From: Sphingobium sp. 15-1
Lineage (GTDB): Bacteria; Pseudomonadota; Alphaproteobacteria; Sphingomonadales; Sphingomonadaceae
NCBI RefSeq assembly: GCF_013375535.1
Contig: NZ_JABXJG010000003.1
Location: forward strand, 62,001-126,000
DNA: 64,000 bases
Direction of reading: 5' to 3'
A program made the translations under genes and the position numbers. Positions 1-64,000 of this stretch are shown here, in pieces. Each line of letters begins with the position of its first letter. Within the stretch, counting starts at the first letter, position 1. The notes under the pieces were generated by a model that searched no databases, had not been told where the DNA came from, and worked only from the letters and a program-made list of their open reading frames with translations.

Positions 1-249
1 ATCGAACGGCTGATGGAGGTCGTTGAGCCTGTCGCGCAGAGCTGCATCCGCGACGGCGCGGACGTCCTGATCATCAGTTGCGGGCTGGTTTCCGTATTGG
101 TGGGTGAGGCCGCGGGGGTCAGAGAGATCGATGGGGTACCGTTGATCCTGCCCCTAGCCGCAGCGACGAAGGCGATTGAAACACTGATTGACCTCAAGGC
201 GGCAGGACAGCCTGTCAAAACCACTCGCGGCCTCTGGGGCCGTCGTTAG
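1..249 (+). CDS. Asp/Glu/hydantoin racemase family protein, C-terminal part
   Basis: The reading frame is open from the first base of the window, so the gene starts upstream and only about 82 C-terminal residues are visible. The Ile-Ile-Ser-Cys-Gly segment followed by an Ile-Asp-Gly-Val-Pro segment matches the second catalytic cysteine region and the closing helix of the Asp/Glu/hydantoin racemase family, which are cofactor-independent two-cysteine racemases or the related maleate/arylmalonate isomerases. The first catalytic Cys is outside the window, so the activity cannot be assigned. It converges with the GST gene downstream and a hairpin lies between them. Confidence 0.6.
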   Translation: MERLMEVVEPVAQSCIRDGADVLIISCGLVSVLVGEAAGVREIDGVPLILPLAAATKAIETLIDLKAAGQPVKTTRGLWGRR

Positions 250-256
250 GAAGCGG

Positions 257-278
257 CGCCGGGGACTTGTCCCCGGCG
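257..278. terminator. GC-rich hairpin between convergent genes
   Basis: A perfect 10-bp inverted repeat (CGCCGGGGAC / GTCCCCGGCG) with a 2-nt centre lies between the convergent racemase and GST genes. There is no T-run on either side, so it may be a weak bidirectional terminator or an mRNA-end stabilising hairpin. Confidence 0.45.
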
Positions 279-309
279 TCGTGGTAGGGCGCGCGCCTCG
301 GACTGCCGC

Positions 310-945
310 TTATTCCGCATCCGGCTGATTTTCTGGGGCCGCGTTTCTGAATGCCGCCAGCGCAAGGCATGCCTTCTCTACCTCGGCCAGTCGCGGCCAA
401 CGGATGTCCACGCCGAAGCGTCGGGCGTTAACCAATTGTGGCACCAAGCAGATGTCGGCCAGCGTGACCTGATCGCCAAAGCAATAAGGACCGCTCTCCC
501 CGGCGATTAGCTTATCGAAGGCGTCGAGGCCCTCCTCGATCAGCTCCCGCGCCCACTCGTTCACCTGTTCACCCGACAGTCCCAACCCGCGCAGCCGGTC
601 AAGGATTTTGAGATTTTGCACCGGATGAATGTCACAGGCGATGACCAGCGCTGCCGCCCGAATCTTGGCTCGCCGCTGCGCATTGTCTGGCAACAGCTTA
701 GGCCCTGCCACCGTTTCGTCGAGATATTCGCATATCGCGAGGCTCTGCGTCAGAACCGTGCCATCCACTTCAAGGGCGGGCAGCAGCCCCTGCGGATTTA
801 GCGCCAGATATTCAGGCGCGCGTTGCTCGCCCTTGCGCAGATGGTGGAATGCGTCGGCATAGGTGACCTCCTTCAGGTTCAGCGTAATCCGTACGCGATA
901 GGAAGCGGTCGACCGGAAATATCCGTGCAGTACTGGGTCAGCCAT
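310..945 (-). CDS. maiA: Zeta-class glutathione S-transferase / maleylacetoacetate (maleylpyruvate) isomerase
   Basis: This 211-residue protein has the length and layout of zeta-class GSTs: an N-terminal thioredoxin-like domain (about residues 1-85) carrying the class motif STASYRVRI at 12-20 and the glutathione gamma-glutamyl site QSLAICEY near 67, then an all-alpha C-terminal domain. Family members use glutathione to isomerise maleylacetoacetate or maleylpyruvate to the fumaryl isomer in homogentisate or gentisate breakdown. It lies 62 bp behind the flavin monooxygenase on the same strand and is probably co-transcribed. A fumarylacetoacetase-type hydrolase, the usual next step, occurs in this window only as a fragment near 13.6 kb. 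The exact substrate is not determined. Confidence 0.85.
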   Translation of the reverse strand: MADPVLHGYFRSTASYRVRITLNLKEVTYADAFHHLRKGEQRAPEYLALNPQGLLPALEVDGTVLTQSLAICEYLDETVAGPKLLPDNAQRRAKIRAAALVIACDIHPVQNLKILDRLRGLGLSGEQVNEWARELIEEGLDAFDKLIAGESGPYCFGDQVTLADICLVPQLVNARRFGVDIRWPRLAEVEKACLALAAFRNAAPENQPDAE

Positions 946-1007
946 GAGAAACGCAATTCGCTTTAAGGGTGAAATTTGGTAGCATCGGCGCGGATCTTCC
1001 TACCCGG

Positions 1008-2789
1008 TCAGGCAGCGACGAGAAGTTCGCGATCCCCGTTCTGCTCGCTCGTGACCAGATCGCTCTTGATGAGGAGAGCGGTCAAGCGAGAGTAGAAGCG
1101 CGACATGGTGAAGGTGCCGCCCGCCACAAAAAACCCGGGCTGTCCAGTACGAGCCCACATCCCCATCATTTCATTGTCCTGGCCAAGTCCCCAGATCGGA
1201 CCGACCTTTTGAGCGACTTTCGGGCCGAACATCGAACCTACTGCATCCTGGAGCGGGCGATAGCCTGTACCCAGGACCACCAGATCAGCCTCCAATTGCG
1301 TGCCGTCGGAGAGGATCGCGCTATTTGCGCCAAGGCTCGCGAGCCCAACTCCGGCCCTCAGCCCTATCTTGCCTTCGATGATCAGATCGGAGGCGCCGAC
1401 GTTCAAATAGTAGCCGCTCAAGCTGCGTACCAGCTTCATGAAGAAGCCGGTATCGTCTTCGCCATTATCCAGCAGGAAACCGACATCTTCCAGATTCCGC
1501 AACAGTTCGGCGTCCCCCTCCGCCATGACTTTGCTCAAGACGCCATGCACCCGCCGGACCAGATCAAACGGGTTTGCGACCATCAGGTCGGTTTCCTCGA
1601 TCGACTGCTGCCCTTCGAACCGACGGAATGCGCCATACGCCAGACCTGATTGCTCAACGCTCACGACCGTCACCGGCGAGCGCTGCACAAGCACCGGCTT
1701 GCCACCGCGAAGATATACATCCTGGGCGATGTCATGCGCGCTGGTGCCCGCACCCACGACCACGACCGCCTTGCCCGCGACGTCGACATCGCTGTTGAAG
1801 GCGCTGGAATGGAGTATCTGGCCGCGGAAGTCTTCCTGGCCGGGAATGGTCGGAATGTTAGGAATGCCGCTCACACCGATCGCCATGATGATATGGGAGG
1901 GATGCATGGTACGGACCGAGCCGTCCGGCATCTCAACACGCGCCGTCCAGCGGCTCGCGGCTTCGTCATAATCGCCGCTCAAGAATATTGTCCTGTTCCA
2001 GACATTCAATTCCATCGCTTCAGCATAATATTCCAGCCACCCTGCTAGTTTGTCCTTTGGAAGAAACACCGGCCAGCTTTCCGGGAACGGCATGTAGGGT
2101 AGGTGATTGCAGCAAATCTCGTTATGAAGTGTCAGCGAGTGATAGCGTGAACGCCAATTGTCGCCGACCCGCTCCGATCGATCGATGATCAGCGCGTCGA
2201 CGCCAAGATGTTGCAGGCGCGCCGCCACCGTCAGACCGGCATGTCCGGCGCCGACAACCAGCACTTGGGGATCACGATCCTTGTAAGCCCGGTGCTCGAT
2301 CCGCTTGTCCAGCCAGTTTTTAACGGCCTCCTCGCCCGACCGATGTGACGCTTTATCGCGGTGGGTAAGCGACTTTTCGGGAAATCCCTTCAACTCACGT
2401 ACAGCGGTCACCAGCGTGAACGCATGCTGCAAACCTGGCTTCAGGCGAAGGTAGCCATGCCCACAAACAGTGTCCGTTTCGTACCGGATAAACTTGCCTT
2501 GGAAATCGCCGACACCGGGAACTGACTCCTTCTTGACATCGCCCACCGTCGAAAGACGTAGGGGCGTTGCAGACTTGTCGCGGTCGGCGAACATGGCGGC
2601 AATGGCAGCAGGACCGTGGGCTGTCTGGATGCGCTCGTTGAGCGTGAGCATGTCCCGCCAATAGCTGTCTTGGGCAAACAGCGCGCCAAGCGCGGCACTA
2701 TCATCTGTGGCCACCGCCGCGTTGAAATCGGTGCACCATTTGTCGAACATGTCCGGTGCCTTATCCGTTGAAACGGCCTCGTTGATCAT
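1008..2789 (-). CDS. Flavin-containing (FMO/BVMO-like) monooxygenase with N-terminal NTF2-like domain
   Basis: A 593-residue cytosolic oxygenase. Residues about 12-135 form an NTF2/SnoaL-like domain (YWRDMLTL at 43-50). The rest is a group B flavoprotein monooxygenase: FAD-binding VVGAGHAG at 178-185, the FMO/BVMO fingerprint FxGxxxHxxxF at 321-331, NADPH-binding VVGAGTSA near 345-352, and LGTGYRP near the C-terminus. Such enzymes oxygenate ketones or heteroatoms with NADPH and O2. A second protein of the same architecture lies at 11341-13173. It sits between an SDR and the zeta GST on the same strand, so an alcohol-to-ketone-to-oxygenated-product series is plausible. Substrate unknown. Confidence 0.82.
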   Translation of the reverse strand: MINEAVSTDKAPDMFDKWCTDFNAAVATDDSAALGALFAQDSYWRDMLTLNERIQTAHGPAAIAAMFADRDKSATPLRLSTVGDVKKESVPGVGDFQGKFIRYETDTVCGHGYLRLKPGLQHAFTLVTAVRELKGFPEKSLTHRDKASHRSGEEAVKNWLDKRIEHRAYKDRDPQVLVVGAGHAGLTVAARLQHLGVDALIIDRSERVGDNWRSRYHSLTLHNEICCNHLPYMPFPESWPVFLPKDKLAGWLEYYAEAMELNVWNRTIFLSGDYDEAASRWTARVEMPDGSVRTMHPSHIIMAIGVSGIPNIPTIPGQEDFRGQILHSSAFNSDVDVAGKAVVVVGAGTSAHDIAQDVYLRGGKPVLVQRSPVTVVSVEQSGLAYGAFRRFEGQQSIEETDLMVANPFDLVRRVHGVLSKVMAEGDAELLRNLEDVGFLLDNGEDDTGFFMKLVRSLSGYYLNVGASDLIIEGKIGLRAGVGLASLGANSAILSDGTQLEADLVVLGTGYRPLQDAVGSMFGPKVAQKVGPIWGLGQDNEMMGMWARTGQPGFFVAGGTFTMSRFYSRLTALLIKSDLVTSEQNGDRELLVAA

Positions 2790-2946
2790 CTTCTACCTCA
2801 ATCGTTCATCTGACCCGGCGACGAGCCGGCCATTGAAAGCCGCTCATCCTTGCGTCCATGCTCATGCGCGCCCTGCACCCTCGCGGCTCTCAGGCGGACA
2901 GGATGGCGCGCCCAAGGCTGCATCTCTTTTGGCCGCAGTACCGCTT

Positions 2947-3930
2947 TCAATCCGTATAGACGGTGTCCATCGGTTCGACGCCCGCCAATTGCAGCTTCTG
3001 AAGGCGGTTCTGCAGGGCCTCGTTGACGCTGCTCCATACATTGGTGTGGCGGTCATCGAGGATCTCTGGCATATGTTCGTTCACGTCCTCCAGCGTCAGG
3101 TTGGGGTTGGTGTAACCTTCCGTCGTCGAAAGAATGTGCCGGAACGTGTGGCCCGCGCCGGTGTCGAGCATGTCGCCGTTCAGATAACAGCTTTCATGGA
3201 CCAGCCATGCCGCAACTGGCGCGACTTGCTCGCACCGAAGGTTTCGCTGCCACCAGCGCTCGCCCTCCATTTTTTCCAGCCCCGTGTCCTTGTCGGATTC
3301 CGGTTTGAAAAAGCCATCGATCAGTAATCGTGTATAGCCGAACACGCCAAGCGCGTTGGACTTGATGTCGGCCGAGCCGCCCTCGAATGAAAGCATGCGC
3401 GACAGGCCAGCCGCCGCCCATTTCGCCGATCCGTAGTGGGCGCCATGCGGCATTCCAGCAAGACCAACGTGCGAGGTGATGAACAGGATGCGGCCGTAAT
3501 TCTGCTTCACCATGTGCGGCCAGGCCGCCTGCGTAATCAGCCACGGTCCGTCATAATGAACCTGCCTCATCTCCTGAAATTCGCTGTAAGATATCTCAGG
3601 AAACGGTGCCCAGTTACAGATGCCGGCATTGTTGATCAAAATGTCGACGCGACCATAGGTGTCGATCGCGGTCTGGACGATCGCTGCGGCGCCCTCGGGC
3701 GTGGCGACGCTGTCATTGGAGGCTACCGCGCTCCCTCCGGCCGCTATAATCTCCTGCACGACATCGTCCGCCGGTGAAGCGCTGCCCTCGTTTGCGGGGT
3801 GAGGCGAGCGGATGTCGTTGACCACGATGCGTGCGCCGCGCGAAGCAAGCAAAAGAGCATGCGCCCTGCCAAGACCACGCCCCGCGCCGGTGACGATCGC
3901 CACACGGCCGTCGAACCTTAGTTCTTCCAT
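2947..3930 (-). CDS. SDR family oxidoreductase, 17-beta-HSD4/MFE-like
   Basis: A 327-residue classical-type short-chain dehydrogenase. Seen: cofactor motif TGAGRGLG at 14-21, NNAG at 100-103, and the catalytic Ser153, Tyr166 and Lys170 (Y-x3-K). The loop after beta-2 and the C-terminal extension of about 75 residues resemble the SDR domain of peroxisomal multifunctional enzyme type 2, which oxidises (3R)-hydroxyacyl-CoA or 17-beta-hydroxysteroids with NAD. It is the first gene of the minus-strand set SDR, monooxygenase, GST; the 157-bp gap to the monooxygenase leaves room for a separate promoter. Substrate specificity cannot be read from the sequence. Confidence 0.82.
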   Translation of the reverse strand: MEELRFDGRVAIVTGAGRGLGRAHALLLASRGARIVVNDIRSPHPANEGSASPADDVVQEIIAAGGSAVASNDSVATPEGAAAIVQTAIDTYGRVDILINNAGICNWAPFPEISYSEFQEMRQVHYDGPWLITQAAWPHMVKQNYGRILFITSHVGLAGMPHGAHYGSAKWAAAGLSRMLSFEGGSADIKSNALGVFGYTRLLIDGFFKPESDKDTGLEKMEGERWWQRNLRCEQVAPVAAWLVHESCYLNGDMLDTGAGHTFRHILSTTEGYTNPNLTLEDVNEHMPEILDDRHTNVWSSVNEALQNRLQKLQLAGVEPMDTVYTD

Positions 3931-4180
3931 TCCTTCACCCTATCCTCTTGACCATTTAATCCATTTCCTGTTCTACAACAGGAACTAGTTCGTTATCTGG
4001 GACAAAGGTAGCCGCTAGGCTCGACCGGCGCAAGAGATTCTTGCGGGGCCTCATTGGCGGGTCCACCGGACAATTTAGAGTCGCGGCGGTTATGATCGCC
4101 CTGGTTGGCTGACCGGAGCGGAGCATAGGGCAGAGCAGCAGAGCGAGGCACTATGGTTTCCGGGGCCGGCGGGGGATACA

Positions 4181-4370
4181 CGCTTGTCGCTGTTCACCTC
4201 CGCCTTCTTCACTCCAGCAACGTGTGCCCCGAGTAACCGATCTTCCCGGCAATGGAAGTGATCGCAGCCCAGCAAGATGGATAATCACCCTCATGGTCCA
4301 GCACCATGCCGACAGCCCGCTCACGAACCTCCAGTGCAATCTTGTGCGTCGCCTTGCTTTTCGTAGACCC
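4181..4370 (-). pseudogene. IS3-family OrfA remnant
   Basis: Read on the minus strand this stretch encodes a sequence running [16 protein letters not shown], then [11 protein letters not shown], then [12 protein letters not shown], the DNA-binding OrfA of the IS3-family group with the DH-x-G-x-YPS-x-WAAI signature. A stop follows LLE, and the continuing KKAEVNSDKR is in another frame, so codons are missing. The start codon is degraded and no OrfB was found nearby. An old insertion-sequence scar in the 630-bp gap between the SDR and the Rieske gene; nothing else recognisable is seen in that gap apart from the hairpin at 4505-4541. Confidence 0.65.
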
Positions 4371-4504
4371 TTCCTCTCAGGAGTTACGGTCTCCGGCAAT
4401 ACCGGGGCGGTTCAGTTACCAGACGCAGACAATATCATAGGATTGACGAAGCGGGGCGTAAGCACTTTCCGCCTATAAACTGCGCCACGCATTTATCTGA
4501 TCCG

Positions 4505-4541
4505 CAGCCTTGGCCTCGACACATGTCGCGGGCCAAGGCTG
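4505..4541 (-). terminator. Long hairpin downstream of the Rieske gene
   Basis: CAGCCTTGGCC and GGCCAAGGCTG form an 11-bp perfect stem with a 15-nt loop that contains a second 4-bp stem (CGAC/GTCG). It starts about 23 bp past the stop codon of the minus-strand Rieske gene, a good place for a terminator, but no T-run follows it in that direction. Confidence 0.5.
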
Positions 4542-4563
4542 TGCATCGAGCATTCCTGTCCTA

Positions 4564-5706
4564 TCACGCATCGACAGTGGAGAGATCCATTCTCCCTAAA
4601 TAGTCATTAATCACGTCATGGATACTTTTCTCAAGCGGAACCATTGGACCGCCGCGATAATTCGCCGACAGGGTGGCCGCCTGGAGGGATTCGACCGCCA
4701 GGATATCTTCGGCAGCAATGTCATGCACATACTTAATGTGAGTCTGCACATCAGCTTCGAAATTCGGCAGGTTGATAACCTCCTCCGGGAACAGAAGATA
4801 TGCTGTCAGATGGCACTTATCCACTGAATCGGGCCAGATTGTGATGATCAGCACTTGGTCGATCCGGGCGAATAGATGCATGTTTGGAGGAATGCGGCAG
4901 GATGTCGCGAAATCGTCGCCTAAGCCCTCCAACCACGGCAATCGTGGGAAGCGGCTCTGGCCATCGGGGGTCAAAGGAGCTCCCCGGTAGCTTGCCTCAA
5001 TCCATCCAGCTTCGGACTGGATATCGTCTCCATTGAAGTCGAACTTCTTGCCCAAAGTGTCCAAGTGCAGCACCTGCACATGATAGAAATCCAGTAGGTT
5101 CTCGACACCGAACTTCCAGTTGCAGCCCTGAGGAACAGTCTCCTTCCCCCCTATGCGGAGGCGGTCCAGATGAAGATGTCCGAAGCGCTTCTCGAGAGAC
5201 GCGGCAAAATCCTCGAAGGGCGGCGGGTCTTTCGCAAAGTTGACGAATATATTGCCGGCCCAGATATTCATGTGAATGCTCGGCAATCGGCAAGTTTTCT
5301 TGTCGAAGCCCACATTTTCCGAAACAGTGGAAGCCCCGAGCAGGGTCCCGTCCAGGCGGTAAGTCCATCCGTGATAAGGGCAGGTGAACAACTTGGCGTT
5401 GCCAGTCCCGAAAGCAACTTCGACGCCACGATGGCGGCAGACGTTGGCGAAAGCACGGAGAACACCGTCCTTGTCGCGAGACAGCAACAATGGTTCATCG
5501 AAGATCCGGATCGCCTTATAATCCCCCGGATTGGCGAGTTCCTCCTCGCGTCCGACCATTAGCCATTCCGAATGGAATATCTTCTTCTGCTCTTCTTTGT
5601 AGTTTTCCGGACAGCTATAAATCCATCCAGGAGCATGAAAGGCGCTTGAAATCGGCTTTTGCACGGGGCGAAGATCGCCATCCGCAGAGTTAAGATCGGT
5701 CATCAC
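4564..5706 (-). CDS. Rieske-type aromatic ring-hydroxylating oxygenase, large (alpha) subunit
   Basis: A 380-residue oxygenase component. The Rieske [2Fe-2S] ligands are Cys90-x-His92 and Cys109-x2-His112 (C-x-H-x16-C-x2-H). The catalytic domain has the mononuclear iron motif N203-x2-D206-x2-H209-x4-H214 and an acidic ligand candidate in the segment AEDILAVESLQ near the C-terminus. Family members insert O2-derived oxygen into aromatic or alicyclic rings or demethylate them, and need a reductase and often a ferredoxin. Neither a small beta subunit nor a reductase gene is adjacent; a 2Fe-2S ferredoxin lies 24 kb away at 29597. It is divergent from a TetR gene, with a palindrome between them. 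Confidence 0.87.
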   Translation of the reverse strand: MMTDLNSADGDLRPVQKPISSAFHAPGWIYSCPENYKEEQKKIFHSEWLMVGREEELANPGDYKAIRIFDEPLLLSRDKDGVLRAFANVCRHRGVEVAFGTGNAKLFTCPYHGWTYRLDGTLLGASTVSENVGFDKKTCRLPSIHMNIWAGNIFVNFAKDPPPFEDFAASLEKRFGHLHLDRLRIGGKETVPQGCNWKFGVENLLDFYHVQVLHLDTLGKKFDFNGDDIQSEAGWIEASYRGAPLTPDGQSRFPRLPWLEGLGDDFATSCRIPPNMHLFARIDQVLIITIWPDSVDKCHLTAYLLFPEEVINLPNFEADVQTHIKYVHDIAAEDILAVESLQAATLSANYRGGPMVPLEKSIHDVINDYLGRMDLSTVDA

Positions 5707-5755
5707 TCTCTCCTACTGGACCGCGCAATGCAGTGGCTACGTCCGCGGAATCAGG

Positions 5756-5777
5756 TACTGTACTCTAGGGTACAGTA
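5756..5777. promoter_or_regulatory. 22-bp palindrome, probable TetR operator
   Basis: TACTGTAC and GTACAGTA flank the near-palindromic centre TCTAGG, giving 20 of 22 symmetrical positions. It lies in the 131-bp divergent spacer, 50 bp before the Rieske start and 61 bp before the TetR start, as expected for a site where the regulator controls both genes. The link to this regulator is inferred from position. Confidence 0.65.
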
Positions 5778-5837
5778 TTCACAATGGCGGCCTTCCATAT
5801 CCTTGTCAATAGTAAATGAACCTGATAGTACACCCTG

Positions 5838-6467
5838 ATGAATGAGCAAAAAGGTGGCATCGACCCACGCGAGCAGCGTCGCCTCGATAAGCGGCAAGCG
5901 ATAGTTGACGCCGCGCGCGATTCCTTCCTTCGGAATGGCTACGCCTCTACTTCGATGTCGGGCCTTCTGAAGACGGTGGGAGGTTCGAAGGCCACGCTGT
6001 GGGCCTATTTTCGCTCCAAAGAAGAGTTGTTCGAGGCCATATTGGAGCCTGCAATGGCTTTCATGCAGGTTGATGTGGAGCATTCGCTCCAAACGCGTGG
6101 CTCGATCGAGGCGGTTGTGACGAATTTCTGTCGGCGCTTTATGAAAGCGAACGAGCAACCCGAGTCTCTTGATCTGTGGCGACTCATTGCCGCGGAGAGC
6201 GGCCGTTTTCCGGAGGTAGCGCGAGTTTTCCGTGAACGCGTCGTATCGGTCACCGAAGATGCACTAGCGGCTTATTTCGAGAAGGGCGTTCAGAGTGGAC
6301 TGCTGCGCCAGGAAGACTGCCTTAGCATGGCCCGGGTCCTGCTCTCGCTATGCATTAATAGGCTCGACCGCAAGCTCTGGAGTGACCCCGACGTCGAGTC
6401 CCAGGTCCCCGTCGAAGCCGAGGCCTCTTGGCTCGCATCAATTTTCCTGCGCGCCTTCGCTACTTAG
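5838..6467 (+). CDS. TetR/AcrR family transcriptional regulator
   Basis: A 209-residue regulator. The N-terminal helix-turn-helix region (about residues 20-65) has the family pattern: QAIVDAARDSFLRNGY, then TSMSGLLKTVGGSKATLWAYF and SKEELFEAIL. The C-terminal domain is the variable ligand-binding part and resembles the AcrR-type C-terminal family. It is transcribed away from the Rieske oxygenase gene and is the obvious candidate to bind the palindrome at 5756-5777. The inducer is unknown; oxygenase substrates often serve. Confidence 0.87.
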   Translation: MNEQKGGIDPREQRRLDKRQAIVDAARDSFLRNGYASTSMSGLLKTVGGSKATLWAYFRSKEELFEAILEPAMAFMQVDVEHSLQTRGSIEAVVTNFCRRFMKANEQPESLDLWRLIAAESGRFPEVARVFRERVVSVTEDALAAYFEKGVQSGLLRQEDCLSMARVLLSLCINRLDRKLWSDPDVESQVPVEAEASWLASIFLRAFAT

Positions 6468-6824
6468 AACGCCAGAACAGCATCTCCGCGCAGAGCTGGA
6501 ACGCTTGTGAGTGAGGATTCGGTTCCGCCCGCCAAGCGGGGCGGCCAACGCTCATTTCTGATCCGCGCAGCCGCCACCGGCTGCTCTGTGTGATCGACAG
6601 TCGGTCCGTCAAGAGCACGGACATGTCCGTCCTTGAGGATTCGACGCGGACAAGACAGCGAGGCCCCCAAGCGTCATGTCATTGCCGACACATTGAGCCA
6701 TCAAGATCAGCAAGCAATCAGAAGCGCCCAAGCTGGGCTCTTGGGTACGGCACTTGACGTAAACTCTTCAGTTGTCCATATAGGAGAACTAGTTTGCATA
6801 AGAGAAGTGGGGAGGAGAGTTGTC
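6468..6824 (+). other. Intergenic leader before TonB receptor
   Basis: About 357 bp without a convincing gene. The frame upstream of the receptor start is open by chance, but codon content there is unlike the receptor and no signal peptide is encoded before 6825. A strong ribosome binding site, GGAGGAGAG, lies at about 6811-6819 just before the chosen ATG. No clear promoter or operator was recognised. Confidence 0.5.
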
Positions 6825-9044
6825 ATGATTGCTAAGAAACATTTGGCTCTGCTGGCATCAGGCGTTGCGCTGTCATCGCTGTTACCGACGGCTGCGCTGG
6901 CCCAACAAACTGGTCCGGCAGGCGGCGGTAAGGCTGCGGCTGAACAAGAGGCCGGTCTCGAGGATATCGTTGTCACGGCGCAACGTCGGTCCGAGTCAGC
7001 ACAGTCGGTTCCAATAGCCGTGGCTGCATTTACGGCAGAGGGGCTGTCCGCTTCGCGCACTCTGTCGTCGGACGACCTGCCTGGTCTGGTTTCCGGTCTG
7101 ACACTTGCGCCTAATGGTCCGCGTACACCATTGTATCTGCGCGGTGTCGGCAACAACAACGCCGCGTCGTCACCTGCGGTGTTGACGTTCATTGACGGCG
7201 TCTACATGCCGTTCAACATCGGCGCGCAAGGGTTCAACGATGTCGCGTCGATGGAAATCGCCAAGGGACCGCAGGGCACGCTCTTTGGCCGCAATGCAAC
7301 CGGCGGTGTGATTCAGATCACCACGAAGGATCCGACTTCTACCCCGTCGGCCGACTTGGAACTGGGCTATGCGAACTATGAAACTGTCTCGGCCAAAGCA
7401 TATATCGCAACGGGCCTGGCCCCGAACTTGCGCGTCGGCATTTCTGCCTTTTATGAGAACCAGATGAAGGGTTGGGGCGAGAATGAATTCAACGGCGCCG
7501 ATATCTACCGGACTAAGAAATATGGTGGGCGCGTCAAGTTCGTCTATGACGTTTCGGACGTCACGACAATCAAGTTGGCTGCAGATTATAGCTATGGCTA
7601 CGGAAACAATGGATCGGGCATTACCCCACCCGCCGGCCAAAATTCCTTGTACAACTCCATCACCGGGACAAGGATGTTTTTTGCGAACGACTTTAACGTC
7701 AACGCTGATGTCTCGCCTTATTTCACAACGAAAGAAGGTGGCGCCAGCCTGACCGTTAATTCAGCGATTGGCGAGCTGAACTTGTTGAGTGTCACTTCTT
7801 GGAGAAAGAACAAGAACTTCCTCCAGATCGATTATGACGGAACTCCGACCAACTTCCTGAATATCAACCGCTTCGCCGAAGACGAAGCATATACTCAGGA
7901 ATTCCAGATCAGTTCGCCGTCCGACGGGCCATTTAAATGGGTGGCCGGGCTTTTCTACTTCAGCGAGCGCCCGAAGGTGAATCCGTTTATCTTCTATGGC
8001 CCAGGCTTGCCGTTTGTGTTTGGAACGCCCCCCGGCCAGGCGCTGAGTTCGTGGGCGTTCGACAAGGTGAATGCCTATGCAGGCTACGGACAGGCTTCAC
8101 TTGAGGTGCTCCCTGGCACTACGTTGACGCTGGGCGCCCGTTACACGATCGAAAAGCGTAAGCAGCGCGGCTTCAACGATGTGGGTGGTACTGTAATTCC
8201 CGGCAGCGCCGGCGAACAGTCCAAGACGTTTAAGAAACCTACCTTCCGTGTGTCGATCGACCATAAATTCTCGCCCGATCTGATGGTATATGCTTCGTTC
8301 AATCGCGGCTTTAATTCGGGCTGGTTCAACACCCTAGCTCTTGGCGGCTTTTCTGCTGCTGCCAATCCGGTCATTCTTCCCGAAACCATCGATGCCTATG
8401 AAGTGGGTTTCAAGAGCCAGCTGTTCGATCGGAAGCTGCGCATCAACGTGTCGGCATTCCAATATGATTATACGAATTTGCAGCAGCAGTTCTTCGAGTT
8501 CGGTGGGCTGGTGACGAAGAACGCAGCGGCGGCAAGGATCCGGGGCGTTGATGTGGATATACAGGCACGGCCGGTGCGCAATCTCGATCTCTCGGTTTCT
8601 GCTGAATATCTCGATCCTAAGTTTACAAGCTATCTGAATGCGCCATTTTATCAGACGCTGCCCAGCGGGGAATTGGTCGCAGGCGTGGCTGATGCCAGCG
8701 GATCCTCGACGCCTCAGGCGCCGCATTTCAGCATGAATGCGAACGCCACCTATTCACTGGAGACTGCAATCGGCACTTTCCAGTCGACTGCTGCGGTGAA
8801 TTTCAGGGGTAAAACCTATGCCGACACTCTCGAACAGTTTCCACTCAAAAAGCGCACCCTCGTCAATCTGACCGAGCGTTGGGAGTCCATCGATCAGCAG
8901 CTTTCGGTGTCATTGTGGGTGAAGAACCTCTTGAACGAAAGATATGATGATTCGTTGAACCTTCTGGCTCCCGTCGGCCCCGCGGCACAAGTAGGTGCAC
9001 CACGTACATACGGCATTACGCTGGGCTACAAATTCGGTAGTTAA
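6825..9044 (+). CDS. TonB-dependent outer membrane receptor
   Basis: About 739 residues from the ATG at 6825, chosen because a GGAGGAGAG ribosome binding site precedes it and it begins a clear signal peptide (MIAKKH, a hydrophobic stretch, then AALAQQ). After the signal peptide comes EDIVVTAQRRSES, the TonB-box and plug start typical of sphingomonad receptors. Plug-domain hallmarks follow (YLRGVGNNN, IDGVYMP, KGPQGTLFGRNATGG), then a 22-strand-type barrel ending in YGITLGYKFGS with the usual final aromatic region. Such receptors import siderophores or, in sphingomonads, carbon substrates. The neighbouring Rieske and acyl-CoA dehydrogenase genes suggest a growth substrate rather than iron, but this is inference. 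Confidence 0.9.
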   Translation: MIAKKHLALLASGVALSSLLPTAALAQQTGPAGGGKAAAEQEAGLEDIVVTAQRRSESAQSVPIAVAAFTAEGLSASRTLSSDDLPGLVSGLTLAPNGPRTPLYLRGVGNNNAASSPAVLTFIDGVYMPFNIGAQGFNDVASMEIAKGPQGTLFGRNATGGVIQITTKDPTSTPSADLELGYANYETVSAKAYIATGLAPNLRVGISAFYENQMKGWGENEFNGADIYRTKKYGGRVKFVYDVSDVTTIKLAADYSYGYGNNGSGITPPAGQNSLYNSITGTRMFFANDFNVNADVSPYFTTKEGGASLTVNSAIGELNLLSVTSWRKNKNFLQIDYDGTPTNFLNINRFAEDEAYTQEFQISSPSDGPFKWVAGLFYFSERPKVNPFIFYGPGLPFVFGTPPGQALSSWAFDKVNAYAGYGQASLEVLPGTTLTLGARYTIEKRKQRGFNDVGGTVIPGSAGEQSKTFKKPTFRVSIDHKFSPDLMVYASFNRGFNSGWFNTLALGGFSAAANPVILPETIDAYEVGFKSQLFDRKLRINVSAFQYDYTNLQQQFFEFGGLVTKNAAAARIRGVDVDIQARPVRNLDLSVSAEYLDPKFTSYLNAPFYQTLPSGELVAGVADASGSSTPQAPHFSMNANATYSLETAIGTFQSTAAVNFRGKTYADTLEQFPLKKRTLVNLTERWESIDQQLSVSLWVKNLLNERYDDSLNLLAPVGPAAQVGAPRTYGITLGYKFGS

Positions 9045-9053
9045 TTTTGATGA

Positions 9054-9081
9054 GCAGGCGGGGCAATGTTTCTCCGCCTGC
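9054..9081 (+). terminator. Hairpin after TonB receptor
   Basis: GCAGGCGG and CCGCCTGC form an 8-bp stem with a 12-nt loop, starting 10 bp after the receptor stop codon. The following CATTCTTCG has only a weak T content, so termination is likely but not certain. Confidence 0.55.
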
Positions 9082-9258
9082 CATTCTTCGAATTATTAGC
9101 AGCTGGTGCGAACACAGATATGTTGGTCATGCGTTATGCTTAACTGATGTAAATTTAGGCTTGGTGATCGGCGTGAATAACGGAACAGTGCAATCTGATA
9201 TTTTCATTAAGTCGTAACTAAATATTCAACTTATCCTGGACGCAGCAAGAGGCCCGCA

Positions 9259-10410
9259 ATGTCTTATTTCTTGACCGAAGAGCAGGAAGCAATCCGTGAT
9301 GTCGCCCGGCGCTTCACTGAAAAAGAGGTGAGGCCGCGCGCACTAGAAATTTACGGGCCTAAAGGTCATGAGATCATCCGGGACTTGGGAAAGAAGATGG
9401 GTGACCTGGGCTTCTACAGGCTTTCCCTGCCCGAAAGCGAGGGGGGAATGGCTGCGCCCAAGACGACCGTCCTCCTGATATATGAGGAGCTTGCCAAGGA
9501 AAGCGCTGCGCTCGCTATCCATCTCGTGCTCAACGGCGCCTTTTCAAGCGTGCTGCTCGGCCTGCCGGCGGCCAAAGAAAAATGGTTCGAAAAGGTGATG
9601 TCTGGAGACGCCTCAATGTCGGCGTCGGGCACTGATCCGCGGGGTGCCGCAAACTACACCGAATGGAGCGATCTGGCAGTCAAGGACGGCAATCACTTCA
9701 TACTGAACGGCTCCAAAAACTATTGTTCGGGCGCTCCTTACGCCGATCTAATCGTGGTATTCGGCTTGTATCAGGGGACAATGTGGGCGTTTCCGATAGA
9801 ATGCGGCAGTCCCGGCTTTACGGTCGCAGAAGACAGAAAGATGGGGCTCGGTACGACCTTTGGCGCCCTGACATTATCGGATGTCAAAGTACCGGTTTCA
9901 GCATGCTTGGAAGTAGCCGACTGGGTTAGGGACCGCAAACTCGTCGGACCGACCGGGCAATCCGCCTACACTGTGCTTGACATATCCGCCATGGCCCTAG
10001 GATTAGCTGAAGGTGTCTTCGAAAAGGCACTGGAGTACGCGCGGGAGCGCACGAATGCCGGTAGCCCAATCTTGTCCCTCGGCGCCATCCAACTCAAGTT
10101 TGCGAAGATGAAGGCCCAGATCGAAGCTGTTCGCCACATGCTCTATAATGCCGTTCGCCTGCTCGACGAAGGACGCGTGGACAAAATGCTGAACCATATG
10201 GTCAAACCACTGGCCACTGAGATGGCCGTGGATGTCGCGCGCGATTGCATGCAGATCTATGGCGGCAGCGGATACTGCATCGATACGGGCATCGAACGCT
10301 ATCTTCGCGACGCTATGGGCTTGACGATCGGCGAAGGCTCCAACGATATGCACTGGTCTACCGTTTCAGCCATGATGGACATGCCAGGAGCACGACCCGG
10401 CTCATTTTAA
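9259..10410 (+). CDS. Acyl-CoA dehydrogenase
   Basis: A 383-residue FAD-dependent acyl-CoA dehydrogenase of usual length. Seen: the N-terminal helical domain (LTEEQEAIRDVARRFTEKEV), the middle domain with SGTDPRGAANYTEW and LNGSKNYCSGAPYAD (flavin and substrate loops), and the C-terminal helical domain with QIYGGSGY and GLTIGEGSND, which supplies the catalytic glutamate. It oxidises an acyl-CoA at C2-C3 and passes electrons to ETF. It stands alone after the TonB receptor with a 214-bp gap, and just beyond it is an insertion-sequence scar, so an original operon may have been cut here. Chain or ring specificity cannot be read. Confidence 0.87.
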   Translation: MSYFLTEEQEAIRDVARRFTEKEVRPRALEIYGPKGHEIIRDLGKKMGDLGFYRLSLPESEGGMAAPKTTVLLIYEELAKESAALAIHLVLNGAFSSVLLGLPAAKEKWFEKVMSGDASMSASGTDPRGAANYTEWSDLAVKDGNHFILNGSKNYCSGAPYADLIVVFGLYQGTMWAFPIECGSPGFTVAEDRKMGLGTTFGALTLSDVKVPVSACLEVADWVRDRKLVGPTGQSAYTVLDISAMALGLAEGVFEKALEYARERTNAGSPILSLGAIQLKFAKMKAQIEAVRHMLYNAVRLLDEGRVDKMLNHMVKPLATEMAVDVARDCMQIYGGSGYCIDTGIERYLRDAMGLTIGEGSNDMHWSTVSAMMDMPGARPGSF

Positions 10411-10449
10411 CGCATGGGCGCACGCGATTGAAGCCATGCTCGACGATCA

Positions 10450-10626
10450 AACGCTTACGCTCGGCGTCGCTGAGCAGACGGTGTTCAAATGGCTGAAACG
10501 CGGTAAGCTTCAGGGCCGGCAAATCACGAAAGGCAGCCGTGGCAGGTGGACCTGACCGACCAGCAAATAAAGGCGCTCACAGCGCAAAAATACAGTATGA
10601 TCCCATCCAGGAAAGCAGCATCATGA
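10450..10626 (+). pseudogene. Serine recombinase C-terminal remnant
   Basis: The plus strand encodes LGVAEQTVFKWLKRGKLQGR then QITKG, and after a one-frame shift PWQVDLTDQQIKAL ending in SRKAAS and a stop. This is the helix-turn-helix-like tail of the long serine recombinases common in sphingomonad mobile elements. The catalytic N-terminus is absent. It ends tail-to-tail with an IstB remnant, both stops lying in the same TCATGA. Confidence 0.6.
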
Positions 10627-10780
10627 AACGTTCGGCGATCCGAACACCGATGTCCATTCATCGAACGGCAGATTGCTGGTAATCAACGCTCTGTTGTGGT
10701 CGTAGCGCTGGCCGAGCACCTCGAATAGCAGTTCGCCGCCGATGGCGGTGAACGGGACATACTGGGCGGCAGGTGGGCCG
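10621..10780 (-). pseudogene. istB: IstB-like (IS21 helper ATPase) C-terminal remnant
   Basis: Minus-strand reading gives AQYVPFTAIGGELLFEV, then LGQRYDHNRALITSNLPF and DEWTSVFG, the conserved C-terminal third of IstB, the AAA+ helper of IS21-family transposition. It stops prematurely after FGS, where intact proteins continue for about 40 residues, and the P-loop half is missing. The open stretch further upstream to about 10860 is not recognisable as IstB. An IS21 scar. Confidence 0.7.
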
Positions 10781-10862
10781 CCGCCCTTTTCACAACGCGT
10801 GCCGCCTTGCCGTCCGACTTAGGTGTAGCACGTCTGCCAGCGGCGGCGCGCTTTGGTAGTGA

Positions 10863-11267
10863 TCAGGTCTGGGGTGTGTGCAACACCGAAAGTTTTTGGA
10901 AGGCGGCGAGATCGAAATAATCGCGCCATTCAGTAATCCTGCCGTCGGGGACACGAAAGCTTCCCATTATCGGAATGCCCTCGCGCCGCCCGTCTGACCG
11001 GTGGTAGAACATATCGATCCGCTCAGTTAGTACGATGTCACCCTCGACAGCGAGCGCGAGAATTTCCCATTCGGTCAGCAGCGAGTTTCCCAGATCGAAC
11101 TTGACCATGAACGCCGGTGTTGCTTCGCGCCCAATAATGGGGTCGAGTGGGACATTGTGATAAAAGACATCCTTAGCCAGGTGGTCGAGGGCATCCTGCA
11201 TCCGGTTGTCGTTGAAGCACTGGATGAACGATCTGATTATATCGGCCGGAGAGAACGGCTCTTGCAC
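10863..11267 (-). CDS. Limonene-1,2-epoxide hydrolase-like protein
   Basis: A 134-residue single-domain protein of the NTF2-like fold. The catalytic residues of limonene-1,2-epoxide hydrolase are all matched with near-identical spacing: Tyr36 and Asn38 (FYHNVP), Arg83 and Asp85 (TERIDMF), and Asp116 (EWRDYFD); the known enzyme has Tyr53/Asn55, Arg99/Asp101 and Asp132. Members of this family add water to small epoxides in one step. It follows the flavin monooxygenase at 11341-13173 by 73 bp on the same strand, probably as an operon. Other NTF2-like proteins such as SnoaL cyclases or ketosteroid isomerases differ in these positions, so epoxide hydrolase is the best call. Confidence 0.75.
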   Translation of the reverse strand: MQEPFSPADIIRSFIQCFNDNRMQDALDHLAKDVFYHNVPLDPIIGREATPAFMVKFDLGNSLLTEWEILALAVEGDIVLTERIDMFYHRSDGRREGIPIMGSFRVPDGRITEWRDYFDLAAFQKLSVLHTPQT

Positions 11268-11340
11268 TTATAACGTCCTGTATATTGAAGGCGACCCAAC
11301 GTCGCAGCCCGGTTAGGCCAGCCCGTGAATGGAAACGGCT

Positions 11341-13173
11341 CTAACTCGAATATGCCCAGTGCGGATCGAGGGCTACGACACGGGGCTCACCTTGCGCTGC
11401 GCTGCTCTCCAGACCAATTTTTTCAGGGCCGTGGAGCACCAACCCCATCAGATCGGCCTTTATATATAGAGCCGTAAACTTCGAATAGAATCTCGCCGTG
11501 GGGAAGCCGCCGCCGAGAACATAGAAGTTTTCCTGTGCTGTTGGCGCGTACATGTTCCGCATCTCGCCTCCTTCGTCGAGCCCCCAGATCGGCCCCACCT
11601 TGTCGGCCAGCTCGCTGCCGAACAACTTGCGCACTTGCTCCTGAAGCGACTGGTAGCCGGTCGCGAGCACGACGATGTCGGCATCCAAAGCGGTGCCGTC
11701 GTCCAGGATTACCCGTGTCGCGGTGAGACGCGCGACGCCCAGGCCGGACCGGACCTTGATCTTACCGTCGACGATCAAATCCGATGCGCCGACATTGAGG
11801 TAATAGCCGGCGTGATATCGCACCAGCTTCATGTAGAAGCCGCTATCGTCCTCGCCATTATCCAGCAGGAATCCAACCTTGCGCAAGCCGTCCAGCAATT
11901 CACGATCCTGCTCCTGGATCGACCGGCTCAATGGCTGATGAAGCTTGGCGAGTAGCGGGAAGGGTATCGCGGCCCCGGTCATGTCCGTATCATTGATAGG
12001 CCTGACGCCGTCATTGTCCCGATATAGCTGGTAAACCCGCTGCGCGCCGGGCTCCAGGCTCAGCACCGTGATCGACGAGCGCTGGATCATCGTCACATCG
12101 CCGCCACGCGTGCAGAAGTTCTGCGCGATGTCGTGTGCGCTCGTGCCGGCGCCGACGACGACCACCTTTTTCCCCTCGACATCAATGTCATCAAACGGCT
12201 GACTGGAATGAAGAAGGGTTCCGCGGAACCCGTCGAGTCCGGGAATCTGGGGTATGCGCGGCAGACCCGCCACGCCCATCGCGCTCACGATGTGTCGCGT
12301 CTTCAGCATTCGGGTGGCGCCGTTTGCCAGCGTCAGGTTCACCGTCCAAACCCGCTCCACGGGATCGAATTTCGCGTCCTCGAAAATGGTGCTGGTCCAG
12401 ACGTCAAGATCCATTGCGTGGGCGTAGAACTCTAACCAGTCTGCGACCTTGTCCTTCGGCAAGTAGGTTGGCCAGTTTTCCGGAAATGGCAGATACGGGA
12501 AGTGGTTCATCGCTATATCGTTGTGAAGCTTCAGCGTGCGATATCGCTTCCGCCAAGTTTCGCCCACCTTGGCGCCACGCTCGACGATCAACGTCTTGAC
12601 ATCGAGTTGGCGCAAGCGTGCGCCGAGCATCAGGCCTGCTTGCCCGGCACCAACGATGATTACATCGGGATCGACGGCCTCGCTGGCGCTTGCCGCAAGC
12701 GTGCATTCCGGAAAATCCCGGAGCCGGGTGCGGCCGACGGATTCCGGGAAGTCTTTGAGTTCGTTCATCGTCGTGAGTACGGTGTAAGCCACCGATCGAC
12801 CGGATGTGCCCTCATCGCGGATCAGCCGGACGTGACCGCGACCGAGCGCGATCTCGGTCTCGAAGGTGAAGAAGAAATCGAGCGTCTGTGCGATATTGCC
12901 CAGCATGCTCACATAGGGCGTGCCCTCGACACGGAAGCTTCGCGGCAAACTATGCTGCACAGCCCCGCTAAGCATGGCGCGTATCTCATCCGCCCCATGG
13001 GCGGTTGTGAATTCCCACTTGAAGGTCAGAAGATCTCGCCAGTAACCGTCTGGCTTCAGCAGGGTCGTTGCAAGACCTATATCGTTCTCGGCCAGTGCCT
13101 CTTCGATAGATCCCAACCAGCATTCAGCAACATGCTGAAGCGCCGACGGTGCCAATTCATCCCAACGTGCCAA
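11341..13173 (-). CDS. Flavin-containing (FMO/BVMO-like) monooxygenase with N-terminal NTF2-like domain, second copy
   Basis: A 610-residue paralogue of the protein at 1008-2789, with the same order: NTF2-like domain (about residues 10-150, with GYWRDLLTFKW), FAD-binding IVGAGQAG, the segment HNDIAMNHFPYLPFP, the fingerprint-like FRGTLLHSS with Pro after Gln where FMO/BVMOs usually have an aromatic, NADPH-binding VVGAGTSAHDIA, and ATGYQSL near the end. The two proteins are visibly similar along their full length. Downstream is the epoxide hydrolase-like gene. A role in oxygenating a cyclic ketone or aldehyde is likely from family and context; the substrate is not known. Confidence 0.82.
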   Translation of the reverse strand: MARWDELAPSALQHVAECWLGSIEEALAENDIGLATTLLKPDGYWRDLLTFKWEFTTAHGADEIRAMLSGAVQHSLPRSFRVEGTPYVSMLGNIAQTLDFFFTFETEIALGRGHVRLIRDEGTSGRSVAYTVLTTMNELKDFPESVGRTRLRDFPECTLAASASEAVDPDVIIVGAGQAGLMLGARLRQLDVKTLIVERGAKVGETWRKRYRTLKLHNDIAMNHFPYLPFPENWPTYLPKDKVADWLEFYAHAMDLDVWTSTIFEDAKFDPVERVWTVNLTLANGATRMLKTRHIVSAMGVAGLPRIPQIPGLDGFRGTLLHSSQPFDDIDVEGKKVVVVGAGTSAHDIAQNFCTRGGDVTMIQRSSITVLSLEPGAQRVYQLYRDNDGVRPINDTDMTGAAIPFPLLAKLHQPLSRSIQEQDRELLDGLRKVGFLLDNGEDDSGFYMKLVRYHAGYYLNVGASDLIVDGKIKVRSGLGVARLTATRVILDDGTALDADIVVLATGYQSLQEQVRKLFGSELADKVGPIWGLDEGGEMRNMYAPTAQENFYVLGGGFPTARFYSKFTALYIKADLMGLVLHGPEKIGLESSAAQGEPRVVALDPHWAYSS

Positions 13174-13640
13174 TGACTACTCCCTTATGCGATCTACGGC
13201 GGGCTGCTCCGCACCTAGAGCGATCGCCCAAGTTTGCCTCGGATGGCTGATCCAGACATCGCGTGCGACTAATCTGTTCACCGCCGCCCTCAAAAGTGGA
13301 GGGCATCTGCCTATTCGATACAAGAGTACGCAATGGTTGGCAACGCAATTCGTTAAGCAGCTTTCATAATACGGTTCGTGGCACCCGGATCGAGTAGCAC
13401 GTGGTCCAAACAAAAATTTACAATTCGCTGGGTGTTATCGGCTTCTTGTAAAGCTTGGAAGAGACGGTTAAGTTAAGGAAGTTGACAGAAGTCTTAAGAT
13501 TGTCGGGCCTCGCGAGCCAGACTGGTTGTTAGCTCCTGACCCGGTAGGACCTCGCTAGGACCACCTTTCAGACTCCCGTGCAATGCGTAGCCTCCAGATG
13601 GCACCAGATCGCCGAAAACCGTGGAGCACGGCATGGTCGT
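13174..13640. other. Intergenic region with no recognised gene
   Basis: A 467-bp stretch between the monooxygenase start and the FAA hydrolase fragment. Short open frames exist, but none has recognisable motifs or a ribosome binding site. It presumably holds the promoter of the monooxygenase gene; a TTGACA at about 13479-13484 is on the plus strand, the wrong direction for that gene. Base composition is lower in GC than in the neighbouring genes. Confidence 0.5.
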
Positions 13641-13953
13641 TCATTCTGCAGGCTCGCCCACGGTGATGGTCAGTGGCGAAAGTCCTTCGATTTCAACTAC
13701 CATGATATCGCCCGGCGATACCGCGCCGACCCCGGCGGGTGTTCCGGTGTAGATAAGATCGCCTGGCTCAAGGCAATAGAGGCCAGAGAGGAATTCGATC
13801 AGCCGGTCGACAGGGTTGACTAGTGCCGACAGGTCGCCCTTTTGCCGCACTTCGCCGTTCATTGTCAGGGTGATGGCGCCTTTGCTGGCATCGCCCAGCG
13901 CGGCGGTAGGATGAATTAGGCCAAAAGGCGAAGATTGTTCGACGTTCTTACCG
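13641..13953 (-). pseudogene. Fumarylacetoacetate hydrolase family protein, C-terminal fragment
   Basis: The minus-strand frame encodes the last 104 or so residues of an FAA hydrolase: [33 protein letters not shown], then LEPGDLIYTGTPAGVGAVSPG. Intact relatives have about 220-280 residues with the metal-binding acidic residues in the part missing here. The upstream boundary at about 13953 is an abrupt switch into an IS256-type transposase, so the first half was lost by an IS-linked event. Intact, it would have hydrolysed a fumarylpyruvate- or acylpyruvate-type product, the step after a zeta GST. Confidence 0.75.
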
Positions 13954-14371
13954 GCTCCAGGAAACCAGGACAATAGCTCCCTGTGCGTAGCTTAGGGATG
14001 CGCAGCTCGACCGTGCCCGCGCGCGTCTCCCAGTCCGATCGCGGTAGCCATTGCGCTGCGCCTGCCGCTCCGCGCTCTTCTCGCCATAGGCGGCACCGGT
14101 CAGTCCACCAACCTCCAGCTCCATCAGCCGTTGCGCGGCAAAGCCGATCATCTCACGCAGAAAATCGCTGTCGGCACTCTTTCCCAGCAGGGCCTGAACG
14201 TCCATCATCTCTTGGTCATCGGGATCTCCATAGATTGAGTCTCGCAACCCAAATCTATCCGAGATCTCCGATGGCCACCCGCGAAACTGACCGGCCGCTA
14301 CTGCGCTTGATCGATGAGGGCGTCCGGTCAGCTCCGCTACCGTCGAGCTACACCGCGCCTCGGGGCACGAC
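13954..14371 (-). mobile_element. Truncated IS256-family element, transposase 5' end only
   Basis: This is a 418-bp, left-end fragment of the same element that is complete at 30992-32414, in the opposite orientation. It includes the terminal inverted repeat (about 14339-14371) and the first 90 or so transposase codons ([16 protein letters not shown]). Compared with the complete copy it has a one-base deletion before the second Met-Met and further changes, so it is dead. Homology ends sharply at the GGAGCC near 13954, where the FAA hydrolase fragment begins. The other end interrupts a resolvase gene. Confidence 0.8.
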
Positions 14372-14690
14372 CCGTCAGGATACGGCGGCGCAGCTGGATG
14401 CGCTGCGCGCGGCCGGGTGCGCCGCCATTTTCGAGGATAAGGCCAGCGGCGCGAGCCGGGAGCGCCCACAGCTGGCGCGGGCGATCGCGAGCAGGGGAGG
14501 GCCATACGCTGCTGGTGGTCCGGATCGATCGCTTGGCCCGTTCGCCGAGTTCGAACGCGCTAAGATACGCGAGCGTACGCGGGCCGGACTCGAAGCGGCG
14601 GTTGCGCGAGGTGCCAAGCCGGGAAGCCCCAGAATGCGCGCCCGTGATGCCCACGCGATTGCGGATATCTGCTATGGCCACCGCGAGCGC
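14372..14690 (+). pseudogene. Resolvase/invertase family serine recombinase, degenerate
   Basis: Pieces of a Tn3-type resolvase are seen in more than one frame: AAQLDALRAAGCAAIFEDKA and SGASRERPQLARAI, then LLVVRIDRLARSPS in a second frame, then EFERAKIRERTRAGLEAA. The catalytic serine end is cut away by the IS256-type fragment, a frameshift follows, and about 40 residues between the RLARS segment and EFERA are missing. A clear relic of a transposon resolution system. Confidence 0.75.
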
Positions 14691-14870
14691 TGGCGGATTG
14701 CCGCCGCGAAGGCGGCCACATCCTTGATCACATGATCGCTCGGCATGACGAGCAGCAGCGCGTCGGTCCTCAGCGCTTCGAGCGCGGCATGGCGATCGCC
14801 GCCGCCGTGTTCCGGCTGCCGGGTTCTAGGATCAGCTTGCCCGGCGCTTTCCGACCTGGTCGAGATCGTT
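14690..14870 (-). pseudogene. Mannose-1-phosphate guanylyltransferase (ManC-type) fragment
   Basis: Minus-strand reading gives PGKLILEPGSRNTAAAIA in one frame and then HAALEALRTDALLLVMPSDH followed by VIKDVAAF in another, matching the nucleotidyltransferase core of ManC-type enzymes (ILEP-x-x-RNTAPAIA, then LLVMPSDH). Only about 60 residues remain, with at least two frame changes. It abuts the resolvase relic directly, so the two were joined by rearrangement. No other polysaccharide gene is nearby. Confidence 0.65.
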
Positions 14871-15143
14871 CATGATAACCTCCAGATGCAAAACGTGGAT
14901 AGGATAAGCCTGGCGTCCATTGGAACGACAGGTTCCGCGGAACTTGGAAGCCCCATTTTTTCCTTCAAGAGGGAAAACGAAAAAAATTGGCACTCAATGA
15001 TGGTGAGCGCCAATACTCCCTTATCAGGGGCTTAGGCCGTAAAATTCCCTCTTGACGCGACTCGCCGTCGCACCAAAATCTGAAGGGCACGCGGTCATTT
15101 CCGCGCATGAAAAAGGAGCGACAAAAGGAAAGGAGGCAAGGCC

Positions 15144-15356
15144 ATGTCGCAGCCATTTTCCCGTTTTCTTCATCCCTTCGACGTTGCACGTCATCCGAGC
15201 CTGGAGCCGGAGGTGAAACGCGCCATCCTCGCATCCTGGGCATCTGATCGATCTGCAGTGCGGGACCAGCCAGCCATGAAGAAGCCGCCCGGCGCCAAGC
15301 GTGTGGTCTCGATCGACGACGTACTGACGGCGATGCGCGACCTCGACGAAGGTTAG
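15144..15356 (+). CDS. Small conserved hypothetical protein
   Basis: A 70-residue protein starting at an ATG with a strong ribosome binding site (AAGGAGG, 9 bp upstream). Its features are a DPDL/HPSLEPEVKRAIL-type helix, an ASWASDRSAV segment, a Pro-Pro-Gly-Ala-Lys turn and a C-terminal helix SIDDVLTAMRDLDEG. Similar small proteins of unknown function are, from memory, common in alphaproteobacteria. No catalytic motif or membrane segment is seen. It is followed at 20 bp by the Usg gene, so co-transcription is likely. Confidence 0.65.
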   Translation: MSQPFSRFLHPFDVARHPSLEPEVKRAILASWASDRSAVRDQPAMKKPPGAKRVVSIDDVLTAMRDLDEG

Positions 15357-15376
15357 GGTCCCGCGCAGTCGCTGCA

Positions 15377-15646
15377 ATGATCGAGCTATGCTTCAATGCA
15401 CAGCTGCAGGGCTATGGCATTACGACGGCGGAAATCCATTTCTACCGGCCTGATGCGCCCTCGTTCCTGCAGTTGTTCGTGTGGCAGGAATACGATCTCG
15501 CGCCCGATTTTCCGGTGCTGTTCGAGTTTCTCGACCACTGGCGGCGTGAGATCGAGGCCGCTCTCCATTCCGTCCGGATCGTGCATGACTGGCTGATCCG
15601 TCCGACCGAGTGGCGCGCGGTCAATGGCGTGATCTCGATCCAGTGA
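15377..15646 (+). CDS. usg: Usg family protein
   Basis: An 89-residue protein with the hallmarks of the Usg family: LQGYGITTAEIHFYRPD, then FVWQEYDLAPDFPVLFEFL, then LHSVRIVHDWLI and PTEWR. Usg is a small cytosolic protein of unknown biochemical role, named for its position upstream of a trp gene in some bacteria. Here it lies outside any trp locus, between two small proteins and ahead of a heat-shock gene, with a GTGA overlap to the next frame. Confidence 0.8.
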   Translation: MIELCFNAQLQGYGITTAEIHFYRPDAPSFLQLFVWQEYDLAPDFPVLFEFLDHWRREIEAALHSVRIVHDWLIRPTEWRAVNGVISIQ

Positions 15647-15993
15647 AAAGCGACCTGTTCAGGCGATCGCATTCTCGCAAGGATGACGTGCGGCTGCGGC
15701 TGCCCTTTGATGACATCATGGAATTTGCCATTGCGCTTCTGTCGATCAGCCCGCACGGGCTTGAAGCGCTTGGCTGGAGCTTCGTCGATCGCAAGCGGTT
15801 CCTGGATCACTTTTTCGTATTGGGCCGTGCCGCGCAAGGCGTGGAGCCCGAGCGTCTCGGGAAGATGCCAATCGAGATCGTCGTTCCGAAGGCCGATCTC
15901 TCCCGTCTCCAGCAGTTCGCGGTTCGGGAATTGCCCAGGGCCGCTTACCGCTTGGACTTGTCGGCCGCTTCTGTGGCCGTTTCCACCCAATAA
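15643..15993 (+). CDS. Hypothetical protein downstream of usg
   Basis: About 116 residues from a GTG that overlaps the usg stop codon (GTGA), the most economical start; longer starts would run deep into usg. The protein is mixed charged and hydrophobic with no known motif: RLRLPFDDIMEFAIALLSIS, GLEALGWSFVDRKRFLDHFF, then an Arg-rich tail. The coupled overlap and sensible codon pattern support a real gene; function unknown. Confidence 0.5.
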   Translation: MKSDLFRRSHSRKDDVRLRLPFDDIMEFAIALLSISPHGLEALGWSFVDRKRFLDHFFVLGRAAQGVEPERLGKMPIEIVVPKADLSRLQQFAVRELPRAAYRLDLSAASVAVSTQ

Positions 15994-16190
15994 GGGGCCG
16001 CGGTGAGAAGATCTTGTAGGACTATCGATGGTTTCTAGCGCAGCAGTGAGAACGAAGTGGCCCCGCATGACGAACGCCAAGCAGCCAACGCCCACCACGC
16101 CCGTTTCGTTCGCGTAACCTTGTGTTCGCCGGAATAAATCCAAGACGGCCAATTGCGCGCGCACTGCAGAGCGAGGCGAGCGAAGTACCT

Positions 16191-16218
16191 CTTGAAAGCG
16201 GTGGATGACCTCCTAAAT
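16191..16218 (+). promoter_or_regulatory. RpoH (sigma-32)-type promoter of hsp20
   Basis: CTTGAAA at 16191-16197 and CCTAAAT at 16212-16218, with 17 bp between the CTTG and the second element, fit the alphaproteobacterial heat-shock consensus (CTTG, 17-18 bp, CYTATNT) with one mismatch. It lies about 100 bp before the hsp20 start, leaving a structured leader. Confidence 0.6.
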
Positions 16219-16226
16219 TCCTAGTC

Positions 16227-16318
16227 GCCGGACGCCGAACCGGGTCCGGTGGGACACATGAGAGCGCCGGCTCTCTCCGGCGTCGCTCATGCCCAGATCG
16301 CTTCGTAGGAGGATTTGG
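16227..16318 (+). promoter_or_regulatory. ROSE-like RNA thermometer in hsp20 leader
   Basis: The leader can fold into successive hairpins: CCGGAC/GTCCGG (about 16229-16249), GAGAGCGCCGG/CCGGCGTCGCTC (about 16260-16288), and a final hairpin where TCGCT pairs over a 4-nt loop with AGGA of the AGGAGG ribosome binding site, extended by CCAGAT pairing with ATTTGG. TCGCT fits the ROSE signature UYGCU, which pairs with AGGA around a bulged G. ROSE elements melt on heat to free the ribosome binding site of small heat-shock genes. Call based on hand folding. Confidence 0.7.
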
Positions 16319-16320
16319 AA

Positions 16321-16791
16321 ATGAGAAATAACTTCGACTTCACACCCTATCGGCGTTCGACCGTGGGCTTTGATCGACTCTTCAACCTGCTTGAAGCAGG
16401 TGCGCGGGAGGACGAAGGTTACCCACCCTTTGACATCCTCAAAGATGGCGAGGACAGTTATCGCATCACGCTGGCGGTCGCTGGTTTCCGCCCTAACGAC
16501 ATTGAGGTGGTGGCACAGCAGAATTTGCTCACCGTCACCGGCAGGCATGCCGAAGACGACGGCAAGGGCGAGTATCTCCATCGCGGGGTCGCCATGCGCC
16601 CATTTGAACGACGCTTCCAGCTTGCCGACTTCATCGAAGCAGGAGAAGCCAGCTTCGAGAACGGCTTGCTCAGCATCGCGCTCAAGCGCGTCGTGCCTGA
16701 GGCGATGAAGCCACGCCGGATCGCCATCAGCCCTGGCGTGGCCGCTAGTGATCGCATTGGCGGAGGCGATACAGTCGGCGAGGCTGCCTAA
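16321..16791 (+). CDS. Hsp20/IbpA-type small heat-shock protein
   Basis: A 156-residue alpha-crystallin-domain chaperone. The ATG at 16321 is chosen over an upstream TTG because AGGAGG lies 9 bp before it. Seen: N-terminal FTPYRRSTVGFDRLFNLLE, alpha-crystallin start PPFDILKDGEDSYRITLAVA, NDIEVVAQQNLLTVTGR, the RGVAMRPFERRFQLADFIE strand pair, and FENGLLSIALKR before the C-terminal tail. This is the class A (IbpA-like) pattern. It binds unfolding proteins under heat stress in the cytoplasm. The upstream RpoH-type promoter and RNA thermometer indicate transcriptional and translational heat control. Confidence 0.9.
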   Translation: MRNNFDFTPYRRSTVGFDRLFNLLEAGAREDEGYPPFDILKDGEDSYRITLAVAGFRPNDIEVVAQQNLLTVTGRHAEDDGKGEYLHRGVAMRPFERRFQLADFIEAGEASFENGLLSIALKRVVPEAMKPRRIAISPGVAASDRIGGGDTVGEAA

Positions 16792-16885
16792 CCCACTTCC
16801 CACCCGGCCTGCCGGCACCGCCGCCTGCAACCCAGCGGGCGGCGCCCGGCAGGTTATGCCCGTCTTCAAAGAAAGGAGATTACCT

Positions 16886-17179
16886 GTGGCCATTCGTGAC
16901 TTCATTCCTTGGAACCGGCATGAGAACCGGCTTCCCGTCCCGGTCAGCGCTGAGCGCGACCGCGACAATGAGACCCACCCGCTGCTCTCGCTCCACCGCG
17001 ACGTGAACCGGCTGTTCGACGACGTCTTTCGGGGTTTCGGTGTGCCGTCGCTTGCCGGGTTCGACTGCAGTCTGTCGTGGCCGAACCTCGAACTGGCTGA
17101 GACCGATAAGGATACGCCTACAGTCGGATCTTCAAACAGCCGCCCGCAGAAGCCGACATGCGGCGGCATTTCAATGTGA
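16886..17179 (+). pseudogene. Second Hsp20 gene, N-terminal part only
   Basis: From a GTG with a good ribosome binding site (AAAGGAGA) the frame encodes AIRDFIPWNRHENRLPVPVS, then HPLLSLHRDVNRLFDDVFRG and SWPNLELAETDKD, the N-terminal arm of a class C-type small heat-shock protein. It then runs out of frame at about 17115, before most of the alpha-crystallin domain, and ends after about 97 residues. The following DNA belongs to a different gene relic, so the two were fused by deletion. Confidence 0.7.
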
Positions 17180-17303
17180 CCGCCCCTCTGTTCACCAGGC
17201 GGTACTTACGCTCGGAAAAGCCGGCCTCATCAAGCGCGAACCCGGCTCCGCTAGAAGCATTCAACTCATCCTCCCTCCAGAGGACCCGCCCATCTTGCGA
17301 TGA
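17116..17303 (+). pseudogene. Winged-helix DNA-binding protein fragment
   Basis: In one frame RIFKQPPAEADMRRHFNVT is seen and, after a frameshift at about 17182, SVHQAVLTLGKAGLIKREPG and SARSIQLILPPEDPPIL up to a stop. This is the second half of a small winged-helix domain of the LexA/MarR-like kind (PPSVHQMVLTLE-x-x-GLI-R pattern). The first helices are missing; the upstream sequence is the broken Hsp20 gene. Confidence 0.6.
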
Positions 17304-17439
17304 GCCAAACCGTCATAATTTCTGTGGCGCGACGCCGGCGGGCTTACCTGTAAAAACTCAGTGCACGAGTGCCCAGGATGGCGGCTCGCGGCCATCTTAT
17401 CGCACCTGCCACTGGGAATGGGGCTTTCCGCACCTGAGG

Positions 17440-17597
17440 CGACCCGCCGATCGAGTCCGTCCACTCACGGCATGTCCATAATCAGCCTCGATGAGCGCAA
17501 TGCCGAGCTTTTCGCCCAGTGGCGGATGCCTCCCTGTCGCCAGCATCGCCCGGACCTGACCGAGGCCATCAAGGGCCCGTGCTGCATCTTTGAACAT
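17440..17597 (-). pseudogene. PaaI-like hotdog thioesterase N-terminal fragment
   Basis: The minus-strand frame reads LDGLGQVRAMLATGRHPPL, then EKLGIALIEADYGHAV, which resembles the first 45 residues of PaaI-type thioesterases (DGL-x-QLRAML, then LGFRLVEVE-x-GRAVF). After this the similarity is lost and no hotdog HGG motif follows. Probably a decayed start of a thioesterase gene. The rest of the gap 17304-17621 holds nothing recognisable. Confidence 0.4.
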
Positions 17598-17621
17598 GAT
17601 GTTGGCTCTGAAGAAAGAGTG

Positions 17622-19079
17622 TCAGACGTCTCCGGGGATGACTTGCGGTTCCCAGCCGCCGCCCAGCGCGCGGAAGGATGCGATCGCGCCTCGGGTTGCT
17701 GCGGCGCGCGCCTGGATCGCCCCATCGCGGGTTTCAAGTAGGCGCCGGTCGGCATCGAGCACCTCGATCAGGCTCGCAACCCCGCCCTTGTAGGCGGCCA
17801 TGGAGGCGTCTCGCGCACGCGATAGCGAAGCCTCACCCTGTAGGAGCGACGTCGCGCGTGCTTCTTGCTGCACCAACGTCGAGAAGGCGTCTTCGACATC
17901 TTGCGAGGCGCGCAGCACCGTCAGGCGATAGGCCGCCAGAGCTTCCGCATTGCGCCCCTTGGCAGCCTTGATTTCAGCATCAACCCGGCCGAAGTCGAAC
18001 AGGCGCCAACGCAGACCGAGTATCCCGTTGGCTTGGGCCGCATTGCCCGTAAAAAGGCCTCCGGCAGCCGTTGTTGCCGTTCCCAGCAGGCCGCTGAACG
18101 AAAATTTCGGATAATATTCGGCAATCGCTACACCGATCCGGGCATTGGATGCGGCAAGGGTCCGCTCTGCCGCGATGACGTCAGGGCGACGGCGCAGCAA
18201 GGCGGCCGGTCCCCCGGCAGTCGAGATCGCCGGCGGCGCGGGGATCGGCGCTTGCGGAGCCAACTCCACCCGCGTGGTGCCGGGCTGAACGCTAATCAGC
18301 ACGTCGAGTGCATTCATCGCCATGTCGAGTTCGTTTTGTAGCGCCGGCACGGAAGCACGGACCTGCGCCAGCGCGCCTTCCGCCTGCCTGAGTTGCAATT
18401 CTGCGGCCACGCCTTTTCGATATTGAAGCGACACGAGGTCGACGAGGCGCTGCTGGGTGTCGAGTTGCGAACGGGCGACATCGAGACGGGCCTGCAACAT
18501 TCGGATGGCAACGTAGGTATCGGCGATCTGCGCCGCGACTGCGAGTCGCGCCGCAACCGCCCCAGCCCCCGATGCCTGCCAATCGGCGCGCGCAGCGTCA
18601 CGTCCAGCATCGCGGCCGCCGAACAGGTCGAGTTCCCAACTGGCGCCGAGGTTCAGCTCATAGGTTTCGGTCGACCGCTCGAACTGCGGAAAGGCGCTGC
18701 CGATCCGGCCGATCGGGGTTTCCGTCGATTGATAGACCTCCCCCATCTGCCCACTAACCTGCCCCGACGGAAGCAGCGCGGCGTTGGCGCCCTTAAGCGC
18801 CGCGCGCGCCTGAACGACACGGGCGCTCGCCTGCTGCAGATCGAGATTTTGCGCCAACCCCCGCTCGACGAGGCTGGTAAGCATTGGGTCGTTGAACGAG
18901 CGCCACCAGGATATCAGATCGGCTGCTTCCGCCGAAGAGCTTCGCGCTTCCACCGCCGCCCCTGCATGGAAAGCTGGAGGCAACGACGATATAGGGGGCG
19001 CATACTCCGGGCCCACGGCACAGCCTGCGAGCAAAAGAGGCACGCCAAGGGTAGACATGATCAAAGGCAAGGGCCGCAT
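17622..19079 (-). CDS. RND efflux outer membrane factor (NodT/OprM family lipoprotein)
   Basis: A 485-residue outer membrane channel of the TolC-like family. The N-terminus MRPLPL, a hydrophobic run and LLAGC gives a lipoprotein signal with the lipidated Cys at residue 20, then AVGPEYAPP, typical of the OprM/NodT group. The two repeated efflux domains carry long coiled-coil helices (LARNLDLQQASARVVQARA-type and RRPDVIAAERTLAASNARIG). It would form the exit duct for the adaptor and pump encoded at 19859-24048. It is divergent from the TetR gene, with an operator-like element between them. Confidence 0.9.
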   Translation of the reverse strand: MRPLPLIMSTLGVPLLLAGCAVGPEYAPPISSLPPAFHAGAAVEARSSSAEAADLISWWRSFNDPMLTSLVERGLAQNLDLQQASARVVQARAALKGANAALLPSGQVSGQMGEVYQSTETPIGRIGSAFPQFERSTETYELNLGASWELDLFGGRDAGRDAARADWQASGAGAVAARLAVAAQIADTYVAIRMLQARLDVARSQLDTQQRLVDLVSLQYRKGVAAELQLRQAEGALAQVRASVPALQNELDMAMNALDVLISVQPGTTRVELAPQAPIPAPPAISTAGGPAALLRRRPDVIAAERTLAASNARIGVAIAEYYPKFSFSGLLGTATTAAGGLFTGNAAQANGILGLRWRLFDFGRVDAEIKAAKGRNAEALAAYRLTVLRASQDVEDAFSTLVQQEARATSLLQGEASLSRARDASMAAYKGGVASLIEVLDADRRLLETRDGAIQARAAATRGAIASFRALGGGWEPQVIPGDV

Positions 19080-19109
19080 CTTTATCCTCGAGGGTCATTG
19101 AAGGATAAT

Positions 19110-19133
19110 ATGACTAATAAGTAGTTTGGTCAC
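19110..19133. promoter_or_regulatory. Operator-like element, copy 1
   Basis: Read on the minus strand this 24-bp site is GTGACC, 8 bp, TATTAGTCAT. The same pattern (GTGACC, 8 bp, TATTAGTCAC) occurs at 19795-19818 before the adaptor gene. It lies 30 bp before the outer membrane factor start and 38 bp before the TetR start, so one regulator could control all three units. Confidence 0.65.
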
Positions 19134-19171
19134 TTGTTGTCAATGGCGGCAGTCGGAACTATGGTCGAAGG

Positions 19172-19786
19172 ATGACCAATGCCAATTTGAATGCCCCGAC
19201 GCGCGGCCCCGCCGAACATGCCGTGCGAGACCAGATTATCGCGGCGGCGCAAGAATGTTTTGCACGCTACGGCTATGGCAAGACGACTGTTTCCGACCTT
19301 GCCAAGGAGATCGGCTTCTCCAAGGCCTATATCTATCGGTTCTTCGAGTCGAAGCAGGAAATCGGCGAAGCGATCTGCAGCTCACGTCTGGAGCGAATCA
19401 TATCCGAGGCGCGCGCAACAATCGACGAAGGAGGCAGCGCCACGGAACGATTTCGCCGCATGTTCAAGAGCCTGACGACACTCAGCGTCGAACTCTTTTT
19501 TCATGATCGGAAGATCTACGACATCACGGCTCATTCGGCCGCCGAGCAATGGGGCTCTTCCATCGCGTACAAGGAGACGCTCAGGGCGATGATCCTGGAA
19601 ATTGTCAAAAGTGGGCGGGAAAGCGGCGAGTTCGAGCGCAAGACGCCGATCGATGAGACCTGTCGCGCGATATTCTACGCCATGATGCCATTCGTCGACC
19701 CGCTTCACCTTGAGCGCAACCTAGACCTGCTTCCCGATGCTCAGACCGAGGTCGCTAGCCTGATCCTGCGTAGCCTCGCCCCCTAA
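19172..19786 (+). CDS. TetR family regulator of RND efflux
   Basis: A 204-residue TetR-type repressor. The N-terminal helix-turn-helix is clear: IIAAAQECFARYGYGKTTVS, then DLAKEIGFSKAYIYRFFESK. The C-terminal ligand pocket domain is of the type seen in repressors of multidrug efflux pumps. It is placed between the outer membrane factor (divergent) and the adaptor-pump operon (same direction, 72 bp to the adaptor start), and matching 24-bp elements lie on both sides of it. Autoregulated repression of the efflux operon is the likely role, inferred from position. Confidence 0.88.
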   Translation: MTNANLNAPTRGPAEHAVRDQIIAAAQECFARYGYGKTTVSDLAKEIGFSKAYIYRFFESKQEIGEAICSSRLERIISEARATIDEGGSATERFRRMFKSLTTLSVELFFHDRKIYDITAHSAAEQWGSSIAYKETLRAMILEIVKSGRESGEFERKTPIDETCRAIFYAMMPFVDPLHLERNLDLLPDAQTEVASLILRSLAP

Positions 19787-19794
19787 ACGAGACT

Positions 19795-19818
19795 GTGACC
19801 TATTGACATATTAGTCAC
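19795..19818. promoter_or_regulatory. Operator-like element, copy 2
   Basis: GTGACC, 8 bp, TATTAGTCAC; 15 of 16 defined positions match copy 1 at 19110-19133. The outer arms GTGAC and GTCAC are inverted repeats. A TTGACA that could serve as a -35 element lies inside the site at 19803-19808, so binding would block the promoter of the adaptor-pump operon. Confidence 0.68.
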
Positions 19819-19858
19819 AAGGCAACACATGATCCTTCAAAGTTTGGAGGATCCAGCC

Positions 19859-20929
19859 TTGTCGATTCGATTTATCGGAGCGGGATTATCCGCCCTTGCA
19901 TTCTCGCTTCCTTTGGCAGCCTGCCATCAGGCAGAGGCGGACCCGCGTACGCAGTCGCCGCTCGTCCGGGTTATGCAGCCTGCGGCCGAAGGGGAAGTGA
20001 ACCGGGAATTTACCGGCGTGGTCGCCGCGCAGGTTAAGAGCGATCTTGGTTTCAGAGTCGGAGGCAAGGTTATCGAGCGCCTCGTCAACGCGGGTGATAT
20101 AGTCCGACGGGGTCAGCCTTTGATGCGAATCGATCAGACGGACCTGGTACTCGCCACACGCGCCACGCTCGGTACCGTCGACGCGGCGCGCGCGCGCGCC
20201 CGGCAGACGGCTGCGGACGAAAGGCGGTTCCGCGATCTGGTTGGCGCGGGCGCGGTATCGGCGTCTGCCTATGATCAGGCGAAGGCCGCGGCTGACTCGG
20301 CCCGTGCCCAGTTGTCAGCGGCCGAGGCACAGGCGCGTGTGGCTCGCAATGAAGCAAATTACAGTGTCCTCGTGGCGGATGCCGACGGGACGGTCGTCGA
20401 AACTTTGGCCGAGCCGGGGCAAGTGGTGAGCGCGGGCCAGATTGTCGTGCGTGTGGCCCGATCAGGCCCGCGCGAGGCGCTGGTGCAACTGCCCGAGACG
20501 CTGCGTCCCGCCATCGGATCGGCCGCGCAGGCGCGCACCTACGAGGGTGCAAGCGGAACCGCCACCCTGAGACAGTTGTCCGATGCCGCCAACCCCGAAT
20601 CCCGGACTTTCGAGGCGCGCTATGTCCTGAGCGGCACCCCCGCCCGCGCGCCGTTGGGATCGACTGTCACGGTGATGTTGGCGCTGCCCGGCGATGTCCG
20701 CGCAATCCAGGTGCCGCTCGGCGCGATCCGCGATGTCGGCAAGGGCCCGGGTGTGTGGGTCATTCGTAAGGGATCACAACCGACCGTGACATGGCGTCCG
20801 GTACGTATCGTATCCCTTGGCCAAGAAAGCGCGACACTCGCTGCCGGGCTGAACTCTGATGATCGCTTCGTGGCCATGGGTGCACACATGCTGCACGAAG
20901 GTCAGCAAGTCCGGGTGTCGGCACGATGA
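19859..20929 (+). CDS. RND efflux periplasmic adaptor (membrane fusion protein)
   Basis: About 356 residues. TTG at 19859 is preferred to the ATG at 19829 because GGAGG lies 8 bp before it and the resulting N-terminus is a clean lipoprotein signal ending in LPLAAC; the ATG sits 11 bp after the operator with no ribosome binding site. Seen: barrel-sandwich halves (VKSDLGFRVGGKVIERLVNA and VLVADADGTVVETLAEPGQV), a helical hairpin between them (ATLGTVDAARARARQTAAD), and a beta-barrel. It links the pump to the outer membrane factor. It overlaps the pump gene by ATGA, so the two are translationally coupled. Confidence 0.88.
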   Translation: MSIRFIGAGLSALAFSLPLAACHQAEADPRTQSPLVRVMQPAAEGEVNREFTGVVAAQVKSDLGFRVGGKVIERLVNAGDIVRRGQPLMRIDQTDLVLATRATLGTVDAARARARQTAADERRFRDLVGAGAVSASAYDQAKAAADSARAQLSAAEAQARVARNEANYSVLVADADGTVVETLAEPGQVVSAGQIVVRVARSGPREALVQLPETLRPAIGSAAQARTYEGASGTATLRQLSDAANPESRTFEARYVLSGTPARAPLGSTVTVMLALPGDVRAIQVPLGAIRDVGKGPGVWVIRKGSQPTVTWRPVRIVSLGQESATLAAGLNSDDRFVAMGAHMLHEGQQVRVSAR

Positions 20930-23900
20930 GTGGCGGTTCGGAAACACCCGGACCGTTCAACTTGTCCGCCCTTGCCGTTCGAGAACGGTCTGTCACCCTG
21001 TTCTTTCTGATCGCGATCATCCTCGCGGGCATCTTCGCCTTCCTGAAGCTGGGCCGCGCCGAGGATCCCAGTTTCACCATCAAGGTCATGACGGTGGTTA
21101 CCGCCTGGCCGGGCGCAACCGCGCAGGAGATGCAGGATCAGGTCGCAGAGCCGCTCGAAAAGCGTCTTCAGGAACTGCGCTGGTACGATCGCAGCGAAAC
21201 CTTCACGCGGCCGGGCCTCGCCTTCACCACCGTGACGTTGCGCGATCGGACGCCGCCCAAGGAAGTGCCGGAGCAATTCTACCAGGCACGCAAGAAGATG
21301 TCGGACGAGGCGCTAAAGCTACCGCGCGGCGTCGTCGGTCCTTTCGTCGATGATGAATATGGCGACGTCAGCTTCGCCCTCTATGCCTTGAAGGCCAAGG
21401 GTGAGCCTCAGCGCAACCTAGCTCGGGATGCCGAACGACTGCGCCAGCGGCTGCTCCATGTGCCGGGCGTCAACAAGATCAAGATCGTGGGCGAACGGCC
21501 CGAGCGTATCTATGTGGAATTTGCCCAGGAGCGGCTCGCTACGCTCGGCATCTCGCCACGTGCCATCTTCGATGCGCTCGCCAAGCAGAATCTCATCACG
21601 CCCGCCGGGTCGATCGAAACGAAAGGCCAGCAGGTCGTCGTCCGCCTCGATGGCGCCTTCGACGATCTGTCCACGATTCGCGACCTGCCTATCGCGATGA
21701 ATGGCAATACGATCCGCTTGTCGGAAATCGCGAACGTTGAGCGCGGTTACGAGGATCCCGCGTCCTTCCTGATCCGCGGCGAGGGTGAGCCGGCACTGCT
21801 GCTGAGCGTCGTGATGCGTGATGGGTGGAACGGCCTCGATCTCGGTAAGGCGCTCAATGCCGAGATCGACAAGGTCCGGGCAGAACTGCCGCTCGGAATG
21901 ACGCTTACGGCCGTCACTGACCAATCGGTGAACATCAGCGAGGCCGTCGACCAGTTCATGCATACCTTCATGGAAGCGCTCGCGATTGTGATGATCGTCA
22001 GCCTCATCAGCTTGGGATGGCGCGTGGGCATCGTCGTGGCCGCAGCCGTTCCGCTCACGCTGGCGGTCACTCTGGTCATCATGTGGGCAACGGACCGCGT
22101 GCTGGATCGCATCACGCTTGGCGCCCTGATCCTCGCCCTCGGGCTGCTGGTCGACGACGCCATCATCGCCATCGAGATGATGGTGGTGAAAATGGAGGAG
22201 GGCTATGATCGCATCCGCGCGTCGGCCTATGCCTGGAGCCATACGGCAGCCCCCATGCTGGCCGGCACCCTTGTCACCGTCATTGGCCTGATGCCGGTCG
22301 GCTTCGCGCAATCGACCGCCGGCGAATATGCCGGCAACATCTTCTGGGTGGTCGGATTCGCGCTGATCGCGTCCTGGTTCGTCGCTGTGATCTTCACCCC
22401 CTATATGGGCGTCAAGATGCTGCCCATGATTAAGCCCGTCGAAGGTGGTCATGAAGCCATCTACCAGACACCGCGTTACGAAAAGGTCCGTGGAATCATC
22501 GGCTGGGCGGTACAGCGCAAGAAGTTGGTCGTGCTGACGACAGTGGGCGCGTTCCTGATCGCTGGTGTCGGCATAGGGGCGGTGAAGAAGCAGTTCTTTC
22601 CCACGTCCGATCGGCCCGAACTGCTGGTCGAGGTGCAGATGCCCAAGGGCACGGCCATCGTGAACACCAGCGAGTCCGCCCGACAGGTGGAAGACTGGCT
22701 CCGTAAGCAACCCGAGGCGAAAATCGTCACCGCCTATATCGGCCAAGGCGCCCCCCGCTTCTTCATGGCCCTGTCGCCCGAACTACCCGATCCCTCCTTC
22801 GCCAAGATCGTCGTGCGCACCGACGAGGAAGAAGATCGCGACGCCCTTAAACAGCGTCTGCGGCAGGCCGTGGCCGACGGTCTCGCGCCGGCGGCACGCG
22901 TGCGGGCGACGCAGCTGGTCTTCGGACCGCCCTCGCCCTTCCCCGTCGCATTCCGTGTCAGTGGCCCCGATCTCGCCACCGTCCGTAGCATCGCTTTCCG
23001 CGTGCAGGATCTGATGCAGACCGACCCGATGATGCGCACGGTCAATATCGATTGGGGCGAGCGCGCACCGGCACTGCACTTCGTTCTCGACCAGGATCGT
23101 CTGCGTGCACTGGGACTGACCTCGAGCGATGCCGCCGAGCAGTTGCAGTTCCTGCTGACCGGCGTCACCGTCAGCCAGGCACGGGAAGACATCCGTACCG
23201 TCGATGTCGTTGCCCGTTCCGCCGGCAATGACCGGCTCGACCCGGCGCGCATCGGTGATTACACGCTGACGGGCGCCGACGGCGAGCGCGTGCCGGTCAG
23301 TCAGATCGGCAAGCTCGAGGTGCGGATGGAGGATCCGATCCTCCAACGCCGCGACCGCCTGCCGACCATCACCGTGCGGGGCGACATTGCCGACGGTCTT
23401 CAGCCACCCGATGTCTCGACCGCGATATTCGATAAGCTGCAGCCGATCATCAGGGAGCTGCCGAGCGAATATCATATCGACACGGCGGGCTCGATCGAGG
23501 AGGCCAGCAAGGCCAACGCCGCGCTCGCTCCAATCTTCCCGATCATGATCGGGCTGATGATGATCGTCATCATCCTCCAGGTCCGCAGTCTGTCCGCCAT
23601 GGGAATCGTACTCTCGACCGCCCCGCTCGGCCTGATCGGCGTGGTACCCACCCTGCTGGTGACCGGTCAGCCATTCGGATTCAACGCGATTCTCGGCCTC
23701 ATCGCATTGGCGGGCATCCTGATGCGCAACACGCTCATCCTGATCGGCCAGATCCACGACAATGAACGTGCCGGGCTGTCCCCCTTCGACGCGGTGGTCG
23801 AAGCGACGGTCCAGCGCTCCAGGCCGGTCATCCTGACAGCGTTAGCCGCGGTGCTGGCGTTTGTGCCCCTGATCAGCTCGGTGTTCTGGGGCTCGATGGC

Positions 23901-24048
23901 GATCACGCTGATCGGCGGCACGCTGGGCGGCACCGTTATCACGCTGTTGTTCCTGCCGGCCCTCTATGCGCTCTGGTTCCGCATCAGACCACCTTCGAGC
24001 GATGATCAACCCAAAACTCCGTTCGCCACAACGGCATTGGCCTCCTAG
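20926..24048 (+). CDS. RND family efflux transporter, inner membrane pump
   Basis: A 1040-residue proton-driven exporter with the AcrB/MexB layout: TM1, a large periplasmic loop, TM2-7, a second loop and TM8-12. Seen: TM1 near residues 25-45; LGLLVDDAIIAIEMMVVKME in TM4, which carries the paired Asp residues of the proton relay; RITLGALILALG before it; GILMRNTLILIGQIHDNE in TM10; and duplicated loop signatures such as FPTSDRPELLVEVQMPKGT. The family exports drugs, solvents, detergents and aromatic compounds from periplasm and membrane. The local context of catabolic genes suggests solvent or intermediate tolerance, but this is inference. Confidence 0.92.
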   Translation: MSGGSETPGPFNLSALAVRERSVTLFFLIAIILAGIFAFLKLGRAEDPSFTIKVMTVVTAWPGATAQEMQDQVAEPLEKRLQELRWYDRSETFTRPGLAFTTVTLRDRTPPKEVPEQFYQARKKMSDEALKLPRGVVGPFVDDEYGDVSFALYALKAKGEPQRNLARDAERLRQRLLHVPGVNKIKIVGERPERIYVEFAQERLATLGISPRAIFDALAKQNLITPAGSIETKGQQVVVRLDGAFDDLSTIRDLPIAMNGNTIRLSEIANVERGYEDPASFLIRGEGEPALLLSVVMRDGWNGLDLGKALNAEIDKVRAELPLGMTLTAVTDQSVNISEAVDQFMHTFMEALAIVMIVSLISLGWRVGIVVAAAVPLTLAVTLVIMWATDRVLDRITLGALILALGLLVDDAIIAIEMMVVKMEEGYDRIRASAYAWSHTAAPMLAGTLVTVIGLMPVGFAQSTAGEYAGNIFWVVGFALIASWFVAVIFTPYMGVKMLPMIKPVEGGHEAIYQTPRYEKVRGIIGWAVQRKKLVVLTTVGAFLIAGVGIGAVKKQFFPTSDRPELLVEVQMPKGTAIVNTSESARQVEDWLRKQPEAKIVTAYIGQGAPRFFMALSPELPDPSFAKIVVRTDEEEDRDALKQRLRQAVADGLAPAARVRATQLVFGPPSPFPVAFRVSGPDLATVRSIAFRVQDLMQTDPMMRTVNIDWGERAPALHFVLDQDRLRALGLTSSDAAEQLQFLLTGVTVSQAREDIRTVDVVARSAGNDRLDPARIGDYTLTGADGERVPVSQIGKLEVRMEDPILQRRDRLPTITVRGDIADGLQPPDVSTAIFDKLQPIIRELPSEYHIDTAGSIEEASKANAALAPIFPIMIGLMMIVIILQVRSLSAMGIVLSTAPLGLIGVVPTLLVTGQPFGFNAILGLIALAGILMRNTLILIGQIHDNERAGLSPFDAVVEATVQRSRPVILTALAAVLAFVPLISSVFWGSMAITLIGGTLGGTVITLLFLPALYALWFRIRPPSSDDQPKTPFATTALAS

Positions 24049-24063
24049 AAGCGCAGAGCTCGG

Positions 24064-24464
24064 CAAGGGGTTCTGTCGGGCGGCGGCGCGATCGTTGCGA
24101 CCGGATCGGTCGCAAGCACGATCGGCGTCGCTGGACTGGCGGCCTACACCGCCAACAAGCATGCGATCGCCGGCCTGGTCAAGGACGCTGCCATCGAACT
24201 TGCTGCGGCCAATATTCGCGTCAACGCCGTCGCCCCAGCGCCCATCGACAACGAGATGATGCGATCAATCGAACGCCAGGCGATTCCCGACGCGGATCCA
24301 GCGGCTCCGAAGGCATATTTCGTCGCGCTCAACCCCATGCAACGCTACGGCCGCAACGAAGAAGTGGCGAGTGCGATCGCTTTCCTTGCGAGCGACGAGG
24401 CCAGCTTCATAGCGGGTGTCGTCCTGTCTGTGGATGGCGGCCTCGTCATTCAAGGAAGAGGGCC
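24064..24464 (+). pseudogene. SDR family oxidoreductase, C-terminal remnant
   Basis: The frame directly after the pump stop codon encodes the second half of a classical SDR: GGGAIVATGSVASTIGVAGL with the catalytic Ser, then AAYTANKHAIAGLVKDAAIE with the Tyr-x3-Lys pair, NIRVNAVAPAPIDNEM, and ASDEASFIAGVVLSVDGG. The cofactor-binding half is missing, and there is no start codon in a suitable place before 24256. The frame then reads past the normal end into the leader of the next gene. A truncated gene fused to the end of the efflux operon. Confidence 0.78.
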
Positions 24465-24538
24465 TTTCTGTAATCTTGATCTCGATGCGTGCCTGCTTGA
24501 TCGGCCCCCGCCTTATGGATGGGGTCGCCGCAGTAGCC

Positions 24539-24556
24539 GCCTCTTATGCAAGAGGC
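24539..24556. repeat. Short inverted repeat before SDR operon
   Basis: GCCTCTT and AAGAGGC with a 4-nt centre, 56 bp before the first gene of the 24612-29911 operon. It could be an operator for this operon or the end hairpin of the preceding transcript. No regulator gene is adjacent. Confidence 0.35.
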
Positions 24557-24611
24557 CTGCCTGGAAAAACATGTGCGGTAAATCGATGCGAACTCAAATG
24601 GTTGATCAGTG

Positions 24612-25385
24612 ATGTCGGGATTTTCTTTTGACTTGGCCGGACGGACGGCCCTCGTGACGGGAGCGTCGTCAGGTATTGGCCGGCGGTTCGCGCGGATTCT
24701 CGCTGCCTCTGGCGCGAACGTTGTCGTCGGCGCCCGCCGGGCGTCGCTTCTGGACGAGCTATGCGCCGAGATCCGGGGCGAGGGCGGCCAGGTCCTGGGT
24801 GTGGTGATGGACGTCGGTGACGAACAGTCGACGATCGCCGCCTTCGATGCGGCTGAAGCGGAATTTGGCCCTGTCGATACGGTTGTCGTAAATGCCGGGG
24901 TCAGTCTGGCGGGAAGTGCCCTCGGGCTGTCGGTCGACGATTTTGATGCGACCATGGCCATCAACCTGCGCGGCGCCTTCCTCAGCGCGCGGGAGGGCGC
25001 ACGACGAATGGTTGCCGACGGTACCACGGAGACGGGCCGCGGCCGGATCGTTCTTATCGGTTCCGTGACCGGCCAGCACGGCTTTCCGGGGATCGTCGCC
25101 TATGGCGCCTCCAAGGCGGCGGTGGCGCAAATGGGCCGGCTATTGGCGAAGGACTGGGCCGGCAAGGGCATCAACGTGAATGTCCTTGCTCCTGGCTATA
25201 TGGCGACGGACATGACGCATTCGCTTTGGGAGGTCGAGAAGGGTCGCAAGCTTCTCGAGGGATTTGCCCGTCAGCGCCTCATGGGTGTCGATGCGCTCGA
25301 TCCCATGCTCCTTTACCTCTGCTCAGATGCCAGCGCGCCGGTCACCGGCGGCCTTTTCACTATCGACGACGGCCAGACGCTTTGA
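24612..25385 (+). CDS. SDR family oxidoreductase
   Basis: A 257-residue classical short-chain dehydrogenase. Seen: TGASSGIGRRF near residue 15, the NAG segment VVNAGVSLAG, catalytic Ser in IGSVTGQHG, and Tyr-x3-Lys in VAYGASKAAV, then the PG motif region NVLAPGYMATDM. GTG at 24609 is an alternative start one codon upstream. First gene of a compact operon; the next SDR starts 28 bp later. In context it could oxidise a hydroxyl group before or during beta-oxidation. Substrate unknown. Confidence 0.87.
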   Translation: MSGFSFDLAGRTALVTGASSGIGRRFARILAASGANVVVGARRASLLDELCAEIRGEGGQVLGVVMDVGDEQSTIAAFDAAEAEFGPVDTVVVNAGVSLAGSALGLSVDDFDATMAINLRGAFLSAREGARRMVADGTTETGRGRIVLIGSVTGQHGFPGIVAYGASKAAVAQMGRLLAKDWAGKGINVNVLAPGYMATDMTHSLWEVEKGRKLLEGFARQRLMGVDALDPMLLYLCSDASAPVTGGLFTIDDGQTL

Positions 25386-25413
25386 TCGGCCTCTCAAGCA
25401 AGGACTTATAGTT

Positions 25414-26175
25414 ATGGATTTAGCAGGCGTAGCCGCAATCGTTACAGGAGGGGCATCGGGCCTGGGCGGCGCAACGGCGACGCAACTGGCAAAAGCCGGA
25501 GCAAAGGTCACAATCTTCGACCTCAATGCCGAACTTGGTACGGCACATGCGAACGAGATTGGCGGCCTGTTCCTGCCGGTCAACGTCGCGGACGAAGACC
25601 AGGTGCGCGACGCTGTGGCAAGGGCGGAAGCGAGCCACGGCACCGCACGGGTGCTGGTGAACTGCGCCGGCATCGGAACCCCAGCCAAGGTGATTGATCG
25701 CGAGGGCAATGCTCTGGCGCTCACCGACTTCACCCGCACCGTGTCGGTGAACCTCATCGGGACGTTCAACGTGCTTTCCAAATTTGCCGAACGCCTCCAT
25801 GCCGTCGATCCGATCGGCGAAGAGCGCGGTGTTATCATCAACACCGCGAGTGTAGCGGCATTTGACGGCCAGATCGCACAAGCGGCTTATTCTGCGTCGA
25901 AAGGCGGCATTGTCGGCATGACCTTGCCGATCGCGCGCGAGTTCGCGCGATATGGTATCCGGGTGATGACGATCGCTCCCGGCATCTTCTGGACGCCTCT
26001 GCTCGCCGCGCTGCCGCAGGAAGCACTGGATTCCCTGGGCAGGCAGGTTCCATTCCCGAGCCGACTCGGTCAGCCCGACGAATATGCCCAACTGGTCGAG
26101 AGCATCGTCACCAATCCGATGCTGAACGGTGAGACTATCCGCCTTGATGGCGCTATCCGGATGGCTCCGAAGTGA
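25414..26175 (+). CDS. HSD10-like SDR, probable 3-hydroxyacyl-CoA dehydrogenase
   Basis: About 253 residues from the ATG at 25414; upstream open sequence overlaps the previous gene in another frame and is ignored. Seen: TGGASGLGGATA, the Asp after beta-2 (IFDLNAE) that selects NAD, VNCAGIGTPAK, INTASVAAFDGQIAQAAYSASKGG with Ser, Tyr and Lys, and MTIAPGIFWTPLL. These are the hallmarks of type-2 3-hydroxyacyl-CoA dehydrogenase (HSD17B10 family), which oxidises 3-hydroxyacyl-CoA, often 2-methyl-branched, and some steroids. It ends in a GTGA overlap with the acyl-CoA dehydrogenase gene. Confidence 0.85.
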   Translation: MDLAGVAAIVTGGASGLGGATATQLAKAGAKVTIFDLNAELGTAHANEIGGLFLPVNVADEDQVRDAVARAEASHGTARVLVNCAGIGTPAKVIDREGNALALTDFTRTVSVNLIGTFNVLSKFAERLHAVDPIGEERGVIINTASVAAFDGQIAQAAYSASKGGIVGMTLPIAREFARYGIRVMTIAPGIFWTPLLAALPQEALDSLGRQVPFPSRLGQPDEYAQLVESIVTNPMLNGETIRLDGAIRMAPK

Positions 26176-27347
26176 CCGGCGTCGGCATCGAAAAGGCGCG
26201 CGAGATCGCCGCACGGGTAGAGGCGTTCGTCCGCGCCGAGATCATCCCTTACGAGAAAGACGAGCGGCGCGACCATCATGGCGCGCCGACCGACGAGCTT
26301 GTCGTCGAGATGCGGGCCAAGGCCAGGGCTGCGGGCGTGCTCACGCCCCATATCCTTGCCGATGGCGCCCATCTTTCGCAACGCGAGACTGCGCTGATTC
26401 TGATCAAGTCCGGTCTCTCACCACTCGGCCCGCTCGCGGTCAACACGATGGCGCCCGATGAGGGCAATATGTACCTGATCGGGCAGGTCGGAACGGCAGA
26501 ACAGATGGCGCACTTCCTTGCGCCGATGATCGCTGGAGATGCCCGGTCGGCCTTCCTGATGACCGAGCCGTGGGAGGATGGCGGTGCTGGCTCCGACCCT
26601 TCGATGATGAAGACGTCGTGTCGCCTCGATGGCAATCACTGGGTCATCAATGGACGCAAGCGCTTCATCACGGGGGCTCAGGGGGCTTTGGTCGGGATCG
26701 TGATGGCAAAATCGGAGGACGGTGCGTGCATGTTCCTCGTCGACCTGCCGGATCCTGCGATCCGGATCGAGCGCGTGCCGAACACCATCGACACCTCCAT
26801 GCCCGGCGGTCATGCCGAAATCGCGATTGAGGACCTGCGCGTTCCCTCTGACCAGATGCTGGGACAGTCAGGCGAAGGCTTCAAATATGCTCAGATCCGG
26901 CTGTCGCCAGCGCGTCTATCGCACTGCATGCGCTGGCTCGGGTCGTGCATCCGCGCGCACGAGATCGCCACCGACTATGCCTGTCGCCGCCAAGCCTTCG
27001 GCAAAACGCTGATCGATCATGAGGGCGTCGGCTTCATGCTCGCTGAAAACAGGATCGACCTCCAGCAGGCCGAACTCATGATCCTGTGGTGCGCCGACAT
27101 TCTCGATAGCGGATCGCTCGGTACGGTCGAAAGCTCGATGGCGAAGGTGGCAGTGTCCGAGGCTCTCATGCGCGTGGCGGATCGGAGCGTCCAGGTCATG
27201 GGCGGCAGCGGCGTCAGCGGCGACACCATCGTCGAGCAGGTGTTTCGTGAAATCCGCGCTTTCCGGATCTATGACGGCCCGACGGAAGTCCATAAATGGT
27301 CGCTGGCCAAGACGATCAAGCGCGAATGGGGCAAGGGTCAGTCATGA
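26172..27347 (+). CDS. ACAD10/11-type acyl-CoA dehydrogenase family protein
   Basis: 391 residues from a GTG overlapping the previous stop. It has the acyl-CoA dehydrogenase fold: TEPWEDGGAGSDPSMMKTSC, VINGRKRFITGAQGA, and LSPARLSHCMRWLG. The last is characteristic of the ACAD10/11 branch, as is RIYDGPTEVHKWSLAKTI, where the usual catalytic Glu of the IYEG motif is Asp. Enzymes of this branch (mammalian ACAD11, Pseudomonas LvaC) act with a kinase on 4-hydroxyacyl-CoA, removing phosphate from the 4-phosphoacyl-CoA. The next gene is the matching kinase-like gene, supporting that role here. Confidence 0.8.
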   Translation: MTGVGIEKAREIAARVEAFVRAEIIPYEKDERRDHHGAPTDELVVEMRAKARAAGVLTPHILADGAHLSQRETALILIKSGLSPLGPLAVNTMAPDEGNMYLIGQVGTAEQMAHFLAPMIAGDARSAFLMTEPWEDGGAGSDPSMMKTSCRLDGNHWVINGRKRFITGAQGALVGIVMAKSEDGACMFLVDLPDPAIRIERVPNTIDTSMPGGHAEIAIEDLRVPSDQMLGQSGEGFKYAQIRLSPARLSHCMRWLGSCIRAHEIATDYACRRQAFGKTLIDHEGVGFMLAENRIDLQQAELMILWCADILDSGSLGTVESSMAKVAVSEALMRVADRSVQVMGGSGVSGDTIVEQVFREIRAFRIYDGPTEVHKWSLAKTIKREWGKGQS

Positions 27348-28417
27348 GCGGGGCCGGGCAGGATGCCAATATCGGGACGACGGCGGTGCGCGCGGGCTAC
27401 GCCTTCGATGAGCAGGCGCTCGCCAGTTGGATGGAAGCCAATATCGCGGGTTTCGCTGGCCCCATCAGCGTAGAGCAGTTCAAGGGCGGGCAATCCAACC
27501 CGACGTACAAGATACGGTCGAGTTCGGGGACCTATGTCCTGCGTCGCAAGCCCCCAGGTCAGCTTCTGAAGGGTGCGCACGCCATCGAGCGGGAAGCAAA
27601 GATACTCCAGGCTCTCGGTAAGGCGGGCTTTCCTGTAGCGCGAGTCCATGGCCTGTGCACCGATGATAGCGTCATCGGAACCTGGTTCTACGTGATGGCT
27701 ATGGTCGAGGGCCGGATATTCTGGGACGCAACGATCCCGGAGGTCGGCGCGTCCGAACGTCCGCTCTATTTTGATGTGATGAACGCGACCATCGCGCAAC
27801 TCCACAGCTTCGATCCCGTCGCTATCGGGCTTGGTGACTATGGGAGGCCCGGGAATTATTTTGCCCGACAGATTGCGCGCTGGTCGCAACAATATCTCGA
27901 CGATACCGACGCGGGCCGGGATCCAAACATGGATCGCCTGCTGCACTGGCTCCCGGCCAACATTCCCATGGATGAGGGCGAGGAAAGCAGCGTCGTCCAT
28001 GGCGACTTCCGCATCGATAACATGATCTTTCACCCGACGGAGCCCAAGGTGCTGGCGGTGCTCGACTGGGAGTTCTCGACCCTCGGGCATCCGCTCGCCG
28101 ATTTTGCCTATCATGCGATGATGTACCACATGCCGTCGCATATTGTGGCTGGGCTGGCGGGCGCCGACGTCGAGGCGCTGAACATTCCGAGCGAAGCCGA
28201 TTATGTGGCTGCTTATTGTCGTCGCACCGGCGGCGACTCCATCCCCGGCTATCGCTTCGCGCTGGCGTTCAACTTTTTCCGCCTTGCGGCGATTTTTCAC
28301 GGCATCAAGGGGCGCGCGATCCGGGGTACGGCTGCATCGGCGCAGGCTCATGAGCGCGCTGCGGCATTTCCAGAACTCGCAGCTCTCGCGGTTGCTCAAA
28401 TTCCTGAAGGATCATGA
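27344..28417 (+). CDS. APH-like kinase (LvaA/ACAD10-11 N-domain type)
   Basis: About 357 residues from the ATG at 27344, which overlaps the previous stop (ATGA). The protein-kinase-like aminoglycoside phosphotransferase fold is shown by FKGGQSNPTYKIR and YVLRRKPPG (ATP loop and Lys), the catalytic loop VVHGDFRIDNMIFH, and the metal-binding LDWEFSTLGHPLAD. This is the form of APH domain found fused to acyl-CoA dehydrogenase in ACAD10/11 and as separate LvaA in Pseudomonas putida, which phosphorylates the 4-hydroxyl of 4-hydroxyacyl-CoA. It is not an antibiotic resistance gene in this context. It overlaps the thiolase by ATGA. Confidence 0.85.
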   Translation: MSGAGQDANIGTTAVRAGYAFDEQALASWMEANIAGFAGPISVEQFKGGQSNPTYKIRSSSGTYVLRRKPPGQLLKGAHAIEREAKILQALGKAGFPVARVHGLCTDDSVIGTWFYVMAMVEGRIFWDATIPEVGASERPLYFDVMNATIAQLHSFDPVAIGLGDYGRPGNYFARQIARWSQQYLDDTDAGRDPNMDRLLHWLPANIPMDEGEESSVVHGDFRIDNMIFHPTEPKVLAVLDWEFSTLGHPLADFAYHAMMYHMPSHIVAGLAGADVEALNIPSEADYVAAYCRRTGGDSIPGYRFALAFNFFRLAAIFHGIKGRAIRGTAASAQAHERAAAFPELAALAVAQIPEGS

Positions 28418-29574
28418 CCATGGCACAAGCCTATATCGTCGATGCAGTGCGTACCGCTGGCGGGCGTCGCAACGGCCGCCTGTCCGGAGTTCACCCCGCT
28501 GATCTCGCCGGCGACGTCCTGTCCAGCCTCGTTGCACGTACGGGCATCGATCCGGCGTCGATCGAGGATGTTGTGCTGGGTTGCGTGACCCAGGCAGGAG
28601 AGCAATCCTTCGCTTTCGCACGCAATGCAGTTCTCGCCTCCAACTTGCCGACGTCGGTGCCGGCGGTAACGGTCGATCGGCAATGCGGCAGTTCGCAACA
28701 GGCTGTCCAGTTCGCCGCCCAGGCCATCATGTCAGGCACCCAGGACGTGGTGATCGCTGCAGGCGCTGAAAGCATGTCGCGCGTTCCGATGTTCTCGAAC
28801 CAGGCAGGTGGAGGCGTTCCGGTCAGCGACAGGATCCGTCAGCGGTTCGGCGTCGAAGGCTTCAGCCAGTTTGAGGGCGCCGAGATGATGGCGCGCAAAT
28901 ATGGCTATTCCCGCGAAACGCTGGATCGCTTTGCGCTTCACAGTCATCAACGCGCCGCTGCCGCGATCGACGCCGGCGCTTTCGAGCAGGAGATCGTTCC
29001 GATCAGGATTAAGACCTCGGATGGCACCGCTGTCCATCAGATCGACGAGGGCGTGAGAGCCGATTCGACGCTTGAGAAGATCGGGTCTTTGAAAACCCTT
29101 GTTGAGGGCGGCGTCATCACCGCAGGCAATGCCAGCCAGATTTGCGATGGCGCTTCTGCCTTGCTCGTGGTGAGCGAACGCGCGCTCAGAGCGCACGGTC
29201 TCACGCCCATCGCGCGCATCCACGCGATGGCAGTCACCGCCGGGGATCCGGTCATCATGCTGGAGGAGCCTCTTGCGGCGACGCAGAAGCTACTCGAGCG
29301 TGCGGGCATGTCCATCGACGAGATCGATCTCTACGAGGTGAACGAGGCTTTCGCGCCGGTTCCACTCGCATGGCTGGAGGTGATCAAGGCCGACCCTGCT
29401 CGCCTGAACATTCATGGCGGGTCCATAGCACTTGGTCATCCGCTTGGCTCTTCGGGCACCAAGCTGATGGCGACCCTTGTCCACGCCCTTCGACGCCACG
29501 GCAAGCGCTATGGCCTGCAGACGATGTGCGAGGCAGGCGGCATCGCCAACGCCATGATCATCGAAGCACTTTAA
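28414..29574 (+). CDS. Acetyl-CoA acyltransferase (thiolase)
   Basis: 386 residues, standard degradative thiolase length. Seen: the nucleophile Cys91 in [27 protein letters not shown], the catalytic His in GHPLGSSG, and the second Cys in [13 protein letters not shown]. It cleaves a 3-ketoacyl-CoA with CoA to acetyl- or propionyl-CoA plus a shortened acyl-CoA. Start may be 28414, overlapping the kinase stop, or the Met two codons later. Fifth gene of the operon and the logical last step after the HSD10-like dehydrogenase. Confidence 0.9.
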
Positions 29575-29596
29575 GGCGCTGGGGGAGAGTCTGGAA

Positions 29597-29911
29597 ATGC
29601 CCAAAATTGCTGTCATTTTCCGCGATGGAGACCGACAAGAGGTCGATGGGGCCGTGGGCATATCGGTCATGGAAGCCATTCGCGACGCCGGCATTGATGA
29701 AATGCTGGCGCTTTGCGGCGGCTGTTGTTCATGTGCAACATGCCACGTGATGGTGGAAAGTTCGGCAGACGTCTTTCCGCCGATCGGCGAGGATGAGAAC
29801 GACCTGCTCGATTCCTCGGATCATCGTACCGGTTGCTCGCGCCTCTCCTGTCAATTGATCGTCGGGGCTTCGCACGACGGCGTCGTCGTGCGGATCGCCC
29901 CTGAAGACTAA
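29597..29911 (+). CDS. [2Fe-2S] ferredoxin, putidaredoxin/adrenodoxin type
   Basis: A 104-residue electron carrier. The cluster ligands are Cys40, Cys46, Cys49 and Cys85 (C-x5-C-x2-C, then Cys in SRLSCQ), the spacing of the adrenodoxin/putidaredoxin group that serves bacterial P450s and some Rieske oxygenases. An extra Cys43 and Cys44 are present. It follows the thiolase by 22 bp. No ferredoxin reductase is adjacent; the only P450 in the window is at 47316 and the only Rieske oxygenase at 4564, so its partner is not settled. Confidence 0.88.
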
Positions 29912-29959
29912 CAGCGGCCTGGCGCATTGTGCTGCCATCAAGAAGGGAAGGGGTCTCCA

Positions 29960-30379
29960 ATGCATACCGTAAAGCCATTGGCCGGAAGCTGCCTTTGTGG
30001 ACAGATACACTACGAATTGACGGCGCCGCCGCTGTTGACCGCGATTTGTCACTGCGCCCATTGCCAGAAGCAAAGCGGGAGCGCCTTTTCGGTCAATCTC
30101 GTGGTGCAGCGATCGGATCTGGCCGTCTCTGGAGACCTGGCGTCTTACACGGATCGCGGAGAGAGCGGTACGGTCATCTACAGGCGGTTCTGTGCAGCCT
30201 GCGGCTCGCCCATCATGACAGAACCCTCGGACAAGCCCGAGATCGCCTACCTCAAAGCCGGCACGCTGGACGACAAGGGCGGCATCGACCCGAAAGTGCA
30301 AATCTGGTGCAGCAGCGCGCAGCCCTGGTGGTCGTCACAGTTCGAGATCCCCGCGTTCGACAGAAACCTCTCCCAGTAA
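29960..30379 (+). CDS. GFA (glutathione-dependent formaldehyde-activating) family protein
   Basis: 139 residues from the ATG at 29960; an upstream TTG would add an unlikely Cys-Cys-His leader. The zinc ligands of the GFA/CENP-V fold are seen: GSCLCGQIHYEL, CHCAHCQKQSGSAF, and FCAACGSPIMTE. Although named for formaldehyde activation, most family members have no proven substrate. It lies 48 bp after the ferredoxin and may close the operon. A small hairpin at about 30398-30412 and the edge of an insertion sequence follow. Confidence 0.85.
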   Translation: MHTVKPLAGSCLCGQIHYELTAPPLLTAICHCAHCQKQSGSAFSVNLVVQRSDLAVSGDLASYTDRGESGTVIYRRFCAACGSPIMTEPSDKPEIAYLKAGTLDDKGGIDPKVQIWCSSAQPWWSSQFEIPAFDRNLSQ

Positions 30380-30980
30380 GTCCTTGCTAAACCCCATTGC
30401 CCGCAACGGGCAGGCATTCTGCTAGGGTCATCGTGTAATTTGTGGCTGCTTCCCTCGGACCTCGGTTGAGGCGCACACTTCTGGTTGTCGAAGCCTGAAG
30501 GAAGGAAGCAACCATGGAGCACTATGCCGGATTAGACCTGTCGATGGAAACGACGCATGTGTGTGTCGTCGATGCTGATGGACGCAAGATCGGCGCGCCG
30601 TGCGTCGACAGCACGCCGGAGGCGATCGCCACGGCGCTGGAGCAATATGAGCCGGTCGAACGCGCAGTGATCGAGACGGGCCGGATGACCCCATCGATCG
30701 CGCTGGGCCTGCGCGAGCTGGGCGTTACGATCGTCTGCATCGACGCCCGTCAGGCGCACCAGAGCCTGAAGGCGATGAAGGCCAACAAGACCGATCCGCA
30801 CGACGCCGCTGGCTTAGCGCAGCTGGCGCGCACGGGGTTCTACAAGGAGGTGCACGTCAAGTCGCCGGCGGCACACGGCGTGCGCTCGGTCATTACTGCC
30901 CGCAGGCATCTGGTCGAGGCGCGCGTCCGGCTCGACAACACCATCCGTGGTCTCTGCGCCACCTTCGGAATCCGGCTCGG

Positions 30981-30991
30981 CATCGGCCAGG
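30981..30991 (+). repeat. Target-site duplication, left copy (IS256-type insertion)
   Basis: CATCGGCCAGG here is repeated at 32415-32425, on the other side of the IS256-family element and in the same codon context of the IS110 transposase. True duplication is probably the 8-9 bp within this match. Confidence 0.7.
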
Positions 30992-32414
30992 TCGTGCCCC
31001 CGGTGATGGTGTAGCTCGGCGGTTAGCGAAGCTGACCGGACGCGCGCTCATCGATCAAGCGCAGTAGCGGCCGGTCAGTTTCGCGGGTGGCCATCGGAGA
31101 TCTCGGATAGATTTGGGTTGCGAGACTCAAGCTATGGAGATCCCGATGACCAAGGAGATGATGGACGTTCAGGCGCTGCTGGGAAAGAGCGCCGACAGCG
31201 ATTTTCTACGCGAGATGATCGGCTTTGCGGCGCAGCGGCTGATGGAACTCGAGGTCGGTGGGCTGACGGGTGCCGCTTATGGCGAGAAGAGCGCGGAGCG
31301 GCAGGCCCAGCGCAATGGCTACCGCGATCGGGATTGGGAGACGCGCGCGGGCACGGTCGAGCTGCGCATCCCCAAGCTGCGCACCGGCAGCTATTTCCCT
31401 GGCTTCCTGGAGCCCCGCCGGCTGGCCGAGAAGGCGCTGACGGCGGTGATCCAAGAGGCGTATATCCAGGGCATCTCGACGCGCTCGGTCGATGATCTGG
31501 TCAAGGCGCTTGGCATGAGCGGCATCTCCAAGAGCCAAGTCAGCCGCCTTTGTCAGGAGATCGACCAGCGGGTGAAGGCGTTCCTCGATCGGCCCATCGA
31601 AGGCGACTGGCCCTATCTCTGGGTCGACGCCACCTACCTTAAGGTCCGGCAGGCGGGGCGGATCGTCTCGGTGGCGGTCACCATCGCGGTCGGCGTCAAC
31701 AGCGATGGTCGCCGCGAGGTGCTGGGCATGGCGATCGGTGCATCGGAAGCCGAAACTTTCTGGACCGACTTCCTGCGCAATCTGGCGCGGCGAGGCCTGC
31801 GCGGCGTGAAGCTCGTCATCTCCGACGCGCATGAGGGTATCAAGGCGGCGGTGTCGCGCGTCTTCAACGCCACCTGGCAGCGCTGCCGCGTGCATTTTGC
31901 CCGCAATGCCATCGCTCATGCCGGGCGGAGCCGGAACCGTGTCGTCTCCGCGCTGATCGCCACCGCGTACGCCCAGGACACCGCCGAGGCCGCCAAGCTC
32001 CAGTGGCGCAAGGTCGCTGATCAACTCCGACCGGCGGTGCCCAAGCTGGCCAAACTGATGGACGACGCCGAACAGGACGTGCTGGCTTACATGTCCTTCC
32101 CGCCGCAGCATCGCACGAAGTTGCATTCGACCAACCCGCTCGAGCGCCTCAATGGCGAAATCAAGCGGCGCACAGAGGTGGTCGGCATCTTCCCCAACGA
32201 AGACGCCATCACCCGCTTAGTCGGGGCTATCCTGCTGGAACAAAATGACGAATGGGCGGTCCAGCGCGCCCGCTACATGACACTGGAAAGCGTCGCCCAA
32301 ATCGGCGATGATCCGTACGTCACGCTGCCGCCCATGGGTGCGTGATCAACCCGGCTCTAGCCGGAGATCGCCATGGCTACGCCGGCGAACCTACACCATG
32401 CGTTGGGACACGAT
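30992..32414 (+). mobile_element. Complete IS256-family element
   Basis: About 1423 bp. Terminal repeats are imperfect: the left end starts TCGTGCCCC and continues to ATGGTGTAG; the right end, inverted, is TCGTGTCCC and then ATGGTGTAG. It carries one intact transposase and is flanked by a short direct repeat of the interrupted IS110 gene, so it inserted by normal transposition. A 418-bp end fragment of the same element lies at 13954-14371 in inverted orientation. Confidence 0.82.
31134..32345 (+). CDS. IS256-family transposase
   Basis: About 403 residues from ATG 31134 (other Met codons follow at 31146 and 31158). The mutator-type DDE domain is intact: the first Asp in [17 protein letters not shown], the second in [20 protein letters not shown], and the Glu in [19 protein letters not shown]. 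The sequence [14 protein letters not shown] is the conserved C/H motif of the family. No frameshift or stop is seen, so this is the one transposase of the IS256 type in the window that looks functional. Confidence 0.92.
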
Positions 32415-32425
32415 CATCGGCCAGG
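32415..32425 (+). repeat. Target-site duplication, right copy
   Basis: CATCGGCCAGG, the partner of the repeat at 30981-30991. Removing the element and one copy rejoins the IS110 transposase reading frame through Gly-Gln-Gly-Glu. Confidence 0.7.
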
Positions 32426-32956
32426 GCGAACGGTTCCTCGCGCGGATGCAAGTGGCCGCCTCTGTCCCGGGTCTCGGCGAAGCGGTCGCATCGCTGCTCC
32501 GTGCCCGCGAGCGCCTCGTCGTGGAGATCGGGCAGCTGGATCGTCACCTGAAGGCGATCAGTACCACATCGCCGGTCTGCCAGGCCTTGATGAGCATCCC
32601 CGGCGTCGGTGTGCAGACCTCGGCCGCGTTCGCCGCAGCGGTTGACGACGCGAGCCGGTTCAAGCGATCCAGAACGGCCGGTGCTTACTTCGGCTTGGTC
32701 CCGCGCCGACATCAGATCCGGCGAACTCGACTGGACAGGACGGATCACCAAACAGGACGACGGCACAGTCCGCAAGTTGCTCTATGAGGCGGCCAACTCG
32801 ATCCTGACGCGCACCAAGCAGAGCTTCGCGCTGAAGACCTGGGCGCTGAAGATCGCGAAGCGGCGCGGCCTTCGAAAGGCCAGGGTCGCGCTCGCCCGCC
32901 GCCTCGCCGTCATCATGCACGCCATGCTGCGCGATGGTACTTTTTTCGAGGCCTAA

Positions 32957-33182
32957 GATACTGTAGAACCAGTTCGCCAGCGGTGATGCTCGCAAGCTGA
33001 CCCGAGGGCGGTGTCCCGCGAGGGAACGCAGGGACGGACGATCTGCGAAGGTGATCAGATGGGCTGCCAAGCCCGCTTCGAGTCAATGCAACGTCCGGCC
33101 TTGTGAGACCCGATACAGCACCACCGATCTCCGGATCGGCGAGTGCGGACAGATCCTTGAAACCCTCAAGGGACAACCGCCA
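32957..33182 (+). ncRNA. Possible bridge/seek RNA region of the IS1111-type element
   Basis: The non-coding 3' end of this element, between the transposase stop and the right repeat, has no open frame of interest. In IS1111-group elements the guide RNA that pairs with donor and target DNA is encoded at this end. The stretch shows GC-rich segments able to fold, for example around 32998-33030. The call rests on position and family knowledge only. Confidence 0.3.
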
Positions 33183-33330
33183 AGCAACTGCAAATTACAG
33201 ATCCTGATCTTAGTCGACTGGCCGGCTTCGTTGGTGGCCGACCACGTTTTCCGATCAATTTTCCCAAGATATCGGGCGATCCTGTCATCGAAAGACGAAG
33301 GCAGTGGCGCCTTGAAGGCTTTAGCAGTAT

Positions 33331-33353
33331 CCGGTCCGAATGCATCGGACCGG
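33331..33353. terminator. Perfect hairpin upstream of alcohol dehydrogenase stop
   Basis: CCGGTCCGA and TCGGACCGG form a 9-bp perfect stem with a 5-nt loop (ATGCA). It lies 81 bp past the end of the minus-strand alcohol dehydrogenase gene, where a terminator is expected, but lacks a T-run. The remainder of 33199-33433 holds nothing recognisable. Confidence 0.45.
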
Positions 33354-33433
33354 ATTTATGGTTGGACGCGTTTTCGTCAGTCCGCAGGTGACTGGCTGTG
33401 TCGAACTACGTTTTTACCTGCTTCTAAAGCCTT

Positions 33434-34558
33434 CTAGAGAAGGTGGTTCGGCATCGTGAGAACCGCCTTTACGATCTTTCCGTCGTGCTGATCCTGCACC
33501 GCCTGATTGAGCTGGTCGAAGCGGTACAGGCTGATGAGCTTGTCGAAGGGAAACCGGCCCTCGAGATAGTAAGAGATGAGTTCGGGGATGAAGCTGTCCG
33601 GCTGGCTATCTCCCTCGATGATCCCCTTGATCGTGTAGCCGAACATGAGCACTGTTGAAGCGAGGCCAGGCAGGCGCTGCTCGGGGTTCGACGGCACGCC
33701 GAGCAGTCCGAGCGTACCGTGCGGACGCAGGCATCCAAGCGCGCTGTCCATCACAGGCCCTGCGCCGGTGGTATCCAGAGCGAAGTCTGAGCCAGCACCT
33801 GTGAGGCGTCGAACGACCTTGTTCACCTTCTCGACCGTCGGGTCGATGACATGCGTGGCGCCGAGCTCGCGCGCCAGCGCACGACGTTCCGCCTTGGGGT
33901 CAGAGACGATGATGGTTGTGCATCCGGCAATCACGGCACCGAGAACTGCGCTGAGCCCTACCGAGCCTCCCCCCAAGATGACGATCGAGGATCCTTTGGG
34001 GCAGGCCAGTGCCCGCAGCACGGCGCCGGCACCAGTTTGTACGCCGCAACCTAGCGGTCCTAAAAGTTCGAGCGGGACTGACGGATCGATCTTCACCACG
34101 TTGGATTCGTAAGCGAGCGCATAGGTCGCGAAAGACGATTGGCCAAAGAAGTTGCTCGACACGGGCGCGCCATGATTGTGGATCGCCGTCGAGCCATCCG
34201 GACGGCAGCCCGTGTAGTTCAGGGCCAGTGCCTGCTCGCAATAGGTCGGCTCTCCCGTGAGGCAGCGGGTGCAGACACCGCATGAGCGGAATGTCAGAAC
34301 CACATGATCGCCTTGGGCGACTTTCGAGACGTTCGCACCAACCCGAGCGACGATACCGGCCCCTTCATGCCCCAAAATGGCCGGTAGCGGTACAGGAAGG
34401 ATCTGATCCCGCGCGACAAGATCGGTGTGGCAGAGCCCCACAGCAGCGATACGCACCAATATCTCGTCGTCACGTGGTTCCTCCAGTTCGAGTTCGGCGA
34501 ATTCGAAATCGGCTTTCGGGAATTTGGCGACTGCCGCAGTTATCTTCATCGATCGCAT
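33434..34558 (-). CDS. Zinc-dependent alcohol dehydrogenase (aryl-alcohol/benzyl-alcohol type)
   Basis: 374 residues, medium-chain dehydrogenase family. Catalytic zinc ligands are Cys43 (GLCHTD), His64-Glu65 (GHEGAG) and Cys171 (LGPLGCGVQTG); structural zinc ligands are Cys93, 96, 99 and 107. The NAD site is LGGGSVGLSAV at about 195-205, followed by the Asp in VSDPKAERRALA that favours NAD. The insert and C-terminus resemble the benzyl-alcohol/geraniol dehydrogenase group. It oxidises a primary alcohol to an aldehyde, and an aldehyde dehydrogenase is encoded 3.4 kb away. Divergent from a TetR gene with a palindrome between. Confidence 0.88.
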   Translation of the reverse strand: MRSMKITAAVAKFPKADFEFAELELEEPRDDEILVRIAAVGLCHTDLVARDQILPVPLPAILGHEGAGIVARVGANVSKVAQGDHVVLTFRSCGVCTRCLTGEPTYCEQALALNYTGCRPDGSTAIHNHGAPVSSNFFGQSSFATYALAYESNVVKIDPSVPLELLGPLGCGVQTGAGAVLRALACPKGSSIVILGGGSVGLSAVLGAVIAGCTTIIVSDPKAERRALARELGATHVIDPTVEKVNKVVRRLTGAGSDFALDTTGAGPVMDSALGCLRPHGTLGLLGVPSNPEQRLPGLASTVLMFGYTIKGIIEGDSQPDSFIPELISYYLEGRFPFDKLISLYRFDQLNQAVQDQHDGKIVKAVLTMPNHLL

Positions 34559-34641
34559 ACCTTAAAAGTGGCCCTCCTGTTGCTTGCCATGTGGGCCCCT
34601 TCGTCGCCCTAGCCAAAAGGAGGGTGAAATCACTTGCCAGA

Positions 34642-34665
34642 GTTTATCTATACGCATAAATAAAC
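34642..34665. promoter_or_regulatory. 24-bp near-palindrome, probable TetR operator
   Basis: Arms GTTTATCTAT and ATAAATAAAC match with one mismatch around the centre ACGC. It sits 19 bp before the TetR start and 83 bp before the alcohol dehydrogenase start in their divergent spacer. Binding by the adjacent regulator is inferred. Confidence 0.6.
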
Positions 34666-34684
34666 ACATGGAGAGAGGATTCGT

Positions 34685-35332
34685 ATGGCTAGGATAGGCG
34701 TCCGCGTCGATGAGAATGGCCGCGTAGCAGCGCGGGAGCGTTTGCTGGACGCAACCAGCGCATTGCTGAGCGAGCGTGATACGCTGGACATTTCTCTCAG
34801 CGAGATCGCCGTTCGGTCTGGGCTCAATCACGGGCTGGTGAATTATTATTTCCGGGGTAAGGAGGGGCTATTGCTGGCTCTCCTCGAGCGCGACGCTGCC
34901 AAAGCCCTGCACAACCTCGAATATCTTGTTGTCCAGGATGTGGCGCCGCTTAAAAAGCTCGAGCTGCACATCCGTGGTGTCATCAACGTCTACTTCCGTT
35001 ATCCCTATATCAACCGACTGATCAATGTTCTTCAGTCCGGCAATGCCGAAACCGCTCGCGAATTAGCCAGGATTTTCATAGCGCCACTTCAACAGTATCA
35101 GGCACGCATCCTCGACGAATGTCGCCAGGCCGGCGATATAACCTCTGTCGACACCAACCTTTTCTATTATACCGTGATCGGCGCGTGCGAGTTTCTGTTC
35201 CATTCGCGCAGCACCCTGCCATTTCTATCGGGCCCCCCGGAAATTACACCAGCCCTCAAGGACGCCTACGCCGATCATCTGGTGCGCTTCCTTCTCGACG
35301 GGCTGAAGACCAGAAGCGAGCGTCTCGGCTAG
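34685..35332 (+). CDS. TetR/AcrR family transcriptional regulator
   Basis: A 215-residue regulator. The helix-turn-helix is evident: RERLLDATSALLSERDTLDI, then SLSEIAVRSGLNHGLVNYYF and GKEGLLLALLERDA. The C-terminal domain begins KLELHIRGVINVYFRYPYIN and resembles the RutR/TetR_C group. It is divergent from the alcohol dehydrogenase and 23 bp ahead of a MalT-like regulator with which it is probably co-transcribed. Confidence 0.87.
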   Translation: MARIGVRVDENGRVAARERLLDATSALLSERDTLDISLSEIAVRSGLNHGLVNYYFRGKEGLLLALLERDAAKALHNLEYLVVQDVAPLKKLELHIRGVINVYFRYPYINRLINVLQSGNAETARELARIFIAPLQQYQARILDECRQAGDITSVDTNLFYYTVIGACEFLFHSRSTLPFLSGPPEITPALKDAYADHLVRFLLDGLKTRSERLG

Positions 35333-35355
35333 AGAACGCCCAAGGAGTAGGATCA

Positions 35356-37917
35356 ATGCTCAGGACCCACGCACGAAGTGCAGAGACGGTTTCCTCTGCA
35401 GTCCAGTCTCAGGCCGTGCCCGAGGCACGCAATGTGGCGAGCAGGGCTGTCCCCACAAGGGCGTTCGAGCGATTGCGCCAGAGCAAGTCCAGCGTGATCC
35501 TCATCTCCGCGCCGCCAGGCTATGGCAAGACGACCCTTTTGCGGGGCTATTCCGACGCGATTGAATATGCTGGCGGACAAGTCGCGTGGTGCCAACTGGA
35601 TCGCATCGTCAGCGACGGGCAACCCGGCGGAAACGCTGACGTCATCTTCATCGACGATGCCCACGATGCCGATTCGCGCAAATTTGCCCGGCTGATCCGA
35701 ACCATCACCTCCAATGATGCGACACAGTGTTTTGTGATCGCTACGCGGATGCTTCCCGACATGGACTGGATCAGTCTCGTGGCAAGGGGGCGGGTTGAAA
35801 TACTAGATGTGGAACTCCTCGCCCTTGATGAAAATGAAGTCGGTGCGCTCCTTGGTTTCTATGCCGGCCAGATGCCGAGCGCGGGACAGACTCGGAAAGT
35901 ATCGCAATGGATCGAAGGCTGGCCGATCGCCGCGCAATGCTATGGCATGCTGGCAAGGCGACGTGGAGGATGGTCAAAGGTAGATATTCGTGAAGTCTAT
36001 CCCCGCGATGATCTCGGTCAGTATCTCAACGAAAGCATATATTCAGAGCTTGATGACGCAATGCGTCGCTTTCTGTTTGATCTGGCGGATTTGGAGCGTT
36101 TTTCGCCGGCAATGCTGCGAGAGGTGATCAATCCCTCGTCCGAGCTCCTTCTCCAGCGCGCCCGACTTGAAAATGTCATGATCGTTCCTGCCACAGGCGG
36201 CGGCGATTGGCTGCGACTTCACGGGATATTTCAGCAGTTTCTGGACGCGAAAAAGCGACAGGCTGGCGCGACAAAAAGTATTGAGCTTCTGCGCGCTGCC
36301 AGTGATTGGTGCGAGTGGCGGGAGGCCTATTGCGATGCTGTCGACTACGCCCTTGGGGCAGGTGACCTCCAACGTGCGCAAGACCTTATCGTCACAAATG
36401 CGGCCAATATCGCCCATGGTCTAGGCGAATTGCCGCGAATGCTGGCTTGGACCGAACAGCTCGAGCAAGCCGGTCAACCAATCTCCATTCCACTCAGGCT
36501 CTGGAAGACATGGGCACTGGTGCTGGCCCTGCAAGTTGATCCGGCGCTGGCCGAGCTCGACATTCTCGACCGTGAGATGCCCGAAGACGCGCCCAGGCTC
36601 TGGCTGGCGCATCGCGACAGGCTGAGGGTTAGCGTCGCCGCGCGGGGCGATGACATGCTGGCACTGGTCGATCTGGCGGACAACTGGATGACGCGCTGGG
36701 AACAGCTCGATTCGTTTCACACCGCCGCAATCTGTGTCACGCGATCTCTGGGGCATTATCAGTTGGGAGACAGGCATGCGGCCCGACGTGACCTGCTGGT
36801 TGCCCGTCAACGGGCTGGAGAAGGGGGCGGAAAATACGGCCAGCTTTGGGTCGCGAAGGCGGAAGCCTATCTCGAGCTTCAATCTGGTCGTGCGACCCGG
36901 GCTCGAGAAATCATTCTTTCCGCGCTCGAACGCGCCCACGCATCCGACGAGATCGCGGCATCGATGATCGGAACCATCCACCTGCTCGCCGCGAGAATTC
37001 TTGTCGAGACGGGCGAGGTTGCCCTCGCTCGCGAACATCTCTCCGCAGGGCATCTCCATGTCGGCGATAATGGGCTGATCGAAGCGCACATTGCTGCGCT
37101 CGAAGCCGCAACACTGCTTGCCGAGGAATCTGATGGTGTCGATGCGGCGCTGTGTGAGACCCAGCATCGGTTGGTCAGGGGGCTGCGCTACGGCGTAAGC
37201 GCCGACCTGCTGGCGGTGGCCCTTCAACTTAGGCACGGTCGCGCCGCGGATGCATCGGACAATTTCAATGCAGCATTTGTCGGCCTTGCCGAAGGGTGGC
37301 GGCATGTTGCGACGGGGCAGTTGATCCCTCAATATATGGCCCATGATGTCGAACAGACCCATGCCTGGGTGGCGCTCAGCGAGGGAAAGGTCACTGAGGC
37401 ATCGGCAATTGCCACCAGGTTGCTACCGGCTGCCGAGAAGGCAGGGCGTGCGCGCGATCATGTCCAGCTCCTGATGCTTTCGGCGACCTGCTCGGCGGGC
37501 GCTGGAAAAATGGGGGACGCCAAACGCAGCTTCGAACGCGCCATCCGCATGGCCAGCGAGCGAGGATTTCACCGCACGATCTTGGACTTTGGATGGGGCT
37601 TGACCTCGTTGCTCGCGGAGACCGACCTGTCTTCGACTGTGACAGGAGCGAGCGGAGTTCTCATCGAAGCGCTGCGTTCGCGCTATCGTATACAGGCTGA
37701 AGGAAGTAACGAGCAGGCCCCGGTCGACCGGCTGACGGCGCGCGAGCATGAGGTGTTGGTTCTGCTGGATACCGGCCTAACCAGCCAGGCCATCGCTGAC
37801 CATATCGACCTGGGCCTTTCCACGACGAAGTGGCACATTCAGAATATCTACAACAAGCTTGGAGTGCGTAATCGGTCGGGCGCCCTCGCGCGCGCCCGCC
37901 GATTGGCCATGCTGTAG
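35356..37917 (+). CDS. MalT-like LuxR family ATP-dependent regulator (LAL type)
   Basis: 853 residues from the ATG at 35356, which has GGAGTAGGA upstream; earlier in-frame codons overlap the TetR gene. N-terminal NTPase domain: Walker A APPGYGKTT at 52-60 and Walker B VIFIDDAHDAD near 96-106. The middle is helical with TPR-like repeats. The last 65 residues are a LuxR-type helix-turn-helix: LTAREHEVLVLLDTGLTSQ, AIADHIDLGLSTTKWHI, YNKLGVRNRSGALARAR. Such regulators activate catabolic operons in response to a ligand (maltotriose for MalT; alkylphenols or alcohols for others). It lies between the alcohol dehydrogenase and aldehyde dehydrogenase gene sets, converging on the latter with a 3-bp gap. 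Confidence 0.88.
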   Translation: MLRTHARSAETVSSAVQSQAVPEARNVASRAVPTRAFERLRQSKSSVILISAPPGYGKTTLLRGYSDAIEYAGGQVAWCQLDRIVSDGQPGGNADVIFIDDAHDADSRKFARLIRTITSNDATQCFVIATRMLPDMDWISLVARGRVEILDVELLALDENEVGALLGFYAGQMPSAGQTRKVSQWIEGWPIAAQCYGMLARRRGGWSKVDIREVYPRDDLGQYLNESIYSELDDAMRRFLFDLADLERFSPAMLREVINPSSELLLQRARLENVMIVPATGGGDWLRLHGIFQQFLDAKKRQAGATKSIELLRAASDWCEWREAYCDAVDYALGAGDLQRAQDLIVTNAANIAHGLGELPRMLAWTEQLEQAGQPISIPLRLWKTWALVLALQVDPALAELDILDREMPEDAPRLWLAHRDRLRVSVAARGDDMLALVDLADNWMTRWEQLDSFHTAAICVTRSLGHYQLGDRHAARRDLLVARQRAGEGGGKYGQLWVAKAEAYLELQSGRATRAREIILSALERAHASDEIAASMIGTIHLLAARILVETGEVALAREHLSAGHLHVGDNGLIEAHIAALEAATLLAEESDGVDAALCETQHRLVRGLRYGVSADLLAVALQLRHGRAADASDNFNAAFVGLAEGWRHVATGQLIPQYMAHDVEQTHAWVALSEGKVTEASAIATRLLPAAEKAGRARDHVQLLMLSATCSAGAGKMGDAKRSFERAIRMASERGFHRTILDFGWGLTSLLAETDLSSTVTGASGVLIEALRSRYRIQAEGSNEQAPVDRLTAREHEVLVLLDTGLTSQAIADHIDLGLSTTKWHIQNIYNKLGVRNRSGALARARRLAML

Positions 37918-37920
37918 GGA

Positions 37921-39342
37921 TCAGGCAGCCTTGGCAGCCTTTACGGTGATCGTTTGGGGCATGGTATATTCGAGCAGGCCGCCCAAGCTATTCTCGACAC
38001 CGAGGCCTGACTGCTTGTGACCGGCAAATGCCTGGAATGGCGAAAGATGTTGAACTTCATTGACCCAGACGGTTCCGGTCTCTAGCCGCGCGGCGATTGC
38101 CAGCGCTGCGTCGGTGTCCGACGACCAGACTGAACCTGCCAGCCCAAATTCAGAGGCATTGGCGCGAGAAATCACATCCTCGAGTTCGCTGAACTTTATG
38201 AGGGGCAAGATGGGGCCGAAAGCCTCTTCCTGAACAACGCGCGAATCTTCAGGCGGGTTGTCGATGATGGTCACGGGAATGAAATAGCCTGAGCCATCCT
38301 GCGGGACGTTACCGCCAGTGAGAAAGCGAAGCCCCTTGTCCTTGCAATCGTCGATGATCTCCACGACCCGGTCGAACTGTTGCTTATTCTGCACAGGGCC
38401 AAGTTCGGTGCCTTGTTCGGAACCGTCACCCATTTTCACCGATTGCGCATAGTCTGTCAGGGCCGCGGCAAGCCGATCATAAATCGCTTCATGGACGTAC
38501 ATCCGCTTGGTTGCGATGCAGATCTGGGCCGAGTTCCGGAAAGCAGCCCAGAACAGGTCCTTGGCAACAGCATCGACATCGACATCGGGCATGATGATCG
38601 CCGCATCATTGCCCCCAAGCTCGAGCGTCACGCGCTTGAGGTCGGCGGCAGCCGACGCCATCACGCGCTTGCCCGTGGCGGTCGAGCCGGTAAAGCTGAC
38701 CTTGTCGATTCCCGGGTGAGCCGTCACTTTCGGGCCGAGCGCGTCACCTCCGGTGATGATGTTGAGTACGCCATCGGGGATGACGCCGCGCAGCAGTTCG
38801 CCGATCCGTAGCATCGTCAGCGGTGTGAAGGGAGACGGCTTCAGGATCATGGTGTTGCCCGCTCGCAACGCCGGGGCGATCTTCCAGAAGGACAGCAGGA
38901 CCGGGAAGTTCCAGGGCGAGATACCGGCGACGACGCCTATAGGAACGTGCCGTGTCTCGGACCGCCGCTCGACGCTATCCTCGTTCACTTCGACGGGTAT
39001 CTCCATCCCCGCCAGCGACGATAGCCAATAAGCTGCGCCCATTATCTCGAAACGGGCTTCGTCATGAGGCTTGCCCTGTTCGCTCGTCAGCAGGCGCATG
39101 AGTTCGTCTGCATTCGCGGCCAGCACAGCGGCGGCGGCCTTGAGGACACGACCACGGTCCATATCCGACGTGGCCCGCCAGGCCGGAAAGGCTGCACGTG
39201 CGCTTGCGACGGCCTGTTCGAGTTGCTCGGTCGAGCAATCGGGAGCGGTTGCGAGCGGCTTCCCGGTTGCCGGATTTATGACAGTGATCACGTCGGTACT
39301 CTCGACTGCCTTGCCGGCGATTGTCATCGTAAAATTTTTCAT
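37921..39342 (-). CDS. NAD-dependent aldehyde dehydrogenase
   Basis: 473 residues, normal ALDH length. Seen: Asn145 in ISPWNFPVLL, cofactor site FTGSTATGKRV at 217-227, general base Glu241 in LELGGNDAAI, and the nucleophile Cys275 in NSAQICIATKR. It oxidises an aldehyde to the acid, or possibly to a CoA ester if of the acylating type, though the sequence around Cys275 favours the simple hydrolytic class. Last gene of the minus-strand operon that starts with the TonB receptor; 12 bp after the crotonase gene. Confidence 0.9.
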   Translation of the reverse strand: MKNFTMTIAGKAVESTDVITVINPATGKPLATAPDCSTEQLEQAVASARAAFPAWRATSDMDRGRVLKAAAAVLAANADELMRLLTSEQGKPHDEARFEIMGAAYWLSSLAGMEIPVEVNEDSVERRSETRHVPIGVVAGISPWNFPVLLSFWKIAPALRAGNTMILKPSPFTPLTMLRIGELLRGVIPDGVLNIITGGDALGPKVTAHPGIDKVSFTGSTATGKRVMASAAADLKRVTLELGGNDAAIIMPDVDVDAVAKDLFWAAFRNSAQICIATKRMYVHEAIYDRLAAALTDYAQSVKMGDGSEQGTELGPVQNKQQFDRVVEIIDDCKDKGLRFLTGGNVPQDGSGYFIPVTIIDNPPEDSRVVQEEAFGPILPLIKFSELEDVISRANASEFGLAGSVWSSDTDAALAIAARLETGTVWVNEVQHLSPFQAFAGHKQSGLGVENSLGGLLEYTMPQTITVKAAKAA

Positions 39343-39354
39343 TGTCAGTTTCCC

Positions 39355-40128
39355 TTAGCGACCTGTCCAACGCGGTGCGCGTTTCTCGATGAAAGCGCGC
39401 GGACCTTCCTTATAATCGTCGGTGAGCGCGAGCCTCTTGCCCATGGCAGCGGCTGCGGCTTCAAGATCTTCTTCGGGCCGATTATACGCGTCACGCGCTA
39501 TTACCAAGCTTTCTCTGACGGCTATCGGCGCATTCGCCGCGATGAGTTCGGCCAGCGCGAGAGCCTCTGCGGCAACATCGGTTTTCGCGACGACCCTGTT
39601 CACCAGACCGAAGGCGTGTGCGCGAGCGGCGGAGATCGGCTCGCCCGTTGCGATAAGTTCAAGGGCGATTGCACGGGGCAGTGCCCTGGGGAGCCGGAAG
39701 AGGCCGCTCGCTAACGCGGCCAGGCCTCGCTTGACCTCCGGTAGCCCAAGCTTCGCGTCATCTGAGACGACCGACATGTCGCAAGAAAGAACAATCTCCG
39801 TACCACCGGCCAGGGCGACGCCGTTTACTGCCGCGATCCAGGGCTTCTGGCGCGGCGCTCGGACGAACCCCGCAAACCCGCCGTTACGGGTAACGAGGTC
39901 GCCAATTCTGCCTGCTGAAATCTCTTTCAAGTCCGCGCCGGCGCAGAATGCACGATCTCCGGCGCCAGTGAGGATGACACAGCGAATCTCGTCGTCGGCC
40001 TCGGTTTCGATGACCGCCTGTTCCAGCGCGCGCGCTACCGCTCCATTGATCGCGTTCCGCGCATCAGGGCGGTTGATGGTGACCCGCGCGACGTGAGGGA
40101 CGGGGCGGTCAACGAGGATTTCGGTCAT
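39355..40128 (-). CDS. Enoyl-CoA hydratase/isomerase (crotonase) family protein
   Basis: About 257 residues. The ATG at 40128 is chosen because it overlaps the stop of the preceding gene (TAATG). Seen: the oxyanion-hole segments RAFCAGADLKEIS and AAVNGVALAGGTEIVLSCDM, and both catalytic glutamates (GGTE and LPEVKRGLAALASG). It hydrates a 2-enoyl-CoA or performs a related crotonase reaction. Operon context with a CoA-transferase, a thiolase-like protein and an aldehyde dehydrogenase points to breakdown of an acyl-CoA intermediate. Confidence 0.88.
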   Translation of the reverse strand: MTEILVDRPVPHVARVTINRPDARNAINGAVARALEQAVIETEADDEIRCVILTGAGDRAFCAGADLKEISAGRIGDLVTRNGGFAGFVRAPRQKPWIAAVNGVALAGGTEIVLSCDMSVVSDDAKLGLPEVKRGLAALASGLFRLPRALPRAIALELIATGEPISAARAHAFGLVNRVVAKTDVAAEALALAELIAANAPIAVRESLVIARDAYNRPEEDLEAAAAAMGKRLALTDDYKEGPRAFIEKRAPRWTGR

Positions 40129-41606
40129 TAAAGTCTCCATTCCAGCAGGCCGTCATCCCCGGTCGTCACGGTTCCGTTCTCGCCGATCGGCGAACGCGAC
40201 ATGTCGGTCAGACGCGCAATTGTATGTGTATCGGCAGGAGGGACGCGCGCCATGGTGCGCCGACCGTCGAGCGTCCGCAGAATCACGATCCCGCGATCGA
40301 TAGCGTTGTCACGACCGTACAGGACGGTGAAACTCTCAATGGCCGCGCGTCCCTCGTAGCAGTCTATTACAAGTGGCACAGCGCCCCGTATCGCATCGGC
40401 TTTGTTGTCGACGCGGTAGTCCATGGCCGGACGCATCTGCGGCCTATAACTCGAGAGCACGACGGCGTGATGCTTGGTCACGAAATCACCCTGGCCGTAA
40501 AGCAGGCCGTTGCCCGCTTGCGCCCTGAGCTGGCGTGTCATCGCACATGTCGCGTGCAGCATATAATCGTTGAACGGTCCGCCGAAGAAAGTGAGCCCGC
40601 CCGTAACGGTTGGTACGACATCTTCGCCCAGACCAAGCGTGCGCCGCGCCATCTTGGGCACGCAGGGGAAGCAGCTGTAAAGTTCGAGATGGTCGAACGG
40701 AGCCTCATTCAGGGCGCCGACCGCTTCGAGTACCGCCTGCTGAGAGGGGGACGTGTGATAACAGTCCCGATCAAGATAATCCTCGGGCTCCTTCGATGCG
40801 GCGCCGCCAATGAGATAGATCATGCGGGCTGGATCGACGCCCAGGTCACGTGCCGTTTCTTCCGCCATGATGATAGCGGCCGCGCCCTGATTCACCGTTG
40901 GATTGGCCACCATAAGCTTGGGATAGGGCCACGCGACCAGCGGGTTTTGCGGTGTGACCGTCGCAATTTCCGAGGGCGCAACGGCGCGTTGCAGCCAGGC
41001 GGTAGGGTTGATCGAGGCGACGGCGGCGTAGCGCGACCACAGGTCCGCCGATTCGGCCTGCGCTTCGGCCGGGGTCATGCCCCATGCCTGCAGCGTGGCA
41101 TTCTCGAACAAGGGATAGATGTAGGTCGGTTGCGCGATGCCATGGGCGCGGCCCATCGGGGAAATCATTTCCTCGACCCGCCACGGTTGCTCCATGACCT
41201 TCGCTTTGGCGACCCATGGTAGATCAACGCCCGCCTTGCGCGCCTTCTGTATGGTACTGCGCGCCTCTCCACCGCAGATAAGCGCGATCCTGGACTGCCC
41301 GTCGATGATACGCAGGGCAGCGTCGTGCAACACCCTCAGTGGACTTTCGCCGCCGCCAGCATGATAGGTGGCGCGCGCGGGCGCAAGCCCCAGCCGCTCG
41401 CATAATTTGCGTGCGGTATCCTCGTAACGCCATGAGATCTGATGTATCACCTCGACAGCGTCGATCCTGTCCAACAGGGCGACGCCGCTATCGACCTCTG
41501 CATTCCTCGCAGCGGCTGCCATAAGATCCAGGGGATCGAGGCCCAGGAAAGGCTCCGGCGGCCGATCCTTGATTTCGCCAACACCGACAATGACCACATT
41601 GGTCAT
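40128..41606 (-). CDS. Thiolase-like (acetyl-CoA acetyltransferase superfamily) protein without nucleophile Cys
   Basis: 492 residues, longer than degradative thiolases (about 390), with an extra C-terminal domain of the thiolase-like/OB type (residues about 410-492). The N-terminal thiolase fold is seen in NVVIVGVGEIKDRPPE, but where thiolases carry the Cys nucleophile this protein reads YHAGGGESPLRVLHDAALRI, with no Cys. Later parts (NEAPFDHLELYSCFPCVP and GGLTFFGGPFNDYML) follow the SCP-x-like group. It may act as a thiolase variant, a retro-aldol-type lyase or a scaffolding subunit; activity is uncertain. It overlaps the CoA-transferase gene by 4 bp. Confidence 0.78.
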   Translation of the reverse strand: MTNVVIVGVGEIKDRPPEPFLGLDPLDLMAAAARNAEVDSGVALLDRIDAVEVIHQISWRYEDTARKLCERLGLAPARATYHAGGGESPLRVLHDAALRIIDGQSRIALICGGEARSTIQKARKAGVDLPWVAKAKVMEQPWRVEEMISPMGRAHGIAQPTYIYPLFENATLQAWGMTPAEAQAESADLWSRYAAVASINPTAWLQRAVAPSEIATVTPQNPLVAWPYPKLMVANPTVNQGAAAIIMAEETARDLGVDPARMIYLIGGAASKEPEDYLDRDCYHTSPSQQAVLEAVGALNEAPFDHLELYSCFPCVPKMARRTLGLGEDVVPTVTGGLTFFGGPFNDYMLHATCAMTRQLRAQAGNGLLYGQGDFVTKHHAVVLSSYRPQMRPAMDYRVDNKADAIRGAVPLVIDCYEGRAAIESFTVLYGRDNAIDRGIVILRTLDGRRTMARVPPADTHTIARLTDMSRSPIGENGTVTTGDDGLLEWRL

Positions 41607-42820
41607 GCGGCGGCATCCGGTGCTCTACCCAGTCCGACGTCTGCGAGGATTTCCTGGGTGTGCTCGCCAAGACGGGGCGGATCACGGCGGACAGAAGCCG
41701 GCGTTGCACTGAATCGAACCGGATGCCGCAACGAGATATACGTACCTTCGGATGGGTGCTCGCGCTTCTCGAAAAAGCCGATGGCGTTCAGATGCTCGTC
41801 GTTGAGAACTTCGTCCAGACGGTTGACCTTCATGCAGGGCACGTTGCGTTGGGTCAGGGCATTGACCCACTCGCGCGTTGTCTTCGTCTTGGCGACTTCC
41901 TCGATCATCGCATAGATTTCGCTGATATTCTCGGTCCGGAGCGCATAGGTCGCGTAGCGGGGATTCTTCGTGAACGTACCCGGCGGCAGCCCGCCGATCT
42001 CGAAGAAATCGTCCCACTGCGAATCTGAGTAGGGGAGGATCGCGAGGTAGCCGTCCTTGGTCGGATAGGGCTTGCGGTTGGGATTGAACACGCGACTGTA
42101 ACCAAAACTGCCAGTCGGGGGCTCAAAAGTATGGCCGTAAAGATTCTCCGTCATGTTGAAATAGCTGAAGCATTCGAACATCGGCACTTCGACAAACTGA
42201 CCCTGGCCGCTACGCTGCCGATGGAACAGCGCTGCCATCGTCGCATAAGCGCCGAACAGGCCAGATGACTTGTCGGCAATCAGCGATGGCTGGTATCGCG
42301 GAGCCGGGTTTCCATCGACCCGGCTCATCAGGTCCGTGCCGCCCGCAGCAGCCTGGATCAGGTCGTCATAAGCCTGCTTCTTGGCATAGGGACCCTCCGA
42401 GCCGTATCCCGAGCAATGGACATAGACGATATCGTTCTTCAGCGCTTTTACCGCCTCATAACCAAAGCCGAGCTTTTCGAGCCCCCCCATTCGGACATTG
42501 GTGATGAAGATATCGGCGCCCGCGATCAGCCGCCGCAGTGCCTCGCGGGCGTCTTCCTGCTTGAGATCCAGCAGCACGGACCGCTTGTTGCGGTTGTAGT
42601 GCATGAAGATCGGCCCCATCGCCTGGGTCCTGGCGGACTTGCCCGTATAACGGAAGATATCGCCCCCATTGTCGGCGCGGGTTCCCGGCGCCTCGACCTT
42701 GATGACATCGGCGCCCAGGTCGCCGAGGATCTGCGAGGTATAGGCACCGAAAAGGACGCTGGTCATGTCGACGACTTTTATGCCGTCGAGTGCACCGGGC
42801 GAAGCAATGGGGACGTTCAC
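41603..42820 (-). CDS. CaiB/BaiF family (class III) CoA-transferase
   Basis: 405 residues, the usual family length. Seen: N-terminal GIKVVDMTSVLFGAYTSQILGD, the DLGADVIKVEAPGTRADNGG segment, NRNKRSVLLDLKQEDAR, and the catalytic Asp in LIADKSSGLFGAYATMAALF followed by RQRSGQGQFVEVPMFE. These enzymes move CoA between carboxylic acids through a mixed anhydride on the Asp. It would activate the acid substrate of the operon. It follows the TonB receptor by 16 bp and overlaps the thiolase-like gene. Confidence 0.88.
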   Translation of the reverse strand: MNVPIASPGALDGIKVVDMTSVLFGAYTSQILGDLGADVIKVEAPGTRADNGGDIFRYTGKSARTQAMGPIFMHYNRNKRSVLLDLKQEDAREALRRLIAGADIFITNVRMGGLEKLGFGYEAVKALKNDIVYVHCSGYGSEGPYAKKQAYDDLIQAAAGGTDLMSRVDGNPAPRYQPSLIADKSSGLFGAYATMAALFHRQRSGQGQFVEVPMFECFSYFNMTENLYGHTFEPPTGSFGYSRVFNPNRKPYPTKDGYLAILPYSDSQWDDFFEIGGLPPGTFTKNPRYATYALRTENISEIYAMIEEVAKTKTTREWVNALTQRNVPCMKVNRLDEVLNDEHLNAIGFFEKREHPSEGTYISLRHPVRFSATPASVRRDPPRLGEHTQEILADVGLGRAPDAAA

Positions 42821-42836
42821 GTTGACCTCTATTCGG

Positions 42837-45257
42837 TTAATATTTGAAGGAAGCGACCAAACCGTAGGTCCGCACCATTCCGGGAACCCGGATGGACGTG
42901 TCGGTCAGAATATCGGTCGCGGTATAATAATTCTCGTTGAAGAGGTTGCGGGCATAGAGGCCGATGCTCCAGCGATCGTCCTGCCGATGCAACGCGATGT
43001 TCGCGTTGACGATCGTATAGGCCTTCACGTCAAACACCGGATCCTCGTCGAGCGAACCGACGGTCTTGCCCTGGTAGTTGCCGTTGGCGCCGAACTGGAT
43101 CGCAAGATCGTCATTGATCGGTAGATCGTAGGAGACCAGCGCGTTGAGCTGATACTTCGGCGTGAACGGGAATGCCGAACCGGCAAAGTCCTGCGCTTGG
43201 CCGAAGCGGTTGAAGCCGGTGAACTCTGTGACCTTGGTGTGGGTGTATGACGCGCCGAATTTGAGCAGCAGCTCGCGTGTTGGCGAGATGGTGATGTCGG
43301 TCTCCGCGCCGTACACTTCGGACTTGGGGATATTCACGATGCGGGTCAGCGAAACGAAGATCGGATCGAGTATTTCGCCGAACACCTGCTTGTCGCGATA
43401 GTCATAGAAGAAACCGGCGGCGTTGAACTGCACCAGGCGGTCAAGCAGTCCCAGCTTCACACCCGCCTCATAGGCGGTAACCTTCTCCTGGCGCGCTGGA
43501 ACGAGCTGGGTGGCTACGTTGGCGGCGACCACCGGGAAGGCGCCCGACTTGTAGCCGCGGCTGACCGATGCATAGGCCAGGGTGCGGTTGTTGGGAGTCC
43601 AGGTGAGGGCGAGGCGCCCTGACACATTATCCTGCTTGAGCTGGCTGCTGACAAGGCCGGCCGGACCTGAAAAATCGGCCTTATAGGTCAGGCACTGATT
43701 GGGGCCGATTCCGGGGTTGGCAAACGGACGGCCTGTCCTTGCGGCAACGATTGCCGCCACGCCCGTATTCCATACCGGCGCGGTGTTGTTGTCATGGTCG
43801 GCCGAGCAACCTTTGAAGTCGAGCTTGTCGTCCGAATAGCGTACGCCCCCGCTGATCTTCAGCTGGTCGGAGATCGCCCAGTCCGCGTTTGCAAATGCGG
43901 ACAGCGAGCGGCTGACTTGGCTGGACAGATTTCGGAACGTGTTGAAACCGTTTGCGATCTGCGTGGGAGTGTAGGTCGTTTGCGGAACCGTCTGGCCCAG
44001 GAAGGCCAATGTATTGAGGATCGAGGAGTCGCGATAATAGCCGATCTGGTCGTCGCGAATTTTGTCGCGCGAAAAATAGCCACCCACGATCCAGTTTACG
44101 GGGCCAGTCTCGCCCGTCAGGCGCAACTCTTGCGAAAAGGATCGGATGCGGCCGTCCGAGAGATATTCCGATGGTTCGAAGGTCGTGCCATCCACGTCGT
44201 TCATGTCATGACGCTTGACGTCGGAATAGCCTGAAAGCGATGTAAAAGTCAGGGCGTCATTCAGTTCATAATCTATCCGGCCAGTGGCAGACCAGAAGCT
44301 GGAGTCTGCCTTGTAGGCTGGCTTGCCCGCATAGCTCGGACCCCAACTCGCCTCGCCGGCCTTCCAGTTCGTACGGATCTGCGATGCAAGCCCTGGCGCG
44401 ACAAATGGCGCAGAGTCGGGATTGAAGGCGACCGCCTGGACCGCGATCGTGTCGGAATTATCTTTCCAGAAGGAACCGCCGAGCGTGACGGTCAGGCGAT
44501 CTGTGGGTTCCCACAGCAGGGTGACGCGCCCACCCATCCGGTCTTTTTCACCGAGACGCTGTCCGGGCACATTGACGTTCCGCTGCCAGCCCTTGTCGGA
44601 GGTGTCCCAGCGTCCCGCGACGCGGATGCTCAGCGTGTCCGTCAACGGCCCGCTGACGAAACCTTCGAAGTTGATCGTCTCGTAATTGCCCAACTCTGTC
44701 GTCAGACCGGTATGGAAATCCCTGGTGGGCTTCGCGGTGATGAAATTCACCAGGCCACCAGTGGTGTTCCGGCCATAGAGCGTGCCTTGTGGCCCCTTGA
44801 GTACCTCCACCCGCTCGATGTCGTAGGAGGGACCGTTGCTCATATAGGGATAGGCGTAGGCGACCTCGTCGATATAGATGCCGACGGGCGAAGTTGCCGA
44901 CAGATTGGGCGTGTTGAAGCCGATGCCGCGCACCGTATAAATGGGCGTATTGGCGCTCGAACGGCTGAAGTTGAACGCGGGAACCAGTTGCGAGATACCC
45001 GCTGCGTCGGTCACGCCGGCCTTCACGAGGGTGTCGCCACCAAATGCCTGTATCGAGAGAGGCACCTTGTTGATGCTTTCCGATCGGCGCTGCGCCGTCA
45101 CCACGATATCACCGACCCCGCCATCAGCATCCTGATCGGCGGTTGGGGCCTGCTGTGCAGACGAGGCAGCTTGTTCCTGCGCCTGCGCTACAGTCGACAG
45201 AGCTGCTATTGCGATCGCCACGCACGACACCGTCATCAGATACTTAGTTCCAGGCAT
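42837..45257 (-). CDS. TonB-dependent outer membrane receptor
   Basis: About 806 residues. The second ATG at 45257 is favoured because GGAGGG lies 6 bp before it, whereas the ATG at 45263 abuts that site. Signal peptide ends AQAQEQA; then the TonB-box region GDIVVTAQRRSESINKVPLS and plug motifs YTVRGIGFNTPN and LKGPQGTLYGRNTTGG. The barrel ends PGMVRTYGLVASFKY with a terminal aromatic residue. First gene of the operon with CoA-transferase, thiolase-like protein, crotonase and aldehyde dehydrogenase, so it probably imports their carbon source. Divergent from the acyl-CoA ligase gene. Confidence 0.92.
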   Translation of the reverse strand: MPGTKYLMTVSCVAIAIAALSTVAQAQEQAASSAQQAPTADQDADGGVGDIVVTAQRRSESINKVPLSIQAFGGDTLVKAGVTDAAGISQLVPAFNFSRSSANTPIYTVRGIGFNTPNLSATSPVGIYIDEVAYAYPYMSNGPSYDIERVEVLKGPQGTLYGRNTTGGLVNFITAKPTRDFHTGLTTELGNYETINFEGFVSGPLTDTLSIRVAGRWDTSDKGWQRNVNVPGQRLGEKDRMGGRVTLLWEPTDRLTVTLGGSFWKDNSDTIAVQAVAFNPDSAPFVAPGLASQIRTNWKAGEASWGPSYAGKPAYKADSSFWSATGRIDYELNDALTFTSLSGYSDVKRHDMNDVDGTTFEPSEYLSDGRIRSFSQELRLTGETGPVNWIVGGYFSRDKIRDDQIGYYRDSSILNTLAFLGQTVPQTTYTPTQIANGFNTFRNLSSQVSRSLSAFANADWAISDQLKISGGVRYSDDKLDFKGCSADHDNNTAPVWNTGVAAIVAARTGRPFANPGIGPNQCLTYKADFSGPAGLVSSQLKQDNVSGRLALTWTPNNRTLAYASVSRGYKSGAFPVVAANVATQLVPARQEKVTAYEAGVKLGLLDRLVQFNAAGFFYDYRDKQVFGEILDPIFVSLTRIVNIPKSEVYGAETDITISPTRELLLKFGASYTHTKVTEFTGFNRFGQAQDFAGSAFPFTPKYQLNALVSYDLPINDDLAIQFGANGNYQGKTVGSLDEDPVFDVKAYTIVNANIALHRQDDRWSIGLYARNLFNENYYTATDILTDTSIRVPGMVRTYGLVASFKY

Positions 45258-45465
45258 GTCCATCCCTCCCTCTTATTGAATTGGCCCGAGCGGCCTTGCT
45301 TCATCTTGACTAAGTGCATCCCAAGCGTCGCAACCCCGTAAAAAGGACGGGCACTCATCATTCGGGCTCGAGGCTCGATCAGGACGGCCCCTCCTTTCGA
45401 GTGGGCACGCCCATGATGAGATCGCGCCATACCGCGTTCAGAGAATTGCGATCGGAGAGCGATGA

Positions 45466-47319
45466 ATGGCGGGAGCCTCTACAGCGGAAGAAATCAGAGC
45501 GGCGTTCGCAGAGATTGGGACTGCCGATTTGCCGGGTGTCAGCGTTTATGATGCGATCCGAAGGAAAGCGGAGCTCTATCCCGACAAGCAGGCTGTCATC
45601 GACCTTCCCAGCGCACAGCTCCATGCGATGGCGGTTACGGTCACCTACAGAGAACTGCATAGTTCAATCGTACGAGCGGCGAACTATCTGCTCGGGCGAG
45701 GCCTGCTGCAGGGCGACAGAATCTTGTATATCGCACCCAACGGGCTTGCGGGTCTGACGGGGTTTTGGACTGCCCAGCTTCTGGGCGCGGTCGTGCCGGT
45801 CAATCCCTTCCTCGATCTGAGTGCCATCGCCGAAATCGCACGAGCTGTTGGCGCGCGCGCTATCATGTCCGCGGGACACGGCAGCCCGTGTGGCAGTTAT
45901 CAACTGGCCCGCACTTTGATGGCAATCAATCCTGATCTCGTTTTGCACCTGACGCTGGGCAGCGGCGGCGATGGTGATGCCATTGACCTCTTTCGCGCAT
46001 CGGCATCTGCTCCAGCCGAAAAATATCTTGGACGCGAACCGGGCCTTGACGATATCGCGGCATATTTCCCGACAGGCGGAACGACGGGCACCCCTAAAGT
46101 GGCGCGATTGTCGAATTGCAATCTGTTGGTGGGAGCCTATAGCAGCGCTCTGGCAAGCAGCGCCGATGCCGAGCATGTGGTGCCGTTGGGCTTGCCCATG
46201 TTTCATGTCGGTGGTGGCGTTATTGCCTCGACCCGGACTTTGATACTCGGGCAAACGCTGGTGATATTGACGCCTGCCGGGTTCAGAACGGCAGACCTGG
46301 CAGTGAATTTCTGGGCGCTGGCCGAGAAATACGGACTCACCCAGTTCATATCGGTGCCCACTGTGTTCTCCGACCTGCTCGCGACCTACACGGGCGGGGA
46401 GACCAGCATTCGCTATTTTATCGCGGGTGCCAGCAAGCTGCCATCCAGTCTGTGCCGCGCCTATGAGAGAATTTTCGGCCATGGCATCTACGAAGGCTAT
46501 GGCATGACCGAGACAGCGGGTTTCTGCTGCGTCAACCCAACCGCGTTGCCGCCGAGACCCGGGAGCGGCGGGATCGTAGCGCCATTATATGATGTGAAGG
46601 TCGTAATGCTCGACGAAGCCGGTCGCTTCGTGCGGGAATGCGAAGCGGGCGAAACGGGCAACATCGCGGTCTCCGGGCCAGCGGTATTTCAAGGCTATGT
46701 CGATTCCGCGCAGGACGCAGGTAAGTTCATCTCTGGAATCTCGGGCGCGCGATGGATCGATGCAGGCGATCTTGGGCACTTCGACACCGACGGGTATCTT
46801 TGGATCACGGGACGCGAAAAGGACCTGATCATTCGCGGCGGCCACAATATCGATCCTGCCCCGATTGAAGAGACACTTCTGGACCATCCCGATATCGTCG
46901 ACGCCGCTGCGGTTGGAATGCCAGATGCGCGGGTTGGAGAATTGCCGGTGGCGTTCGTTCAACTTGCCGAGGGCGCACGGCTTGACGAGGCTGGGCTACG
47001 TGCCTTTTGCCAGGAGCGCCTTCCCGAACGCGCTGGAACACCGGTGCGCATCTTCGCTTTGGAAGCACTCCCTCGAACCGCGATGCGCAAGGTCTTCAAA
47101 CCGGAATTACGCCGTCTTGCGGCCAGCGCTGCGGTCGAAAGCCGGTTAGCCGAGGTCGCTGTCCCCGATCGTCTGACGTGGCAGGTCGTCTGCGACGACA
47201 AGGGCTGCCTTGCTGTGGAAATTTGCGGTGACGCGGAGGATCGCGCGCTTTGCGATCCTATCGACGAACAGCTCAGCTACCTCAATTTACACGTCACATT
47301 CTGCGAGACACATTCATGA
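45466..47319 (+). CDS. AMP-dependent acyl-CoA synthetase/ligase
   Basis: 617 residues of the ANL superfamily. Seen: P-loop motif YFPTGGTTGTPKVARLS near 200, YEGYGMTETAGFCC near 345, the hinge WITGREKDLIIRGGHNIDP near 447, and the C-terminal catalytic Lys in LPRTAMRKVFK. It activates a carboxylic acid through an acyl-adenylate to its CoA ester. First gene of the operon with P450, GST and thioesterases, and divergent from the TonB receptor operon, sharing a 208-bp promoter region. It is longer than usual by a C-terminal tail of about 50 residues after the catalytic Lys. Confidence 0.88.
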   Translation: MAGASTAEEIRAAFAEIGTADLPGVSVYDAIRRKAELYPDKQAVIDLPSAQLHAMAVTVTYRELHSSIVRAANYLLGRGLLQGDRILYIAPNGLAGLTGFWTAQLLGAVVPVNPFLDLSAIAEIARAVGARAIMSAGHGSPCGSYQLARTLMAINPDLVLHLTLGSGGDGDAIDLFRASASAPAEKYLGREPGLDDIAAYFPTGGTTGTPKVARLSNCNLLVGAYSSALASSADAEHVVPLGLPMFHVGGGVIASTRTLILGQTLVILTPAGFRTADLAVNFWALAEKYGLTQFISVPTVFSDLLATYTGGETSIRYFIAGASKLPSSLCRAYERIFGHGIYEGYGMTETAGFCCVNPTALPPRPGSGGIVAPLYDVKVVMLDEAGRFVRECEAGETGNIAVSGPAVFQGYVDSAQDAGKFISGISGARWIDAGDLGHFDTDGYLWITGREKDLIIRGGHNIDPAPIEETLLDHPDIVDAAAVGMPDARVGELPVAFVQLAEGARLDEAGLRAFCQERLPERAGTPVRIFALEALPRTAMRKVFKPELRRLAASAAVESRLAEVAVPDRLTWQVVCDDKGCLAVEICGDAEDRALCDPIDEQLSYLNLHVTFCETHS

Positions 47320-48575
47320 TCGAGCCTCTCACCCCCGAATCATTGGCGCGCGCCTCGACCTTCTCAAAGCCGGATGAGGTCTATGATCTTTACGCCCGGC
47401 TGAGGCGGGATGCACCGGTGGTGAAGGCAGAGCCGCGCGGCTATCGTCCATTTTGGGTTATGACTCGCCATGACGACATCATGGCGGTCGAGCGCGATCC
47501 CGCGACCTACGCAGCCGGAGACCGCACTGTCCTGCTGCCCGAGAAGGTCGAAGCGATTTATGAAGCCAAATATGGAGACCGCAACGGCGTCAAGCCGTTG
47601 ACCCATATGGATGGCCCTTATCACCGCGCACATCGCGGCGTCACGATGGACTGGTTTGGTCCGAAAAATCTTCGGAAGTTTGAACCGCAGATCGCGGCGA
47701 TCGCGAAAGAGTTCGTCGATCGCATGGAGGATCTCGGCGATGCGTGCGACTTCTCGGCCGACATCGCTTATTGGTTTCCCCTTCGGGTGGTCATGACCCT
47801 CATGGGGGTGCCAAAAGAGGATGAAGCCCAGGTTCTTCGTTTGACGCAGCGCCTGTTCAGCCCCGCCGACAAGGATCTTAAGACGCAGAACGGCGAAAGG
47901 CCCGCCTCCGCACCTGGCGGCGTGCGCGACGTTTTTGCTGAATTTGGCGATTATTATCGGACCCTGACTGAGGATCGACGCAAGAATCCGAAGGATGACA
48001 TCATTTCCACGATCGCTAATGGCGTGATCAACGGCTGTCCCATGGCTGAACGCGAGATGACGTCCTACTATGTCATTGCATCGACAGCGGGCCATGACAC
48101 GACGGCTGCATCCATCGGAGGAGGCTTGCTGGGGCTCCTGCAATTCCCCGATCAGCTCGGTATGCTTCGAGCCGATCTGGGGCTTCTGAACTCCGCGGCT
48201 GAAGAGTTTGTCCGATGGACGGCGCCGGTGAAGCACTTCATGCGCACTCCACAGCAGGACGTCACCTGGCACGGCACGACCATCGCGGCCGGCGAGGCCA
48301 TCATGCTGTGCTACGCTTCAGCGTGCCGAGACGAATCCGTTTTCCCGGACGGTGATCAGTTTCGCGTCGACCGCAAGAGCAACCCCGCGCACCTCGCCTT
48401 CGGCTATGGCCCGCATTTCTGTCTCGGGAAATTCCTGGCTACCATGGAAATCCGCGCATTTTATGCCGAATTGCTTCCTCGCCTGAAACATGTCGAACTG
48501 GCGGGTGACCCCACCTATATCGAGTCTACCTTTGTCAGCGGGCTGAAAAGCCTTCCTATCCGGTTCAGCTTTTGA
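47316..48575 (+). CDS. Cytochrome P450
   Basis: About 419 residues from the ATG at 47316, which overlaps the ligase stop (ATGA); soluble bacterial type with no membrane anchor. Seen: oxygen-activating I-helix AGHDTT at 258-263, ExxR in EEFVRW near 297, and the heme-binding FGYGPHFCLGKFLA with Cys369. The sequence HMDGPYHRAHRGVTMDWF is the conserved C-helix region. Related sphingomonad P450s hydroxylate terpenoids, steroids or acyl chains with a putidaredoxin-type ferredoxin; a candidate ferredoxin is encoded at 29597. Substrate not predictable. Confidence 0.92.
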   Translation: MIEPLTPESLARASTFSKPDEVYDLYARLRRDAPVVKAEPRGYRPFWVMTRHDDIMAVERDPATYAAGDRTVLLPEKVEAIYEAKYGDRNGVKPLTHMDGPYHRAHRGVTMDWFGPKNLRKFEPQIAAIAKEFVDRMEDLGDACDFSADIAYWFPLRVVMTLMGVPKEDEAQVLRLTQRLFSPADKDLKTQNGERPASAPGGVRDVFAEFGDYYRTLTEDRRKNPKDDIISTIANGVINGCPMAEREMTSYYVIASTAGHDTTAASIGGGLLGLLQFPDQLGMLRADLGLLNSAAEEFVRWTAPVKHFMRTPQQDVTWHGTTIAAGEAIMLCYASACRDESVFPDGDQFRVDRKSNPAHLAFGYGPHFCLGKFLATMEIRAFYAELLPRLKHVELAGDPTYIESTFVSGLKSLPIRFSF

Positions 48576-49204
48576 TGAGGGACAGGCCAAAACTCTACCA
48601 TAGCGCGAATTCCCGCTCCTTCCGCGTTCTTTGGGCGCTGGAGGAGGTAGGGATTCCGTATGACCTCGAGCTTCTGGAGTTTCCACCGCGAACGGCCAAG
48701 CCAGCCTATTTACGCGAAAACCCGCTCGGGACAGTCCCGCTATTTATCGACGCGGATGTGCGAATGACCGAGTCCGCCGCTATTTGCCATTATCTAGGGG
48801 CAAAATATCCGTCCATGGGCTTGGTGCCTGGTCCCCAGGCCTCAAATTTTGGCGCGTTCCTCAACTATCTTCATTTCGGGGAAGCGACCCTCACTTTTCC
48901 ACAAGCGATCGTCCTCCGCTATGGCAACCTCGAGCCCGAAGAACGCCGCAGCAAGCAAATGGTGGAAGACTATTCCCGCTGGTTTCTAGCGCGCGCGCGG
49001 GGGGTTGATGCATTCCTGAAGCTTGGAGATTATGCTGCTGGCCCCGCGTTCACCATGGCTGATATATCCGTAGGATATGCGATCATGTTGTCCCAGTTCA
49101 CCGGCCTGTTTGATCAGCTGAGCGAGCCCATCCACCAATATTGGCTGCGCTTGCAAGCGAGGCAAGCTTTCCTGCGGGCCGTAGCAGTGCAAACGCAAGG
49201 TTGA
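48575..49204 (+). CDS. Glutathione S-transferase family protein
   Basis: 209 residues. The ATG at 48575 overlaps the P450 stop (TGATG). N-terminal thioredoxin fold: YHSANSRSFRVLWALEEVGI with the candidate catalytic Ser, NPLGTVPLF and the gamma-glutamyl-binding TESAAICHYL. C-terminal helical domain includes FTMADISVGYAIMLSQF. It may open an epoxide, isomerise a double bond or protect against a reactive P450 product. Its N-terminal SxNSxxVR-like pattern places it near the beta/theta-like bacterial group rather than the zeta class. Confidence 0.85.
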   Translation: MRDRPKLYHSANSRSFRVLWALEEVGIPYDLELLEFPPRTAKPAYLRENPLGTVPLFIDADVRMTESAAICHYLGAKYPSMGLVPGPQASNFGAFLNYLHFGEATLTFPQAIVLRYGNLEPEERRSKQMVEDYSRWFLARARGVDAFLKLGDYAAGPAFTMADISVGYAIMLSQFTGLFDQLSEPIHQYWLRLQARQAFLRAVAVQTQG

Positions 49205-49286
49205 GGTCCATTGAACGGGGGAGGGCGCAGGAGCCGGTGCGGATAAGGCATATCACTCGAAGCCGCGGGAAGGCTATAGTACCGCA

Positions 49287-49709
49287 ATGATCGATCAGCG
49301 CGCGATTGAAGAGCGACTCGCCCGAGGCCATAACGCCACGATCGGCTTGCGGTATGCGGCCCATGGTGGTGACTGGGCGGAGCTCGTCCTTGATTACGAC
49401 ATCGGGCTGACAGCGGACTGGGACGAAGGCACTCTGGCTTCGGGGCCGATTATCACGATGATGGACCTTGCGACGAGTTTTGCCGTCTGGATACGGAAAG
49501 GTCATTTTACCAATCAGGCCACACTCGATCTGCGGGTCGACTATATGCGTCCAGCCTTTCCAAGACAGCTCGTTTTCGGGCGAGGGGAATGTTACCGTCT
49601 CACCCGCAGCATCGCATTTGTGAGAGGGGTTGCGCATCAGGGCGACGTTGCCGATCCTGTAGCGCACGTCGCGGGCACATTCATGCTCCTCGACGGAGCA
49701 ACGCTGTGA
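49287..49709 (+). CDS. PaaI-like hotdog-fold thioesterase
   Basis: 140 residues. The hotdog pattern is seen in ASGPIITMMDLATSFAVWIR and TLDLRVDYMRPAF, with the Asp in MMDLA in the position of the catalytic acid of PaaI enzymes; the usual HGG motif is replaced by SGP. It would release CoA from an acyl-CoA intermediate of the operon. 82 bp after the GST gene, and coupled by GTGA overlap to a second, truncated thioesterase gene. Confidence 0.78.
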   Translation: MIDQRAIEERLARGHNATIGLRYAAHGGDWAELVLDYDIGLTADWDEGTLASGPIITMMDLATSFAVWIRKGHFTNQATLDLRVDYMRPAFPRQLVFGRGECYRLTRSIAFVRGVAHQGDVADPVAHVAGTFMLLDGATL

Positions 49710-49918
49710 GGCTTCCCCCCTATGCCGAACGATTGCAGGCTGTTCTCGAGCTAGAACAAGGACGGCATCGTGTGATCATGGCTGCCGGCCCCCATGTAAC
49801 TGGTCGGCCGGGCTTTCTTCATGGTGGAGCGATTTCTGGTTTGCTCGAGCTGGCTGCGTTTGTCGCACTGTACGAAGCGATCGGTGAACCCGGCACGATC
49901 CGGGTAAAACCTATCAAC
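49706..49918 (+). pseudogene. Second PaaI-like thioesterase, truncated by IS3-family element
   Basis: Starts at a GTG overlapping the preceding stop. About 71 residues of hotdog thioesterase are present, including the classic GRPGFLHGGAISGLLELAAF, then the sequence is cut at TIRVKPIN by the left end of the insertion sequence at 49919; the frame runs on to a stop at 49951. The missing half is not found beyond the right end of the element at 54166, so DNA was lost. Confidence 0.8.
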
Positions 49919-50003
49919 TGTCCGCCGTCAGCGCCGATGGCACAGATTTGAGGTTGTGAATTAAGGAGGGTTGGGGCTTCGTCGTAGTGACGAAGGAACG
50001 AAG

Positions 50004-50390
50004 ATGAAGCCCCAACCCTCCTTGAAAAAATCGCCGCCGAAGGCCCCTGCTGATCGGGTGGTGAAGGACATCCGGCGGGCGACCCGGCGGCACTTCTCCG
50101 CCGAGGACAAAATCCGCATCGTGCTTGAAGGCCTGCGCGGCGATGACAGCATTGCCGAGTTGTGCCGCAAGGAAGGCATCGCGCAGAGCCTGTATTACAC
50201 TTGGTCGAAGGAGTTCATGGAAGCGGGCAAGCGCCGGTTGGCCGGTGACACCACCCGGGCCGCGACCACTGGCGAGGTGCAGGACCTGCGCCGCGAAGCC
50301 CGCGCCCTGAAAGAATGCGTTGCCGACCTGACGCTCGAAAACCGTCTGCTGAAAAAAAGCATGATCGCGGATGGGGGCGACGACGAATGA
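50004..50390 (+). CDS. IS3-family OrfA (helix-turn-helix transposase subunit)
   Basis: 128 residues from ATG 50004. Seen: helix-turn-helix RRHFSAEDKIRIVLEGLRGD, then SIAELCRKEGIAQSLYYTWS, and a C-terminal leucine-zipper-like coiled coil (EVQDLRREARALKECVADLT). Near the end is a run of seven A residues (50352-50358), the slippery site at which a -1 frameshift would make the OrfAB transposase; the -1 frame is open into OrfB. OrfA and OrfB also overlap by ATGA at 50387. Confidence 0.85.
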   Translation: MKPQPSLKKSPPKAPADRVVKDIRRATRRHFSAEDKIRIVLEGLRGDDSIAELCRKEGIAQSLYYTWSKEFMEAGKRRLAGDTTRAATTGEVQDLRREARALKECVADLTLENRLLKKSMIADGGDDE

Positions 50391-50705
50391 GGTATCCCGC
50401 ATCCGAAAAGCTGGAGATCATCCGGATCGTCGAGCAGTCGCACCTGCCCGCCAAGCGGACGCTGGACCAGCTCGGTATCCCGCGCCGGACCTTCTACCGC
50501 TGGTATGATCGCTATCTCGAAGGCGGACCGGAGGCGTTGGAGGATCGACTATCGGCGCCGAGCCGGGTGTGGAACCGCATTGGCGACGATATCCAGGACC
50601 AGATCGTCGAGATGGCGTGGATTACAGCGAGCTGTCACCGCGCGAACTGGCGGTGCGCTTCACCGACGAGAAGCGCTACTTCGTGTCGGAGGCCACGGTT
50701 TACCG

Positions 50706-50713
50706 CCTGTTGA
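50706..50713 (+). repeat. 8-bp target duplication, left copy (second IS256-type element)
   Basis: CCTGTTGA directly precedes the left inverted repeat of the IS256-family element and is repeated at 53432-53439 right after its other end. Eight bp is the normal target duplication for this family. Confidence 0.85.
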
Positions 50714-51216
50714 GGGACTGTCAGGAATTTCGTGTGCGGCGAGGCGGTTGACCATCAGGCCGTCATGGCCCTGATGAAGCGTTCGCCGAAGAGAACGGCA
50801 AATTGAGCCTTCGCCATGTTCCACTCGCGCGGCGGCATTTTCCACTCTTTTTCCGATCGGTTCAAGATCAGATAGAGCAGCTTGGTGGCCGCCTCATCAT
50901 TGGGGAAATGGCCCCGCGCACGAACAGCGCGACGAAGCTTGGAGTTCAAGGCCTCGATGGCATTGGTGGTGTAGACGATCCGCCTGACTTCGTCGGGGAA
51001 GGCGAAAAATGGGATGACCTCGGGCCATGCCCGACGCCAGCTCTGGCCGATGGCAGGATAGCGCTGCCCCCAGAAGCTCGCTTCGAAGGCCGTCAGCGCT
51101 TCCTCGGCGGCCGCGGCATCGACAGCACGGTAGATGGCCTTCAGGGCCGTTCCGAGCGCCTTACGGTCTTTCCACGCCACGAAATCCATCGAGTTCCGCA
51201 GCAGATGGACGATGCA

Positions 51217-52610
51217 TATGTGGACGGCCCCCGCCTGACAATAGATTTAGCAGAGTATGACCGATCGCTTGCGTTCATATGTCCGGCCTCAAAGGTGCAG
51301 CCGCAAATGACCGCGGGCCAAGATGGTTTCCGCCACATGAGTTCCAAACAAGTTTCCGGCATGTAGTAGCCATTGCATCGTACGGAGTGTCTCACGCCCG
51401 GAATGATCGATCCCATCTGCGCATTCTATTGCAAGTTCAGGCCTCAGCTCAACACGAGTGCTTGCACATCAGCACCCCCTGTTCGCCAAGCTCTATGCCG
51501 CTACCTCGCGTAGCGGAATACTGTTTGCCCGGTAGCGCTCGCCGGTCACCATGAGCTTCCAGGCAATGCGCGCAATCTTGTTCGCAACCGCCACGGCAAC
51601 GAGCTTTGGCGGCTTGCGCTTGAGCAGTTCAAGTAGCCAGGCGTTTGCATTGTTGCCCTTTCCTGCTCGAACATGCCGTAGAAGCGCGGTGGCACCGGCC
51701 ACCAGCACACTTCGCAGCAGTTCGTCACCGGCGCGTGTTATAATGCCAAGCCGGACCTTGCCGCCGGTAGAATGGTCCTTTGGTGTCAGGCCCATCCAGG
51801 CGGCAAATTGTCGCCCTGAGGCAAACAGCTCGGGCGCTGGCGTTTTCATCATGAGGAGTGACGCTCCGATTGGACCGACACCGGGGATTTCCGCCAGGCG
51901 TCGGCTGCATTCGTTGGCGCGGTGCCATGCCGCCAACTCCGCTTCGACCTCTTCGATTTGGTCCTGAAGCCGAGAATATTCCTTCGCCTGCGCGGCAAAC
52001 AGGGTTCGCGCAAGCGCCGGCACAGTAGGGTCGACCGCGATACGGTCGAGCAGCGGAACGATCCGGCACTTGCCCTGGGCAGCAATCAGCCCGAACTCTG
52101 CAGCATAACCACGGATCGCGTTGACCAACTGCGTACGGGTGCGGATCAACCGATCGCGTACGCCGACCAGCATGAGCGCTGCCTGCTGCTCAGAAGTCTT
52201 GATGGGCACAAAGCGCATCGTGGGTCGGCTCATTGCTTCGCACAGGGCTTCGGCATCAGCCGCATCGTTCTTCCCGCGCTTTACATAGGGCTTCACCAAC
52301 TGCGGCGCGATCAGCTTCACTTCATGGCCGTACGACGTCAGGAGCCGCGCCAAATGGTGAGACGCCCCACACGCCTCGATAGCAATCACCGTTGGCGGCA
52401 GCTTCTCGAAAAACGCCATCATCTCGGTACGGCGCAGCTTTTTGCGCAGGATGGGCTTCTCGGCGGCGTTGACGCCATGAAGCTGGTAAACGTGCTTTGA
52501 CGTGTCGATGCCAACTCGGATAAGATGTTCCACGGACGGTCTCCTCCTTGAGATTTGCAACAACCTCAACCTGGCACATTGTGATGCCGTTTGGAGGCCG
52601 TCCACACCAA
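51217..52610 (-). mobile_element. Complete IS110-family element, innermost of three nested elements
   Basis: About 1394 bp. Near-terminal inverted repeats TGTGGACGGCC at about 51219-51229 and, inverted, at 52596-52606. The transposase is on the minus strand with a 77-bp non-coding 5' end and a 276-bp non-coding 3' end, the IS1111-like arrangement. It interrupts the IS256-type transposase; only TG is shared between the two flanks, in line with the very short or absent target duplications of this family. Confidence 0.78.
51493..52533 (-). CDS. IS110-family DEDD transposase
   Basis: 346 residues from the GTG at 52533, chosen because AGGAGGAGA lies 7 bp before it; a longer frame to 52605 has no ribosome binding site. 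The RuvC-like domain is complete: Asp in RVGIDTSKHVYQLHG, Glu in VIAIEACGASHHLAR, and the paired Asp in GKNDAADAEALCEA. The C-terminal transposase_20 domain has RLAEIPGVGPIGASLLM and FAAWMGLTPKDHSTGGK with the serine region near LRSVLVAGATALLRH. Intact, so it may still be active. Different from the IS110-type gene at 30514. Confidence 0.9.
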   Translation of the reverse strand: MEHLIRVGIDTSKHVYQLHGVNAAEKPILRKKLRRTEMMAFFEKLPPTVIAIEACGASHHLARLLTSYGHEVKLIAPQLVKPYVKRGKNDAADAEALCEAMSRPTMRFVPIKTSEQQAALMLVGVRDRLIRTRTQLVNAIRGYAAEFGLIAAQGKCRIVPLLDRIAVDPTVPALARTLFAAQAKEYSRLQDQIEEVEAELAAWHRANECSRRLAEIPGVGPIGASLLMMKTPAPELFASGRQFAAWMGLTPKDHSTGGKVRLGIITRAGDELLRSVLVAGATALLRHVRAGKGNNANAWLLELLKRKPPKLVAVAVANKIARIAWKLMVTGERYRANSIPLREVAA

Positions 52611-53431
52611 CATGTTTGAACCATCGCTTCGGGGAAGACGGCGGTGATGGCGTCGGGAAAACCCTTCAGGCCATCGACGACGGCCAGCATGATATCCTCG
52701 ACACCGCGGTTGCGCAGTTCGTTCATGACGCGCAGCCAGAATTTGGCGCCTTCATTCTGCTCCAGCCACAAGCCAAGGACCACCTTGGTGCCGTCGGCCA
52801 TGACGCCCAGGGCAATATGGATCGCCTTGTTGCGAACCATGCCCTCGTCGCGGATCTTAACCCGGATCGCATCGAAGAAAACCAGCGGATAGGCTGGGTC
52901 CAGCGGGCGTTGTTGCCAGGCCGTGACCTCCTCCAGCACAGCGTCCGTGATCGTGCTGATCAGGTCGGGTGAGGCCTCGATGCCGTACAGTTCGCGCAGA
53001 TGCCCGGTGATCTCACGGGTACTCATGCCGCGCGCGTACATCGAGATGATCTTGTCGTCGAAGCCAGGGAAGCGTCGCTGGTATTTGGCGATCAGCTGCG
53101 GATCGAAACTGCCCGCTCGATCGCGCGGCACCTCGATCTCGATCCGTCCCCCATCGGTCGTCACCGTCTTGCGGCCATAGCCGTTCCGGCTGTTGGTCCC
53201 TTGCTCCTCCTGGCCAAGATGGTGATCCATCTCCGCATTGAGCGCCCGTTCGGCAAATGCCTTCTTCAATGTATCGAGCAGGCCGCCCTGGCTGAGCGCT
53301 GCTGCTGCGTCAGTGCCGGCCAGCAGTTGGTCGAGAATGTCGTTCGGTATCGAGGGTTCTTTGCGTCGTGACATACTGGGTCTCCTTGTTGCCCATTATG
53401 CCTCGCCGCACACGAAATTCCTGACAGTCCC

Positions 53432-53439
53432 CCTGTTGA
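53432..53439 (+). repeat. 8-bp target duplication, right copy
   Basis: CCTGTTGA, partner of 50706-50713. It continues directly into the rest of the IS3-family OrfB gene. Confidence 0.85.
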
Positions 53440-54166
53440 AGGTCCGCGATCTGATTACCAGTCCGGCCTATGTGGTGATCAAGGCCGCCGATCAGTTCCA
53501 TACCAAGACCACCCGGCCGAACGAGATGTGGCAAACCGACTTCACCTACTTCAAGATCATCGGGTGGGGCTGGATGTATCTGTCGACCGTGCTCGACGAC
53601 TTCTCACGCTATATCATCGCCTGGAAACTGTGCACCAACATGCGAGCCGAGGACGTCACCGATACGCTGGACCTCGCCCTCAAAGCCTCGGGTTGTGACA
53701 GCGCCACGGTGCTGCACAAGCCCAGGCTGCTCAGCGATAACGGCCCCAGCTACATCGCGGGCGAACTGGCGGAATACATCGATGCGCAGAAGATGAGCCA
53801 TGTGCGCGGCGCGCCGATGCATCCCCAGACCCAGGGCAAGATCGAACGCTGGCATCAGACCCTGAAAAACCGCATCCTGCTGGAAAACTACTTCCTGCCC
53901 GGCGATCTCGAAGCTCAAATCGAGGCCTTCGTCGAGCACTATAACCACCAGCGTTACCACGAGAGCCTGCACAATGTGACGCCCGCCGACGCCTACTTCG
54001 GCAGGGCTTCCGCCATCATCAAACAGGGAGAAAGGATCAAAAAGCAGACCATCGAATATCGGCGCTTGCAGCACCGCAAGCTCGCCGCTTAACATCAACC
54101 CCCAGACGAGGCCCGCACTCCGCTAATCTACGCCCCGAGTTGTGCCGAATGTTCTGACGACGGACA

Positions 54167-54495
54167 AGCTTCCCTTCATTCTCCTTCCGGCACCATGAGC
54201 GGAGAAAGCCATTTCGCTCCCGGAGACACTGCCTATGGCCAAGTGATCTATCTTTCACTTGGAATCCTTTCCTGACCGGCTGTAATCAGGCAGAATATGA
54301 CCCCCGAGGCATCAGGCATGATGAGACGCTCCTTTCCATCAGCGCAACGGGTCAGGCGCACACCAGTCCTGACCAGGCGCAGTTCCAGGCGGGCGTCAAC
54401 AGCCGGAGCAGGACGGAGCCAGCGGCGAGCGACGCCAATTTTTGAGCCCGCTCCTGGTCTCGGAAAAAACAGACTTGTCACCTGCGCGCGGGCCT
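54167..54495. other. Unassigned region right of the IS3-family element
   Basis: A 329-bp stretch between the IS3-family element and the FAD oxidase gene. The thioesterase cut on the left side of the element does not continue here. A minus-strand open frame at 54248-54481 (77 codons, many Arg) has no recognisable motif and no convincing ribosome binding site. Probably debris next to the insertion. Confidence 0.4.
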
Positions 54496-55893
54496 TTATT
54501 GCAGTGGCACCACTTTACCAGGATTGAGGGTTGAACGCGGATCCAGGGCTCTCTTGAGCCTCACCATGGTGTCGATTTCTGCTCCGGATCTGCTGCAATG
54601 CAAATAGGAGCGCTTTTCCAGGCCGATACCATGTTCGGCGGAAACGCTCCCGCCCACCATCTGTAGCGGCAAATACACCAGATCATCGATAGCACGATGA
54701 TGCCCGTCCTCGCCTGGTCGAATGACAAGATGCAGATTACCGTCGGCAACATGGCCGAATACGGCCATTTCTGCATCTTTCAAGTAAGCATGCAGATTGT
54801 CTTGAAGATCATTGACGTATTTTTCCATGTGGATTTGTGGAAGGCTGATATCATACAGTAAAAGTGGATCGGGTCCGGCGCACAACGTGTCGATGTCGTC
54901 TCGGATCGACCAGAATGCGTTGGCCTGGCCGATACTTTGGGCAATGGAGGCATCGTCAATCAGCCCTCGTTCCCAACCCGAGGCGATTGCTTGGTTGATC
55001 ATCGCGTCGGCATGATGTGATGCGATCTCGATCAAGACGTAAAAAGCGTGGGAATCTTCCAGTGGAGACCGATGATTTCCTCGCGTCGTCACGGTATCGA
55101 TAAAAGAAGGCCACATCACTTCGTAACTCGAGAGCGCTCCATCTACCGCAGCTGCGGCCAGCGCGAACAGTTGCAGGACGGCATCGAAACTGGAAAGGCC
55201 GATGAAAGCGGTTGCCTTGAGGCCGGCATTCGGCCTTAGCCGGAGCACCGCCCGGGTAATGATTCCCAACGTTCCTTCGGACCCGACGAACATCTGCTTC
55301 AGATCGAAACCCGCGTTGTTCTTGATCAGCCGATTCATTGAACTCAACACGGTTCCATCGGCGAGGACAACCTCAAGCCCGAGAACCTGATCGCGGGTCA
55401 TCCCGTAACGAAGGACGCAGTTGCCGCCGGCATTGGTCGCGATCGTACCGCCGATGGTCGCCGATCCCCGCGCTCCCAGATCGACGGGATAGAGCAGATC
55501 CGCAGCATTCGCCGCCTCCTGCACGGCTTGAAGCGTGGCTCCCGCTTCCACCTCAACTGTCAGCCCTGACCGCTCCACAGGTGCGATTGCGGTCATGCGT
55601 TCGAGCGACAGGGCGATATCTCCGGGTTTCGTATAGGCTCCTCCGGCAAGCCCCGTGCGGCCGCCTTGGGGGACCAGCGTCAGGCCGTGGCGGTCGCAAT
55701 AGGCGGCGATCATGGAAACCTGTTCGGTCGTTTCGGGGCGAACGATGCACAAGGCTTCCATCGCATGGACCGGAAGGTAACAGTCCGATCGCTGGGTCAC
55801 CTCTTCGCCGGTTAGAACATTCTTGACGCCGACGATTTTCGCCAGGTCCTCGATAATGGTCATTTCGCTCAATTCCGAAATATGAGGGGTCAT
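54496..55893 (-). CDS. FAD-linked oxidase, D-2-hydroxyacid dehydrogenase (GlcD/D2HGDH) type
   Basis: 465 residues of the vanillyl-alcohol-oxidase-like flavoprotein family. Seen: FAD-binding TLVPQGGRTGLAGGAYTKPG, TIGGTIATNAGGNCVLRYG, FVGSEGTLGIITRAVLRLRP, and the C-terminal substrate domain with VFGHVADGNLHLVIRP and SVSAEHGIGLEKRSYL, whose His and Glu residues match the metal-binding site of D-2-hydroxyglutarate and D-lactate dehydrogenases. It oxidises a D-2-hydroxyacid to the 2-oxoacid. A start 10 codons in (at MTIIEDL) is an alternative. An FMN enzyme for L-2-hydroxyacids is encoded at 57989. Confidence 0.87.
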   Translation of the reverse strand: MTPHISELSEMTIIEDLAKIVGVKNVLTGEEVTQRSDCYLPVHAMEALCIVRPETTEQVSMIAAYCDRHGLTLVPQGGRTGLAGGAYTKPGDIALSLERMTAIAPVERSGLTVEVEAGATLQAVQEAANAADLLYPVDLGARGSATIGGTIATNAGGNCVLRYGMTRDQVLGLEVVLADGTVLSSMNRLIKNNAGFDLKQMFVGSEGTLGIITRAVLRLRPNAGLKATAFIGLSSFDAVLQLFALAAAAVDGALSSYEVMWPSFIDTVTTRGNHRSPLEDSHAFYVLIEIASHHADAMINQAIASGWERGLIDDASIAQSIGQANAFWSIRDDIDTLCAGPDPLLLYDISLPQIHMEKYVNDLQDNLHAYLKDAEMAVFGHVADGNLHLVIRPGEDGHHRAIDDLVYLPLQMVGGSVSAEHGIGLEKRSYLHCSRSGAEIDTMVRLKRALDPRSTLNPGKVVPLQ

Positions 55894-56010
55894 GGAGCCA
55901 CCTTGTTGGCCAAGTTGAAGATCTCGCGGGAGGGGCGCGTGGTCAGAACGTGCGGCACAACTCGCGGCGTCATTAGCGGAGCGCGGGGTCTTATGTTTCT
56001 CGGCAATGTC

Positions 56011-56838
56011 TCACGCACGCTCGGCGCCCAAAAGCCGATCGGCAAAGTAGCGCGTCGGCGTGGTTCCAAGCGCCTTCCTGAACATGACGATGAAGGCCGT
56101 CGTGGATTCATACCCCAAATCGCCTGCTACCTGCTGGACCGTCGCGCCGGCAGCGAGTTCCCGCAGCGCGATGACCAGATGGAGCTGACGCCGCCAACGG
56201 CCGAAGCTCAATCCTGTCTGCTGGACCATAAGCCTCTTCAACGACCGCTCACTGACGGCGACATGCTCAGCCCATTGGCCGAGGGTCCGGCGGTTGCCCG
56301 GGTCCGCCAAAAGAGCCGCAGCGATCGCAGCGATCTTTGGATGGTCGGACACGGGCAGTTCCAGCCCCTCCCGCGGCATCAGCGCAAGCTCATCGAGCAT
56401 GACCCGCACGAGGCGATCGACATGAGCGTCGCCTGCATCACTTGCCGATAGCTCCGCCACGCGGAGTATCATCTCCCGAAGCATTGGCGATACCGAAAGC
56501 GTGCAGCATTCCGCTGGAAGCATGGCCGCGCCCGGTTCGACAAACAGATATGTCAGACGAGCGTTGGACGTGACCTGATTGCTGTGAGGAACGCTGCCCG
56601 GTATCCAGATTCCGCAGTCGGGCGGAACGATCCAGACCCCACTGTCCACTTTGCAGGTAACCGCGCCATGAAGCGCAAGGATCAGTTGACCCTGCCGGTG
56701 CTGATGCTGCGGCCCCTCGGCTTCATAATCGGCGAAGTCAACCTTGATCGCCAGCGCCGGTCCATGGGAAAGGTTCAGATCGATGGCGGTGCTGCACGGA
56801 CGTTGCTTGTTCGAAGGTTGGCCCGATTTCGAGATCAT
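56011..56838 (-). CDS. AraC family regulator with cupin-type sensor domain
   Basis: 275 residues. The N-terminal part has the AraC-type cupin pattern: HQHRQGQLILALHGAVTC then WIVPPDCGIWIPGSVPHSNQ. The C-terminal part holds two helix-turn-helix motifs: TLGQWAEHVAVSERSLKRLM and VQQVAGDLGYESTTAFIVMF, ending in GTTPTRYF. This is the group that responds to an aromatic or other small ligand and often activates a divergent gene. It is divergent from the NmrA-like gene with a 73-bp spacer and 117 bp ahead of the FAD oxidase gene on the same strand. Confidence 0.88.
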   Translation of the reverse strand: MISKSGQPSNKQRPCSTAIDLNLSHGPALAIKVDFADYEAEGPQHQHRQGQLILALHGAVTCKVDSGVWIVPPDCGIWIPGSVPHSNQVTSNARLTYLFVEPGAAMLPAECCTLSVSPMLREMILRVAELSASDAGDAHVDRLVRVMLDELALMPREGLELPVSDHPKIAAIAAALLADPGNRRTLGQWAEHVAVSERSLKRLMVQQTGLSFGRWRRQLHLVIALRELAAGATVQQVAGDLGYESTTAFIVMFRKALGTTPTRYFADRLLGAERA

Positions 56839-56911
56839 ATGGCATTATCTCCACTTTTACTCGCAATGCAATTCATTAGAATCTCGGGTCAGCAACTTTA
56901 GGAGATGAGCC

Positions 56912-57847
56912 ATGCGTATCGCCGTGGTTGGCGCGACCGGCAGGATCGGCGCCAAACTTACCGAGAATCTTCTGGCCAAAGGCCATTCCGTCAAAGCTCT
57001 TTCGAGGGGAGGACCAGCCCTCGATGCACTTGTCGCGAAAGGGGCGGAGCCGTTCTCCGGCAGCTTCGACACGGGCGATGGTGAGCTTGGCAAGTTCTTC
57101 GAGGACGCCGATGCCGCGTTCCTGATGGTCAAGACCCTGTGGGAATCCGAGGATTTTCATGGGCAATATCCTGCCGTAGCGCTTCGTTTTTTCGACGCGC
57201 TGCGGGATTCCCCTGTGAAACTGGCCGTGAGCCTGACCGCGATGGGATCCGAGGTCAGCGGAAACACGGGCCATTTCCAGCCCTTCCACATCCTGGATCA
57301 GATCCTCAACCGGCTGCGTGACATCAATCTGGTGCACCTGCAGGGCGGCTTCTTCATGGAGGATCTGGGCAGGTGGAGCGACTCGATCGCGCAGCACGAC
57401 AGGATCGCATGGTCGCTTGACCCTGACGTCAAAATTCCTTGGGTTGCGATCCAGGACATTGCGGATCTTGCCGCGAAGGAATTCGACGCGCCGTCCGGCC
57501 AGCACCGGGCCATAAGGCAACTCGGCATCGATTATTCGATCAGCGAGATCGCCGCGATCATCGGCCGGGCAATCGGCAAAGAGGTGGGCTATCGCTTCGT
57601 CGACAGGGACGATCGCGCGGTCGAGACGGTATTCCGGGAGAAGTTCGGAACACTCGATCGGTGGGTCTATGACAACAACACCATGGCTGCTCTCAACGAC
57701 GGGCGTGTCAAATTTCGCGATGATCGTCCTGCGCTGCCCACGACAATGGAAGAATTCGCGAAGGACACTCTCAAGCCCCTGATCGAGAAGGCCCGGGCGG
57801 ATGGCGCCAAACCCGAGACATTCATGACGTGGAGTTCAAAGGGATAA
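56912..57847 (+). CDS. NmrA-like NAD(P)-binding protein
   Basis: 311 residues. The N-terminal Rossmann motif VVGATGRIGAKLTENLLAKG and the absence of the SDR Tyr-x3-Lys pair put it in the atypical SDR NmrA/HSCARG group, along with the segment FHILDQILNRLRDINLVHLQ and GFFMEDLGRW. Such proteins sense the NADPH/NADP ratio or reduce quinones. Its divergent position to the AraC regulator suggests it is under that regulator's control. No substrate can be proposed. Confidence 0.82.
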   Translation: MRIAVVGATGRIGAKLTENLLAKGHSVKALSRGGPALDALVAKGAEPFSGSFDTGDGELGKFFEDADAAFLMVKTLWESEDFHGQYPAVALRFFDALRDSPVKLAVSLTAMGSEVSGNTGHFQPFHILDQILNRLRDINLVHLQGGFFMEDLGRWSDSIAQHDRIAWSLDPDVKIPWVAIQDIADLAAKEFDAPSGQHRAIRQLGIDYSISEIAAIIGRAIGKEVGYRFVDRDDRAVETVFREKFGTLDRWVYDNNTMAALNDGRVKFRDDRPALPTTMEEFAKDTLKPLIEKARADGAKPETFMTWSSKG

Positions 57848-57988
57848 TCGCCGTGTGGGCGACATCCGCGTGATGGTGCCTATACCGACCATATACCCTA
57901 AAGGGCGTTGACGCTTTCAACCAGGCGACAGCGCGCGGCTGGCAACAGGTATAGGGTGGCCGGAGCGAGGGGTAAGCGAGAGGGAAGA

Positions 57989-59143
57989 ATGAGCGGGTGG
58001 CACAACATTGAGGCGTTGAGGAAAGGCGCTCGAAGCGCCCTCCCGCGTCCTATATTCGATTATATGGATGGCGGCGCCGAGGATGAACTGGCGCTGGATC
58101 GGTCGAGTTCCGCCTTCGACCGGTATGAGTTGCTGCCCCGGATGCTGGTGGACGTTTCGCATACCAGCGCGGAAACCGAAATCTTCGGCCGCCGCATTCC
58201 CTTTCCCCTCATGCTCTCGCCTACGGGATTGACACGGCTCTTTCACAAGGATGCGGAACTTGCGGTCGCCCGAGCGGCCTCCGCTGCCGGATTACCCTAT
58301 TGCCTGTCCACCCTCGGCACCACGACGATCGAAGAATTCGGGCGCGTGCTTTCCGCCCCGAAATTGTTCCAGATCTATATCTTCAAGGACCGGGGGCTAA
58401 CCGAGGAATTTATCGAGCGTGCCCGCGCCGAAGGGTATGACGGGCTGGTCCTGACCGTCGATACGCTCGTGGCCGGTAAGCGGGAGCGCGATATTGTAAA
58501 TGGCCTTTCGCTTCCTCCCCGACTGACTCCCCGCGGGTTCCTGGGATTTGCCATGCGGCCCGGCTGGTCCATTCCGGCGCTGTTCGGGCGGAAGTTCGAC
58601 TTCGTCAATGTGGCGCATCGCGCTGCAGCACTGTCCGGCCAATCCATCTCACTTCAGGATTATGTGGCCGGTCAGTTCGACCGCTCACTGACATGGAAGG
58701 ACGTGGAGTGGCTGGCGGCCCGGTGGGGCGGTCCGTTGGCGGTAAAGGGTATCTTGCGTGTGGATGACGCAAAAAGGGCGGCGGATGCGGGCGCCGACAC
58801 TGTCATGGTGTCAAACCACGGAGGACGGCAGTTGGAGTCAGCCGCCGCGCCCATCGATCAGATCGCTCCCATCGCCGATGGTCTGGCCGGACGCATGAAG
58901 ATCATCTGCGATGGCGGCATTCGGCGCGGCTCGCATATCTTCAAGGCGCTGGCTCTGGGAGCCGACGCGGTTTCGGTCGGCCGTCCCTATTTATACGGCC
59001 TCGCTGCGGGAGGTAGTCAGGGAGTGGAACGCGCCATCTCCGTCCTGCGGGAGGAATTTGAGCGGTGCATGATTCTGGGCGGCGTAAGCAGCCTGGAGGA
59101 CATCAATCGGGACATAATCAGGCAGTTCGCCTTCCCTTCGTAG
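57989..59143 (+). CDS. FMN-dependent alpha-hydroxyacid oxidase/dehydrogenase (L-lactate/mandelate type)
   Basis: 384 residues from ATG 57989; in-frame codons back to 57908 lack a ribosome binding site, whereas GAGAGGGAAG precedes this ATG. Seen: the N-terminal FDYMDGGAEDELALDRSSSA, LSPTGLTRLFHKDAELAVA, the FMN phosphate region, the Lys in LAVKGILRVDDAKRA, the catalytic His in MVSNHGGRQLESAAAPID, and the Arg in CDGGIRRGSHIFKALALGA. It oxidises an L-2-hydroxyacid. The enzyme is the stereochemical counterpart of the FAD oxidase at 54496. 48 bp before the FadB-like gene. Confidence 0.88.
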   Translation: MSGWHNIEALRKGARSALPRPIFDYMDGGAEDELALDRSSSAFDRYELLPRMLVDVSHTSAETEIFGRRIPFPLMLSPTGLTRLFHKDAELAVARAASAAGLPYCLSTLGTTTIEEFGRVLSAPKLFQIYIFKDRGLTEEFIERARAEGYDGLVLTVDTLVAGKRERDIVNGLSLPPRLTPRGFLGFAMRPGWSIPALFGRKFDFVNVAHRAAALSGQSISLQDYVAGQFDRSLTWKDVEWLAARWGGPLAVKGILRVDDAKRAADAGADTVMVSNHGGRQLESAAAPIDQIAPIADGLAGRMKIICDGGIRRGSHIFKALALGADAVSVGRPYLYGLAAGGSQGVERAISVLREEFERCMILGGVSSLEDINRDIIRQFAFPS

Positions 59144-59191
59144 ATTCGACTGTGGTCCAGCCGCCCACCGAGGGCTGCAAGTGGAGTTTCC

Positions 59192-61261
59192 ATGACGATA
59201 TCCACGACGCGCCATGGCGCCGTCATCCTGCTCACGATGGAGAACGGGCCGCTCAACAGGCTGGGGGCGTCGGGCGGGCACCTGCGCGCCTTGAACGACG
59301 CGCTCGAAGCGGCGTCGAATGATATTTCCTGTCGTGCAATCGTGTTGACAGGCGCAGGCAGTGTCTTTTCAGGCGGAGCCGATCTTCAGGGGGCCGGAAA
59401 CGTAAACACAGCAGTGGAGCTTCGGGAGGCTGTCGCCAGAGTCGAGGCGTTCACCAAGCCAGTGATCATGGCGATCCATGGCGCGGCATTTGGTGGCGGT
59501 CTGGAATTCGCGCTGGCGGGCCATTACCGGATCGCACACAAAGACGCGCTTTTCCGGCTGCACGAAGTCAATTTTGGCGTGATGCCAGGTGCAGGCGGCT
59601 CCCAGCGTTTGCCGCGGCTGGTCGGGGCCGGGCCGGCGCTCGAGATGATGCTGACGGGCAATTCGATTTCCGCCGGGAAGGCGGCGGCATTGGGACTGAT
59701 CGACGAAATCATCGAGGATGATGTCGTCGCCGCCGCCATGGCGTTCATTCCTGATGTTGACGTATCCATGCGCCGGACGGGGAGCCTTCCGCCCCCAGCG
59801 GACCTCGCCGATGCGGTGAGCGCCGCGCGGGCAGCGTTACGTCCCTCCCGGTCCGGTTCCGCCGAAGCAATCATCGGCTGCGTCGCTCAAATCACCGGCG
59901 ATCTTGCCGCCGGGCTCGCGCATGAAGCGCTTGAATTTGACAGGCTGCTGGCGAGCGAGGCTTCCCGCGGATTGCGTCATGCCTTTTCTGGCGAGCAGGC
60001 GGTGGCGCACATCCCCGGCATCCCGAGCGATGTCGTCCCCCGCCGGATCGAGCGGGTGGCGGTCATCGGCGGGGGCACGATGGGGACAGGAATCGCCATC
60101 GCCCTGCTGAACTCGGGCCTTCACGTCAGCATGATAGAGTTGCGCGAGGACAGCCTGTCCCGAGCCATGGCGACGATCAGCAAGAGCATGGCCCGCGACG
60201 TAGACAAGGGACGCATCGATCGGACCGAGGCCGACGCCCGGATCGCTCGCCTCACGGGAGCGACGGCCTATGCGGAGCGGGCTGACGCCGACCTCGTCAT
60301 CGAGGCCGTGTTTGAAGATCTGTCGATCAAGCATCAGCTATTCAAGGCGGTCGAATCTCTGGTGCGGCCGGAGACCATATTGGCCACCAACACATCGACG
60401 CTCAACGTCGACGAGATCGCTCGGGCTGTCGCCGACCCTTCGCGTGTAGTGGGACTGCATTTCTTTTCGCCGGCGAACATCATGCGCCTGCTGGAAGTGG
60501 TGCGGGGCGAGCATACGGCGCCCGACGTGCTAGCGACGGCGATGGCGCTGGGCAAGACGCTGGACAAGGTCGCGGTGGTTTCGGGCGTGTGCGACGGCTT
60601 CATCGGCAACCGCATGTTCGAGGAATATCTGCGCCAGGTCTGGTTCATGCTCGAGGAGGGCGCGCTTCCGCAGCAAATCTACGCCGCGCTGGAGCGCTGG
60701 GGGTTTGCCATGGGGCCGTGCCGAACGATGGATCTTGCAGGGCAGGATATCGGCTGGGCGATCCGCAAGCGCCGCGCGGTGGAGCAACCGGATCGTCCCT
60801 ATTCGACGGTCATCGATCGGATCTGCGAGCGAGGCCGGTTTGGTCAGAAGACCGGCAAGGGGATTTACCTCTACCAAGATGGGCGGACAGCGACGCCCGA
60901 TCCCGAGATCGAGGTGCTCATCATGGCCCATTCCGCGGAGATGGGCCTCACCCGCCGCGAGATCACAGATGATGAGATCGTCGAGCGGTGCCTTCTGGCG
61001 CTCATCAACGAGGGGCTGCGCATCGTGGGGGAGGGGATCGCCTATCGGCCGGTCGATGTCGATATGGTCTACCTGCACGGCTATGGCTTCGCGCGCGATC
61101 GCGGCGGGCCGCTGTTCCAGGCCGACGAGATCGGCGCGCGGGCGCTTTTGACGCGGCTGAAGAGGCTTGCCGCAGGGCGTCATGGCTGGGCCTGGGCGCC
61201 CGCGCCGCTTATCGAAGAAAGGGCCGTTACCGGAGAGGCCTTCAGCAAGCTCAACGCCTGA
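59192..61261 (+). CDS. FadB/FadJ-like fused enoyl-CoA hydratase / 3-hydroxyacyl-CoA dehydrogenase
   Basis: 689 residues, shorter than FadB (about 730). Residues 1-190 are a crotonase domain with SGGADLQGAGN and the two catalytic glutamates in AAFGGGLEFALAGHY and LHEVNFGVMPGAGGSQRLP. From about residue 285 a 3-hydroxyacyl-CoA dehydrogenase follows: NAD-binding VAVIGGGTMGTGIAIALL, TNTSTLNVDEIA, the catalytic His in VVGLHFFSPANIMRLLEVV, and GFIGNRMFEEY. Two C-terminal helical domains complete it. It hydrates 2-enoyl-CoA and oxidises the (3S)-hydroxyacyl-CoA in one protein. No matching FadA thiolase is adjacent. Confidence 0.9.
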   Translation: MTISTTRHGAVILLTMENGPLNRLGASGGHLRALNDALEAASNDISCRAIVLTGAGSVFSGGADLQGAGNVNTAVELREAVARVEAFTKPVIMAIHGAAFGGGLEFALAGHYRIAHKDALFRLHEVNFGVMPGAGGSQRLPRLVGAGPALEMMLTGNSISAGKAAALGLIDEIIEDDVVAAAMAFIPDVDVSMRRTGSLPPPADLADAVSAARAALRPSRSGSAEAIIGCVAQITGDLAAGLAHEALEFDRLLASEASRGLRHAFSGEQAVAHIPGIPSDVVPRRIERVAVIGGGTMGTGIAIALLNSGLHVSMIELREDSLSRAMATISKSMARDVDKGRIDRTEADARIARLTGATAYAERADADLVIEAVFEDLSIKHQLFKAVESLVRPETILATNTSTLNVDEIARAVADPSRVVGLHFFSPANIMRLLEVVRGEHTAPDVLATAMALGKTLDKVAVVSGVCDGFIGNRMFEEYLRQVWFMLEEGALPQQIYAALERWGFAMGPCRTMDLAGQDIGWAIRKRRAVEQPDRPYSTVIDRICERGRFGQKTGKGIYLYQDGRTATPDPEIEVLIMAHSAEMGLTRREITDDEIVERCLLALINEGLRIVGEGIAYRPVDVDMVYLHGYGFARDRGGPLFQADEIGARALLTRLKRLAAGRHGWAWAPAPLIEERAVTGEAFSKLNA

Positions 61262-61473
61262 GCCACCTGAAGTCACGCCGCTACCGGGGCGTCCGCCTTT
61301 ACGATACCGTTCTGACAGTTGTTGAGCCCGTCGATTGCAAGGGAAGGCGTTGTCCCGGGGGCATGGCGTTGGACCGGCCGCATCCGTCTCAAAAAAATTT
61401 CCGCCGGACCGGATATTTCGGCGGTCGGGTTCTCCGGCACGTCAAAAAACCGCGAATGACCCCATATTTGTTC

Positions 61474-61493
61474 TATTGACTTTGAAGTCAATA
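61474..61493. promoter_or_regulatory. 20-bp perfect palindrome before TonB receptor
   Basis: TATTGACTT and AAGTCAATA around TG, 57 bp before the receptor start. A TTGACT that could be a -35 element lies within it, so a bound repressor would compete with RNA polymerase. No regulator gene is adjacent; the site fits TetR, MarR or LacI-type proteins. Confidence 0.6.
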
Positions 61494-61550
61494 TAAGGGA
61501 ATGGAAGTTCATAAGGGGCCAGAGGCCGCTTACGAAAAGGGGAGGAATTC

Positions 61551-63761
61551 ATGCGTTCCAAATTGAATTTGATGAGCGTCGGACAGCACGCGCTTTGGTG
61601 CGCCATTCTTGTATCGTCTGGCCTCTCGGTCGCCGCTCACGCGCAGGGCGCGGCTCCTGCTGCGGCAGATGGTGCGGCGCGGGCTGCGGTCCTGGACGAT
61701 ATCGTGGTCACGGCGCAGAAAAAGTCGCGCGGTGAAAAGTTGCAGGATGTTCCGATCGCCGTTACGGCCCTCGGGTCGGTGCAGCTCGCCGAAACCCATT
61801 TTCAGAGCCTTCCGGACATTGCAACCCGTGCGCCGGGCGTGATGCTGGGGACAAATGGTCTGGCTGTCGGCTTCGCCTCGTTCAGCCTGCGTGGTCTCGG
61901 GACCAGCTCCGGCAACCCCAGCAGCGAAACGGCAACCGGCGTATTCATCGACGGCGTCTATGTCGGTTCCCAATATGGCACCAACCTTGAGACCTTCGAT
62001 CTTGAGGGCGTTGAAATTCTCCGCGGTCCGCAGGGAACCCTTCAGGGTCGGAACGTTACCGGTGGTGCAGTGCTGATCCGCACCCGGCGCCCGACCGACA
62101 AGTTCGAGGTGAACGCTCAGGCAAGCATTCAGACCGGCCCCGAATATAATATAGCCGCCAGCGTGGGCGGACCTATCCTTGGCGATGCGGTTAAGGCCAA
62201 GATCGCTGGTTATTACAACAAGGACGAAGGCTGGTATCACAACTCCTTCCTGAACCGTAAGGTCGGAAAACTGCGCACATGGTTTGTGCGTCCCACGCTG
62301 GTCATTGAGCCTTCGAGTGAAATTACCCAGACTTTCATCGGAGAAATCGGCAAGACCCGCGGTGACAGCGCCGTGTTTCAGCAGGTGCCGGTTGGGTCTG
62401 GCGTAGAATCGCAAGGTTACAGGATCACTGCCAATGAACCCGGCTTTACGATCCTGGATTGGGAGAGTGCGACGTCCGAGACAAACATCAATGTCCCGTT
62501 TGGCGATGGCGTCATCACCAATATCGCGGGCTACCGTCATGTGTTCAATGAGTCCCTGACAGACATCGACGGAGGGCCGACCACCTTCTTCAACAGCCAT
62601 ATCGGCCTTCGCCAGAAGCAGTTCAGCGAAGAACTTCGCTATGCCGGGACGTTCGGCAACGTGGAAGCAACGGTAGGTCTCTTTTATTTCTGGCAAAAAT
62701 ATCTCTATATCGAGGCGCGTGACTTTAACGGTCGCCACCGTGAATATGGCGGCACGATCAAGCAGAGCGCTTACGCGATCTTCAGCCAGCTCGAATATCA
62801 TGCATCCGATAAGCTGTCATTTGTCCTGGGCGGTCGTTATTCTTCGGAAAAGAAGGATGCCACCCTGTCTTATCAGGTCGCAACCGGTCCCGGCGGCAAC
62901 TGCAACATCGCAATTTTCCAGTGCGTCAATCCCGACTTTGTGGGAAGCAAAAGCTGGCCTTCGTTCACGCCTAAATTTGGCGTCAACTACAAGCCGGATG
63001 ACGATGTCCTGATTTATGCGACAGCCAGCAAGGGCGTCCGCAGCGGCGGATACAATGTGCGGCAACAGGCAAATCGCGACGGCTCGCCTTCGATTCCTCA
63101 GTATGATCCCGAAGTGCAGTGGTCATATGAAGCGGGTTTGAAATCGGATCTGTTCGATCGCAAGGTGCGGTTCAATTTTGCGGCCTTCTTCAGCGACGTT
63201 AAGAAGCTTCAGCGCGACATTGTTCTCACCCAGCTTGTTGGCGTGACGCAGTTCACGAAGAATGCGACAGACGCAAATATCTACGGCTTTGAGTCTGAAC
63301 TGACGCTGATACTCAACAGCCATTTCCGCATTAATGCCAACGTCGGCTATGTCGGGATCGACTATAAAAACGTTCAGTACGACCTGAATAACGATGGTGC
63401 GATCAACGGCCTCGATTATGCGTTGAAGCCGACCCGAGCGGCTCCCTGGAACTATAATATCGGCGGCACCTACACGACTGATGTTACGGATAACGCGCGT
63501 CTGACGGGCACGGTGAACTTCTCGTATCGCGACAGGAATTTCAGCGATGACGCGAACCTGAATCCGACTTCGACCATCAATAATCTTACGGCCAACTTCA
63601 CCTTGTCTTTGCCCAATACGGGACTCGATGTTTCGGTATACGGCAAGAATATTTTGAACGACGGTCAGGAACCCTTCATCCTGCCGGTCACGGCGCAGAA
63701 CAGGGGCCGGGCGATGGCGGAAGGCCGCACGATCGGTGCTCAGCTAAGATATCAGTTCTAA
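61551..63761 (+). CDS. TonB-dependent outer membrane receptor
   Basis: 736 residues with a GGGGAGGA ribosome binding site before the ATG. Signal peptide ends VAAHAQG; a linker rich in Ala leads to the TonB-box region LDDIVVTAQKKSRGEKLQDV. Plug motifs: FSLRGLGTSSGNPSSETATG, FIDGVYVGSQ, and EILRGPQGTLQGRNVTGGA. The beta-barrel ends AEGRTIGAQLRYQF with a terminal Phe. Follows the FadB-like gene by 289 bp and has its own palindromic control site and a strong terminator. Probably imports the compound degraded by the neighbouring enzymes or by those beyond the window. Confidence 0.92.
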   Translation: MRSKLNLMSVGQHALWCAILVSSGLSVAAHAQGAAPAAADGAARAAVLDDIVVTAQKKSRGEKLQDVPIAVTALGSVQLAETHFQSLPDIATRAPGVMLGTNGLAVGFASFSLRGLGTSSGNPSSETATGVFIDGVYVGSQYGTNLETFDLEGVEILRGPQGTLQGRNVTGGAVLIRTRRPTDKFEVNAQASIQTGPEYNIAASVGGPILGDAVKAKIAGYYNKDEGWYHNSFLNRKVGKLRTWFVRPTLVIEPSSEITQTFIGEIGKTRGDSAVFQQVPVGSGVESQGYRITANEPGFTILDWESATSETNINVPFGDGVITNIAGYRHVFNESLTDIDGGPTTFFNSHIGLRQKQFSEELRYAGTFGNVEATVGLFYFWQKYLYIEARDFNGRHREYGGTIKQSAYAIFSQLEYHASDKLSFVLGGRYSSEKKDATLSYQVATGPGGNCNIAIFQCVNPDFVGSKSWPSFTPKFGVNYKPDDDVLIYATASKGVRSGGYNVRQQANRDGSPSIPQYDPEVQWSYEAGLKSDLFDRKVRFNFAAFFSDVKKLQRDIVLTQLVGVTQFTKNATDANIYGFESELTLILNSHFRINANVGYVGIDYKNVQYDLNNDGAINGLDYALKPTRAAPWNYNIGGTYTTDVTDNARLTGTVNFSYRDRNFSDDANLNPTSTINNLTANFTLSLPNTGLDVSVYGKNILNDGQEPFILPVTAQNRGRAMAEGRTIGAQLRYQF

Positions 63762-63781
63762 ATGGAGCTTCCTCCAATGAC

Positions 63782-63815
63782 GAAGCCGGGGACATGTTCC
63801 CCGGCTTCTCTTTTT
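63782..63815 (+). terminator. Rho-independent terminator
   Basis: GAAGCCGGGGA and TCCCCGGCTTC form an 11-bp perfect stem with a 5-nt loop, followed by TCTTTTT. It starts 21 bp after the TonB receptor stop codon. The clearest intrinsic terminator in the window. Confidence 0.88.
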
Positions 63816-63904
63816 GGATCTGCATGTGGGGCCACCCCCTGACTGGTCGATGCAAAAGCCAGATAAAGTGAGCGAGCAGTAATAATGTAAATTGATGAGG
63901 GTGT

Positions 63905-64000
63905 ATGGCCGGGATGCAGACAAATGCCGCGAATGCTATGGAAGATCCTGCTAAGCGCGGCGGCAATCGCTTTGCGCTGTTTCTGCTTTTCCTGTGTTTC
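63905..64000 (+). CDS. Start of a probable membrane transporter (cut by window end)
   Basis: From the ATG at 63905, 32 codons are open to the end of the window. After a polar leader (MAGMQTNAANAMEDPAKRGG) the residues NRFALFLLFLCF look like the first membrane helix of a major facilitator-type transporter. Only this much is visible, so the family is a guess. The start is consistent with GAGGG at about 63898-63902. Confidence 0.4.
   Translation, partial: MAGMQTNAANAMEDPAKRGGNRFALFLLFLCF

Follow-up and report, generated by a model that had tools for sequence, protein, structure and literature searches.

Operons of the terpABCDE type combine genes for a cytochrome P450, a ferredoxin, a ferredoxin reductase, an alcohol dehydrogenase (ADH), and an aldehyde dehydrogenase (ALDH). 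The P450terp (CYP108A1) operon for alpha-terpineol provides the first point of comparison for the locus considered here. CYP108N12 and CYP108N14 of Rhodococcus globerulus hydroxylate ring-methyl groups of p-menthanes, and a passage of the corresponding paper names p-cymene, limonene, and alpha-terpineol (PMC11279926). Another relevant system is the Shy-Sal-Sad bile-acid module, which acts on the side chain and contains a MaoC-DUF35 hydratase, a thiolase-fold aldolase (Sal) with glycine in place of the nucleophile and a Y-x-C motif, and an ALDH. Within the Y-D-C-Y motif of Sal, Tyr302 and Cys304 are described as catalytic, and the nucleophile position is occupied by Gly (PMC12329534). Thiolase-like protein type 1 (TLP1) of Mycobacterium smegmatis (PDB 4EGV) has no nucleophilic Cys; in the passages of its structure paper that concern activity, it is without thiolase activity and is assigned no function (PMC3406046). 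Finally, in the LvaA/LvaC and ACAD10/ACAD11 4-hydroxyacyl-CoA pathway, an APH-fold kinase acts alongside an acyl-CoA dehydrogenase (ACAD), and ACAD11 serves here as the comparison for both halves (PMC11342911, in part).

The analyzed window is a 64,000-nucleotide stretch of the Sphingobium sp. 15-1 genome. It contains a genuine, rare, and mobile island of about 20 genes (24.1-49.9 kb), larger than the two-operon stretch of the preliminary description and collinear with Novosphingobium silvae at 70-76% DNA identity; the segment 24074-30331 is likewise collinear. All 20 island genes, counting a truncated one, find a counterpart in N. silvae with gene order preserved (65-90% protein identity), and seven have counterparts in Sphingobium chlorophenolicum (69-88%); therefore, the order of the island is beyond chance. 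In a sample of 397 genomes of the family, a close CoA-transferase was found once, in the genome that carries the window, and again only in that genome in an order sample of 396; the two samples overlap, and neither returned N. silvae or S. chlorophenolicum among the matches. The best plasmid relatives among the matches listed are 49.0% (CoA-transferase), 45.5% (P450), and 51.9% (TLP1) identical, and no island orthologs were found in viral contigs. RPA-type replication genes occur in this genome on contigs C1 and C2 only, the TrwC relaxase on contigs C1, C2, and C3, and no contig gave a 16S match.

The left part of the island (24.6-30.4 kb, plus strand) lies outside the stretch previously described. 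It encodes SDR 2 (24609-25385) and SDR 1 (25414-26175), both with Pfam adh_short (for SDR 1 on a longer frame) and 82 and 88% identical to the N. silvae proteins, respectively; an ACAD11-like ACAD (26172-27347); an APH-fold kinase resembling the kinase half of ACAD11 (27296-28417; Pfam APH); a canonical thiolase (28420-29574; NCBIfam PRK06504 above cut-off; CGS, NEAF, and GHP motifs); a 2Fe-2S ferredoxin (29597-29911; Pfam Fer2; C-x5-C-x2-C ... C); and a GFA family protein (29960-30379; Pfam GFA). Further right are a Zn ADH of the benzyl-alcohol-dehydrogenase type (33434-34549, minus strand; PDB 5tnx, 1f8f), a TetR regulator (34685-35332, plus strand; Pfam TetR_C_9), and a MalT-like LuxR-family regulator (35356-37917, plus strand; Pfam TPR_MalT, GerE; start set by homology to a relative's copy). 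These three genes had been presented as one ADH-TetR-MalT unit; the genes are there, but ADH is divergent from TetR and MalT.

The minus-strand operon (37921-45263) was found as proposed, with five frames: the TonB-dependent receptor (42837-45263; Pfam; 87% identical to N. silvae), class III CoA-transferase (CaiB/FRC; 41603-42820; Pfam CoA_transf_3; ADKSSG motif), the Cys-less thiolase-like protein (40128-41606), crotonase (ECH; 39355-40140), and ALDH (37921-39342; Pfam Aldedh; ELGG and NSAQIC motifs). The plus-strand operon contains an AMP-forming acyl-CoA synthetase (45466-47319; Pfam AMP-binding), a CYP108-like P450 (47316-48575; start picked by homology and a 4-bp ATGA overlap), a glutathione S-transferase-like protein (48572-49204; Pfam GST_N), and hotdog thioesterase 1 (49287-49709; Pfam 4HBT). 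Here the ligase, P450, and GST agree with the earlier account, but of the thioesterases it listed one is intact and the second is truncated by an IS3 element. The operon frames have no internal stops, and adjacent genes overlap by a few bases or are separated by fewer than 90 bp. The functions earlier ascribed to a catabolic island are all represented: uptake, hydroxylation by the P450, CoA activation (two genes), and chain cleavage. The segment 37.9-49.7 kb is nevertheless not complete: the ferredoxin, canonical thiolase, kinase/ACAD pair, and two SDRs sit at 24.6-30.4 kb, and at the truncated right end the ferredoxin reductase of N. silvae is missing. In line with the earlier account, the gene combination, which is fixed in two other genomes, could be matched to no named pathway. 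No matching cluster was found in the open-access literature on N. silvae and its strain FGD1, on terpenoid clusters of sphingomonads, or on retro-aldolases of the thiolase-like kind.

The island shares with the P450terp operon the CYP108-like P450, ADH, ALDH, and 2Fe-2S ferredoxin genes. It adds to them the CoA-transferase, TLP1, crotonase, synthetase, TonB receptor, kinase/ACAD pair, and MalT, whereas the ferredoxin reductase of the terpABCDE-type operon is absent in this copy and present in N. silvae. The P450 matches P450terp best in PDB (340.8 bits), followed by CYP108D1 (314.1); CYP125 scores far lower (252.5). Members of a CYP family share at least 40% identity with another member; at 40.3% identity to P450terp over 407 columns, the island P450 sits at the family border. 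The ferredoxin at 29597-29911 is likely its electron donor. We tentatively favor, as plausible though short of probable, a reading of these sequences in which the island degrades a cyclic, hydrophobic isoprenoid (a terpenoid of the p-menthane type or a larger one being the most likely) and TLP1 is an aldolase. If so, nearly all genes of a terpenoid-type pathway of sphingomonads would be in hand, and a named species with an intact copy would be available for genetic work.

In such a pathway, the TonB receptor would import the substrate, and the P450, served by the island ferredoxin, would hydroxylate a methyl group; ADH and ALDH would oxidize this group to an acid, and the synthetase or the CoA-transferase would convert the acid to a CoA thioester. 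The crotonase would then add water to the alpha,beta double bond, and TLP1, with Tyr310 as the base and Cys312 as the acid, would split the beta-hydroxyacyl-CoA by a retro-aldol reaction that releases an aldehyde and leaves an acyl-CoA, either shortened or with its ring opened. The ALDH would oxidize this aldehyde. The closing beta-oxidation would fall to the SDRs, the kinase/dehydrogenase pair resembling ACAD11 (acting on a gamma-hydroxyl), and the canonical thiolase. The kinase and ACAD genes are adjacent, as in the 4-hydroxyacyl-CoA pathway, and each has one half of ACAD11 as its best or second-best PDB match: the ACAD matches 8v3u residues 376-765 best, and the kinase matches 3dxp and 8v3v residues 7-339. 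The LvaB/LvaD/LvaE set was not recognized in the island.

The Cys-less thiolase of the preliminary description is a TLP1. Its extra C-terminal domain PF18313 scores 40.0 bits (cut-off 26.1), and its fold aligns with 4EGV over 439 residues (Z 44.8, rmsd 2.1, 30% identity). It thus shares fold, PF18313, Y-S-C-F, and the lack of a nucleophilic Cys with the M. smegmatis protein, but lies within a CoA-transferase/crotonase/ALDH operon. Aligned with true thiolases, the Y310-S-C312-F motif falls on NEAF/HDAF. All 20 aligned homologs keep it unchanged, as they do Gly86 at the nucleophile position, and the motif is found in an ORF at 80 of 80 TLP1 loci from genome_contigs. Its Tyr and Cys are in register with the catalytic pair of Sal, while Ser replaces the Asp of the Y-D-x-F/Y motif of the steroid aldolases Sal and Ltp2 (Y-D-C-Y in Sal). 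The likeness to Shy-Sal-Sad extends to a hydratase gene and an ALDH gene; however, crotonase replaces the MaoC-DUF35 hydratase, TLP1 bears its own C-terminal domain, and Pfam scans of the island proteins revealed no DUF35 domain, the mark of the partner protein of Sal and Ltp2. Sal and Ltp2 were not among the six PDB matches of the TLP1 profile at E <= 0.01. In fold comparisons, TLP1 is roughly as near to Cys-using thiolases (6esq, Z 39.5) as to TbSLP (39.0), Sal (37.5), and Ltp2 (36.5). The protein probably does something other than thiolase chain cleavage, and the island suggests that it breaks carbon chains through another kind of reaction; chain cleavage by a thiolase would most likely be the task of the gene product of 28420-29574. 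Should TLP1 be an aldolase, this protein family would gain a concrete, testable function.

A quite possible alternative is that TLP1 is not an aldolase but a CoA-ester scaffold or an enzyme of weak activity (e.g., decarboxylation), and that C-C cleavage is beta-oxidation by the canonical thiolase, which the island indeed holds. TbSLP, the nearest nucleophile-less thiolase-like fold outside TLP1, is described in a passage of PMC12329534 as only a very slow malonyl-CoA decarboxylase. Most TLP1 genes do not adjoin a crotonase: of 37 sphingomonad loci, 29 lack one within 1.5 kb. In favor of the aldolase reading, the other eight do have one (six on the same strand), against 1, 1, 2, and 1 in the next four 1.5-kb bins. 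CoA-transferase (3, 1, 3, 2, and 0 in five such bins) and ALDH (3, 2, 2, 1, and 1) cluster little or not at all. Among the 80 genome_contigs loci, mostly from Bradyrhizobium, only three have a crotonase within that 1.5-kb distance, two of which are this island; the Bradyrhizobium genes have another conserved flank without crotonase. TLP1 relatives are common, with 479 pattern-matched stretches in genome_contigs and occurrence in 39 of 149 family genomes. Against the scaffold or decarboxylase role stand the invariance of the Sal-like pair in all 20 homologs, the overlap of the TLP1 and crotonase frames in the island, and the fusion of TLP1 to crotonase, followed by a CoA-transferase, on two independent plasmids, in Novosphingobium sp. 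EMRT-2 and Sphingobium sp. TomTYG65.

An extension of the aldolase reading, which we consider rather unlikely, is that the CoA-transferase/TLP1/crotonase/ALDH operon forms a retro-aldol ring-opening module. A cyclohex-1-enecarbonyl-CoA (e.g., oleuropeyl-CoA from alpha-terpineol) would be hydrated to the 2-hydroxy compound, TLP1 would break the C1-C2 ring bond to yield an omega-formyl acyl-CoA, and ALDH would convert it to a substituted pimelyl-CoA, bypassing the BadH/BadI dehydrogenase and ring hydrolase. Following a single beta-oxidation cycle, the hydroxyl of terpineol would be gamma to the thioester, and hence of the substrate type of the ACAD11-like pair. TLP1 proteins in general would, on this view, act as C-C lyases and not as thiolases.

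It is also doubtful, though conceivable, that the island is a decaying copy in this strain, its halves separated and its reductase removed by insertion sequences so that the pathway no longer runs. Nested elements, an IS110-type transposase fragment (30514-31014) and a Mutator/IS256-type transposase (31113-32345; both by Pfam, plus strand), part the left section from the section that starts with ADH. Since GFA and ADH are convergent neighbors in N. silvae, the IS110/IS256 pair is an insertion between them. At the right end, the frame of hotdog thioesterase 2 (49706-49921, plus strand), whose residues 1-72 match a 135-residue N. silvae counterpart, runs into an IS3-family element matched from 49919, and the ferredoxin reductase found at the corresponding site in N. 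silvae is gone. The remaining island genes, however, are intact, and five reductase homologs (39-65% identity across most of the length) are present in the genome.

Still less likely, the substrate would be a sterol or sapogenin whose isoprenoid side chain is degraded in the style of actinobacterial cholesterol side-chain catabolism (terminal P450, ligase, hydratase, thiolase, and aldolase). EchA19 is the best NCBIfam model for the crotonase, though below its cut-off; the steroid thiolase PRK07850 scores 386.5 against the island thiolase (cut-off 515); resurrected CYP125 ancestors are among the PDB matches of the P450; and TomTYG65, with its plasmid-borne TLP1-crotonase fusion, was isolated from alpha-tomatine-treated soil. 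But CYP125 falls far below P450terp and CYP108D1, no steroid ring-degradation genes were recognized among the scanned island proteins, and the main text of the tomatine paper mentions neither P450 nor CoA.

In the crotonase, E115 and E135, which we take to be the two catalytic glutamates of enoyl-CoA hydratase, are invariant in seven of seven aligned homologs. We rejected as highly improbable the idea that this enzyme alone hydrates and cleaves, like feruloyl-CoA hydratase-lyase ahead of vanillin dehydrogenase, with TLP1 as an accessory: the crotonase-then-ALDH order does resemble ech-vdh, but both hydratase glutamates are kept, and the first is not replaced by the Ser of the hydratase-lyase.

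The two operons do share a divergent promoter region, which is 202 bp long (45264-45465) rather than 208 bp as first given. The word AAAGGAYGGG is not enriched across the window (5 found versus 7.05 expected), so its support comes solely from its paired, conserved position. It forms an inverted repeat, AAAGGACGGG (45342-45351) and CCCCTCCTTT (45388-45397), that is kept in both N. silvae and S. chlorophenolicum. The TetR and MalT-like proteins likely regulate the island.

The catabolic island is real, rare and larger than first reported. All genes listed in the preliminary description were found, with Pfam and NCBIfam backing their named functions, and the tight packing of both operons held: TonB-dependent receptor (TBDR), class III CoA-transferase (CaiB), thiolase-like protein type 1 (TLP1, the 'Cys-less thiolase'), crotonase (ECH) and aldehyde dehydrogenase (ALDH) on the minus strand; acyl-CoA synthetase (ACS), P450, GST and thioesterase on the plus strand. 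The interval originally proposed, 37921-49709, covers about half of the island, because collinearity with Novosphingobium silvae (loci L026 and L118) extends beyond it. In tblastn and blastn comparisons, the collinear blocks at 24074-27191, 27138-30331, 33449-45119 and 45526-49884 have 76.0, 73.7, 73.3 and 70.1% DNA identity, respectively, and 20 of 20 island genes, including a truncated one, have N. silvae counterparts with 65-90% protein identity. Seven island genes (TetR, MalT, ECH, TLP1, CaiB, ACS and P450) recur at 69-88% in Sphingobium chlorophenolicum (L025); TBDR and the remaining accessory genes are missing at that locus, and this core is adjoined by a second P450 (45%), a flavin monooxygenase, an alpha/beta hydrolase and an ALDH (62%). 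A close CoA-transferase (E <= 1e-170) occurs in one of 397 family genomes and one of 396 order genomes, two overlapping samples, and both hits are the window's own genome, which belongs to a sphingomonad, totals 5.8 Mb and is split into three contigs; the window is C3:62001-126000.

The two operons do share a divergent promoter region, of 202 bp and not the 208 bp first given. It contains an inverted repeat, AAAGGACGGG / CCCCTCCTTT, 36 bp apart and kept in both relatives; a single repeat word is not enriched within the 64-kb window. Judging from position and conservation, the repeat may be a binding site of MalT or TetR, which is a guess.

In Sphingobium sp. 15-1 the island is damaged. The GFA and ADH genes, convergent neighbours in N. 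silvae, are split by IS110- and IS256-type transposase genes, and at the right end an IS3-family element starts at 49919, within the second thioesterase gene. The ferredoxin reductase that comes next in order in N. silvae (L026:243-1553; its NCBIfam matches, to dioxygenase reductases, stay below cut-off) does not occur in the window; the genome encodes five ferredoxin reductase homologs with 39-65% identity over most of the length. The N. silvae copy sits beside conjugation genes, adjoining a TrwB/TraD-type coupling protein and a TrwC relaxase gene. The region 49919-54092 consists of insertion sequences nested in one another: a Mutator/IS256-type element, which carries perfect 32-bp inverted repeats (50714-50745 / 53400-53431) and overlaps an IS110-type gene, separates IS3-family pieces at 49.9-50.7 and 53.2-54.1 kb.

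The substrate class is likely a cyclic isoprenoid. The top two solved relatives of the island P450 are P450terp (340.8 bits) and CYP108D1 (314.1 bits), and its 40.3% identity to P450terp lies at the border of the identity rule for P450 families. A review (PMC11279926) describes hydroxylation of ring methyl groups by CYP108N12 and CYP108N14: both enzymes act in this way on p-cymene and limonene, and CYP108N14 also on alpha-terpineol. The nearest structures for the island ADH are 5tnx and benzyl alcohol dehydrogenase 1f8f. With a P450 and an ADH of these types, the natural reading of the entry genes would be a sequence from methyl through alcohol, aldehyde and acid to the CoA ester. A distant cluster on a plasmid of Sphingobium sp. 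TomTYG65 (L124) has the same entry logic with other genes: a row of genes there starts with a 45% P450, continues directly with dehydrogenases for aryl alcohols and for aldehydes, and includes two CoA ligases; GFA and phosphotransferase genes lie nearby in the opposite orientation.

The left part of the island contributes two SDRs, a thiolase that bears the CGS, NEAF and GHP motifs, a GFA protein and a 2Fe-2S ferredoxin, as well as an acyl-CoA dehydrogenase and an APH-fold kinase. The dehydrogenase and the kinase each resemble one half of ACAD11: its ACAD half is the closest solved structure for the former, and its kinase half the second-best solved relative of the latter. ACAD10/11 and bacterial LvaA/LvaC, as described in PMC11342911, act by phosphorylation of 4-hydroxyacyl-CoA followed by phosphate elimination. 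Thus, the island gene set is predicted to be suited to gamma-hydroxylated acyl-CoA.

The interest of the island lies in the TLP1 module. The island protein matches the TLP1 C-terminal domain in Pfam and Mycobacterium smegmatis TLP1 (4EGV) in sequence, and its model (mean pLDDT 92.4) superimposes on 4EGV with Z 44.8. According to the paper on 4EGV (PMC3406046), it has no thiolase activity, its function is left open, the nucleophilic Cys is replaced by Gly102, and NEAF by YSCF. Gly86 and Y310-S-C-F of the island protein are invariant in 20 of 20 aligned homologs, all 80 genome_contigs TLP1 loci have an ORF containing YSCF, and in the TLP1 profile alignment YSCF is in register with HDAF and NEAF of thiolases. 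In the bile-acid aldolase Sal, Gly likewise occupies the nucleophile position, and the enzyme relies on Tyr302 and Cys304 of Y-D-C-Y at the same motif place (PMC12329534; 'TLP1', '4EGV' and 'YSCF' are absent from the main text of that paper). Based on these residues, we propose that TLP1 could act as a retro-aldolase. However, fold comparison places it no nearer to Sal (37.5) or the steroid aldolase Ltp2 (36.5) than to 6esq (39.5), a thiolase that does use Cys.

Besides the catalytic residues, the aldolase reading draws on the island operon and on crotonase fusions. In the island, the TLP1 gene overlaps the crotonase gene, with ALDH next, and both hydratase glutamates are present in the crotonase and invariant in seven of seven homologs. 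Single TLP1-crotonase proteins of 784 or 781 aa are encoded on plasmids of Novosphingobium sp. EMRT-2 and Sphingobium sp. TomTYG65 (L122:17977-20331, L123:17908-20253), with 32% identity in the TLP1 part (YSCF kept) and 45% in the crotonase part, followed by a CoA-transferase (46-48%) and a TetR-like gene. A crotonase lies less than 1.5 kb from TLP1 in 8 of 37 sphingomonad loci (next four bins: 1, 1, 2 and 1), on the same strand in six of the eight, one with only 28% identity. One crotonase-adjoining locus, L127, adds ADH (55%), ALDH (62%) and thiolase (71%) and further carries an NDP-forming acyl-CoA ligase and a flavin monooxygenase. Against the aldolase reading, a crotonase is found within 1.5 kb in only 3 of the 80 genome_contigs TLP1 loci, and at TLP1 generally there is little if any clustering of CoA-transferase or ALDH genes (37 sphingomonad loci). 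Loci L028-L104, mostly from Bradyrhizobium, combine a TLP1 of about 51% identity with another strongly conserved flank without crotonase, which in most loci includes proteins of ~400 and ~1060 aa on the opposite strand.

Immediately left of the island, 17622-24048 encodes an outer-membrane efflux protein, TetR, HlyD and AcrB-type efflux genes, and a ROSE RNA thermometer scores above gathering at 16228-16327 (+). A second catabolic cluster (310-13173) comprises a GST, two FMO-like (Baeyer-Villiger type) flavoproteins, an SDR, a Rieske oxygenase, TetR, a TonB receptor, an acyl-CoA dehydrogenase and a limonene-epoxide-hydrolase-like protein (PF07858, 68.2 bits), and would fit a terpenoid context. 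Past the left island border (L118:4268-5461), N. silvae has a further TonB receptor and a second P450, accompanied by TetR, SDR and ALDH genes.
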